Source of the DNA: Panicum virgatum | Lineage: Eukaryota > Streptophyta > Magnoliopsida > Poales > Poaceae | Direction: 5' to 3' | DNA: 64,000 nt | Assembly: GCF_016808335.1 (NCBI RefSeq) | Contig: NC_053148.1 | Location: forward strand, 16,272,433 to 16,336,432 | Shown: positions 1 through 64,000 of the stretch, in pieces | Numbering within the stretch: position 1 is the stretch's first letter | Layout: every line of letters starts with the position of its first letter | The notes under the pieces: model-generated | Told to the model about the DNA's origin: nothing | Seen by the model: only the letters and a program-made list of their open reading frames with translations | Databases searched by the model: none | Made by a program: the position numbers and the translations under genes

Positions 1-1
1 A

Positions 2-136
2 TATGAGAAATATGCTTTGTCCGCAATGATGGAGAATTTGTGCCCCGAATATAACAACGCTACCTTTATCATTTGCAAAGCATTTTGTGATTCTCGCGTG
101 GAGATATGGAATGCTGCTAGCGAGCTTGTCCATTGA
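2..136 (+). CDS. C-terminal end of an unidentified protein (partial, runs off the left edge)
   Basis: An open frame enters from the left edge and stops at a TGA at 134-136, giving about 44 residues. The composition looks protein-like (Cys, Trp and Tyr residues, no low complexity) and codon use is ordinary. I do not recognise the family. It could be the last exon of a plus-strand gene whose body lies outside the window; the AT-rich DNA after 136 would then be its 3' UTR. A chance open frame of this length is also possible. Confidence 0.35.
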   Translation, partial: YEKYALSAMMENLCPEYNNATFIICKAFCDSRVEIWNAASELVH

Positions 137-1004
137 TACTGCCGTTTGTTGCAATGTAAAGTTTTAGCTACTTGATTCGGAAGCTTTTGTCGTGATATAT
201 ACCCTTACATGCCATGTGCTTTTTTGTCATAATAATCGAAGAGAAAGAAAACTAGGTGAGCTCGGCCCATAACTAGCCTAAGTGCAGTTACATTAGTGCT
301 ATCGAATAGATGCATGGTCAGATGCATTGCCCGTACTATTGTGACGACCTATTAGATAACTCTTACACAATGCAATAGGCTGTCTTTTAAGTTATCTCAT
401 AGTAATTGCAAAATTTCCTCATTTATGCATATATATAAAAGGAGCATTATAAGTGATATGGTAGCAACAACTCGTATAGTAGTAAGAGTATGATCTTATA
501 TCCTTAAACTTTAACTTATCATCATAAGTGTTAAGTGAAACAACATGAGTCAGTTGCAATTATATTTGTTTGTTCTACTTATTAGTTTGTTTTACTTCAA
601 TACTTAAATATGCTTGCCTTACTTGATGAACGATCTCCCTTTTAGCTAGCTTGTCTTTGCCAAATGATTTTTTTCCTCCTGAAGACTGGTGTTTCAAAAT
701 CATCACCTCTGCCAATAGAAAACAGAGAAAGGTAGTAGATCGATCCGCTCCACAGCCGGCATCCTGGTTTTTTTTTTTTTTGCTTTATTAAAAAAGAAAA
801 GAAAAAATAAAGATTATTGAGACCGCCTGAAAGAAGAATAAAATTGATTCTATGCAGTATCCTATCATATAGCGGGCACGTGTACGTAAATAGGGGAAGG
901 CGGCGGCGGCGGCGGCGGCGGCGCCTGCTCTACCTGCATGCTGGAGGTGGGCGACCGACCAGGCTGGGGCGACGGACGACGTGCGGTGGCCCTCATGTAT
1001 CATA
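137..1004. other. Intergenic stretch, no gene seen
   Basis: AT-rich sequence with no convincing coding frame. It holds a T-run at about 769-781 and a GGC microsatellite at 899-923. Open frames across the GGC run are low-complexity artefacts. Confidence 0.6.
899..923. repeat. GGC trinucleotide microsatellite
   Basis: About eight uninterrupted GGC units directly visible. Reading it in any frame gives poly-Arg, poly-Ala or poly-Gly, so the overlapping open frames are not evidence of genes. Confidence 0.85.
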
Positions 1005-1199
1005 CCCCTCCTTATCAAAATATTTATCGCTGTTGACTTTTTTATGAAACGTTTGACAATTTCTCTTATTGAATAATTTATTCCAAATATATGAAAAGAT
1101 AAGTCATGTTTAAAATACTTTTGATGATAAAGCGAGTGGTGAACAAAACAAATGTCAACGTCATGATCAAAGACAAATGTTTAGATACGGAGGTAGTAT
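1005..1199. mobile_element. Stowaway-like MITE (Tc1/mariner type), degenerate
   Basis: The left end shows a CTCC-type terminus followed by the TCAAAATATTTATCGCTGTT core typical of grass Stowaway elements. The right end has an inverted ATACGGAGGTAG terminus next to a TA. The inner part is AT-rich and non-coding. The flanking TA dinucleotides are consistent with the Stowaway target site. The ends have diverged, so exact borders are uncertain. Confidence 0.5.
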
Positions 1200-1849
1200 C
1201 ATCTACGGAGGTTCAACCGCGAAATGATTTGACTGGTACAAAAAGGCGTGAACCCAAACTATTACTCGGTGAAGCTAACTGTTACGGTGAGAAGCCGTTG
1301 TGGAATCCTTATGTCCGTGCTCGTCAGTGATGTTAACATCATCGTTGCTGGAGCAGAGGCGGAGCTAGGTGTAGTTATCGTTGTCAGCTGACAACAACGG
1401 CTCTCTCCAAAATTAGTAAGAAAATACTGTTTCATACGGTTCATTCACTGAGTTGACATCGATCTTTGATGGAGCTGACGTCGTTGGCTGCGGCGGCTGG
1501 CTCCGCCCCTGTGCTGGAGTACCCTGTTCGGCATTTTTTCATCCGTCGATGTTGGTAATGAAATGGACTGAGTTGGACCTCCGTTCCGGAGGCCGCGTGA
1601 GGTGGAAGTAACTCGTAGCTAGGAACACCGGCGTTCCATTCACCGTTGGCCGCTGATGCTGGGAACAGAAAACTACCATCGACTTCTATAGGCAAGCATT
1701 ACAAGACTTGGCCATTTCTGTACAAAAAACAATGAATTTAGAAAAACTAAAACGAATTATAATTTAGGACGGAGGAAGTAAGTAACAGAGACGACGTACC
1801 AAGGGTTGGATGATGCCACATCTGTGTCTGCGTGTCCTGGCCCCCCTAA
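1200..1849. other. Intergenic stretch 3' of the NLR relic
   Basis: No gene seen. A second Stowaway-type terminus (GGACGGAGGAAGTA) lies at about 1768-1781 without a clear partner, suggesting a truncated MITE. This stretch would contain the 3' UTR and terminator of the minus-strand NLR. Confidence 0.45.
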
Positions 1850-2104
1850 TCACGTACGTACGTCAACAAAACTAATGCCAGATACAAGGTGCCAGTCTGC
1901 CTCCGTTCCTTCCTTGTAACGCCTTGCGAAATCAGGAGTGCAGCGGCCGATGTCCAATACTTCGAGAGCAGTAAGGCCTCGTATGGATTGGGGCAGGCAT
2001 TGAAGGCCAGGGCAACGATAGATAGCAAGACGACGGAGTTTGGAGAGTTGTCCAATCCACTCCGGCAGCACGGTCATTGCAGCACAATCTTCCAAGGTGA
2101 GCAC
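1850..2104 (-). pseudogene. NLR relic segment 5: last LRRs and C-terminal tail
   Basis: On the far side of the copia element the LRR frame resumes (LTLEDCAAMTVLPEWIGQL) and ends with a tail typical of grass NLRs at a TGA at 1850-1852. With segment 4 it forms a continuous repeat, which shows the retrotransposon sits inside one LRR. Rejoining the flanks leaves the frame one base short. Confidence 0.85.
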
Positions 2105-2801
2105 TGTTGGAGTAATGGGCTTGGCCCATTTATTCTAAAGCATTAAAAGAATTTAAAGCCCACTATTAATGCTAGGGAATCAATGTTTAATTCCGTACCG
2201 GGAATTGAGGAGGATCTCAACCGACTTAAAAGGTGGACTTCTTGTACACCACTTGTGAAGCCGGTAAGAGGAGGACGGTGAACCACACGCGCGCGCGCGC
2301 TCGCTCGCCTCTGTAATTAATGGCCATAACCGCATCACCTAAATGACTCTGATCAGGTTTTTGGGTAACGCTTTGGCGTGACTGCTCAAAAATACTAAGG
2401 CTTTGCCCGATTGTACGACTACTTCCTGGTGGACGAGCCGAACGACTACGTCGACTACATTCTGGTGGCCGAACGACTACGTCGACTACATCTTGGTGAC
2501 CGTTCGTGGGACTGCACTGCGAACTTCTTCCTGCACCGATTTAGTTCGACTACTTCGACTGAGGCCAACCGAGTAGATGTCTACTCCAGTTGGTAACAGC
2601 GCAGCCAATGCCTCCGGCAACGGCCCCGCTTTAGGGTACTCCCTGAAACTTTGGTTATTTATATTGTTTATGCTTATATGTGTGATAAGTATAAACATAT
2701 TCACATGTTTTATTTTACTCCTTAAAGTCATAGAAATATTGCTAGTTTATACATTTAATTTTGGAATTAAAATATACCGAAAATTGCCTAGATTTCTAAC
2801 A
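2105..2801 (+). repeat. 5' LTR of the copia element (697 bp, internally deleted)
   Basis: Compared with the 3' LTR it lacks the counterparts of 6617-6820 (about 204 bp) and 6864-7089 (about 226 bp). Breakpoints fall at about 2311 and 2353 and show only 1-2 bp of shared sequence. The second deletion removes the TATA box. The remaining sequence is almost identical to the 3' LTR, and both contain a doubled block around GACTACGTCGACTACAT. Confidence 0.9.
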
Positions 2802-2814
2802 ATCCAAAAACCTG

Positions 2815-4350
2815 ATGATGTTAATAGGTTTTCGGTATCTAGCTTTGCTGCATCAATCAAACCATCACCTTTTTGATGGTTCAAATTACAAACGTTGGCA
2901 AGAGCGGCTTATACTGTGGTTAACACTATCGAGAGTGATCCATGTGAAAGAGGGTAAGCCTGAACAATTCTCTCCAGAGGAAGGGAGTGCGTTCGATGAG
3001 GCTGATATCCTCTTTCGAGGCTTGATCATTAGTGTTCTCGGTGATAACCTGGTGGATTCTTATATCCGGCTGCCAACTGGCAAAGCTTTGTGGGATGCTC
3101 TTGAGGCTCAATATGGAGTATCTGACGCCGGGAGTGAGTTGTATATCATGGAGCAGTTCCTTGAGTACAGGATGGTCGAAGACCGTTCTGTAGTGGAACA
3201 GGCTCATGAAATACATACTCTGGCAAAAGATCTCAAAAATTGCAGCAAAAAGTCCCCATGTGTGTTACCCAATAAGTTTGTGGCTGGAGGTATAATCTCT
3301 AAGCTGCCACCTTCTTGGAGGGACTTTGCTACTTCTCTAAAACATAAGAGACAGGAGTTCACAATAGATGGACTCATAGGGACTCTTGATGTTGAGGAGA
3401 AGGCGAGAGCAAAGGACATACGTGGGAAAGGAGTTGTTGGTGCTTCAAGTGCCAATCTTGTTCAGAAGAACAACTCCAACAAGAACAAGAAAAAGCCACC
3501 GCAGAACCAACCAAAGACTAACAAGACAACCACTTTTAAGAAGAAGAAGAAGACGGGAGCTTGCTATGTGTGCACTAGTACGGATCACTTTGCTGCAAAG
3601 TGTCCGAACCGCAAAGGCAACAACTCCGCCAACATGGTTATTAGCGAGCCTGGAGGAACTTCGGGGTACGGTAATTTATTACCTACTGTTCTTTCAGTCT
3701 TTGGTTCACCCGAGTGGTGGGTTGATACTGGTGCTAATATTCATGTTTGTGCTGATGCTTCTTTGTTCTCTTCTTACCAGACCGGCGGGACTTCCTCCTT
3801 GCTGATGGGGAACGGATCACATGCGCGTGTTCTTGGTGTTGGTACGGTAAATCTGAAGTTTACTTCGGGGAAGACCATGCAGCTGAAGAACGTGCAGCAT
3901 GTCCCCACCATCAAGAAGAATTTAGTCAGCGGCTCTCTACTGTGTAGAGATGGTTTCAAATTAGTCTTTGAGTCCAATAAATGTATCTTGTCTAAGTTTG
4001 GTACTTTTGTTGGAAAAGGTTATGAAAGCGGAGGTTTGTCCCGTCTTTCTTTGTCAGATGTTTGTAATAAAATTGCATACAATGTTATTAACGTTGATGA
4101 AACAAATGTTTGGCATTCGAGGCTTTGTCGCGTTAATTTTGGTTGTATGATGCGCTTAGCTAATTTGAGCTTAATTCCAAAGTTCACTTTTGTCAAAAAT
4201 TCTAAGTGTCATGTATGTGTTGAATCAAAACAAACTCGTAAGCCTCATAAGATCGCGGAGGCAAGGAGCTTGGCACCCTTAGAATTAATTCATTCCGATT
4301 TGTGCGAAATGAATGGAGTGTTGACAAAAGGTGGTAAAAATATTTCATGA
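2815..4350 (+). pseudogene. copia gag, protease and start of integrase
   Basis: This 511-residue frame holds the Gag domain (FDGSNYKRWQERL near the start), a lysine-rich stretch, a CCHC zinc knuckle (CYVCTSTDHFAAKC at about residues 248-261), the aspartic protease site region WWVDTGA, a pre-integrase zinc region with HSRLC and CHVC, and the first integrase acidic residue in LIHSDLCEMNG. It ends at a TGA at 4348-4350 caused by a one-base loss shortly before; the integrase frame goes on in another phase. The start shown is the first Met in frame and lies very close to the LTR, so the true Gag start is uncertain. Confidence 0.85.
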
Positions 4351-4787
4351 CTTTGATTGATGATAGTACTAGATTTTGTTACATCTATTTGTTGAAGTCA
4401 AAATATGAAGCTTTACACTACTTTAAAATCTATAAAGCTGAAGTAGAAAACCAACTTGAGAGAAAGATCAAAAGAGTTAGGTCAGATCGTGGTGGCGAGT
4501 ATTTCTCAAATTTATTTACTTTATTCTGCGAGGAACATGGTATTATTCATGAGAGGACGCCTCCCTATTCACCTCAGTCAAATGGGGTTGCCGAAAGAAA
4601 GAACCGCACTCTAACGGATTTGGTTAACGCCATGTTAGATACAGCGGGACTTTCCAAGGAATGGTGGGGTGAGGCTATATTGACTGCATGTCATGTCCTA
4701 AACCGTGTTCCTACAAAGAATAAAGAGATAACTCCTTTCAAGGAATGGGAGAAGAAAAGGCCAACACTGTCATACTTACGTACATGA
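4347..4787 (+). pseudogene. copia integrase core, truncated
   Basis: The frame continues the integrase core with IDDSTRF, the second acidic residue in RVRSDRGGEY and the glutamate in SPQSNGVAERKNR, so the D,D,E triad is readable across the frameshift. It then reads WWGEAILTACHVLNRVP and stops soon after PTLSYLRT. The region that normally links integrase to reverse transcriptase is absent, and the frame after the junction is shifted. Confidence 0.85.
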
Positions 4788-4788
4788 A

Positions 4789-5844
4789 AAGTTTGATAGA
4801 ACTTTGACCTCTGCCGGCTTTGTTGTGAACGAAGCTGACAGATGTGTGTACTATCGCTATGGTGGGGCTGAAGGAGTGATTTTGTGCTTGTATGTGGATG
4901 ACATACTGATTTTTGGGACTAGCCTTAATGTGATTAAGGAAGTCAAAGAGTTTTTATCTCAAAATTTTGAGATGAAGGATCTGGGAGAAGCTGATGTTAT
5001 CCTTAATATAAAGCTGGTAAAAGAGATCAATGGTGGGGTGATTCTTACACAGTCTCACTATGTGGAGAAGGTGTTAAGTCGCTTTGGTTATAGTGACTAT
5101 AAACCTGTCTCAACACCATATGATGCCAGTTTAATTCTTAGAAAGAACAAAAGGATAATGCGAGATCAGCTGAGATATTCTCAGATCATTGGTTCATTAA
5201 TATATTTAGCGAGCGCTACAAGACCTGATATCTCGTTTGCTGTAAGCAAACTGAGCCGGTTTGTTTCAAACCCGGGAGATGATCATTGGAAGGGTCTTGA
5301 AAGAGTAATGCGCTATCTGAAGGGGACAATGAACTATGGAATTCACTACACCGGGTACCCAAGGGTACTAGAAGGGTATAGTGATTCAAATTGGATTTCT
5401 GATGCTGATGAGATAAAGGCCACAAGTGGATATGTGTTTACACTTGGTGGTGGAGCTGTTTCCTGGAAGTCTTGCAAGCAGACCATCTTAACGAGGTCAA
5501 CTATGGAAGCAGAACTCACAGCATTAGATACCGCCACTGTTGAGGCTGAGTGGCTTCGTGAGCTCCTTATGGACTTGCCGATAGTTGAAAAACCGTTACC
5601 GGCAATCCTAATGAACTGTGACAATCAAACGGTAATTGTCAAGGTGAATAGTTCAAAGGATAACATGAAGTCATCTAGACATGTGAAAAGGCGGTTGAAA
5701 TCTGTCAGAAAATTGAGAAACTCCGGAGTTATAGCCCTGGACTATGTTCAGACGGCTAAAAATCTGGCAGATCAGTTTACAAAGGGTCTTTCACGAAATG
5801 TGATAGACAATGCATCTATGGAATTGGGCTTGAGACCCACGTGA
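4789..5844 (+). pseudogene. copia reverse transcriptase (C-terminal part) and RNase H
   Basis: The frame enters in the middle of the reverse transcriptase palm and includes the catalytic motif YVDDILIFG. RNase H follows with GYSDSNW, STMEAEL and a C-terminal [16 protein letters not shown] box typical of plant copia elements. The fingers and the first catalytic Asp region are missing because of the internal deletion at about 4788, so no active polymerase can be made from this copy. Confidence 0.88.
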
Positions 5845-6409
5845 GTCATTCTATAGTGGAAACCTGTCCTATGTGATCGGAGATCCCGTGAATTAGGATG
5901 GTGAAACAAACTAAAGTCTGACTGTGAGAAGAGAACCTTTGTGAAAAGGGCTCATTCCGTGTATAAGGTGCATTTCTCTTCTAATCTGTATGGCAGGTTG
6001 GTCTATACCTTAATGTGTGCCAGGTGGTTTCTTTTAAACAAATGAGTTGTTTTCTTGAAACAAAGATGTTGTCCTACAGAACATCTGAAAGGAACACACC
6101 TATATGAGTTTGACCACTGGTCATGGTCTATGAGAATTGGGTATTCTCTAGAAACTCATGAAGGGCCTGGAGTATGACTTATAAGCTCCAAACCGCGGGG
6201 ATGCTTTTGCAGCCTAGTACCAGTGTAGGGCTCTGGTCAAACTTGTTTGCACAAAACTGGCAATTCAAGGCATAGTCCATTGCACAGTTGTGAATAAGTG
6301 TAGCCTTTGTCCTAGATGGAAGTTCAACTTAACAGTCTCTGTCGAATACTGGTATATCAATGAGAGAATGAGGGTATTTCTAGTGTGGCTTGAATTTCTT
6401 GGTGGGGAT
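5845..6409 (+). other. copia 3' untranslated region and polypurine tract
   Basis: Non-coding stretch between the RNase H stop codon and the 3' LTR. The purine-rich GGTGGGGA at 6401-6408 directly before the LTR start is the likely primer site for plus-strand synthesis. Confidence 0.7.
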
Positions 6410-6655
6410 TGTTGGAGTAATGGGCTTGGACCATTTATTCTAAAGCATTAAAAGAATTTAAAGCCCACTATTAATGCTAGGGAATCAATGTTTAATTCCG
6501 TACCGGGAATTGAGGAGGATCTCAACCGACTTAAAAGGTGGACTTCTTGTACACCACTTGTGAAGCCGGTAAGAGGAGGACGGTGAACCACACGCGCGCG
6601 CGCGCTCGCTCGCCTCGCCGAGCCGGGCCGGGCCGGGCCGTGCCGTGGCCGTGGC

Positions 6656-6758
6656 CGAGACGAGGCGCGGCGCGGCGCGGCCGGCCGGACGGGCGGTGCG
6701 GTGCGGCGCGGCGCGGCGCGGCGCGGCGCGGCGCGGCGCGGCGCGGCGCGGCGCGGTG
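6656..6758. repeat. GC-rich GGCGC pentamer array in the 3' LTR U3
   Basis: About twelve near-perfect GGCGC units are preceded by degenerate CCGGG and CCGTGG units. The array lies upstream of the TATA box. It has no counterpart in the 5' LTR. Confidence 0.85.
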
Positions 6759-6900
6759 TGATGTGATGGCTATTTTGCCGTTGACAGCAATTAATCGTGC
6801 GATTAAACGTGCAATTAAATCTGTAATTAATGGCCATAACCGCATCACCTAAATGACTCTGATGGTGTCCAGGTTCAACGAACCTGAGCACCTGAGTCAC

Positions 6901-6907
6901 TATATAA
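6901..6907 (+). promoter_or_regulatory. TATA box of the copia 3' LTR
   Basis: TATATAA in a CACTATATAAGGAG context, at the position expected for the U3/R promoter. The equivalent sequence is deleted from the 5' LTR. The copy here could drive plus-strand readthrough into 7538 and beyond, antisense to the NLR relic. Confidence 0.6.
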
Positions 6908-7537
6908 GGAGTGCCATTCCCCTCATCCATCCTGCACCAGAGCACTGAGACAACTCGGCTCCTCTCTTCTCCCTCTCCAGTTGCAACAACTGAGTTCCCC
7001 AACGCTAATTTCTGCGCGCACAGAATTAGCGTGAGCAGGCCTCCGAAACCTTGCTCGCCTTGAGATCCTGCACGGGATAGGCGGGCAATCAGGTTTTTGG
7101 GTAACGCTTTGGCGTGACTGCTCAAAAATACTAAGGCTTTGCCCGATTGTACGACTACTTCCTGGTGGACGAGCCGAACGACTACGTCGACTACATTCTG
7201 GTGGCCGAACGACTACGTCGACTACATCTTGGTGACCGTTCGTGGGACTGCACTGCGAACTTCTTCCTGCACCGATTTAGTTCGACTACTTCGACTGAGG
7301 CCAACCGAGTAGATGTCTACTCCAGTTGGTAACAGCGCAGCCAATGCCTCCGGCAACGGCCCCGCTTTAGGGTACTCCCTGAAACTTTGGTTATTTATAT
7401 TGTTTATGCTTATATGTGTGATAAGTATAAACATATTCACATGTTTTATTTTACTCCTTAAAGTCATAGAAATATTGCTAGTTTATACATTTAATTTTAG
7501 AATTAAAATATACCGAAAATTGCCTAGATTTCTAACA

Positions 7538-8065
7538 TCAAGGGCGGTCAGGTGCTGAATCACGTCAGGCAGCTGGTCCAGATTGTTCCCACAACCAATG
7601 GCAAGCTCCACCAGGGACGTAAGGTGCTTCATTGATTGAGGGAGGCCAGCAATCCTTGTTCCATCGCAGACACGCAGTTCTTTTAATGACCGCAGTTCTC
7701 CCAGCCACTCGAGCAGCTTGGCAAGGGCGGGGCAGGAAAAGACCCACAGCTGCCAGAGAGAGGTGAGGCTTCGGATGCTCTCGGACAATTGTGTCAGGTC
7801 ATCGCTGTGTCGAATCATCAAGGTCTCCAGTTCTGTGTGGTGCTGCAGGTATTCCCAGCCAGATGCTGCTGCCTTCATTCGTATTAGCTCCAACCCTCGG
7901 AGGTGTGGGACCGCCGAGCGCACGTTGCAGGACGACGAGGATTCATCTGTTGAACGAAGCGGGTGGAAGAAGTTACCTGGGGCTAACAGCTGCAAGCTGT
8001 CGTACGCACTTAAAGACAGCTGCTCCAGAGATGGTGGGAAGTATGGCTTCACACACAATAACTTT
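7538..8065 (-). pseudogene. NLR relic segment 4: distal LRR region between MITE and copia element
   Basis: This LRR segment resumes directly after the MITE (FPPSLEQLSLSAYD...) and runs through several repeats to DVIQHLTALD, where it is cut by the 3' LTR of the copia element. Its last codon is split by the insertion. The open frame continues briefly into LTR sequence, which is not part of the ancestral protein. Confidence 0.85.
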
Positions 8066-8415
8066 GGCCCTGTTTAGTTCTCTTTACATGTAAAAAAAAA
8101 TTTGCGACGGAATCTTACCAATTTGAAGTACTAAATGAAGTCTATTTACAATTTTTTTTACACAGATGGGTTGTAAATCGCGAGACGAATCTAATGATGT
8201 TAATTAATTCATGATTAAGCAATAATTAACGAATGGTTACTGTAGCATCACTGTTGCAAATTATGGATTAAGTAGGCTCATTAGATTCGTCTCGTGATTT
8301 ACAGCCCATCCATGCAAAAAGTTTTGTAAATAGATTTCATTAAATACTTTAAATTAGCAAGATTCCTTCGCAAAATTTTACGTTTTTACGTTTACAGGGA
8401 GACTAAACAGGGTCC
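8066..8415. mobile_element. MITE inserted in the LRR region of the NLR relic
   Basis: About 350 bp with terminal inverted repeats: left GGCCCTGTTTAGTTCTC, right (inverted) GGACCCTGTTTAGTCTC. The interior is partly palindromic, with ATTCGTCTCG-type motifs on both arms and a central ACTGTAGCA. It has no coding capacity. The LRR frame is open on both sides, which sets the borders within a few bases. The target duplication is ambiguous (CTTTG versus CTTGG). It resembles Tourist/Harbinger-type grass MITEs, but the superfamily is an inference. Confidence 0.75.
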
Positions 8416-9544
8416 TTGGACACCACAGTATAGATAGTTCGTACAGGGCAGGGAAGCAGCACTGTGCTTTTAATGCCTCCTCCCCAGTTTCGAAACCACC
8501 TGTTGTAGTCCGCAGCTCCTCTAGTTTGGGCATACTCCACAGCGTGAGGAACTTCAGCGAAGGAAACTCTGAAAGTCCTCGCACGTGCTTCAAGTTAGGC
8601 AAATAACTTAGATTCAGTCGAGTAAGAGACATGAACTGACAGGGACTGGTTTGCTTGGATAGTGTGTCCTCACAATAAGAAGAATCATTGTGCTTCATCA
8701 TCCACCATGGAAAACAAGTACCTCTGTAACCTTTGATTTTCAAGTCCATAATTTGCTTTGGTGGTTCAAGTGCGCTCAGCACACCCTGCTCTTGCTCCAC
8801 ATTTGGTGCCAACTCTTTATCTGTATCACTCAAAGACCAGTTCAGCTCCAGTTCCTGTATGCGGTTCTTACGCTTCAAGCAAGCCTTCTCAGCGTCACAC
8901 GGATCCTTCACATACTTAAGGTTTGTAATGACCATTTCACCACTTAGCATATCAAGATTTTCAAGCTCAGATATTCTCGCATCATCTCCACCACACCCAA
9001 CAACAAACAAGCCCAGCTGTCTTAAACGGGTCAGCTGCCCAATACCTGATGGCAAGCAGAGCAGTTTGGTGCAGTCTGCTATGTTCAAAACTTCAAGCCA
9101 TTTTAACTTCCCTATATCTTTAGGCAACTCCACTAGCTCACTGCAATTCTCAAGATTTAGACATTCCAAAGTACTAGCCCTAGTAACCCATGGAGGTAGC
9201 ATATTAACTTTTGTTCCAGAAAGGTCAAGAGTACGCAGCATAGGACAGGACAGTGTGCTTGGCAGGTCCTCCAACTGTATGCAATAAGCTAAGTTGATTA
9301 TCTGCAAGTTGCTGAACTCCCCGGTTAGTTCTGACGGCAACTGTTTCAGAAATGAACAACCAGATACACGAAGGGCCCTTAGGTTTCTAATTTTACAGGT
9401 GGTGCTTGGTATCTTAACTTTTTCACAGTAGTGCAGATTGAAGGATTGAAGGTCTCGACAATCACCAATTGACAGAGGTAAACTCTCAAGCTCCGTAGCA
9501 TAATTCAGCTCTAGAGTTCGTAGCTTCTTAAGCTTGCCAATGGA
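8416..9544 (-). pseudogene. NLR relic segment 3: central LRR region
   Basis: The frame stays open from just after the TAG codon to the MITE border. It contains many LRR units of the LxxLxxLxLxxC type, including LECLNLENCSELVELP and LEVLNIADCTKLLCLP, and the linker LGLFVVG common in grass R1-like NLRs. The frame then reads into the MITE and stops at 8378-8380. In the NLR family the LRR region determines effector or guardee specificity. Confidence 0.85.
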
Positions 9545-9547
9545 CTA

Positions 9548-10109
9548 TGGTAACATAACAAGATCTTTGCATCTGATAAAATGAAGCGACAGCAAGTTCC
9601 AGCAGCATGAGATAGCTTCTGGAATTCTTTTGCAACTAAGATTATGAATTTCAAGATATCCAAGATACTCAAACTTCAGTATGAATTGAGGAAATTTAGT
9701 GCTATTTGTGTAGTCCAGAACAATACTGCGGATACAGGAACTCTTCTTAACTGGTTTATCAAATCTTGGATTACCCTCAGATACAAACAGAGCATGGACC
9801 TTGTAAAATGAGCCCCGGTCAACTTTCTCTGCGCATGAAGTCAAAGATAAGTATCTGCACCTCTGAGTATTATTCGGCAGACTAGTCCTCACTTCATCCG
9901 ATAGTATTTGTCGAGTGAGATCATGTATCAAATCATGCATCTTACATACTAGATGATTAGTATACCAGTGGCTAGAAGGATCCTGAAGAAAGCCGACTTT
10001 TACAACAGAATCAAAGTAGTCACGTCCGATATCTTCTGGTTGCACTCCATCCATTGAATTGATGAATCCATGGGCAACCCATTGTGCAATCAAGCCATCT
10101 TTGTAGATT
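9548..10109 (-). pseudogene. NLR relic segment 2: winged-helix (MHD) part and first LRRs
   Basis: After the one-base frameshift the homologous frame continues with the winged-helix region, including KMHDLIHDL, the MHD motif that in NLRs controls nucleotide-dependent activation. It then runs into LRRs such as FEYLGYLEIHNL. A TAG codon in an LP-x-SIGKL repeat context at 9545-9547 ends the segment. The flanking frame stays open on both sides of the TAG, so it is a point nonsense mutation and not an exon end. Confidence 0.85.
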
Positions 10110-11435
10110 TCATAGCCCCTTCGGGAATATAGAGCAAAACATAAAGCACTGCTTCAGTACATCTGGCAATTGAATGAAGCTCAATTTCAAGGAAGCAAAC
10201 ACTCTATCTTTTATACTCTCATCTTTCCATAAATCACTGTCTCTTATGGCTTTCCAAAAACTTATTTCCTTCTTTTCACAGAGGATACCTCCAACAGTCC
10301 TGATTGCTAGAGGCACGCCACTACATTTGTTTAGGGTCTCTTTTCCAACCTTTATGAACTCTGAGGCTAAATCTTCCTCCTTCCACCCTGAACACTTTAG
10401 GAACAATTCCCAGCTATCAGATTCCTCCAAGAACGCCAACTCAAGGATATAGCTTGAATTCACAAGTTCTGCAACCTTCTTATCACGAGTAGTTAGCAAT
10501 ATTTTGCTTCCTGGTGCACCATTCTTTAGGTGCACCATGAATTTTTCCCAGTCAAGCTTGCCCGGATGCCATGCATCATCCAGGACAAGAAGAAACTTCT
10601 TGCCCTCTAACTTGTTCGAAATTTCATGGAGCATGTGTTCTGGGGCATGAAGAAGCGAATTTTGCTTAGTGATAGCTTGAAATAGCTTGCCGATAAGCTT
10701 CTTCTCATCGAATGATTCTTCAGACACATGGACCCAGAATACCTTATCGGCGAAGTGCTCCTTTATTTTGCTATCATGGCAGACATGTTTGGCCAAAGTA
10801 GTTTTTCCAGACCCGCCTAGTCCGACAATAGAAACTATCGTTGGGCCATCCACTCCTTCATTAGCTTCTAAAATCTTGCATATAATTTTACCCTTCTCCT
10901 CATCTCTTATTGGTATTTTTGAGTCTTCAACGTTACCCAACATGGAGAGCTCGCCAGTTGTGCTGTTTCTGTTCCCAACAGGACGATCCGCTGGTAAATT
11001 ATTCCTTATAGTATTGGCATCACTTCTTTGCTTCACAATCGCAGCAAATTCCACCTTGATTGTCTTCATCTTACGGGCCACCTTGCATCGGAAGGCAAAT
11101 GATTTGGGTTTCGCACAGAAGCCACAGCCAGGTATAAGTTGCTTTTTAACATCGCTTTCCATCTTGTGCTTCTCAGCTTGTAGCTGGACTTCATAGAGTA
11201 AATCATCTATATCATAAGCAATGTTTCTCAATTTGTTCACCCATGGCGGCGGTGTGCCACCCTCTATTGCTCTGTCACGAAGCAATTCTGTAATATCATC
11301 ATGTATATCCTTGAGCTCACAGAGATCTTTCTTTACACCAGTTATGGAAGCAAACTGACTGGCTATCAGTGAAACTAGCTTGGCGCCTGCGACCTTCAAC
11401 ACTCCTGAAACTAAAGCAGCCTCCATTCCAGTCAT
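10110..11435 (-). pseudogene. NLR relic segment 1: coiled coil plus NB-ARC domain
   Basis: This 441-residue frame begins with MTGMEAALVSGVLK, the usual Rx N-terminal opening. An EDVID-region equivalent (YDIDDLLYE) lies at residues 74-82. The P-loop GLGGSGKTT is at about 205-213, kinase 2 FLLVLDDAW at about 281-289, RNBS-B GSKILLTTRD at about 309-318, GVPLAI at about 373-378, and RNBS-D CFMFCSIFPKG at about 430-440. All nucleotide-binding motifs look intact, so this part could have bound ATP/ADP. It ends at a premature TGA created by one extra base straight after RNBS-D. The start was chosen because the next upstream frame is closed and the N-terminus matches the family. Confidence 0.9.
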
Positions 11436-11682
11436 GCTTCAAAAGTTCTCTTTCGGACTAGCCCCTGTGAATGAAATTACAACACGAGCAAATTACTATA
11501 CTGAGTATTAAAAAATTAGTACTAATCTGATGTTGTCAGCGCTGCTGCATCATCTACTCAGGAATAAAATTGTATGACGGAAAACAAGTGAAATTAATTA
11601 ACTTGTGCTGCCTGGAGATTTCATTTCATATATTCGAAGTCAATAATGCATGCATATGAGAATATTTTGGGAAACAGATCTA
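11436..11682. other. Upstream region of the NLR relic
   Basis: On the minus strand a TTCACAG acceptor-like site lies about 30 bp before the NLR start codon, suggesting a 5' UTR intron. No promoter element can be assigned with confidence. Confidence 0.35.
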
Positions 11683-12028
11683 GGGGGTGTTTAGTTAGTG
11701 AAAATTTTTGGACAAAAGGTCACATCGATTGTTTGACCAGATGCCGGGAGGGTTTTTCGGGCACTAATTAAAAAACTAATTTCAGAACTCACTTGGAAAC
11801 CACGAGACGAATCTTTTGAGGCCTTTGACCGCGTCATTAGCACATGTGGGGTTACTGTAGCACTTATGACTAATCATGCACTAATTAGGCTTAAAAGATT
11901 CGTCTCGTCATATACATCCAAACTGTGTAATTAGTTTTGTTATTTAATTATATTTAGTACTTCATACATGTGTTTAAAGGGGAGGTGAAAATTTTTGGGT
12001 GAAAATTTTTGGTAACTAAACGGCCCCC
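11683..12028. mobile_element. Tourist-like MITE
   Basis: About 346 bp. The left end GGGGGTGTTTAGTTAGTG is inverted at the right end (GGGGGCCGTTTAGTTACC), and subterminal AAAATTTTTGG is mirrored inside. It has the GATTCGTCTCGT and GTTACTGTAGCAC motifs also seen in the 8.1-kb MITE. TA dinucleotides flank both ends. No coding sequence. Confidence 0.72.
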
Positions 12029-14367
12029 TACTTGTATGATGATGGTTACTGAGAACCAACTCATGATTAATTGTTGTAGCAATACGTTACGTCGCCAAAA
12101 AGTGGAGCAGCACCAGCACTCACTGAGAAGACAGAGAGTAAGGTTCGACTTGGTCACTGAAGCAACAAACCCTGATGCAAAGCTGAAGCAGCCTCCACTA
12201 TACTCATGTTTCAAAGATTCACTGAGCCAAATCCTAGCCTTTTGATAATTATTGCAAAATGGATATTTATATATATGGAGTTTTCAAGCAAAAAATAATT
12301 CGATGGCAAACAATAATAATGTTGCAACATATATTTCTACTCCAGATTAAAATAGTGGACGATTAATGGCCATAAACTGTGAACTAACATGGGTGGTCTA
12401 GATGCTATCCTTTGTATATTCCATTGATCTTATTAGATAAATGTAGATCCATAACTATTTTCAGGGGAACCATTCGTGATATCCAATACTGGAAAAGAAG
12501 AAAGAACTATATACTGTGGTGTTGTCCCTTGTATAGTCTGTAGACCAAGTACCCAACTCCATGTATACCAAACAATTTTGAATCACAAAGAGCACGTACG
12601 TGACAGGCTACAGCAAAAGAGATGTACTGAATTGATGACGGTTTAAAAGAATGGAAGACTAACTAGCATACCTTGCTCTCAGAAATGGATTATATTAGTA
12701 GCAGCTAACAGCGGTCTGGAACTTGAGAACGATTGCCAGCTGAAGAAGGGCTTGATCGGTATTCGTCGTCGTGCGCACTGAGCGGAGTCAGAAGTAAACT
12801 CGAAGTTAACCAGCGGATCAGAAAGAGGAATTGAAGCTGTTGATCGAGCAGCCTTGGATCCATCAGGCACAGAGCAAGTACCTCGAGTTTCCGACTAGCT
12901 GCTTTTGAAGATCGAGAGTAGTGATGACGCACAGCTAGCTAGCCCCAGATCTGAGGTACGCGCTGCAGCTTAGCTAGATGGCAGAGTGACTACTGGTGCT
13001 TTTGTAGTTTGGTATAGCTCCGTTCCGATGCTCAAGTCTCAATGGCAGCACCACGGCTATTGTTTTTCGACATTACTCCTATATTAGTAGCTACTACTAG
13101 TTACAGCCTGCAGGCAGCACTACTCTTAGAGCAAGTATTACAGTTGGAGAGAAGCCGGCGAGATCTCACGTGGCGGAGAGAGAAAGTAAGAGAGAGACGG
13201 AGATGGGCGATTCACGAGACGGCGATCAACAGCCGGCGAAATATACTGTAGCAGTCCCTCTTCCAATCCTATGCTTCCACAATACAGCTGAGCATTAAAT
13301 TTTGATAGGGCCCACCACCACGGCTCTGCAGTTTGGATGACCTGGAGTGCTTCCCAGCCGGCGAGCGGGCATACTTATAAGAGCAAGTTTAATAGCTTTC
13401 GCCGGCCGCCGGCTGGGACGCGCGCGGCATGGTGGTGGCCCCGCAGCCAGGTCGCTGCTCAGCCAATCGCAAGACACGCAACGCATCTCCGCCGGTGTCA
13501 GTCGGCGTTTCATTCCCCGCCCGCTTCACCACGCAAGCTCCCCGCCGGCTCCCCGCCAACCATTAAACTTGCACTAAGCCATGCTCTTATCGAGCACTCC
13601 TTAGTATATACCAAAATAAAGAAAGGAAGGCAAAAACCAAGGTATCAAAACTTTATTTAGTGGTGGCCCGGTAGTATTATTGACTGGTCTCCTTGGTACA
13701 TGTAGTATATATGTAGGTAGCTCTCTTCGGGAGGCGAAGGGGAAAATTAGTACAATTTACTAATATATTTGTATATACCTTAATTATATTGTTTTTGGGA
13801 TGCAGGCTTTTGCGCACGAAATGAGACGAAATCACGAGCTATGCTCTCGGGCACCTACCTACCGCATACGCCACTATACTACAATAATGTTCAAATGTAT
13901 ACATTGATTATATTATTGCTGGCATGCAGAGGCTTTTGCGCAAGAAACCAAAGTACCGTCTCACCGCCAACTACGGATCGAGAGAACGACTCTACAGTCT
14001 AGTCAAGTCAAAATAAGGAAGGCACGGTGATAGTGCCGAGGCAGCGACAATAGAAAAGTTAAGCCGAATGAATAATGAACAGGCCGGGACCTTCAACAAG
14101 TTGCAATTAGAGAGAACGGCAAGTGCAACAGCTGCCGAAAGTGGGCGCCTTGCCGGTTGCCATCCCAACGACGCGTGAACGTTGAGTAAAGTACACGCAT
14201 GCACATAAAGTTTTTTAAAAAACCATGCCTCTCCTGTCGACGTGAGACCAAAGATTCCCGTTTCTAGCGTGCTACCTTCTCTTTTTTTTTCCCCGTCTGA
14301 ACACAAGTTTCTAGCGTGCCTCCACCGTTACAGCCATCCAATCCGGAGAGAGCTCCCGAAGAGCTTA
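12029..14367. other. Intergenic stretch, no gene seen
   Basis: No convincing open frame. Only a possible MITE at 13378-13590 stands out; short open frames here lack family features and look like chance. Confidence 0.55.
13378..13590. mobile_element. Possible MITE with GAGCAAGTTTAATAGC-type ends
   Basis: The left end reads TAAGAGCAAGTTTAATAG. The right end, inverted, reads GAGCATGGCTTAGTGCAAG followed by TTTAATGG. The interior is GC-rich. A second, similar start (TTAGAGCAAGTATTACAG) at about 13126 suggests a related neighbouring copy. The terminal match is imperfect. Confidence 0.4.
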
Positions 14368-14585
14368 GGGTGCGTTAGGTTCAAAAAAAATTAGTACAGT
14401 ACCCATCACATCGAATCTTCGGACACATATATAAAATATTAAATACAGTTAAAAAAACAAATTACACAATTTAACTGATTAGGACGAGACGAATCTTTTA
14501 AGCCTAATTAGACATTAATTGTCAAATAACAATAAAATGTGCTACAATACCAAAACATAAACTTTTTCACCAACAAAACACCCCC
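14368..14585. mobile_element. Tourist-like MITE, short
   Basis: About 218 bp, beginning GGGTGCGTTAGGTTC and ending ACAAAACACCCCC, flanked by TTA on the left and TAA on the right. The interior carries GACGAGACGAATCTTTTAAG, the same arm motif as in the 11.7-kb MITE. Confidence 0.65.
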
Positions 14586-15405
14586 TAACAAAACAACACA
14601 AACGGTGGAACAAGACCAACTACAGCAGTAACAGAAAGAAATAAAACCTCACAACGCACCGCACACACCAAAACACACAAGACGACTGTAGCCCTACCGG
14701 GCCACCTCCCTCTCGTCGCCGGAGAGAGAGAGGAAGGGGCCGGATATATGGAATCCTTGGAGATGTTCTCGAGGAGTGGAGCCTTTGACGGATTGAGGCA
14801 ACTCCTCTTAATTGAAGTAGCTTCTAGAATGGGGAATCGATCTTCCCCTATTCGTTTTCCCTTTAATTTTTTCATTTCCTTTTGGTTGGTGCGGATGGAG
14901 CACTGATTTCCAGGGGCTCTCTCTATTTCAAGGAAAGAAATTTCCATGGCCTCAGTGTTGAGCTGGGCCATGCTCCCGGAGCTAGAGAGGAAAGATTAGG
15001 AATGAGATGGTAAAGTCACCGTAGCAGGAAAGAGGTGACCATATGCAAACAGACCAGGCAACCAAATATAATCATGCTCAGGCCAGACTTGCTCGATTCA
15101 TGCAACCAAACATGGCTCATTGTATCCCGTAAGCCAAGACTTGACCAAGCCAGGCTAAGAATCCTAACCAGGCTAGACATAGCGCAATAACCAAACAGAC
15201 CCTTTATGACAATCCATCGGCACTTCAACGTTCAACCACTGCCCTACGCGTGCGTTCGCGAGTTGTCCCAAACCAAAGCGCATTGGATGGAGCTCTCTCT
15301 CTCTCTTTAATATATCAGTGCTGACATCTCAGAACCTCACCAGGAACTTGCTTAATCCAAACCCAGTGAAGAGAGCGATGCATGCCTCGTGCCAAGAGTA
15401 AGTTA
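14586..15405. other. Intergenic stretch, no gene seen
   Basis: No protein family or RNA gene recognised. A CT dinucleotide run lies at about 15293-15308. An open frame at 14585-14971 (minus) has no recognisable domain and I do not treat it as a gene. Confidence 0.5.
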
Positions 15406-15659
15406 CTTCCTCTGTCCACAAAAGAATACAATTATAGAATCCTTACCGGTCAAATTAGTTTAAATTTGACCAAATTTGTAGTAAATATATTAATGTTTAT
15501 GTCTCCAAATAAATTTATTATGAAAATATATTATATAACGAATCTGATGATACTTATTTTATATTATGAACCTTACTATTTTTATATAACTTTAGTCAAA
15601 ATTGAAACTGTTGGACTTATCAAAATGTGAGAATTGTATTCTTTTGTAATCGGAGGAAG
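15406..15659. mobile_element. Stowaway MITE
   Basis: About 254 bp, flanked by TA on both sides (15404-15405 and 15660-15661). The left end CTTCCTCTGTCCACAAAAGA is inverted at the right end, which finishes CTTTTGTAATCGGAGGAAG. The interior is AT-rich and non-coding. This is the classical grass Stowaway structure. Confidence 0.85.
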
Positions 15660-16549
15660 TATTAACCTAGGTCACCGCTCTTCGTCATTGAGATGCGACA
15701 GCCAAATTAATCAGTCACCCCCCTAGTGGCTACCGGGTAGCAGGATCAAGATGAGCAAATACGTGAATGGAACAGTGTATATGTAACCATGACCCACCTG
15801 CATCACCAGAGCATCTCCCCTACCTGTGCTTAGATTTCCACGCACGCACCGCGTGAGCGCATCGGCCCGTGACTAGCAACAACACAGACAACCATGCTAC
15901 ACTACTTAAAAAACAATTTGCAGATGTGTCCCGTTTATCTCGGGCTGTACGCACTCGTCGTACTCTAAATTTATTCTCTAAAAAAATATTCCGTCCTGGT
16001 CATCAAGATTCTCTCCTCTATATCCAATTCTTCCGCACTCATTCATCCTCTATATCTTTCCTTTATACCAACTAACAGCCGCGGAACCCACATGTCAGAT
16101 TTTTTTTATTTTTTTTACCCCACCGCCGCCCCCTCCCAGACTGCCCCCCTCCCTCCCATTCTCTCTCCCTCATGCCCCCTTCTCCTCCCGTGCTCCTAGG
16201 AAAGAAGCCTATTTCGAAGGACACTGAAAAGCTTATTTCGAAGGACACTGTAAAGCCTATTTCAAATTAGACTGAAAAGTTTATTTGAAAACACACTGAA
16301 AAGGCTAGATTCTTGTGTCGCTAGGTTTGTACACGCAATTAATTTGGTACTTTTCTGCTGTTTTTGATATATATAATAATACATTCTCAGACTTCAAGTT
16401 CCCTCACGAGTTAATAACAACAAATTTTTTGTGCGACTTTGTAATGGTAATTTGCAAAATCATCTAGTACTTCACATTTGATTTCAAGAAGTAGGATTCA
16501 ATCTGAAAATATTCAAATTTATATTATTGGACTATCTTCTAAAAATATG
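15660..16549. other. Intergenic stretch, no gene seen
   Basis: Holds a pyrimidine-rich tract at about 16100-16200 and three imperfect copies of an AAGCCTATTTCGAAGGACAC phrase at about 16206-16310. No coding or RNA feature found. Confidence 0.5.
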
Positions 16550-16562
16550 GAGATTTATCACT

Positions 16563-16817
16563 GTTTCAGACGGCTATAGCCGGTTCAAACGGTGGTTTGT
16601 CCCACCAAATTTATTTCCCGGCGGCAGGAGGGTTGAAGACCATACCGCCGTTTCAAACGGATATAGCCATTTGAAATGGAGGTAGGCTCTGCTGCTGCGG
16701 CGGTATCGCTTGCAGGTTTTTATCCTGTCTGTGCAGGGCCTTCACGCCAATTGAAATGGCGGCATTTGCACTTACCGTCGTTTCAAATGGCTATAGCCGT
16801 TTCAACTGGCGGCGGGA
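16563..16817. repeat. Three imperfect palindromic units around GGCTATAGCC
   Basis: Units at about 16568-16596, 16645-16683 and 16776-16815 each have a GG-TATAGCC-like centre flanked by inverted CGTTTCAAA / TTTGAAACG-type arms. The sequences between them are unrelated. A transposon origin is likely, but I cannot name the family. Confidence 0.6.
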
Positions 16818-17100
16818 GTATACTTTTTTACTTCTCTTCACCCAAATATATTTATGCAAAATCGTAAAAAAAGAAATAAAAAAATTAAATTAGTATTCGG
16901 TCCCACTCTTTTTGTACTTGGTCCCATATTTTTGTACCATCAGGTACTTTAGTCTAGGTACTTCCTACCTTGAGCACCGTGCAATTCTATCAGATGGACG
17001 GATCTTTTTTTTCAATCATCGTAAAAATTCTCTTTTTATCTATGTTTATATGAATTTTATACACGCCTGCAAGTCGCCTGCATAAAAGGTCACATGCTCC

Positions 17101-17195
17101 TGCCAACGGCCCGCCTGCGCGTCAAGCTCCCTCTGGGCCAACTGGGCCTCCGGCTTCCTGCATTATTTCTGCCAACGGCCCGCCTGCGCGTCAAG
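17101..17195. repeat. 26-bp direct repeat
   Basis: A GC-rich 26-bp phrase beginning TGCCAACGGCCCGCC occurs identically at 17101-17126 and 17170-17195, separated by 43 bp. No function is apparent. Confidence 0.8.
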
Positions 17196-17360
17196 CGGAG
17201 CCACTTCGTTTTTGCGATGCAGCGACAGCCAGCCGCGCGCGACTCGTATTATTTCTGCTGGCATCTTTTTTCTGAGAAAACGGGCTGAATTTTATTAACA
17301 ATGATATAAAAGTTACAGTGCCTCCGACCCCTTACAAGAGAACTTTGAGATAATTATAAA

Positions 17361-17588
17361 TCTATATCTATTACTAAAAACAGGAAAATTTCTACCCAAA
17401 TTTTCGATTTAGTGCGTTGATTTGGTCCACCTATGTTATTGATAGATGGAGCTTAGTCCATCCCATTTGCGAGTCAGACCAACCACTCCGTCCACGACTC
17501 GATCACATAAATCCCTACAAATTAACATTTTGGCATCAATACATATCCGATGCTTATACCAACTTTGTCTGTTGCAACGCACGAGCAT
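17361..17588. mobile_element. Helitron-like short non-autonomous element
   Basis: The left end TCTATATCTATTACTAAAAA and the right end GTTGCAACGCACGAGCAT resemble the ends of grass non-autonomous Helitrons. There are no terminal inverted repeats and no coding sequence. The final CTRR and hairpin are not clear, so this is tentative. Confidence 0.4.
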
Positions 17589-18063
17589 AATTGCATAGTT
17601 ACAAATAATCTCTGGATCTCCTGCTAAGCTTCATTGCCTTCGGTTGGAGCCGCCGTTCGTCATCCCTCCACACCAACAGGCTAACAAGAACAAAGAACTT
17701 GAAGCTTAAAACCGAATCCCAGCTTGACGAAGCACGATCATAGTTTCGAAATGGCTCCATGAGTAGCGCGAACAAAGCGATATGCAGTAAAATCGCTGAA
17801 CGCCCAGGCATTGCAACACGGCTGCTAGCCGTAGCATCGTCATGAATTGCAGCAGGAATGCAGGATCTGACACCTCGAGCTTCAGTAGCAGATCCAACAC
17901 CATGGATGACGATGAACCTGTAAAGGGTAAACAGAAACCACACCCCAAAAAGACGCGGTACACAAGCAACCTCCGACCGGATTGCATCAAGTTGAGGTAA
18001 ACATACCTCCCTTTAGATCGCCGGAGCCCGCACCGACGAGGTCGACAACACCGAAGACCCTTA
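17589..18063. other. Intergenic stretch, no gene seen
   Basis: GC-balanced sequence with open frames in several phases but no recognisable domain. A T-run followed by GAGAAAACGGGCTGAATTTT at about 17265-17290 resembles the inverted 3' end of a poly(A) retroposon, like the one at 32.37 kb. Confidence 0.4.
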
Positions 18064-20974
18064 GGCCTATTTGGCAGCAAGAGGCATAAAACCCAGGGAT
18101 AGGAACCCCCGAGGGGGATTTTCGTGGCAGGTGAGAACCCCCTCAATTCTATGGGGAGAAATCCCTGCTTGGAATTCATTCCCGGTAACCATTTGGAAGA
18201 CAAATGGTAGAAATCTCTAGATACAAAGAAAATGATCAAATAAATTGGAAAAAAATGAAAAAAAATTAGGTAACTTGCGTATCTTCTCTGGCAACGTCTA
18301 CCACGGTTACAGAATGTAGAACATGTGGTTTGCCGTACACCCATAAATTAAAATACAAAGATAAACGGCTATCAAGGCATAATGCATCTAACAGATTTGT
18401 ATCATCCAACCATATCAGGTACTTGCATGCATATAAATAACACAACTGCAAAGAATCAAAAGGACTTGTAGCGCCATTAACAATCAACTGCCATGTTGAT
18501 TCATCACAAATATGTAAAACTTCACTTCTCTGAGATCATGCATTGGTTCCCACCAAGCACACTGCAAGTAACACAAAAAATAGCGACATGTTAACTCGGA
18601 TTCAAAAAGTTAGATGTTAAAAGATATCTGCATTTTTCATACCACACACACAATATGATTCTACTTAAAATCAAACTTAAAAGGTCATCAGTTGTTACAA
18701 TTCACTTTAAGAATTTCGAAAAATACTCCTAGTCTCCTACAGTACAGCTTAGATTCAACATATAATTTAGACCTCATATGTTCAATACCTTTTTCATGAC
18801 AACCACATGTTTTATGCTACTAGAAAAAAATAATACTAGCAGCTAGTGCTAATTGAGGCTTCAGAATAACGCGAAGCTGCAGCTCGAGCACGTGCAGATG
18901 CTGCTGAGCAATGTGCCGGGGCTGCTGAGCAACATGCACAAGTTTTGGAAGGCCAAGTCTCCACAGTGGTCAAAACAAATGCACAATTGCAACAAGAGCA
19001 GCAAGCCCAACGCGATGAGCTTAGTTTCTTGAGTGATGAGCTTATTTCCTTGCGTCAAACACAGAGTGGAGAGAACTTGATCAACAAATGGGTGACCTTA
19101 TTGCACGCATACATTCTGGTGCTTTGCAGCCTCCATCAAACACATAATATGTGGAATTACAATTCAGATCTATGTGGACAGTGGACACCACCAAGTAGCA
19201 CTCCAATATCAATGCAAGAAAATTGGCATCAAAGAGATCTGCTTCGATCATTAGTTTAGAAATCAGTAGTTTAATAAATTGTGATGATAAAGGTGTCACT
19301 TTTCACATATCAATTGTGATGATTTACTTACCACTGTTATAATAAAATAGTGAGAAGAAGAATTGACACAATAATTTCTAACAAAATCAAATGTTTTTGT
19401 GACAACAAAAGGTGCCACAAATGGATAGGCTAATAGTGCTACATTAATTCACCACTATTGGGTATGGTTATTTGTGGGGAACAAAATTTCAACACTACAA
19501 TATTTTTGACTCGAGTATTTATGGCAATTGGCAACCAGTGGTTTTATGTTTTTCTGATTAGTTTTCACCACAACCCCCCCAACCCTTGTGATTAATCTAG
19601 CATCAAACACATTTTTTTCTTAGACCAAACAAGTATAATGTCTTCCTCAACTACTGTCTCTAGGCTTCACAGAATAAGAAATGCTTACCTGATTGCTTCA
19701 GTTTTATACCATTCATTGCTTCCACTGAGCACTCTGCAAGTAACACAAAAATTGACATTTCGCTTAGTTTACATGATTACAAAAGTATTAGAAATTCGGG
19801 TGCAAGACCAAAACAAAACTTCATCCATTCGATGATATCTATACTAACTCTACTTGCTTTTTCAGTCAGACATGATCAGACAAGTTTACATGGCTCAGTT
19901 TCATGGTTACAGAAAGTGCATATTCAGTCTTGAACAAGATTACTCCAACTTGCTACACATGGATCACATCACATCCTAGCATGCATCAGATCAAATATGC
20001 AGAAGTGTGCTACACTTGCTCTGAAACTAGCTATTTTATTTCTAATAAATATCAATGTAGATTAGTATTTCATTAAAAATTGCACTGGCTAGCTAACTAC
20101 CACTATTAGCATTGTCATGTTCTTTCGTGAAATGAGATGAAAAAAAAGGCAAGATTGAGAATGCAGGTACCAAATGCACTAATATTTCAAGCCAAGCCAC
20201 CAGCAGTTAGTAGTAGGAGCTGGTTCGATGGATCAGGATGAAACAAAACGCACACTGCCGGCTGGCCACCTCACCAGCCTACTGCATACACATGATACAG
20301 CATCACCAGCCTGCATACACATGATACGACAGCTTGAGAAACAAACAAAGAGAACTGCAGGAACAACAAGCCCACATAGTAGATCTTGATGACATGCCGC
20401 TGAAGTGATAAGATCCTCACACTCCCACGACCAACTGCCTCAGATTGTCGTCTATTCGTGGCTGCAGCTCTTCTTCCCCGCGATCTAAAAGAAAAGGTAC
20501 GAGGAGATACTAGCGGGGGCACGGAGCAGATGCGGCGCGTAGATCGGATCGACTCACCTGATGTGGTGGCGATGGAGACGAGTACAGCGAGGCGATCAGC
20601 GGTGGCGGCGGAGAAGGAGAGCGCCACCGCGGTGGGGGGGGGAGGGGGAGGAGGAGAGCACGTACGCACAGTGGCGACGGGGAAGGAGGAGGAGAGCGCG
20701 ACCAAGGCGGCGTGCGGCGGCGGAGGAGGAGGAGAGTGCAGCGGTGGTGATGGGGAGCGGAGGAGTCGAGTCGATGCGGGGACGGGAACGATGCCCGGTG
20801 TCCGGAGGTCGGGCTTATTTCCACGTGGAAAACCGGCTCGATCGGGCTGGAGATCCTTGTTAGGCAGGCTTCCAAACGCGCCGGTTGAGTGGCCCGTGAA
20901 AACTTTCCACGCGGCCTGCCTCCACGGGGAAATGGCCGGGAACCCGGCGGGGAAACAAGATGCCAAACGAGCCC
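18064..20974. mobile_element. PIF/Harbinger-like element, non-autonomous (about 2.9 kb)
   Basis: The left end GGCCTATTTGGCAGCAAGAG is matched in inverted orientation at the right end (GGGCTCGTTTGGCATCTTG). TTA lies on both outer sides (18061-18063 and 20975-20977), the target duplication typical of PIF/Harbinger. No DDE transposase was recognised inside. It contains a decayed coiled-coil fragment (18900-19147) and a GC-rich right part with GGAGGA repeats (about 20630-20770). Size and content suggest a non-autonomous or gene-fragment-carrying element. Confidence 0.68.
18900..19147 (+). pseudogene. Fragment of a plant transposase-like C-terminal coiled coil
   Basis: One frame reads a Gln/Glu-rich helix (LEGQVSTVVKTNAQLQQEQQ) and the frame changes near 19078. 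The shifted frame then closes with a short Leu/Ile segment and a TAA at 19145-19147. This organisation resembles the tail of plant Ptta/En/Spm-type transposase proteins. The match is from memory of the family, the fragment is short and it carries a frameshift, so it is not functional. Confidence 0.4.
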
Positions 20975-21513
20975 TTAGGAGGGAGCAAAAGAACCCGCTC
21001 AACACCGACAAAGCGGGTAAACCTAACCCTAACCTATCTAAATTTATACTAGGAGGGGATATATACATTGGTCGCGGATCTAGCCGTGCCCCGTCCCCTC
21101 CCTTCCCCTCCGAAGGCAAAAGCAGTGTCGGAGACGAAGGGAAGATGGCGAGATCGACGCCGAATCGCAAATCGCCGTTCCGCCGCCACGACCTACTGTA
21201 GACGGTGGAAGGGTCGAGAGACTCTATAGAATCGGTTCAGGTAAACGCTAGCTCGTTCTGCTAGCAGCTGTGCAATGCAATGGGCGCATCATCGCCACTG
21301 CACTGATGGCAGTCGGCTAGAAGAAGGCCGTTGAGCGTGGCGTGGGTCGCGTGGCCCTCTCTGTCTGATGATGGGCGCCCATCTCGCGCGCTGGCAGGCC
21401 GTGCCGATCCGGCGGCCCGGCGGGCAGGGAGTACGGGCCACATCATCTCTTCAGCTGAACGGCGGCCACGCCAGAGCCCAGCCCACCGACTGACTGCTAG
21501 CGCAGCTTAGCGA
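20975..21513. other. Stretch between two DNA transposons, no gene seen
   Basis: GC-rich sequence. A tiny open frame at 21145-21201 starting MARSTPNRKSPF has a good ATG setting, but only 18 residues and no family match. It may be the leftover start of a gene. Confidence 0.4.
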
Positions 21514-22332
21514 TGCCGTTGGGGAAGGAATGGGTGACCCGCACCCATGCCCGTATGTTACCCATCCCCAATTTACCCATCCTCAAATAAGTGGATAATT
21601 ATCCAACGGGCTTGAATAATCCATGAGTAAGCTCCTACATCTACTCAACTCAGCACTCGCACAGCGGGTAACGCAGCAGCTGATAACACCACTAACTAGT
21701 GCTCGTGCTCCCCCTACGCTCGTGTTAATTCGTCGCTCGAAGTGAAGGTTCGCGCGTGCTCGTGCGTGGACTGATAGAGGCTTGTGCAGTTGCGCGGGTA
21801 ACCGAGCCTCGAGCTTGGCGTCAATGGCGTTAGGGTGCTCGGCATGGACCCAGTAGATAAGCTAGAGGGCGGCAGCAGCTGCGCGTAGAGGACGTCGGAG
21901 GCTCATATGGTGGGGATCTGTTCCTCCTGGCCGACGTTGGACGCACTTTGCGGAGGAGCTGAGCACGGGAGGGGCGTCGTGCACGAGCTTCGGACCCTCC
22001 TCGCTGTCCGTGAGCTTCGGCGGCGCTGCCGCCGCCACCAGACGAGAAAAGGTGCCGCCTCCCCTCGCCGGTGCAGATAGGCAGTGCAAGCGCGCTCCAC
22101 CTCCTGCCAGTCATACATTTTAGGTGACGCCGGAAGCGACAATTCATGGTCGTGATGAACACCACCCGTTGCCATCGCAGGTTCGTCAGCTATGTATAAA
22201 CTGATGGATATGGTTAAAATGGGTATTACCCGCGTATATCATATCCGTACCCAAATTTAGATGGGTAATTTCGTATCCTACCCAAATACAATGGGTGTGG
22301 GTTTGGATATGGGTGTTGGGTACCCAACGGCA
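21514..22332. mobile_element. hAT-like non-autonomous element
   Basis: The terminal inverted repeat TGCCGTTGGG is identical at both ends. Subterminal regions are packed with ACCC/GGGT motifs (ATGGGTGACCCGCACCCAT on the left, multiple TACCC on the right), as is usual for plant hAT elements. The interior is GC-rich and lacks transposase motifs. No clean 8-bp target duplication is visible. Confidence 0.55.
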
Positions 22333-23180
22333 ACGTGACTAGCGCTCACACAGCGGACCGTCGCCCACCGAGCGAGAGCGCGGGCACGACCCGGTACGGA
22401 ATTCCTAAATGCTACTCGAGTAATTTTCTATTTTATCTGTCACTCGATTTTTTTTCCGTCACTCCAGCTCATCACTCGGCCGCAGAGGATGTGTGCATGA
22501 CCAGCTCGAGCCCGTTTCTTGTGATATTTCTAGCCCGTTAGTGAATACGGCCCAATATACACAATTTCCCTGGGTGGTCGAGCTTGACCCTGGGTCCGCT
22601 CGTGCTAGGCACACATCACAGAATTTGGATATCAATTTAATCATGAAAAGCATGAAACAGTAGCATAAATGTAAAATGATATCCCTTTTTTTAGTAACTG
22701 TAAAATGGTATTCCTAATGATTACTCGAGTGTTTTCTTTCTGTCATCGGTTGTTAGCTTTTGGGCCGTTTTATTCGAGCCATAAGCATTGTTGGATGCAT
22801 TCCTCTAGCGGTCAGCTCGCGAGGATCAGCCACACACATGATCGCGCTTGCATGCAGCACCGCCGTGGCATGCGATTCTGGTGGCAAATTCCAATGAGAC
22901 CAGACGTGGACCCATTTTACTAACATCAGCGAAACTGTTAGCGAGTTACGTCATGACCGCTGCCCCCTCGTACAACTGTTGTTGTGTCTGTGCCGATTGT
23001 TTTTTTTATAGAGGTTTCACTCGGAATTCTATGTGGTGGTGTCCGGTACTATTTCAATTGTTGCCATATATATTTTCAATTGATTTTGTATGTTTCTTGT
23101 TGCTTGGAGAATTGTTTGATTTTCTTTGTGTTGTCACCCAAGTTTTATGTCCTATCCTTTGTGGTGGTGTCCCATTGTTT
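22333..23180. other. Intergenic stretch, no gene seen
   Basis: AT-rich to neutral sequence; open frames here show no domains. Confidence 0.5.
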
Positions 23181-23418
23181 TGCGAACGCGCTGGTAGCAC
23201 GATGGTAACCGCCCGCCCGGGTTCGATCTCTGTTTGGGACGTGCCCAGGTGTCGCATTGGGAAATTTCCCTAGAGGGGTGCTGGGCTCCTGTGGTGTGTG
23301 TGGGTGTGTGTGCGTGTGTATGTCCCGGTAGGCGCGTCCTTGGACTTCTCGGCAGCCCATTTGCGTTGAGCGCGCGGTCAGCGTAGGTGCCCAACTCCTG
23401 GGTGCTTTCAAAAAAAAG
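23181..23418 (+). mobile_element. tRNA-derived SINE
   Basis: A box A-like GGTAGCACGATGG (23193-23205) is followed about 20 bp later by a box B GGGTTCGATCTC (23219-23230), the internal RNA polymerase III promoter arrangement. A GT-rich tract (about 23290-23322) and a short terminal A-run (23410-23418) follow. No target duplication was confirmed. Confidence 0.72.
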
Positions 23419-23810
23419 AATCCGATTGATTTTTAGTTTCCTGTCACTCAATTTTGCCCTACTGCCTAATAGTACTACGTGGCTCCATCATATTGGTCTA
23501 AAATTCGGCTGACAGCATCCCAAGATTTTTACTCGATTGTTAGGTAGTCAGTCCCCCCACGGTAACAAAGACACGTACGGAGCTCCCACGTTCCTCTCTG
23601 CGCGCCAAGCCGCCAACGTGTGAACCCCAGGTCCAGTCCGCCGGCCAGGCCGCAGATCTGTCGAGCCGGCCCGCGCCGCTTGCCCCTCCACGCCCGCAGC
23701 AGCACGGGGATGGGGGGATTTTTTTTTTTTTTGAAAAACTGGGATGGGGGGATTGACCGACCCACCAGGCCACCACCCGCCGCCCCCGCAGGCCAAATAC
23801 GCGCGTCGCC

Positions 23811-28287
<4,477 letters not shown>

Positions 28288-29362
28288 ACCCAGCATAAGT
28301 GCCGATGTTTATCACCTTCTTCCTGTATAGGGAATTCAGCTTTGTGCTATGACGATGTGTAAAGCATCACATGCTATTTTTACCGGTGATGCAAGAGTGT
28401 AAGAAGCTTAGTTGCAAATTCTGCACTATTTGCCATATTGTAAGATTAGTGAGGCTCGATCAGGAGTTGCCGTGAAGCGGAGCACCTGGCCTCATATCCT
28501 GTGTGGAAATGAAAATTTGGTGGTACAAGAGCCCTGGCGGCACCTCGCATCCGGAATTTTACCCGGCAGGATGACTGGATGAGGTACAGGCTTGAGGAAC
28601 AAAAGAAATTATCACGGCAAGACTCTTAGCCCCTGTCATGCCTTCTGCGGCAAATCTGTTTGGTAAGCTTTTGTTTCTGTGTTAGGCTGTCAGCTTGAGG
28701 CAGGGTTTCGAGGCGAGACACCTCAGTGTAGTAACCATTTAGCAAGCTGGACTCACTACTATTCGGCTCTATCGTCCCTATGGGAATTGAACCCAAGACC
28801 TCTTGGTTTTTAGGCAGCTTCCCATCTTACCTACACAATGCATCTAACTCGAAATGTGGTACCTTTTTTTTTTTGAACTAACTCCTGGAGGGTCCTTTAG
28901 TCTAGGTTTGTGATATCAACAGGCTCCAACTGGGATAAAAGAGCCCTTTCGTCCCCAAGCCGTTGGAACCGAGATTAATGTTCATATTAGTTCCGGGCAT
29001 AATACTGGCCGGAACAAATATAATGATCAAAATTTTTTCTCTAGTTATGACCGGACCCGGACAAGACCATGGGACCAAATCCAATTCGGTTTTGGAGGAA
29101 AAGTAGGGTGGATTCACAAGATCGAGTAGCCGCTACATCAACAAGCTTTACATTACACAAGGACAAGTGGTTCCCGGCCGGCCGGAAAGTCGTCGCCGCC
29201 GTCGGTCGTTGTACAGTTGCTGCACGCACGCAGGCAGTGCCCAGTAATCCACACACAGAAAACACCATCGATCTATCCAGTACACTCTCCCAGCGCAGCC
29301 CGTCTGCCCGTCGCCTCGCCTCGCCTCATCTTCGTTCTTCGCCGCCGTCGTCTCAGCTGAGC
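28288..29362. other. Tail-to-tail intergenic region between SelO and LHCA1
   Basis: Contains the 3' ends of both genes. A T-run at 28863-28874 is followed by degenerate transposon-like sequence to about 29090. No gene recognised. Confidence 0.5.
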
Positions 29363-30306
29363 TCAAGGGTAGATCGTTCTGGGGATGATGATGTCGCCGA
29401 TGTTGTTGTGCCACGGGTCGGCGAGGTGGGTGGCCAGGTTCTCCAGCGGCCCCGTGCCCGGGTACGCCGACTGCTGCACGCAGAACCCCACGAACGCCAA
29501 CATCGCCAGCCGGCCTGCACGTACGTACGATGCCCAGTTATTAGTTAGCTAGTGTACTCCTTGATCAGGTGCGGCACATCGATCAGGTGCCTGGCATGAT
29601 CGAGGGAGGCAACAAGGCTCACCGTTCTTGATCTCCTTGAGCTTGTACTCCTCGAACTTGACGGGGTCCTTGGAGAAGCCGAGCGGGTCGAAGGCGCCGC
29701 CGGGGTACTTCTTCTTCTCGGGGTCCTTCTCCATGGTGCGCTGGTGCTCGGCGAAGGCGATGGCCACGAACTCGATCACCAGGATGGTGGGCAGAGTGCC
29801 CCACGGCACCGGGTTGCCCAGGTACGTGGCCTGCCCGCCGGGCACGGCCGCCCACTCCTGCGCCTTCACCCAGTTGCCAAGCCCCAGCGCCTCCGGCACC
29901 AAGATCCCGGGCACGGCGAGCATGGCCCAGCGGCAGTGGTACACCTCCGACTCCTTGAACCGCTCGAAGTTCTCCGGCACGGTGGCGAGGCCGAGGGGGT
30001 CGAATCCGAAGTCCCTGGCCAAATTTTATACCGGAGACAAGCCAGCTCGTCAGTTTAGAAAATCTGCAGAGCACGCCGGTCCTCGACGCCGCCGGCCAGC
30101 TGAGCTATAGCTTACCCGGGGGAGGAGCCGTCGAGGTGGGCGGGGCGGGGCTGGCCGGGCATCCACTCGGCGGACATGGTGACGCGGCCCGAGGTGGTGG
30201 CGCTGGCGCAGAACGGCAGCCGGCCGGAGCGGGACGACGGCGCCAGCAGGCTGGGCACGCCCACGGCGCTGCAGCTCCGGAGCCCGCTCGACGACGCCAT
30301 CGCCAT
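29363..30306 (-). CDS. LHCA1: Photosystem I chlorophyll a/b-binding protein LHCA1, three exons
   Basis: Predicted 244 residues from exons 30306-30116, 30014-29623 and 29514-29363, all with GT-AG introns of about 100 bp. LHCA1 is a nuclear-encoded antenna protein of the plant photosystem I complex that binds chlorophylls a and b in the thylakoid membrane. An N-terminal chloroplast transit peptide of about 43 residues precedes [12 protein letters not shown], the typical mature start. The first membrane helix carries [16 protein letters not shown] with the Glu and Arg that form the inter-helix ion pair. The third helix [15 protein letters not shown] is split by intron 2. NPVPWGTLP and [17 protein letters not shown] are LHCA1-specific. 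MAMASS was chosen as the start because it fits the transit peptide; an upstream in-frame Met at 30462 would add an unusual extension. Confidence 0.95.
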
Positions 30307-30600
30307 TGCTGCTGCTCCGATCCCGCTGATCCTGAGGCCGAGACGAGAGGAGAGGGAGGAGTGGCGTTTGAGAGCGGGAGCAGAATCTGCGGCTGCTATT
30401 AAGAGCACCACCAGCGGCCGGAGACGAAGCGGGATGGGGGATATCCAAATGCTGCCCGCCATTGGCGGCGATATCCGTGTGCCCGCGCGTCATTGGGCCA
30501 CGTTGGAGCGGGGTATCTTTGGCTGTCCGACGTGGCACTGGCACGGCCCTCCCCGAAGGAGGTGAGGCTTCCTGCTCGCAATGGTCCCGGCCTCTCGGCG
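30307..30600 (-). promoter_or_regulatory. Proximal promoter region of LHCA1
   Basis: Read on the gene strand, this holds two GGATATC motifs, CCAAT boxes and ACGTGG/CCACGT G-box-like cores at about 30430-30540. These are typical of light-regulated plant genes. No clear TATA box was fixed; assignment is inference from motif content. Confidence 0.45.
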
Positions 30601-30706
30601 CCGTGAGCTGCGGTCCACATATCTGTGCCTTGCTGACCGGAATATCTACAGGGCAATTCAACGTAAGTAACTTCTATCCACCAATCCAAAAGAGGATAAG
30701 GTGGAA

Positions 30707-30715
30707 AGATATTTT
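30707..30715 (-). promoter_or_regulatory. Evening Element match, copy nearer LHCA1
   Basis: AAAATATCT on the gene strand, about 400 bp upstream of the start codon. This is the known core bound by CCA1/LHY/RVE-type clock proteins. Confidence 0.5.
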
Positions 30716-31129
30716 TATTGCTCCCCTGAATGTAAATTTTGCTCTAATTAAAGTCATGTACAACAGTCTAGACAGGTGTTGTCCATTTGATATACATAGA
30801 CAGCTAAACAGACATCTTATACAACGGATCGTCTGTTTGGCTATCTGCAAGATATTTAATTAATTTTTGATACATAAATCATGGTGATTTAATATATAAT
30901 TTGATCTTGTAGCCATTGTGTTGAGATGCAGAATAAATTCAAATAATTTGATCTTGTACACACGGACATTGCAAGCACACATGGGCGTCACTTCACACTC
31001 AAACTGCAACAGTTCACTCTCGGCCGTGAGCTGCGGTCCACATATCTGTCCGTGCCTTGCTGACTGGAATATCTACACAGCGACTCAGTGTAACTTTTAT
31101 CCACCAATCCAAAAGGGGATCAGGTGGAA

Positions 31130-31138
31130 AGATATTTT
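31130..31138 (-). promoter_or_regulatory. Evening Element match, distal copy
   Basis: The same AAAATATCT, preserved in the second copy of the duplicated block, about 824 bp upstream of the LHCA1 start codon. Confidence 0.45.
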
Positions 31139-31174
31139 TATTGCTCCCCTGGTTGTAAATTTTCCTGTAGTTAA

Positions 31175-32366
31175 GTTGTTAAATTAAAATTTTCATAATT
31201 CATTTTGAATCAAAAAATTACAAAATGGATACCAAAAGTTTTCTAAAAATGTAACCTATCTCAATTATCTAGATTCAATTTTTTATGTTCATAATTTTTT
31301 GTTGCTTGTTGTTATGCCTATTATTTTTGTATAACTAAGATTCAAATAGAGCAACAATATATAGCTTACATTTTAGAAATATTTTGGTACTAGTTGCATA
31401 TTTTTATGATTAAAATAAATTAGTTTTATTTTTTAGATCTAATTAGATTTTTTTTATTTTTTTAAAAAAAATACAAAAACACGTTCAAAACCATCCTAAG
31501 GGCCCAATTTGCCCGGTTTCGATAGTTAGATGATCTTTGTTATCCAGTTGTAGTTGAAGGTTCCAAATTAGACGTTTACTATAGTTTGAGGGTGTAAATC
31601 GAACTTTTTTCACATATACATTGCACAAAGGCCTTTAAGAAATAAAGAAATTATTGCAAAACAACACAACTAGGTACACACACCCTTGATAACATCTATG
31701 ATGAGGAACCCTAAGCCTTGATAGCCAAACTCTAGAACACCTTAATTGGAATTGAAGTTGAAACTATCATCAGCTTTCAGTCTGTGTGAAACCATCAACG
31801 TCGATTTTTATATTTGTCGGCTCATATGTACGTGACATTTTTTAATCATTTGGAGACAACTATTTTAATTTTTTATGAGGATATGACATCACTTTAGGGT
31901 CATCTCTTTCTTCTGTAATATAGCAATTTAACAATATTTTAGTCAAAATGTGAGGCGAGATTCTTTGTAACTAGATAAAGGTTTTTTTACTCAAATTCAT
32001 TAATAATAAAGGATCCTTTTTCAGGCTTTTGGTTGGATTGCAGTTTGGGCCTCATTTGATGCAAAAAGTCCTTGAAATACGGTCGTCTCATGCACTTCAT
32101 TTGGGGTGAGGGTGGTAATAGATTATGACTCTAATGCTCTCTTCACAATACAACTTTGATCCTTAATATTTTTAACTAAATATTATATAAAATTAGAGCA
32201 CGGTTCTTTGAGGACCCGACCCTTAGATTATCTAAATAAAAAATTAAAGCCATTTACCGCTTATACACTTCATAAGCTAAGCATCACCAATATTACAATT
32301 TGCAACAGCAATGAGCAGCTTGCTCCGTGTATTTTGGGACAGGGCCGTCCTCGATCTTCGTTGCAC
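31175..32366. other. AT-rich intergenic stretch, no gene seen
   Basis: Very AT-rich with long T and A runs. No coding, RNA or transposon-end signal recognised. Confidence 0.6.
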
Positions 32367-33110
32367 ATTTTTTTTTGAGAAACCGGATTGATATTTCATT
32401 TATATTCTCGGTGATTACAGCCCGTGTTACAAAGATGTCCTTGAAAGAAATAGGAATTACAGCCCAATCCTTGTAACCATCTCCCGGTTTTCCTCACCAT
32501 CGGTGACTGGCATCCGCAACCCGAGGCCGGCCTCCTCCCCGGCGAAGAAAGAAAGTTTGTTGTTGCCGTCTTGAGCAGCATATCGAAAACAACATGCTTT
32601 GTTGTTGTTGAACGATCCGGCTGAAGATGACCGGCGGCCATCAAATCGTCGGGCCGTGGGGAACCTGACGCCCCAAGAACCTGCAGAAGCTTCAATCCGC
32701 CGGACGACGAAGAACCCCGAAGGGAAACTGAACCACCAAGACAGGTGGTAACTAGCAACCAATCCGATTTCATCTCTGGTTAGTAAGCAAACCTCTCCAA
32801 ATCGATGACGACAAGAGAGGGACAAAAGAACCCAACGAGACCTGGAACTCCCAGATCCAGGGGACACACACCACTTCGGCTCATCACTGGCATCAGAAGA
32901 CTCACCAGCGAGGCGGAGAAGAAGCCGGAGTTCCTTATTCCTCCGCTACAATCCCGCCTTCACCGTGCGAGAGCTGTTTGGGCTGAGTTACCTATAGTAA
33001 ATAGGTACCTGTACACCGACCACCTCACTCCTCATTCCACGTCCTCTTCGGCGCCTGTCGAGATGCGCTGGGCTTGCCCGCGTACTTTACTGGGCCCAAA
33101 CTGGCCATTT
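32367..33110 (-). mobile_element. Possible retroposon remnant on the minus strand
   Basis: A T-run at about 32368-32377 followed by GAGAAACCGGATTGATATTT corresponds, on the minus strand, to a 3' end finishing in poly(A). The GC-rich body has broken open frames without a recognised domain. It could be a LINE fragment or processed transcript. Confidence 0.3.
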
Positions 33111-33164
33111 TCTCTCTATGCCGTCTCCTCACGCCAACTGATTTTCGGTTACTCATCTTTGGTT

Positions 33165-33521
33165 TTTTTTTTTTGACACCTCTCATCTGGGTACAGCTGT
33201 AGCATCTGTTCATACACGCACACACGCACTCCCCTACACACGCACACCACACTCACACCACACGTGTACAATCAGACCTACAACTACACACAGATATGAA
33301 GATCGCGTCCTTCTAGATATCACTGGAAACCTCCAAGACTCCGTGTGCGACGGGCGCGTCACAGTCCCTTTGTGGCACCACGCGTGAGAGACAACGGAGA
33401 TTATTAAAGGTACTGAGAACAGTACCTGATGAGGCACGCGAGTTGCGATTCCCAGGAATCGAACCCGCGCCCGGCCGCTCGCGGGTGCGCGAGCGAACCA
33501 ACTGAGCTATCGCTCGTCCTC
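33165..33521 (-). mobile_element. tRNA-derived SINE with perfect target duplication
   Basis: On the minus strand it opens with a tRNA-like head: box A GATAGCTCAGTTGGTTCG and box B GGGTTCGATTCC. The body includes a GT-rich tract and ends in an A-run. The 8-bp direct repeat CTTTGGTT flanks it at 33157-33164 and 33522-33529. This is a textbook SINE inserted by target-primed reverse transcription. Confidence 0.85.
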
Positions 33522-33529
33522 CTTTGGTT

Positions 33530-34265
33530 GTTAAAGCTGCTAGGCCCACATCATCTCAGAGCCACCAAATTTTCAACAAAACAAAAGGCAATGCAGACGA
33601 AAAATAATAAGCATAAGCACCGAAACTTGTCAATGCTGTCCTTGCTGCATACTAGTATGATTTTTTTTCACAATGAAGCGGAGCATTTACTCTTGCTATG
33701 AATGCACTCGCTCTGTCATAAAATTGTGGTCTGGCGATTGTACTGGACCACTGTGCAAAACCGTCTGTCCAAAAGTTTCCGTTCTATGCATGCTGAAGTC
33801 AGGAATTAATGACTGTAATTTTGGTGCACACAGCCAAAGCCAAGCTAATTTGAGTGCCGTATCAGTCGAATAGTGATGACACATCTGCGAAAAGGGTTTC
33901 TTGGGATAATTAAACTTTGATTTCACCTCCCTTTTACTACATTTTCTGATCCACCTATCTAACAAATGGACCCTTGGGAGGGTTTGTCAGAAACTGCTTC
34001 AGCTAGTGAAGAAAAAAAATTGGTTTCATCCAACCTTCGTTCACTTTTGTCTAGACTTGTGAAACGACTCCATAATGTATTACCTCTTTTTATGAAAAGC
34101 GGATCAAAAGCTATTCTAACAAACCCTAAAATTTGATTATTATGTGCAGTTAAATAGATGTTGTACTATTAATCTATAATAGATCCCCCACAGTTCTCAT
34201 TGTTTGTGTATGTGAACCAAACAAATATCAAGAATGGATGGAATAACGAATTAGCTTTTACAATC
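33530..34265. other. Intergenic stretch, no gene seen
   Basis: No coding or RNA feature recognised. Confidence 0.5.
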
Positions 34266-34390
34266 AGCTTGTTTGGCTGGCTAGTCAGCCAATCAGTGTT
34301 TTTCTCGCACCAAATCAACATCAGCATCAGTCAGCAATATTTTTCTCTCACAACAAATCATCGCTAGCCACTAGCCAGCCGAACAATACC
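34266..34390. mobile_element. Short MITE
   Basis: About 125 bp with ends GCTTGTTTGGCTGGCTAGT and, inverted, GGTATTGTTCGGCTGGCTAG. The interior has the TTTTTCTC / CTCTCACAAC phrases common in grass MITEs of this kind. Confidence 0.6.
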
Positions 34391-34863
34391 AATATATTCG
34401 AATACAAGAAAGTGATAGTAGAATGTTGCACTTAGATAACAAGGTGACTCTTTCTTTTTTTTTAAAAAAAAAAGGCTAAGATCTACTCTGTGAATGTAGT
34501 AATACATTTATTTGTTGTAGATGATAGTTCCATAGTACTATAAATTTTCTATCAATATGTGTTATTAGCCATAATATCAATATATCCAAAAAAAATAGTA
34601 TTGACCAAAGGTGCATATAGATGCCATCTGTTTAAGAAGCATAAATAAATTTTTGCAAGATAGTAACTAACCAATATAGGCGTGCTATTTTTATAGATGG
34701 AAGCATCCTCAGTTGTTACTGTTACATACCTCATTACAAAGTTTAGACAGTAACATCATTACGGTTGGATCAGCTTCGGCAAGGCAACACATGGAAGAAC
34801 ACCTGTAATCACTTACATTGATTCAGAAACACGCCCATCAACAGCAAATGAACGAACACAAAA
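34391..34863. other. AT-rich intergenic stretch, no gene seen
   Basis: A T/A homopolymer stretch at about 34456-34475. Nothing else found. Confidence 0.55.
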
Positions 34864-35810
34864 GCCCTGTTCGCTGTACTGGTGCTGGAGTGGTGTGAGA
34901 GAAAAATACTATTGGCTGGCTGGTGGCTGGAGGCTGCTGCTGGAGTGGTGTGAGAGGAAAACACTGCTGGCTGTAGCCTTGGGCACAAAAAACCGAGAAC
35001 CGAGGACCGAACTGAAAAAACCGAGAACCGGAGCTGAACCGAACCGAAACCGAGAATTTCGGTTCCTAGTTCTCAGGAACCGAAATACTCGGTTCGGTTT
35101 CGGTTCCTAAGCCGTTTAACCGAAGAACCGAGCCCATCATACATTTAGCCCATGAAGGAATGAATCTGGCCCAAGGCCCAAAAGAAAACCCTAACATCAA
35201 GCCACCCAGTCCCGTCCCGTACCCCCCACCCGGCCACCCTGCCCATCCTACCCTGACCCCCGACCCCGAGGCGGCGAGGCCCCGAGCCCCCGACGCCCCG
35301 TCCCGGCGTCCCCGACCCCCGGTCCCGACCGGCGCCGGCGGCCACTCCCCAGACCCCAGCCGCCGCCCCGCCCTCTTCGGCGGCCACCAGCGGAGTGCTC
35401 GGCTGCCCACCAGCACTGGGTCCCGCCGATTCGAGCGGTGGCGGGGGACCGGCGGTGATGGGTCAGCAGGAGGAGGGCCCGGTGGCGGCGATGCGGTGCG
35501 GGCAGGGGTGAAGTCGCAAGCTGCCGCCCCTGTCTCAAGGAGATCCAGGCGGCGGTACGCCCGATTCACGCGTTGCGCGGGGCGCGGGCTCAAGCCGCCG
35601 CTCCTGGCGCACGCGAGGAGTTCGGTTCCATCGGTTATAACCGAAACCGAACCGAAAGAACCGAACCCGAAGTTCTTCGGTTCTTAGTTCTGAAAAGAAC
35701 CGAATGGTTTCTGTTTTTCAGGAACCGAACTTCTACAAGAACCGAAGAACCGAACCGATGTTCTAACCGAATGCCCAGGGCTAGCTGGCTGGAGCCTGCT
35801 GGAGCATAAC
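34864..35810. mobile_element. Probable MITE (GCCCTGTTCGCT type) split by a hAT-like element
   Basis: The left part has a duplicated GGAGTGGTGTGAGAG phrase typical of a grass MITE. The sequence GCTAGCTGGCTGGAGCC after 35779 resembles its other arm. The hAT-like element at 34978-35779 lies between them. Borders are tentative. Confidence 0.4.
34978..35779. mobile_element. hAT-like non-autonomous element with ACCGAA arrays
   Basis: The ends CTTGGGCA and, inverted, CCTGGGCA enclose dense subterminal ACCGAA/TTCGGTT repeats at about 34992-35125 and 35625-35768. Such arrays are where hAT transposase usually binds. The middle (35160-35600) is very GC-rich, with multi-frame open stretches but no known domain, possibly captured host DNA. 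The flanking 8-mers GCTGTAGC and GCTAGCTG match only partly. Confidence 0.6.
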
Positions 35811-35815
35811 ATGGC

Positions 35816-37126
35816 CAAATTCAATAGAAACTTTGAACTTGGAATAAAGAAAAGAAAGAGAAAATAATGACAAGGGGGCGTTGAAACCACCAGCCTTTGC
35901 GGTACTATGAAACATGCTGACGGATCTTGGCAGCAGCAGGTCATTACTAGCCCCTGGTTTGGTTGTTCCCTGGCTGTCAGTCTTGGGATCCTTGCTGCCC
36001 CTTCTCCGGCCTTTCGATGTCCCCGAGGGCACCTGTCAGGGGCTACTGCAGCAGTGCCCAGTGGGGGGGGGGGGGGGTGTGGACTGTGGAGTGCAGCTCA
36101 CTCGTTTTCAACGGTTGGTAAACAAAGCGCAAAACTGAGCAACCGAGTGACAGCTCCACACAAAAGCAGCTCCAGCAAGCAAGCAAGCCAGCACAGGCAC
36201 AGGCCCCCTCCCTCCCTCCCTCAGCCTCTCTCTCATCGCGTGGTGTGTACAGTGTCCTGCCGCTGCTGTCCCGCAGGGGAGCTCACAGCTACTGTTAGAG
36301 CTCAGGCACCCAGGCTCCATATCACCCCTTTCGCTGCGCTTCTCAACGGTATTTTCTTCTCACACCACCCAGCAACAGCAACCAACCAACAATATTTATC
36401 TCTCGCACCACCCGCGGTAGCATCCAGCACCAGCACACCGATCAGCACCGCCTGCTCGTTCAATAATCTTCCAGCTTTCCCCAAACAGCGCCAACCTTTG
36501 GCTATTGGCCTCTGCTTCCTGATCTGTGGTGGGTCTCCCGGTGTCTCAATCTCAGTCCAAGATCAGTGCCAATCTATCTCGAGCACCTTTTCTTTTCCCC
36601 TTCGGTGCTAGCAAAAAAAAAAAAATCCCATCCTTTGACCGCTGGAGCTTGGGGAAATGGGTTTTGCAGCAGCATGTTTCTTGAAGGGCATGCTATTTTG
36701 ATGCAAGGTCAGCTTCTTTCTATCTCCTCTATTGCTTAGTAAACCATTTCAATGGTTCTGCTCTAACCTGTTCTTAAAATTTCTGTGTTCTACTGGTGCA
36801 TTCCCATCTGAGTTTAGAGATTTATTGGGGTATTTGTTTCCTGAGCTTATTGCTATGGATCTAAGTGCAACTCTGAGATTAATCTATCATCCATTCTTGA
36901 ATATTCAATCATGTTCTAGTTGGGTTTTACAGTAGGCTCATCGATATTTCTCGTGCAGATTTCTAGATTGTTTTGGCTGCACTGTCCTAGAGCCAGTGAG
37001 ATATTTTGTTTAAACAAGGAAGCAACAGAATAGGCCGCATCTAGCTATCTTCATTCACAGCTTGTAGCTTCAGCTGTTGCCTGGTGCACGCATCTGCAGG
37101 ACTGCAGCCTCTGCTGAATTGAATCA
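35816..37126. other. Upstream region and 5' UTR of the AT-hook gene
   Basis: Includes a G-run at about 36063-36079 and a CT-rich tract at about 36200-36235. A donor-like CAAG|GTCAGC near 36708 and an acceptor TCTGCAG at about 37098 suggest a 5' UTR intron just before the start codon. Transcript limits are inference. Confidence 0.4.
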
Positions 37127-37552
37127 ATGGGTAGGGGGAGGGGCAGAGGGAGGAAGCAGCTCACCAATGGCAGGACCCATGAGGACAAGGGGAGCAGCGG
37201 TGAGGAGGTCGTCGTGCCTGCAAGGAAGAGGAGGGGGCGGCCCCAGAAGCGCGTCGCCGCCGAGAAGATCATTGAGGCGGAGGTGAAGAAACTGGAGGAG
37301 GCTGATGACGGCGATGAGGACTATGTGGTGGGAGCAGGGGATGGTGCCAAGCTAAAGGGTTCCACAGGGGTTGGTACCAACAAGAGGAACAGGGTGCCCA
37401 AGGAAGAAGAAGAGGGTTCAAATCTTGACATGGAGGAGAACAGCTCGAGCACTCGGTCCAGCAATGATGAGTCGACCAGGTCCAATGGGTTCCGGCAATC
37501 TGGTAGCCGCCGGAAGAGCACGCCACGGCGGGCGGCGGAGGCGGGGCTATAG
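37127..37552 (+). CDS. Small AT-hook protein
   Basis: Single-exon frame of 141 residues starting MGRGRGRGRKQ. An AT-hook core (RKRRGRPQKR, about residues 33-42) predicts binding to the minor groove of AT-rich DNA. An acidic segment (EEADDGDEDY) follows, then a Ser-rich stretch and a basic tail GSRRKSTPRRAAEAGL. The order of GRGRG start, AT hook, acidic middle and FRQSGSRRKSTPRRAAEAG end resembles a conserved plant protein of unknown function. It is probably nuclear. The whole frame is intact with a good ATG context (ATCAATGGG). Confidence 0.82.
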   Translation: MGRGRGRGRKQLTNGRTHEDKGSSGEEVVVPARKRRGRPQKRVAAEKIIEAEVKKLEEADDGDEDYVVGAGDGAKLKGSTGVGTNKRNRVPKEEEEGSNLDMEENSSSTRSSNDESTRSNGFRQSGSRRKSTPRRAAEAGL

Positions 37553-38216
37553 TTGAATTCAAATGGAATAGATTCTTGGCTATCAATTAGGCAGCTGCTC
37601 TTCAATTTTGCCACCTTCATATATTTTAGTAGTAATCTTCAATTTTTGTAATCTTGGTGTTTGCTAGGTCCTGCATGAGTGTAAACATATACTGATTGCA
37701 AGTCATCAGAAGTTTTGCTGATGTTGAAGAAAATGTATGAACTACTGGAGCTCCACATCTAGTTGCTATATGCTACTGTATTATCCATGTCGTCTTCTCT
37801 TGTGGACAGGTTGAATAGTGAACTGATTGGTAAGCACCATGTTTTGCTTCACATCAGCAAACTGTGCTAGCATAATTCCTTAAACTTTGATTCGGCCAAT
37901 GGGCCTTTTCATTGCCGTTTTATCACAGTTGGATTCTTTGGTTGTACCATGAGTTCATACGTTTTACCAAATCAGGATATCATGAGTTTTGACATAGCTT
38001 GCCCAGCTATGCCCAGACCGGGATGTTTGTTATGATCATGGTGAAGCATGTACATCTTGGATTCATATGGATTTTGTTTGTCATCCATTCCGGTTTGTAG
38101 CTGTAGAAGAGTGTCAACCATGTATCTGCAGGACTGAATTTCAGCTGGAGTCCTGACTGGAATCTCCTACCAATTGTTACTGTGAGCCAGTAGTCCACCA
38201 CAGCACTACTGTAAGC
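37553..38216. other. 3' region of the AT-hook gene
   Basis: Non-coding, T-rich; probably 3' UTR. It ends at the target site of the Sirevirus-like element. Confidence 0.5.
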
Positions 38217-38221
38217 ACTAC

Positions 38222-39823
38222 TGTAAGGATCGATAGCACAAGAGGGGGGGGGTGAATTGTGTCTTTTTCAAATTTCTAAAGCGATATAAATCAACCTTAG
38301 CCTATGCAAAAACTAGAAGGCCCAAAATCACAAACCGGTCTAGCTAGCTACTCAAGATATGAGAGATAAAACTAGTGTTAGCCTAAGCAAGGTAGAGCTA
38401 AGCTATGATCTCTAATGTCAAGCACATGAAAATATAGAAAGAATGTAAATGCTTGAATGTAAATAGGGATCAAGAGACAACCGGATTTTTTCTCGTGGTA
38501 TCGATGTGTTGGCACACACCCCTAATCCACGTTGTGACACTCACTAAGAGTCTTGTCACCTCCCAAGTCACCAAGACAAGGGTGCTCACTAAGAGTCTCC
38601 GTTCGCCGTCCCGGCATGGTGGAGCTCAAGCCACGTACACTCTTCTTCTCCGGGCTCCCACAATTCTTGGCAAGCTCCGAGAGAATCACCCCCGATCACC
38701 AAGATCGCCTAGGTGATGCCAATCACCAAGAGTAACAAGCTAGAACCTTCACTTGAGCAAGAACCGATCACCAAGAGCGGATGCACACAAGCTTCTCCCT
38801 ACTCAAGTCCTTAGCCTTACTTCTTGGATGATTGAATGATCAATTGAGTGGAATTAAGGCTCTAAGTGTCTCTCAACTATAGAGTGTGTGTATGAATGTT
38901 GCCTGGTGTCAAGAGAGAGTAAAATGACCCATTGGAGGGGGTATATATAGGCAGCTCACAAGTATAGAGCCGTTGGAGAAAAGCTGCCAGAAAAAGTACA
39001 CAACGCCGGTTAATCCGACGGTCCCTCCAGAGTAATCGCCGGTTCAATCGATGAATGTAAACAACCTCTTTGAAAAACTGGCCGTTATTGCACAGGCAAT
39101 TTGACCGACGTATCATCGGTTTAACCGGTGAATGTAGCTGTCCACTGATTAACTGAAAAACCAACTCTCTGGACAACTACACCGACGTTAACTCAAATCC
39201 ATCGTCGGTTTAACCGGTGTGTATGAGCTCAGAAACCCCAAAAAAACCAATGTTCTGGACAACAGCACCGACGTTAGTTTTGAACAGCGTCGGTTAAACC
39301 GGTGAATACAGTGTCTAGGCTTCAGTGACTGCGTTTAACCGACGTATAGAAAAGCAGTAGCGTCGGTTAAACCGGTGATAAGACTTTTTCTTGATTTTGT
39401 CTGTTTTGATTTCAGTCTCGAGTGAAATCCAAACTTTCTTGAGATATGAGTTGAGTAACACTTGTTTGAGCTTCCAATAACCTGAGTGACCAATGTGAGC
39501 ATCCATTTTTGATTGACCATGTCCATGCTTAAGTTACTTGGCCTTAACCCCTCTTAATAGTGCGACCTCTACAAAACTATAAAACCTATACTAACCTAAG
39601 TGTTCTTCTCAACCTTGCGACACTTAGGACTAGAAAGATCCTTAGACTTGTTATATACTTGAGTTGATAACCGAGATCGCCTTTTTGAATAATGAAATTG
39701 AGGGGCCTCTTTAACATATGATCCAATGAGCGATAAGATTTCATTAAGCTTCACAAACTCATTAGTCACAATAATGGTTGTCATTAATCACCGAAACATA
39801 CCTTGAGGGCCTAGATGCTTTCA
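38222..39823 (-). repeat. 3' LTR of the Sirevirus-like element (1602 bp)
   Basis: Very similar to the other LTR over its whole length, with scattered substitutions and a few indels. It contains the U3 hairpin array (39003-39384) and, on the minus strand, a TATA box CTATATATAC (about 38940-38949). Confidence 0.92.
39003..39384 (-). promoter_or_regulatory. U3 hairpin array in the 3' LTR
   Basis: About five units of an ACCGACG...CGTCGGTTTAACCGGTG pattern can each fold into a short hairpin, or form the palindrome CCGGTTTAACCGG. They lie just upstream of the LTR TATA box in the direction of transcription. The same array is in the 5' LTR at 49366-49740. Confidence 0.75.
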
Positions 39824-39824
39824 A

Positions 39825-39837
39825 TCTCCCCCCTTTT
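39825..39837 (-). other. Polypurine tract of the Sirevirus-like element
   Basis: On the minus strand AAAAAGGGGGGAGAT directly precedes the 3' LTR, the normal plus-strand primer site. Confidence 0.85.
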
Positions 39838-39990
39838 TGGTGATTGATGACAACACAAATAATAACTTAAACGAGTAAAGCAAGAAAGATTAACGCACAA
39901 AAAGAAAAGCACAAAGAGAACGAAGGCTCGAACAGAATCCATAGACATGTCATAAAGAGCAACACGCACAAGAGTCTAATATACATGTAC

Positions 39991-40206
39991 ATGAACTAAA
40001 AGCCAATGAAGATACACCAATCATGTCCTGGCATCTACGAGCACTCTGCTAGCTCTACCCTCCCCCTGACTCCAACTCCTTTGTGACTCCCCCTAATGTC
40101 TATGAACTAAAAGCCAATGAAGATACACCAATCAAGTCCTGGCATCTACGACCACTCTGCTAGCTCTACCCTCCCCCTGACTCCAATTCCTCTGTGACTC
40201 CCCCTA
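39991..40206 (-). repeat. 111-bp tandem duplication with extra polypurine tracts
   Basis: Copies at 39991-40095 and 40102-40206. On the minus strand each contains AGGGGGAG-like purine runs similar to the main polypurine tract. Repeated polypurine tracts before the 3' LTR are known from Sireviruses. Confidence 0.75.
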
Positions 40207-40536
40207 ACTCTCTCCCCCTTTGGCATCAAAGCACCAAAAAGGCAAGCTACGGGTCCTGCTGTCGCGGCACGGCGAGGAAGCGGTCCAGGTCGTCGCCGTC
40301 ATCGTCGGACGGAGAACCCTCGGTGAGGGACATGAGCTGCGGGTCCGAGCTGACTGGAGGTGTAGCTGTGCCATTGCAGCTCTGTCTGCCTGTCTGCCCC
40401 TCCTCCGGTCTTATGGTGCAGTGGGACGGTAGACTGGGAACCAGGGAGCCTCATCCTGGCGATAGACATCACTGATCGGCGAGTCGGCGGGCACGATCAT
40501 TGAACAAATATAACTGATCTAGTGTGCATAAGGTAA

Positions 40537-41804
40537 CTACCGCACGACCCCCATCCCGTCAGTGATCACATCCTCGATCTCAACCAAAATAAAGTCCACA
40601 ATGTCAAAAGGCTCATGAGTGAGGATGTGGAGTAGTAGCAGCTGCTGCAGTCCTGTGAACCCCTCTGGGTAGCCACTCCTCGGTAACAATGTCCTCCAGA
40701 GGGCCATGTGAACTGTGTACGCCTCTGGGGTCAGCAAGCTGGGGACTCTGGCATACGAGGCTGGGAATGGCTGGCGGAAGCACTGAGAGATCACCTCGTG
40801 AGAAGGTGCAATCCCGCCAATCATCGCCCTGCGGGGTGGATCTGCGTCTCCGTATACTCTGTCGTGCAGGGAGACATCGACCAAGTCGACTCCAAGGATT
40901 CCTGCAATCGTCGCCCTCGTCAAACCAAAGACCTGGCCTCCAAATATGAAATGCACGGCTCTGCGCTCGGGAGCAATCCAAGCTGTGGCATAGAACACTC
41001 GGACCCAGTCCTCAATGTACCTGTTCTGCCCCATCTCAATCAGTCTAGGCAGCCCTCTAAAGTGAGAAAAGTGCTCTCTGACATCTGCCCCTCCTGCTGC
41101 AGTCCTCAGAGAAACCCAGTCGAGCACCCGATGAGGGAAGATCCTGTGACCCCTCCTCTAATAGGTCTCATAGAAACTGGCCTGAAGCAGTGTCCAAAAT
41201 CTAGTATCAATCCTGCTGTCACAGCCTACTGGGAACCAATCCTCCTCTGTAACGCTCCATCTCAGCCTCTTGACCTTTGCTGCTTAGCCTTGGTCAAGTT
41301 CTGGAGAAGCACCCCAGGCTCCAGACGGACAACAGTGTCCATCCTGAATACGGCACGCTCGGCCTCTTGGGCCTCTGCTCTGCGAGCTGCTGCTGCTGCT
41401 GCTGTGGACCTGCGAGACTCCTGTGGCAAGTGACCGCCTCGAGTCCTCGGTCCTGAGCGACGCTCGATCGCTGACGGAGAGCCTCCCTTAGATGACTGCA
41501 GAGAGTGGCTAGACCGTCGTGGAGTAGGAGAACTCTGCCCCTCTGACTCAGCTGATGGCTCCCCCTCAGACGAATCTCTCTCTGTCTGCTGTGCCGTGGC
41601 CCTGGTGGCCCTGCCTACTCTACCTCTGCCTTTGCCCCAACTGGGCGGCTCCCTGACCCGGAACAGACGAGCACGCCCCAAAGCCTGCTCCTCGGCGGCC
41701 TTGGCCACCGACTCTGCCCTCTCGGCCTCCTTCTCTGCGCGGGTCCTCTTGCGGACCAACTTCTCGACCACGACCTCCTTCCCTTTCCTCTTCTCGCGAC
41801 CCAT
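40537..41804 (-). pseudogene. Accessory ORF downstream of pol in the Sirevirus-like element, broken
   Basis: On the same strand as gag-pol. It starts MGREKRKGKE at 41804 with a Lys/Arg/Glu-rich helical first part and a Ser-rich linker. The second part is folded-looking, with RYIEDWVRVFYATAW and FGLTRATIAGILG, resembling a plant-specific domain found in retroelement accessory ORFs ('putative plant transposon protein'). A frame change near 41262-41290 and a TAG at 41158-41160 break it. The place matches the env-like ORF of some Sireviruses, but I see no signal peptide or membrane anchor, so an envelope role is not supported. Confidence 0.6.
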
Positions 41805-42183
41805 ACTGACTGCGGGAGCGATGAACGCGTTGCGGGTGTGCGAGAATGGGTGCGGCTTTTGGCTTTGGCAAATCATCGAGTAGTTGGCATGCGTGGCGTG
41901 GAGGTGCGGAGGGACACTGGCAATGCGAGCTGCGGTAAAGCGTGGGTGTCGGCGTGCATGCAGGCGTGGGTGGCACGCGAGCTTTGGTGTAGTGGTGCGT
42001 GAACGGCGGTGGTGCGGCGGCGAGCAGAGGTGCAGCGCGCGGGGTCGTGGCGAGGTGGCGCGCGGGCGGCGCGAGGCGCGGCGGCGAGCAGAGGTGCAGC
42101 GCGCGGGGTCGCGGCGTGCAGGCGGCGGCGTGGAAATTGTTCGGGCGCGAGTGGAGAAGAGAGCCGGGGGAGCGGGCAAGAGA

Positions 42184-42191
42184 CATATATG
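42184..42191 (-). promoter_or_regulatory. TATA-like box upstream of the accessory ORF
   Basis: CATATATG on the minus strand, about 30 bp downstream of the internal hairpin array and followed by a pyrimidine-rich leader. It resembles the LTR promoter layout. Function is inferred. Confidence 0.35.
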
Positions 42192-42217
42192 ACATGTGGG
42201 CCCGCGACTTTTCTTAG

Positions 42218-42534
42218 CACCAGTTGATCCGACGCTTAGGTTTTGAACATCGGTTGAATGTGTCGGTTTAGTTGACCCGAGACTTCTGTAAAAGACTAAA
42301 AGTACATCTGAACACCGGTTGAACCGATGATATGAATATTGAACTCATCGTTTGATTACTGATATCGTCGGTTGATCTTTAGGTCAGAAATTTAATTCTA
42401 TCACCGGTTGATCCGACGCTCTGAATTTTTCATACGCCGGTTGAATGACTGAAATAAACTTTTGCTGAGGCAGAACTTACCAACACCGGTTAAACCGATG
42501 GTTATGATCCATAAAACGTCGGTTTAACCGGTGA
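42218..42534 (-). repeat. Internal hairpin array between pol and accessory ORF
   Basis: At least four units with ACCGGTTgAtCCGACGC / CGTCGGTTTAACCGG-type arms, the same motif as in the LTR U3. They are more diverged from each other than the LTR units. The array lies 5' of the accessory ORF on the minus strand. Confidence 0.75.
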
Positions 42535-43167
42535 ACCCAGAAAACCTCTCTCAGCTCACTCTTTTATGCTAAGTCCAATAGACTTATAAGATACAACTAA
42601 ACACAAGTCAATGGACTAGCATAGGTGACTTTACCCCTCAAAATGCCATAGATGGCACACTAGCCTAGTAGTTTTTCTTTTTCAAACACAAGAGGGAAAA
42701 CCACGAGAGACAAAATGCCAAATTAAAATGTATAAACCATGTCATAGGAATATTGAAGATAGAGAACTCCAAACTCATCATGACATGATTCACTAGGTAA
42801 TAACACACCCAACACTTTGCTTTTTTCACTTCTCATGAATTGAGAGCTTGCATATGAAAACAAGTCTCATTTTCATCAAGTGAGCTCCTTTGTGACACTT
42901 ACGCATGCAATGATGGTGCAAGCTATAAACACATGCAAGAGAAGATAGACATGAAGTGCACATCTATATGACAGAAAATGCATAACATGAATTGAAGCTA
43001 TACTTGTCAAGTTTGAACCCATGGGAAGCTTCTTCATGATGAGCCTTTCTTCAAGCCTAGAGGAAAACGAGGAGACCACCACCTCTAGCTAAACCCATGC
43101 TCATCACTATCTTACCATGGTTAAACAAGTGCCTATTATGTATGCATTTTCTATATGACACGGCAAC

Positions 43168-44829
43168 TTACATGACGTTTGCCGCATCTAAAATATTGAG
43201 CTCATTCCTTAGCCTAACAAAGGTACTCTCATCTAATGGTTTTGTGAATATATCCGCCAATTGCTCCTCGGATCTCACACCTTGAAGAGATATGTCTCCT
43301 TTAGCTTCGTGATCACGCAAGAAGTGATGGCGAATATCAATGTGTTTTGTGCGAGAGTGTTGAACCGGATTTTTGGCAATTTTTACGGCACTTTCATTGT
43401 CACAAAGGAGTGAGATCCTATCTAGTTTCACACCAAAGTCCAAAAGGGTTTGCTTCATATATAGGATTTGAGCACAACATGCACCGGCCGCTATATATTC
43501 CGCTTCCGCGGTGGACAAAGCCACGGAATTTTGCTTCTTACTCAACCAAGAAACTAGAGAACACCCAAGCAAGTGGCAACCCCCGGAGGTACTCTTCCGA
43601 TCCACACGACTCCCGGCAAAGTCCGAGTCCGAATATCCCAAGAGGTCTAAACTAGCACCATTGGGGTACCACAAGCCTATGCTTGGAGTGTGCTTGAGAT
43701 ACCGAAGGATCCTGTTCACAGCCGAGATGTGTGATTTCTTTGGATTATCTTGAAAGCGGGCACACAAGCATACACTAAACATTATATCGGGCCTAGATGC
43801 GGTAAGGTAAAGCAAAGACCCTATCATAGAACGATAGAGAGATTGATCAACCGGTTTACCGTCCACATCCAAGTCGAGATGCCCATTGGTTCCCATGGGT
43901 GTCTTGATCGGCTTGCATTCATCCATCTTGAACTTCTTCAAGATATCTTTAGTGTATTTTTCTTGATAGATGAATGTCCCTTCCTTCAATTGTTTGACTT
44001 GAAAGCCAAGGAAGTAGGTCAATTCGACGATCATGGACATCTCTAATTCCCTAGACATCATGGTAGCAAACTCATGGCTTAGTGAATCATTAGTTGAGCC
44101 AAAGATAATATCGTTAACATAAATTTGACAAATAAAAAGATCCCTGTTGACGTCTTTTGTGAACAATGTGGTGTCCACCCTCCCGATCTTGAAGCCTTGC
44201 ATGATTAGGAAGTCACGAAGCCTCTCATACCAAGCCCTTGGAGCTTGTTTGAGCCCATAGAGTGCCTTGTGCAATCTATAAACATGGTTAGGATTCCTCG
44301 GATCTTCAAACCCGGGAGGTTGCTCAACATAAACAAGTTCATTAATAAAGCCATTTAAGAATGCACTCTTCACATCCATTTGATATAACTTGAGATTATG
44401 ATGAGAAGAGTAAGCAAGAAGTATGCGTATAGCTTTCAGTCTTGCGACCGGAGTAAAAGTTTCATCAAAATCCAAACCTTCGACTTGAGAAAACCCTTTT
44501 GCCACAAGTCTTGCTTTATTGCGTACCACCACCCCATGTTCATCTTGCTTGTTTCGGAAGACCCACTTAGTGCCGATGATGTTCTTGTTTTTCGGAGGAG
44601 CTTCGAGGACCCAAACTTCATTGTGGGTGAAGTTGCTCAATTCTTCTTGCATGGCCATCACCCAATCCGAGTCCTCAAGTGCTTCCTCTATGCTAGTGGG
44701 TTCAACACAAGAAACAAACGAGTAATGTTCGCAAAATGAAGCATGTTTTGAACGAGTTCTCACTCCCTTGGAAGGACTACCAATGACTTGATCAATTGGA
44801 TGATCCTTGGAGATCTGTCCATGCTTCAC
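43168..44829 (-). pseudogene. Sirevirus-like reverse transcriptase and RNase H
   Basis: A 553-residue frame open from SKDHPIDQVIGSPSKGVRTR, the usual linker, to the end. It includes NEVWVLEAPPKNKNIIGTKW, KARLVAKGFSQVEGLDF and KLYQMDVKSAFLNG. The metal-binding motif reads YVNDIIFG where the family has YVDD, so a catalytic Asp is replaced by Asn. RNase H has GYSDSDFAG, STAEAEYIA and a C-terminal LADIFTKPL. The frame is intact, but polymerase activity is unlikely. Confidence 0.9.
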
Positions 44830-46405
44830 TAGCGGTAGATTCTTTGAAGCTTGTTAGAGTGGATCATGGATGGCTTGTGCTTGTGGCGGAACAATTTGCT
44901 CATCTTGATCTTGTACTTGGGGGTGTTGGCGTTGGAACACTCACTTGTGATGGTGGATTATCTTTTTCTTTGTGTTCATCCACTTGGGGTGCCGAGGAGG
45001 TGTTTGGTGTAGACGAGGAAGGTCCTCCCCCTTGATCATTGCCTTCATGCACCTCTTCCGGCTTGATATCCCCAATGGACATTTTCTTCAAAGCTTCTTC
45101 AATCTCCTCATCACCTACATTGTCATTGCCAATAACCTCCTCTTGGGAGCCATTAGATTCATCAAACTCCACATCACAAGTTTCTTCAACTAACCCGGAG
45201 GTTTGATTGAATACTCTATATGCTTTGGAGTTTGATGCATAACCAAGAAAGAATCCTTCATCACATCTACTCTCAAACTTATCGAACCTTTTCTTCTTAT
45301 AAATGAAGTATTTGCAACCAAAGACTCGAAAGTAGGAGATGTTTGGTTTCTTCCCGGTGAGGAGTTCATATGGTGTTTTCTTGAGGAGTCGGTGGAGATA
45401 CACCCGGTTGGATGCATGTCAAGCCGTGTTGATTGCTTCCGCCCAAAACCTCTCGGACGTGCCATAATCATCCAACATTGCTCTTGCTGGAGTGATCAAT
45501 GTTTTGTTATTTCTTTCCACCACTCCATTTTGTTGAGGCGTGTAGGTGGCGGAGAACTCATGCTTGACACCCTCTTCATCGCACCATTCTTCAATCTTGA
45601 TATTCTTAAACTCGGTGCCGTTGTCACTCCGGATCTTCACAATTGGGGAGTTGTACTCTCATTGAGCTCTTCTTGCAAATGTCTTGAAGACTTCCGGAGT
45701 TTCAGTCTTATCGCCTAGAAACATGACCCAAGTGTAACGTGAAAAATCATCAACGCTCCTGTATGTGGTTGGACCAAAGAGATCCATGTGAAGTAGCTCG
45801 AGCGGCTTGGAGGTAGACAACATCGTCTTGATGGGTTGATGTGTTGCAACTTACTTTCCAGCTTGACATGCACTACATAGTTTGTTCTTGTCAAAGGTGA
45901 CATCCTTCAAGCCGGTGACCATCCCTCTCTTGTGGGCTTTCTTGAGGTTGCTCATGCCAATATGAGCAATTCTTCTATGTCAAAGCCACCCAAGAGACGA
46001 CTTGGTGAAGAGGCATGTCATGGGGCTTGTTTGCTTTGAAGAGAAATCCACCAAGTAAATATTGTCATGTCTAAACCCCGTGAATACCAATGACTTATCT
46101 TCTTCAAAGGCTACTACAACACCATTCTTATCAAAGGTACACGTTAGTCCAAGATCACATAATTGAGCAATTGAAATAAGATTAAAACTAAGTGATTCTA
46201 CAAATAAGACATTAGAAAAGGATAAATCTTTAGAAATTGCTATTCTACCCAAATCTAAAACTTTCCCCCTTGAGTTATCACCATAGGTGACATGTTCATG
46301 ATCGCCGGGGTCTTCAAGAGAGGTGAACATGCTATCATTGCCGGTCATGTGATGAGAGCAACCGCTATCAAATACCCAATGTTTTCCACCGGCTTTGTAG
46401 TTCAC
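44830..46405 (-). pseudogene. Sirevirus-like protease and integrase, with several stops
   Basis: Begins with the protease motif WVFDSGCSHHMTGN. The pre-integrase zinc region follows (HRRIAHIGM, CSACQAGK), then integrase with HMDLFGP, VDDFSRYTW, IRSDNGTEF and PQQNGVVERNN. In-frame stops lie at 45980-45982, 45851-45853, 45659-45661, 45419-45421 and 44854-44856, and a frame change lies at about 44920. A short loss next to the first acidic motif (near 45758) is likely from comparison with the family. It is clearly non-functional. Confidence 0.85.
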
Positions 46406-46434
46406 CTACACAAATGAGAATCATTTTTGAGTTT

Positions 46435-48524
46435 TTAGAACCCAAATGAGCTTTGAGCCTTGCACATGTGTGACAAGAGCTTTGGGGACCCAAAGTTGCT
46501 TGGGAGCTTCTTCTTTGCTTCCTTTGTGAGCTTGCCAATGAATTTGGCCTTCACCTTGCCCTTTACCTTACTCAAAAGAAAATGGTTATTTTGATGCATA
46601 GATGAGTAATTTTTAGGTAAAGTAGGGAGAGGGCATGATGGCAAGGGACACTCCCTAGTGTGGTGCCCGGTGACTTGGCAATATTGACAATATGATCCAA
46701 CTTCTTTGATGAAGCTAGTCTTGATCTCCGGAGAATGAGTAGTGCCTTTGTTTGGCTCCGGAAATGAACCAAGACCTCTCTTGCCATAGTCACGAGCATT
46801 GTTGAAGAAAATTTCCTTGTGGATGTATTCTTCTCGTGAGAGCTTCTCCACACTAATTTTGAGGCTTGCCACTTGATCTATCAATTCCTTTTCCCTAGAG
46901 GGAGCAAGCTTGGACAAAACATTAGTAGCATTTGCATCAATGAGTAGGTCATCACATGAAGTAGAAGCATTGACCTTTTCAACATTTTCATTGATAGAGT
47001 TCTCAAGACTCTGGTCAATTGCTTCATAGGCAAACTCAAGCTCTTGATATTTGTGAGCCAACTCCCTATGCTCTTGCTTGAGCTTTTTATGATTCTCTTC
47101 AACTTGCTTAGCAAGTGCAAGTGACTCATGGTGCTTTTTGAGCAAGTCATTGTACTCGCCAAGCAAATCAGAGTGAGCTAGCTCTAGCTTGGCATCAGTG
47201 CTCTCAAGACACTTGACCTTGCCCTTTTCCCTCTTGATGACGGATGTATACTCATGATGAGGTTAGCAAATTCATTAGGATCAAGCTCATCATCACTATC
47301 ATTATCCTCGATGCATACCTTTGTGTTACCTTTCACCATGAGGCACATAGGAGGATGAGGTAGTGATGGTTCATCATTGGTAAGGGCAATGGTGATGATG
47401 TCTTCTTCTTCATCAATTGATTCTTCACTTGATGAGACATCCGTCACCCACTCTTGTTTTTCTACCAAGAAGCTTCTCTTGGTGTTGCCATTTTTCTTTG
47501 GGAAGAGCTTGGTCTTCTTGTCATGGCTCTTCTTCTTCCCAAGTTTCTTGTTTTTGTTCTTCCTTTCATGTTCATCATCATCGCTTGAATCATGGCGATG
47601 CTTGCTCTTGTTATCCTTCTTTCTTTTGTCCGGCTTGGAGCAATTTGGAGAGATGTGACATTTTTCTCCACAATTGTAGTAAGTTTTGTTCTTGACATCT
47701 TCCCTTGGCCGGAACATTCTTCTTTTAGGTTCAAAGTTGTAACCCTTCTTGTTGATCTTGTCACTCAAGCGTGTGAACTTTCTCATCATGAGAGCAAGTT
47801 CTCCATCATCTTCATCATCGGATGAGCTTTCATGACGATCATCTTCTTCATTGCTTGAGCTTGATTCTTGCTTGATCATCTTGAGCTTACGGGGTTTGTT
47901 TACCTTGGTCTTGAGAGCGATTGATTTGCTTGTAGTTGGCTCTTCGGTCATACCAAGAATTCCCATTTCATGAGCGCGAATCTCGCCCACAAGCTCTCCC
48001 ACTTCCACCACCTCAAGATTCTCCTTTTGAAGCATAGCATTGATGATGTTATACTTTGGCTTCGGAAGGAGTATGAGTATTTTCCGGTTGATGGAGCCAT
48101 TGTCAATTTTGGACACATCAAGTGCATTAATGTCCTTTACAATGATATTCAAGCGAGAATACATTTTATTGCAATTTTTATGAGCTAACATTTTAAAAGC
48201 ATCATATTTAGCTCTAAGCACGTGATATTTTTGCTCTCTAACTTTGGTGGAGCCTTCATGAATTTCTATGAGTTCTTTCCAGATATCACATGCTAGGTCT
48301 ATGCCGTTAACTCTAGCAAAGACCTCTCTAATGGCTTCAAAAATTGCATTTCTAGCCTGAGCATTCCATTTTAGTTGTTCGGAGGTTAGATTTCCGGTGA
48401 ACCCGGTTTTGGTTGCTATCCAAACTTCGGGGGCAATTGCATCAAGATATGCGCCCATGCGAACTTTCCAATAAGCGAAGTTCTTGCTCTCGAAGTGAGG
48501 AGGCGAACCACCCATCCTAGCCAT
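46435..48524 (-). pseudogene. Sirevirus-like Gag, frameshifted
   Basis: The first 446-residue frame starts MARMGGSPPHFESKNFAYWK and has the capsid region, a KRK/Ser-Asp-rich segment and a zinc knuckle (YYNCGEKCHISPNC) whose first Cys is Tyr. A one-base loss at about 47253-47258 shifts to the second frame (47166-46435). That frame has a long coiled coil (YNDLLKKHHESLALAKQVEE) and a second zinc motif (CQYCQVTGHHTREC). Another frame slip lies near 46510-46530. The long Gag with coiled coil is a Sirevirus mark. Confidence 0.88.
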
Positions 48525-48566
48525 GGCTCTAAGCGGTGAAGCTTAATGATCCAAATAAGCAACTCG

Positions 48567-48578
48567 GCTCTGATACCA
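48567..48578 (-). other. Primer binding site
   Basis: TGGTATCAGAGC on the minus strand, two bases after the 5' LTR. It is complementary to the 3' end of initiator tRNA-Met, the standard primer of plant copia elements. Confidence 0.92.
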
Positions 48579-48580
48579 AT

Positions 48581-50160
48581 TGTAAGGATCGATAGCACAA
48601 GAGGGGGGGTGAATTGGGCCATTTTCAAATTTCTAAAGCGATATAAATCAACCTTAGCCTATGCAAAAACTAGAAGGCCCAAAATCACAAACCGGTCTAG
48701 CTAGCTAGCTACTCAAGATATGAGAGATAAAACTAGTGTTAGCCTAAGTAAGGTAGAGCTAAGCTATGATCTCTAATGACAAGCACATGAAAATATAGCA
48801 AGAATGTAAATGCTTGAATGTAAATAGGGATCAAGAGACAACCGGATTTTTTTGCCGTGGTATCAATGTGTTGGCACACACCCCTAATCCACGTTGTGAC
48901 ACTCACTAAGAGTCTTGTCACCTCCCAAGTCACCAAGACAAGAGTGCTCACTAAGAGTCTCCGTTCGCCGTCCCGGCGTGGTGGAGCTCAAGCCACATAC
49001 ACTCTTCTTCTCCGGGCTCCCACAATCCTTGGCAAGCTTCGAGAGAATCACCCCCGATCACTAAGATCGCCTAGGTGATGCCAATCACCAAGAGTAACAA
49101 GCTAGAACCTTCACTTGAGCAAGAACCGATCACCAAGAGCGGATGCACACAAGCTTCTCCCTACTCAAGTCCTTAGCCTTACTTCTTGGATGATTGAATG
49201 ATCAATTGAGTGGAATTAAGGCTCTATGTGTCTCTCAACTATAGAATGTGTGTATGAATGTTGCCTGGTGTCAAGAGAGAGTAAAATGACCCATTAGGAG
49301 GGGTATATATAGGCAGCTCACGAGTATAGAGCCATTGGAGAAAAGCTGCCAGAAAAAGTACGCAACGCCGGTTAATCCGACGGTCCCTCCAGAGTAATAG
49401 CCGGTTCAACCGATGAATGTAAACAACCTCTTTGAAAAACTAGCCGTTATTGCACAGGCAATTTGACCGACGTATCATCGGTTTAACCGGTGAATGTAGC
49501 TGTCCACTGATTAACTGAAAAACCATCTCTCTGGACAACTACACCGACGTTAACTCAAATCCATCGTCGGTTTAACCGGTGTGTATGAGCTCAGAAACCC
49601 CAAAAAAACCAACGTTCTGGACAACTGCACCGACGTTAATTTTTAACAGCGTCGGTTAAACTGGTGAATACAGTGTCCAGGCTTCAATGACTGCGTTTAA
49701 CCGACGTATAGAAAAGCAGTAGCGTCGGTTAAACCGGTGATAAGACTTTTTCTTGATTTTGTCTGTTTTGATTTGAGTCTTGAGTGAAATCCAAACTTTC
49801 TTAACATATGAGTTGAGTAACACTTGTTTGAGCTTCCAATAACCTGAGTGACCAATGTGTGCATCCATTTTTGATTGACCATGTCCATGCTAAAGTTACT
49901 TGGCCTTAACCCCTCTTAATAGTGCGACCTCTACAAAACTATAAAACCTATACTAACCTAAGTGTCCTTCTCAACCTATACTAACCATCCTTAGTCTTGT
50001 TATATACTTGAGTTGAATACCGAGATCTCCTAAATTGAGGGGCCTCTTTAACATATGATCCAATGAGCGATAAGATTTCATTAAGCTGCACAAACTCATT
50101 AGTCACAATAATGGTTGTCATTAATCACCGAAACATACCTTGAGGGCCTAGATGCTTTCA
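48581..50160 (-). repeat. 5' LTR of the Sirevirus-like element (1580 bp)
   Basis: Carries the U3 hairpin array (about 49366-49740) and a TATA box (about 49302-49312 on the minus strand). Near 49965-50040 it has lost or rearranged about 20-30 bp compared with the other LTR; otherwise the two are very similar. Confidence 0.92.
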
Positions 50161-50165
50161 ACTAC

Positions 50166-50682
50166 CTTAATGGAGACCTTAGGCTCTAGGTGTTGGTGAA
50201 TTAGCAATCCATGTCATCTTGAGAGCTAATGATTCTGCAGTGATGATGTCGTCAAAATGTGGCATTGCGTTTTTGTGGCTGTTGCGTGCTGTATGATAAC
50301 ACAAGTATTTGGCTCACTTCTGAATGAATCAACAGTGAAGCTAGGTAGCCACAAGCCCACAACCAACCTAATTCCTCACTACCACTCGCCCGACATCTAT
50401 GAAAGGGTTCAGACACCATGATAGTGTTTCCACTGAACTCTTGATGGCTTGGGGAATGTGAAGTAACAGACCATCTGATCCTCAACTGCTTGGTTCAAGT
50501 GGAGAACACATTGGTTCAGAACCGTCTGGTTCATCCGGAACACAATGCTTATGTGAAACAAGAATGCTGTCTAAAGCATAGTACTTTTTTTAATGTAAAA
50601 TAAGAGCATTGTTGCCCATCCAAACTTAGGATTATATCGGCAAACCAAACACACCCATTTTTTTAGCAGTTCAAACACACCC
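50166..50682. other. Intergenic stretch between the Sirevirus-like and hAT elements
   Basis: No gene recognised; it continues the DNA that was next to 38216 before the insertion. Confidence 0.5.
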
Positions 50683-51113
50683 ATTGTCACCAGGGTTTTT
50701 TTACTGACCAGTGGGCTCAAACTGCCGGCCACCGGTAGCGGTTTATCGGATTGATTTGACCGGTTACCGGTTAAAACCGGTCAAATTCAAAATTAAATTC
50801 AAAATCGCATGTTCAACCGGTTCTGATCGGCTTACCGACCGGTTTGACCGGTTTACCGGTTCGGTTTGACCGGTTGCCGGTGTTTTAACCAAAAATTCCG
50901 ACAGTTTTAAAGTGGTTCCCCGGTGTGAAATAAATGAAAATTTTGGCATGAGCTATGCCCATATTAATGTAAAAGACCACACCAAAGCAACAATGGATAA
51001 TCATGCATACAAATACAATAGTAATAAGCGTGCATACAAATACCGAAGTCATAAGCGTGCATACAAATACCATAGTCATAATCGTGCATACACTGATACA
51101 TATCAATAAAAGT

Positions 51114-54100
51114 TCAACGTAGGAATGGGAAGACCCCCATTTGGGACGCGGTTTGGTATTCGGCAGTGGACATCACAGCGATACCTCGCACTCTAAGCAG
51201 CTCAGCCTTGTAGTGTTGCCAAGTTTGGCCCGTCCACACCGATGTTGTCTCACATTCCTGAACTAACATAGTGTAAAAATAGGGGTCTTCCCATTCGTAC
51301 ACCCATCTCGTCGGTGGTTGCATGCTGATGTCAGGTATGGGATAGTGAAAAGACTACGAGGTATCGCTGTAGGAGGAAGAAGAGTACTGTGGAGTGTCGT
51401 AGTCCGTCGGTCCAACCGTTGTCCTCTGCGATTGCGGTGCTCCATGGTCGGTGTCCTGAGTAGCATGTGTGAACTGAGTCTCCTCTGCAATCAACCATAT
51501 ATCATAATTAGTACTCATAGTCAGAAATATGTGTGCATATGTAGGTGCAATGTATACCTATGAAACGGACACCACGAGCACCACCACTACCAGCAGCAGC
51601 AGCACCACCACTACCACCACCACCACCACCACCACCACTACCACCACCGTGCACCAGCATCAGCACCGTCACTATCATCACCATCATCAGCTGAGCTGCT
51701 ATCTTTGGACTCCTGATACGCTCACCTTCGCCATCATCAGTCTCGGTGTCGCTGCTCACTGGTTTTGCTGCTGCTTTGCCTTTTCCTTTTTGACGCTTCG
51801 GGTCACCCTTCGTAGGCCCCTTCTGGAACTTCCTCTTCCCTAGGTGAGTGTCACCCACATGTGTACATGTCCAATCGCTGATGCAATCATCCCCCGTAGC
51901 CTCACGTAGATCTGAGAGGTTTATTTGATCTCTGACAATATGGGATAGGAGAGGGACGTCTCCGTCATCATCATCCTCGTCCAGAACTGGAGCCCGGTTA
52001 GATCTACCATATTCCATCTATTCCCACACTGGATTATTCTCATCATAGAAAGAAAGATGGGCCAGCTGGTCAATGAAATCACCTTCTTCACACATCGGTG
52101 GGCCGGAGACCTCCTCAAGTCGCAGACGAAGGTTGTAGTTGACATAGACAAGCTTGTTAAGTTTCTTGTGTGACAACCGATTGCGAACCTTTGTATGCAG
52201 CAAGGCAAAAGTACTCCAGTTCTGCTCGCATCCACTGGACGAACAACATTAAGAAACAAGCCGCATGGCAAGGTACTGCAGCTTTGGTGTGCTTGATGCG
52301 AACATCATCCACCAGGACGCTGCATGTGCAACCAAGTATGTAAGCAATATATTCGAATAGAGCAAAAAACAATATCATACGGAATAACTCCTACATGGGG
52401 ATGTCCTGGGGTCCGTCGCCATTTTCATTGCCATTTCACTGCCAAACTCGCCAACCTTCTGACGAAATAGGTCAAGCTCCTGCAATGCCTACACGACGCT
52501 CTGGAGATCCGTCATGCGCTGAAATGTATCCTTGAGTCTACGAAACATTTCTTGAGTTGGATCCATCGTATATGAATACCTCGGATTTAGGATGGCAGCT
52601 GCAAAATATAAATCACTTCAAATAAGCATAATGTCAATAGAGCTTAAAAATATATGACTCGTATAGTCTTACCTGGACCCACATATGTGCCTATGAACAC
52701 ATCACGCAACCTACTGTCCACAAGGTTAAGATACTCCATCAGAGTGGACACATTTGTTCCAAAGAAGGACTGCAGCTCCCGTCTCGTAGTTTGGTAGGCC
52801 ATCACGAGTTCGCACATGTTGGGCCGCTTGTCCTGATCAGCGAAGTGAAGAAACTTGTATATTGGTTGAACTGTGTCGATGATATATTTCAATCCGTCCC
52901 ACCACTCCATACTTGAAAACCTGGCATTAGTAAATCTACCATCTTCGGTATCCGCCCATTTGCTTTGTACGAACTCTGTAGATGCCATCCACTGCATGAA
53001 ACGATCATGTTTCCGATAGATGCTCTCTAGGAACATGTAGTTGGTTCCAAATCGAGTGGCATTCCACTTGACCAACTCACCACCGATTGCGTTCCTCATC
53101 ATTGTATTCAACTGACCATGATTGTGTAACCAATTTGAAATTCGCTTGCACTGCTTGGTCGTAATAGCATGTTCGGGCCTTTGAGCTATATCCTTCAACA
53201 TCAAATTGACGGTGTGTGCTAGACAAGGTGTCCAAGCAATGTGTTCATACACCTCGCTTAGTCCCTTGCATGCTTTCTTGTAGTTCGAGCCGTTGTCGGT
53301 GACTACGTGCACGACATGCTCCGGTCCAATCTCCTCCACCACCTTTCGAATCTCCTGTCAACATAAACAGAATATTTAGTAACATGTCAAAATATACTCA
53401 ATGTCAATGGAATATGTTTAGGGGCTACCTTGAGCAAATATGCGGCATCTTGAGTTCTTCCACTGGCATCAATAGACTTGTGGAACCACATGACCCCATT
53501 GCAATATATCAAAAAGTTGATGACACTCATCCTCGTCGGGCCAGTCCATGAATCACACATCAACGTGACGCCAAATAAGGGCCAGTCTTTCTGAAACTTT
53601 ACGTACCTCGTCTTCAAGTCTTGCTCGTTCTGATCAAGGTACTTGCCATCAATGTCCCGTCCAGTGGGTGATGCAATACCTTCACCTGCAACCATATGAA
53701 AATCATGAGATATAGGAATGTAAGCTCATAGGTGTCATTCCAATGAAAGAAAACTTACCCCACTTCTGTGTCTCCCTGACCGCGCTGACAAAGTATGGAC
53801 TGTCAGCCTGTCTTCCAAGTACTCCCGCAATATGGAAAAACTTTGACCAAGCTTTACCAATAGCTTCCTTTGCATTCCTACCCTTCTGCGTCCAGGAGCC
53901 TGTATCAATCCTTGGTTGCATCATTCCTCTTCTTCCACCGACTGCCAAGTTATAATCCTCCACCGCAGGACTCTCCCTCTACGAAGTTGCCCTTCGAAAC
54001 ATCCACTGCATAGCATTCCCCCTCGTCGAACCACTACCCCCTCCATGCTCGTATGCACCTCCTCTCTGTTCCACCCCCCGTCGGTACTCTACTTCCGCTC

Positions 54101-54430
54101 TCGATAGGTCCATGGCACGCTGCAGCTGAGCCTCCTCATCTTCTTCATCACCGGGATAGTTTCCCTCCGCTGCAGACTTCTCCCGTTTCAACCTCTCTCG
54201 AGCCCAGTCAACAGTTGCCTTCTTTGCCCTCTCAATGTCACGCTGAAAGAACTCCCGCACATCTGGTGGCACATTCCTGCAATGGACCACCTCCGCCCCG
54301 TGCCCAGCCAAATGTTGTTTCAATCTAGTCGCACCACCTTCTACTTTCTGCGTACGACAATAGTTGTATCGCCATCCGGGATAAAGATTTTCACCATGTT
54401 CCATACAATATCTCTATCTCTGCCTGCCAT
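51114..54430 (-). pseudogene. hAT transposase (BED zinc finger, DUF659, hAT C-terminal dimerisation), decayed
   Basis: Likely exons: 54430-53759, 53685-53429, 53354-52673, 52598-52395, 52319 to about 51546, and 51485-51114, most with clear GT-AG borders. Domains: BED finger with GGATRLKQHLAGHG (first Cys of its CxxC now Tyr), DUF659 with LMCDSWTGPTRMSVINF, the catalytic region VVTDNGSNYKKACKGL, and a C-terminal CEQNWSTFALLHTK motif. Stops lie at 53979-53981, 52489-52491, 52249-52251 and 52018-52020, and a one-base loss lies near 54400. Exon 5 ends in a Gly/Ala-rich low-complexity tract. Several stops fit C-to-T or G-to-A changes of Gln or Trp codons. No activity is expected from this copy. 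Confidence 0.88.
51571..51650. repeat. ACC/AGC microsatellite inside the transposase gene
   Basis: A run of CACCAC and AGCAGC units that reads as Gly/Ala repeats in the transposase frame. Confidence 0.8.
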
Positions 54431-54839
54431 TGTCTATCTGCATAAATGGACAACAAAAATATATCAATCACATAAATAAAATCTTAAATCCTACACCTAA
54501 ATCCTAAAACATATCAGTCATACACCTAAATCTTACCTAAATCCTAAAACAAATCATCTAATATTCTAAATCATACACCTAACAAATCATTCTAATAAAA
54601 AAATTAGATTTCATACCTTGGTACCGGTCGGGCCGGCTTACCGGCGCTACCGCCCAGCTTGCCGCGCGATGCGGGCGGCTGGCTGGCTCTGCGCGCCGGT
54701 CGCATAGTGGGGGGGGGGGCACCAGATCCGCGACCGGGCCGGCTTACCGGAGCTACCGGCCGGCTAGCCGTGCGCTCCGGGCGGCTGGCCGGCTGCAAGC
54801 GTCGGTCGCGGCCTGGGGGCGGCGGACGAGGCGCGCGGT

Positions 54840-55168
54840 GGGGGGATTAGGTTTCTTGGGTCGCGCGGTCGGGGGGGGGGGGGCGCTGTTGCAGAACCTC
54901 TATGAAGGTCGCCGGCGCGGTGGGCCTTAATGGGCCGGCCCATTTTTTTTCTTTTTCTTTTTTAATTTAACTTCAAATGTCCGCAAACTATACTAAATGA
55001 ACGAATATTTGAGAAAATTTGACACCATTAGATTCGTCTCACCTTGAAGTATTTTTAATTTTTTTTTATTTTTTTAAATTCAAATTTGAATTTTGAATTG
55101 GCGCCGGTTTCAAACCGGCCCGAACTGAAACCGGCCCGGACCGGTTCCGGTCGGGAAATTTAACCCTG
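54840..55168. repeat. hAT right subterminal region
   Basis: G-run at about 54870-54881, then AT-rich sequence and a cluster of CCGGTT/ACCGG motifs up to the terminus. Probable transposase binding region; non-coding. Confidence 0.6.
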
Positions 55169-55176
55169 ATTGTCAC

Positions 55177-55689
55177 TCGCCGTTCTTGCACATGTCTAAA
55201 TGTGTGCAACCACATGGGTGGCGTCAAGATTCGCCACAATCTAGAACGAACTTGGCGAGTGGAGACAAAAAAAACTTTGCAGTGCCATTTCAAGTTCCAC
55301 TTGTCCTAAATGGGGTGCACCGTGCCGGATTTGGCAAGTACGATGGGCCTGAATCCACCCTGACCGTGGAAGTTGGCCGTCGTCAGTGTGCTGATGAGCA
55401 ATGGTGGCATGGTTAGGGATGGATGGAGGGGCTCACTACTCCGGCATGCCGTAGTGCCGTTGCCCTAGTCTAGCCTAGAAAAATAGAAACAGAAGAATGG
55501 ATGCTTCGTGCTTCGTTGACCTGTCCTGGCTTTTCCTGGATAGGTTTGAGTATATTATGATTTTTGGGAGATCATGGTGGATGGCGATGCAATTGGAGGC
55601 ACGCACTTTCTGCCTCCCACATCGCCGATTCTAATGCTTGGGAATGTAGCTTGTGAGGCTTCACATCACTATCACTGAAAATAGGTAGA
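55177..55689. other. Intergenic stretch, no gene seen
   Basis: One short open frame (55186-55416, plus) lacks any known domain. No RNA signal. Confidence 0.5.
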
Positions 55690-56700
55690 CTTGGTGGCTA
55701 TTTTCGGGGTCTCGCTGCCGCCCTCGGTCTTGACCGCGCCGCCGCCACTCGGGTGGCCGGGGGGCCGTGGTCACGTCACCGCCGCCGCCGCCGCCTCGGG
55801 GTGCTGGGGGCTCCTGGCCACGCCGCCTCTCGCCGCTGCCTCGGGTGGCTTGGGCCCATGGCCGTGCCGCTGCTGTCTTGTGGCCGCGCCACCGTTCGTC
55901 CTGGGTGGGTGCTCTCGCTAGAGCTGGTGGCCGGCTTGGGGTGGTGGCCGTCCTGTTGGGGTGGTGGCCGTCCTGCTGTCATCGCCTCTGGGTTGGGTTT
56001 GGGGTGAAGGCGAAAGCGGTCCACTTGCGGGCTGGTGACGGCGACGTCCGAGGGCGTCGCTTACTTTGTTGAGGGCGTCGCTTACTTTCGGCGAGCTTTC
56101 CAGGTAAAAGCCTAGACCATTTTGGTCGGACGACGGCGGCGCCTTTTTGCGTCGTTCCCTCCCTGGAGGCATTGTCTTGGAAGCTCTTGCCGGTGGTGGT
56201 CGTCTGCTCTTTCCGGAGAGGATCCACTTCTGCGCCTGCCTTCGCTTAGTTTCCTCTATATCTCCAAGTTTACGTTGGTCATCAGTTGGCGGATGCTTTG
56301 CCGCCCCTCTTCGTAGGCGAATACCTTGCCACTGTGCTGTTCTGGCGGATACTTTGCCGCCGTGGTCGATAGTTGGAGTTCACGTCTGGCGGATGCTTTG
56401 CCGCCATTGTCGGTTGGTCAGGTGGATGCTTTGCCACCTTGTTTGTGTCGTCGACCTTGCACCTTTGGTGGTGTAGTTTCATTTAGCAAGTTCAGCTGTG
56501 TGGTTTTGGTTAGGTTTCTGAGTCCGGGTCTGTCTCCTCCTCTGTTGTTCTTGCTGTTTTTGTTTGTGGTTATGGTCGTCCACCACTTGCTTGGTGGTTC
56601 TATATGTCCGCTTTAATAGCCTCTGTCTATTAAGGTTTGTAATGGTCGTATTGCTTTTCTTTTAATGAAATACGTGCTCAGGCATGTTCCCCAAAAAAGA
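55690..56700 (+). mobile_element. Possible non-LTR retroposon remnant with A-rich 3' end
   Basis: A GC-rich body with broken open frames leads to TTTTAATGAAATACGTGCTC and then CCCCAAAAAAG at 56690-56699. This resembles the 3' ends of plant L1-type LINEs. No reverse-transcriptase motif was seen, so it could also be a truncated copy or a processed transcript. Confidence 0.38.
56288..56438. repeat. Four short palindromes of GGCGGATGCTTTGCCGCC type
   Basis: Units at 56288-56305, 56344-56361, 56388-56405 and 56421-56438. Each has a 5-bp stem and an 8-nt middle (GATGCTTTG-like). In the fourth, both stem arms changed together (GGTGG with CCACC). Confidence 0.8.
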
Positions 56701-56916
56701 GACGCATTACTCTAACCTCTGGAGAGTTTCAGATTAAACACTGCTTTCTCTCTATCAAAAGCTAGAACTTTAAGAATAAGAATAAAAACGTTTCAAAAAA
56801 GGATAAGAATTAAAAAAAATGAATAGAAAATGTCATGTGTCACCACTGAATCTGTATTAGTTGGTGCATAAACATTCAAGACTGTTGGGTTGCTTTTTGT
56901 ACGGTTTTGAACTTAA

Positions 56917-57008
56917 GACCGAGCGCGTAGCATAGTGGTAGGGGTGGCAACGGTGCACCCTGTAGGTCGGGAGTTCGACTCCCTGGTCTAGTGAAGTAAA
57001 AAAAAAAA
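56917..57008 (+). mobile_element. Short tRNA-related SINE
   Basis: Box A-like TAGCATAGTGGTAGGGG and box B GGGAGTTCGACTCCC are spaced as in tRNA genes, and GACC at the start can pair with GGTC near the end. It ends in a run of ten or so A residues, so it is a retroposed tRNA-like sequence and not a normal tRNA gene; no clear anticodon arm was found. Confidence 0.65.
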
Positions 57009-58351
57009 GGCCACTCTCACTATACTCTATACTATTAAACACAGGAAATACGTGGTCCACTAGCAGCTGTAGAGTGATACGTATCCGCAAGCGTGCTACG
57101 GCATTCGTGGCACATTCTGGGTAGCCGGGATTCGTGACATTTTCTGAACCCTGCGAAAGTGAAAACTTTTATCTTTCCTGTCAAACCTCGGGCATATCAT
57201 CCCCAATAGGTCGAGTTTTGTTTTAATGGTTCTGAACTTATGAACTAAGCTTCTTTTCTCTGGGTCTCCAAGCGTGAGTATAAGCTACTACACTTCAGGG
57301 TGAAAAGCATCCAATTTTAGGCTCTCATGTTCTCCATAAATAACTAACAGAGCCCGAACGCGAGCTAGAAACTAGGCCTTGATGCTAGTACTATTTTGTC
57401 TGCAAGTACTTCCACAAACTGATTCAACTTGTATAACAAAGCTGAGCAATTCCAAATTAAATAAAGCCCTCCTCTCTAAAACCTCACCCCTGTCCGCACT
57501 AACTCGTGAACAGAAGAGACTAGGTTCCCCTCAAGGCACTGTTCAGCATTATAAGAGCCTTTTAAGTGCATTAGGGGCACTCACTTTAATTTCCCTAGAA
57601 CATTCACTAAAGAAATGAGTGGTTTTATGACTAAAATACGCATATTTTCTTATAAAGTAGAAAATAATACCAATCTTGATATCCAAGGGGATAACTTTTT
57701 TTTTTTAGATTGAGCCCCCCCCTGCATTATCCTCCGAGCGTTGCCACTCAAATTTCTTTTGAGTTTTCTATACAAGCCACTTGACCTCTTGCATGGCCTA
57801 TTTGGGAGGCTAAACAAAGGCGTCAAAGCATAGTAAAGGGCGAAAGCTGGATTCTTTCCTCACCCCCTGGATGCTATGGCCCTGTACTAGTTGCCCTTTT
57901 CTACCACTGGAGATCTTTGAAGTTCTCTATGAGCAATGCATTCCAAGGATGGATTACATCCCAAAGCCCCCCAAAATAGTGTTTTCTCCTTCGAGTATAT
58001 ATACATCTTTGCGCATACTTGAAAGGACACTTTTGCCTCTTAAATACACATTCAGACAAGCACCTGGAAGTACAGCTGAACCACTAAAAAGATTGCATGC
58101 CAGATGCGCGCCATTTGTCTAATGGCGTCCAAAAGACAAGGGTCACTCATAGATTATGCATCGACAAGACACGGTCTTCGCTGGTCACTCAGTGGCACCA
58201 CTGGAACTATTTGGTGAAACAGCTGGGCATGTGGATTTCCTGGTTTTTCTCTGCTACCAAACTGCCTCCCAAGAACCAGCCAGCCTATAAATAGCGCCCT
58301 GGCTGGTGAAACTCATGAACACAGAGCTGGAGATACACAGCAAGCTCAGCC
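57009..58351. other. Upstream region of the beta-glucosidase gene
   Basis: No further gene. A CTCTATACTATTAAAC phrase at about 57023 resembles a Helitron 5' end but lacks a partner. TATAAATAG at 58285-58293 lies about 60 bp before the start codon and is the probable TATA box of the downstream gene. Confidence 0.45.
58285..58293 (+). promoter_or_regulatory. Probable TATA box of the beta-glucosidase gene
   Basis: TATAAATAG, followed by a short leader and the ATG at 58352. Distance and consensus fit a plant core promoter. Confidence 0.6.
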
Positions 58352-62912
<4,561 letters not shown>

Positions 62913-63510
62913 AATTTTGTACCATGCATGTCAAAAGTGTTTCTATGGAGCAACATCATCAGTGTAACATCCAGATTTTGTCGTCTATCCAGCTTCCAGT
63001 TGTATAAGTGATTCTCAATAAGTCAGATGAGATAGGTGATTGGATTGCGGTTCTCCTGAGCATGCTAGTATTTCTACAATTCTACAGTAACACTAAAACA
63101 ATGCAACTTTCGAGAAACAGATAGCATAGGAACTTTAGTAATCTTAAATTTGACAGTTCTGAAAGGCTATGTTGTTGTTGTTGTTGTAAATTTGACAGTT
63201 CTGCTTTCCAACTGGCCCTGTATCAGAAAAAAAAGTGCACACTGACCAAGGTGCGGTGAACTTTTATGAAACATTGATGGAAACATTGTTCGTTGAGAAA
63301 TGAAACCTTTGGTAATGATACATTACTTTCTTCGTCGCTCAACTGTATATCCATATGGTGAATCTGATAGTCAAACTCATACATATGCATTTTCAGAAAA
63401 CATCGAGCAACAAAGCAACATGAGCAGGAAATCTAAATTTCAAAAGTATATACCATGAGATAACAAACTTACGATCTCAATCTTATTTGATCCAAGAACA
63501 AAAAATACAG
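62913..63510. other. Tail-to-tail intergenic region
   Basis: 3' end of the beta-glucosidase gene, a short GTT microsatellite at about 63172-63187, and AT-rich sequence. No gene seen. Confidence 0.55.
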
Positions 63511-63651
63511 TCATCCAGCTAATTGACTAACACTTGAGCTCAGTAAAGTATTGATCTCTCCAATTATATGGACTGGCCTGCCATCAAAAACAGATGATAG
63601 TGTTGCCTCACACAGCTTCTTTAGTTCTCTTGTTTTTGTAATTGCAGCCTC
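63511..63651 (-). CDS. Probable last exon of an unidentified minus-strand gene (partial)
   Basis: After a good acceptor (TTTTACAG at 63652-63659 on the minus strand) a 47-codon frame runs to a TGA at 63511-63513. It encodes a charged helix then a short strand-like part ([34 protein letters not shown]). Composition looks protein-like. The family is not recognised; the earlier exons would lie to the right of the window. Confidence 0.45.
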
Positions 63652-64000
63652 CTGTAAAATATATAAAATGGCAATAACTAGCAGGCTCAACCTTTAGCAA
63701 ATTAACATACTTTTGCTGGCTACGTAAAGCACAAGGAGACCTATTAGTGTTTCCGTTCATTTTCTATAGCACATAATGGAGTAATGGATAAATAATTTTG
63801 ATTTGCACAACCGATCATGAGCAAATATGAAATATAAGAAGTCATATTTTTACAACAGAAGGACGTTGTTTTCTTATTCCAATTCAGGTCACAGCTTTTA
63901 CATGGATCAATATGAAGTGCTATTTAATGATGTTTTTAGTACGCTCAGAATAAAAGCATTGTGCAGAATGTGAAACTGGTTTCTGGACACAGTACTTGGT
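63652..64000. other. Intron or intergenic sequence at the right edge
   Basis: AT-rich with no open frame of note; probably intronic if the exon at 63511-63651 is real. Confidence 0.4.

Follow-up and report, generated by a model that had tools for sequence, protein, structure and literature searches.

The window, a 64,000-nucleotide stretch of Panicum virgatum DNA, contains on its minus strand a copia-type long terminal repeat (LTR) retrotransposon that carries gag and pol frames and, downstream of pol, an accessory open reading frame (ORF). Arrays of short palindromic boxes lie in the U3 of both LTRs and again between pol and the accessory ORF. The features of the element and the means by which they were recognized are as follows.

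38217-38221: left target-site duplication ACTAC, 5 bases
38222-50160, minus strand: copia-type LTR retrotransposon, delimited by its LTRs and target-site duplication
38222-39823, minus strand: 3' LTR, from LTR comparison
38942-38949, minus strand: TATATATA of the 3' LTR, read from the LTR sequence
39004-39377, minus strand: box array in the U3 of the 3' LTR, from pattern matching
40060-40219, minus strand: five AGGGGGAG polypurine octamers, the multiple-polypurine-tract (PPT) signature of Sireviruses, from a motif search
40537-41157, minus strand: open piece of the accessory ORF with a PF20167-like domain, from a profile match that is weak and below the Pfam cut-off
41262-41804, minus strand: accessory ORF from its conserved start codon to the first stop in the broken copy of the window (180 codons), from ORF and copy comparison
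41805-42160, minus strand: C-rich leader, putative 5' UTR with an estimated upper end, unalignable across most copies
42184-42203, minus strand: core block GGGCCCACATGTCATATATG, from pattern counts across copies
42218-42533, minus strand: internal array of nine box-like sites (at most 3 mismatches in an 11-base core), from pattern matching
42561-43100, minus strand: linker between pol and the array, used as a comparison region, from copy alignment
43168-44853, minus strand: pol frame with RVT_2, from a Pfam match
47184-48542, minus strand: gag frame (Retrotran_gag_2), from a Pfam match
48581-50160, minus strand: 5' LTR, from LTR comparison
49304-49311, minus strand: TATATATA of the 5' LTR, read from the LTR sequence
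49366-49739, minus strand: box array in the U3 of the 5' LTR, from pattern matching
50161-50165: right target-site duplication ACTAC, 5 bases

The two LTRs of this element diverge by a K2P distance of 0.034, which at an assumed rate of 1.3e-8 dates the insertion to about 1.3 million years ago. Copia-type domains are present in gag (Retrotran_gag_2, 8.2e-12) and pol (RVT_2, 4.1e-70). The PPT adjoining the 3' LTR reads AGGGGGGAG, one G longer than AGGGGGAG, and four of the polypurine octamers lie in a tandem duplication of a 111-base unit at 39985-40206. Boxes with a CGG-CCG core are present upstream of the TATA box in the LTRs. Multiple polypurine octamers and palindromic LTR boxes preceding the TATA box are Sirevirus traits (PMC2829016), and by these traits and its gag and reverse transcriptase domains the element fits the Sireviruses of the Ty1/copia group.

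The box, CACCGGTT-AACCGACG, recurs at 42218-42533. The 64-kb window holds 22 matches to CACCGGTTKAACCGACG with at most 3 mismatches (0.05 expected from shuffling), of which the two LTR arrays account for 14 and the stretch 42218-42533 for 6, leaving 2 at other places, and 33 matches to the 11-base core with at most 1 mismatch (1.1 expected). The preliminary description of this DNA had placed the palindromic motif in both LTR U3 regions and in the internal array, as borne out by 20 of the 22 matches, and had located the array between pol and the accessory ORF, on the upstream side of the latter, with which the coordinates agree (RVT_2 frame, 43168-44853; accessory start codon, 41802-41804). It also held that a TATA-like sequence and a pyrimidine-rich leader follow at the same relative place as in the LTR. 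The order is indeed the same, with CATATATG at 42184-42191, transcriptionally downstream of the array, but the spacing is not, as the distance from the last box to the TATA sequence is 26 bases internally vs. 54 in the LTR. Nor is a modelling of the internal region on the U3 supported, since the boxes are the sole part common to both and even these have different centres, the commonest being ATCAA, TTAAA, TTCAA and TTTAA internally and TTAAA, ATTAA and TTTAA in the LTR.

Boxes of this kind were described by Bousios et al. (2010; PMC2829016) as repeated motif (RM) boxes for 13 Sireviruses, nine of which bear additional clusters ahead of ENV. The RM boxes are palindromic CGG-CCG sequences that begin 200-400 bp into the LTR, upstream of the TATA box; 77 of 79 linker boxes lie before ENV, and each element uses one box consensus for both places (PMC2829016). 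An internal ENV promoter was favoured in that study, although it was not conclusively identified, and the role of the third gene, its expression and the reader of the boxes were left open there (PMC2829016). The window element resembles those Sireviruses in having LTR boxes before the TATA box and a further cluster preceding an ENV-like gene, and its internal boxes are of the same type as those of its own LTRs and are placed between pol and the third ORF. It differs in box type, CGGWTNAWCCG being another type than that of the 2010 account, and in that many copies of one family have now been compared and box conservation and ORF selection measured. The arrangement is not new in kind, boxes upstream of ENV-like genes having been published in 2010 (PMC2829016); what is new is the multi-copy conservation of the boxes, the core block, the leader, the start codon, the selection on the ORF and a lead concerning the fold of its product, which is predicted to resemble VANC. 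In the open-licence literature, we found no paper that mentions this array for the host species, and none that reports a VANC-like fold among Sireviruses.

The host assembly (1.13 Gb, 627 contigs) was searched at the DNA level with the internal array, and 40 of 893 candidates were scored. In each of the 40, which include the window copy, the match spans almost the entire array; of the 39 others, one is 96% identical to the window array and the remainder are 78-80% identical. About 5.85 kb was fetched around each of the 39 other copies. The preliminary description had raised the possible absence of the array from family members, and the array is present, adjoining the same pol-side linker, in all 39 fetched copies, although these, like all copies compared here, were selected by array similarity, which biases the count of array presence. 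The LTR array is also contained in 29 of the 40 stretches. Box cores number 199 in the 40 internal arrays and 188 in the 29 LTR arrays, with 4 in the 205,455 other bases. One fetched stretch, L009 (C6:31882858-31888716), matches the window element at 98% identity over the pol-side linker and at 96% over the array; its LTR array is ~80% alike, an ORF-domain match was looked for in it and none was found, and it is possibly a mosaic of subfamilies.

Conservation was assessed in 20 non-redundant copies out of the 40. The mean pairwise difference was 0.088 in boxes vs. 0.148 in spacers (0.052 vs. 0.145 in non-CpG columns), and 9 of 320 circular label shifts gave an equal or better conservation of boxes over spacers by majority-base frequency. 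The 62 linker bases just upstream differ by 0.060 over all columns and 0.055 over non-CpG columns, and in these 20 copies the boxes are no better conserved than this adjacent stretch. Over 780 pairs, the whole array shows roughly double the divergence of the linker (0.120 vs. 0.062), and the aligned columns of the core block show no special conservation (0.125). The share alignable to the window copy, calculated for 38 copies with the window and L009 left out, is 0.87-1.00 for the array, 0.14-0.18 for 41821-42020 and 0.86-0.95 for ORF positions 40541-41780.

Downstream of the array, a GGGCCCAC-TGTCATAT block is followed by a leader that is rich in C and for the most part cannot be aligned, and then by the start codon; the sequence after the last box is GGGCCCACATGTCATAT. 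Plant promoters fall into three classes, those with REG elements such as GGCCCA, those with TATA boxes and those with pyrimidine patches (PMC1832190). Such sequences were counted in the 40 copies against the expectation from mononucleotide shuffling: GGCCC/GGGCC in 35 (6.1 expected), GGCCCA in 26 (0.8), CATAT in 38 (1.9), a run of eight pyrimidines in 38 (22.7) and TATA[AT]N in 29 (1.9), with TATA[AT] missing from the other 11. The internal TATA sequence departs from the canonical TATAWA in all but 1 of the 40 copies (0.3 expected to fit), and the LTR TATA is TATATATA in every one of the 29 LTR arrays readable in the 40 stretches. Nothing relevant to the core sequence emerged from the literature searched.

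Leader length ranges from 203 to 880 bases in 37 copies, with a median of 414. C makes up 48% and G 22% of the leader in 23 copies, the corresponding linker values being 17% and 20%. The leader runs into an ATG in 36 of 37 copies whose ORF start was located, a set that excludes L009, L021 and L033, and GAG immediately 5' of the start codon is common across copies. Upstream ATGs are modestly depleted: 28 were counted vs. 38.3 +/- 4.7 expected, with 9 of 500 shuffles as low, in a set of 23 leaders chosen by hand from the 37 that leaves out L023 (880-base leader, 11 ATGs). The reverse triplet CAT shows no depletion in the same 23 leaders (118 vs. 113.6), and 16 of 37 leaders have no ATG past the first 25 bases. 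The leader (41805-42160 and its homologues) evolves far faster than the adjacent non-coding linker, with insertions and deletions, and its 3' ends are group-specific, mostly abutting GAG-ATG. Visual comparison suggests that the leaders are homologous between groups, with insertions and deletions; similarity clustering yielded groups of 30 and 6, and the leader of the window stood alone. Some leaders contain a short stretch that by eye resembles a PPR repeat; no database match was made, and capture of a host gene is not claimed.

Codon-position differences indicate that the accessory ORF is under purifying selection. In 14 non-redundant copies, these differences are 0.089/0.048/0.26 in the downstream part of the ORF, with an omega-like ratio of 0.15, and in its first part they are 0.123/0.104/0.216 (14 copies). 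The ORF is open for 765-847 codons in 8 of 37 copies with a readable start, while the window copy stops after 180. A lysine-rich beginning such as MGREKRKGK is kept in three relatives at 49-54% identity. The match to PF20167 is weak (3.8e-07; 30.6 bits vs. a curated cut-off of 45 bits) and recurs, also weakly, in four relatives. Hydropathy gave no clear membrane segment, the best 19-residue values being 1.42 in an open copy and 1.36-1.59 in three relatives, and a heptad-like stretch is visible by eye. Sequence matching of the accessory protein against solved structures gave nothing of weight, and a search of a viral contig collection with one protein gave no confirmed relatives.

From this sequence evidence, the internal array is probably an upstream activating region that belongs to a second promoter, one that RNA polymerase II would use to express the accessory ORF. 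This reading draws support from the arrangement, in which array and core block precede a C-rich leader that ends at the conserved start codon of a selected ORF. Against it stand the scarcity of TATAWA in the internal TATA sequence, the faster divergence of the whole array than of the linker, the boxes being no better conserved than the adjacent linker bases, and the ordinary conservation of the core block. An internal promoter had been proposed in the preliminary description, and the proposal stands insofar as boxes, core block, pyrimidine-rich leader, conserved ATG and selected ORF occur in order across the family, but not as to an array modelled on the U3. Transcription would start near 42150-42160 and produce a short mRNA encoding the accessory ORF. 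The internal boxes are putatively of the same binding-site class as the LTR U3 boxes, and because one class would occur at both places, a single trans-acting factor could switch both promoters together. We infer such a factor and the co-regulation of LTR and internal promoters by it; the factor may come from the host or be the product of the accessory ORF. In foamy viruses, one trans-acting factor, Tas, controls both the LTR promoter and an internal one (PMC8670036, PMC4929722, PMC7828637), a parallel to the arrangement proposed here.

The predicted fold of the accessory protein may somewhat resemble that of the plant anti-silencing protein VANC21. The boxes may chiefly be targets of a VANC-like anti-silencing protein encoded by the accessory ORF, so that the LTR and the internal region are kept free of silent chromatin; this is a possibility that we hold tentatively. 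Promoter activation would then be indirect, and the proposal is compatible with an internal promoter and would name its factor. VANDAL21 elements of Arabidopsis likewise have element-specific motif arrays in non-coding parts, and the DNA-binding domain of VANC21 is like the accessory protein in predicted fold only (PMC5735166, PMC10398659). Unlike the window element, VANDAL21 is a DNA transposon with an asymmetric motif (PMC5735166, PMC10398659), and no sequence-level link to it was found here. Five accessory proteins gave no Pfam match to DUF1985, the VANC family, at E values up to 10, and hhalign comparison with relatives of a weak DUF1985 match returned a probability of 0.9%, so that sequence does not place the protein among VANC (DUF1985) proteins. 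It is conceivable, though less likely than not, that the 'ENV-like' third gene of grass Sireviruses encodes a VANC-fold, sequence-specific DNA-binding anti-silencing factor rather than an envelope protein, with the LTR U3 and internal boxes as its sites. If so, the internal promoter, the factor and the LTR would form a self-reinforcing switch comparable to that of Tas in foamy viruses and based on the VANC fold of Arabidopsis, and boxes and gene would constitute one anti-silencing circuit, which would explain the co-occurrence of linker boxes and gene.

Alternatively, splicing or readthrough of the LTR transcript might yield the accessory protein, leaving the internal array as a relic or with a role in replication. 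Such expression has precedents, as the ENV-like ORF of SIRE1 is made by stop-codon suppression and splicing has been reported or predicted in other plant elements (PMC2829016, PMC3414828), and the common GAG before the start codon could suit an acceptor site. However, ~1.3 kb with the array and leader separates pol from the ORF, and the conservation of boxes over spacers would be unexpected for a relic. No conserved acceptor region stands out, because the leader is unalignable in most copies. We consider expression from the LTR transcript unlikely.

Slightly less probable still is that the arrays act as DNA or RNA hairpins that feed small RNAs and silencing and have no promoter role. The internal array folds better than its shuffles (z of -2.7 as single-stranded DNA and -3.5 as RNA), as does the LTR array as single-stranded DNA (z of -4.8), although any set of inverted repeats would do so. 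In maize, Sirevirus LTR palindromes are hotspots of small-RNA mapping (PMC5311732); as cited there, the work of Bousios (2016) describes a palindrome-rich, fast-evolving LTR region akin to the present one, but concerns LTRs and small RNAs, not an internal array (PMC5311732). Across 17 pairs and 20 sequences, the main hairpin shows 1 double change against 42 broken cells, and arm 1 pairs in 88% of cells with its own partner and in 82% and 85% with two later boxes. The lack of covariation and the promiscuous pairing fit many copies of one palindromic site and not a maintained stem. The hairpin named in the preliminary description is unsupported as a functional unit, with no covariation across the 20 copies and nearly equal pairing of arm 1 elsewhere, and silencing by hairpins would leave the leader, start codon and ORF unexplained.

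A chance origin of the array, as what remains of a nested solo LTR or of a recombination event, would account for boxes the same as those of the LTR but is highly improbable, and a nested LTR relic is rejected, as just the boxes are shared, with other centres, and their position beside the linker is constant in 39 of 39 other copies.

The second promoter proposed here is of wider relevance in that Sireviruses occupy a large share of some grass genomes, ~21% in the case of maize (PMC3599292). The presence of many comparable copies in one genome makes the internal promoter testable with 5'-end data.

Outside the element, a separate short tandem array of ACCGGTTTGACCGGTTTACCG lies at 50816-50875; it is box-like but does not match the boxes. 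The window further contains gag and reverse transcriptase frames of another copia element (2800-5844, plus strand) and a resistance-type gene with NB-ARC and LRR frames (8378-11438, minus strand). A fragment at 52644-53357 on the minus strand belongs to DUF659, a family known from hAT-type transposases.
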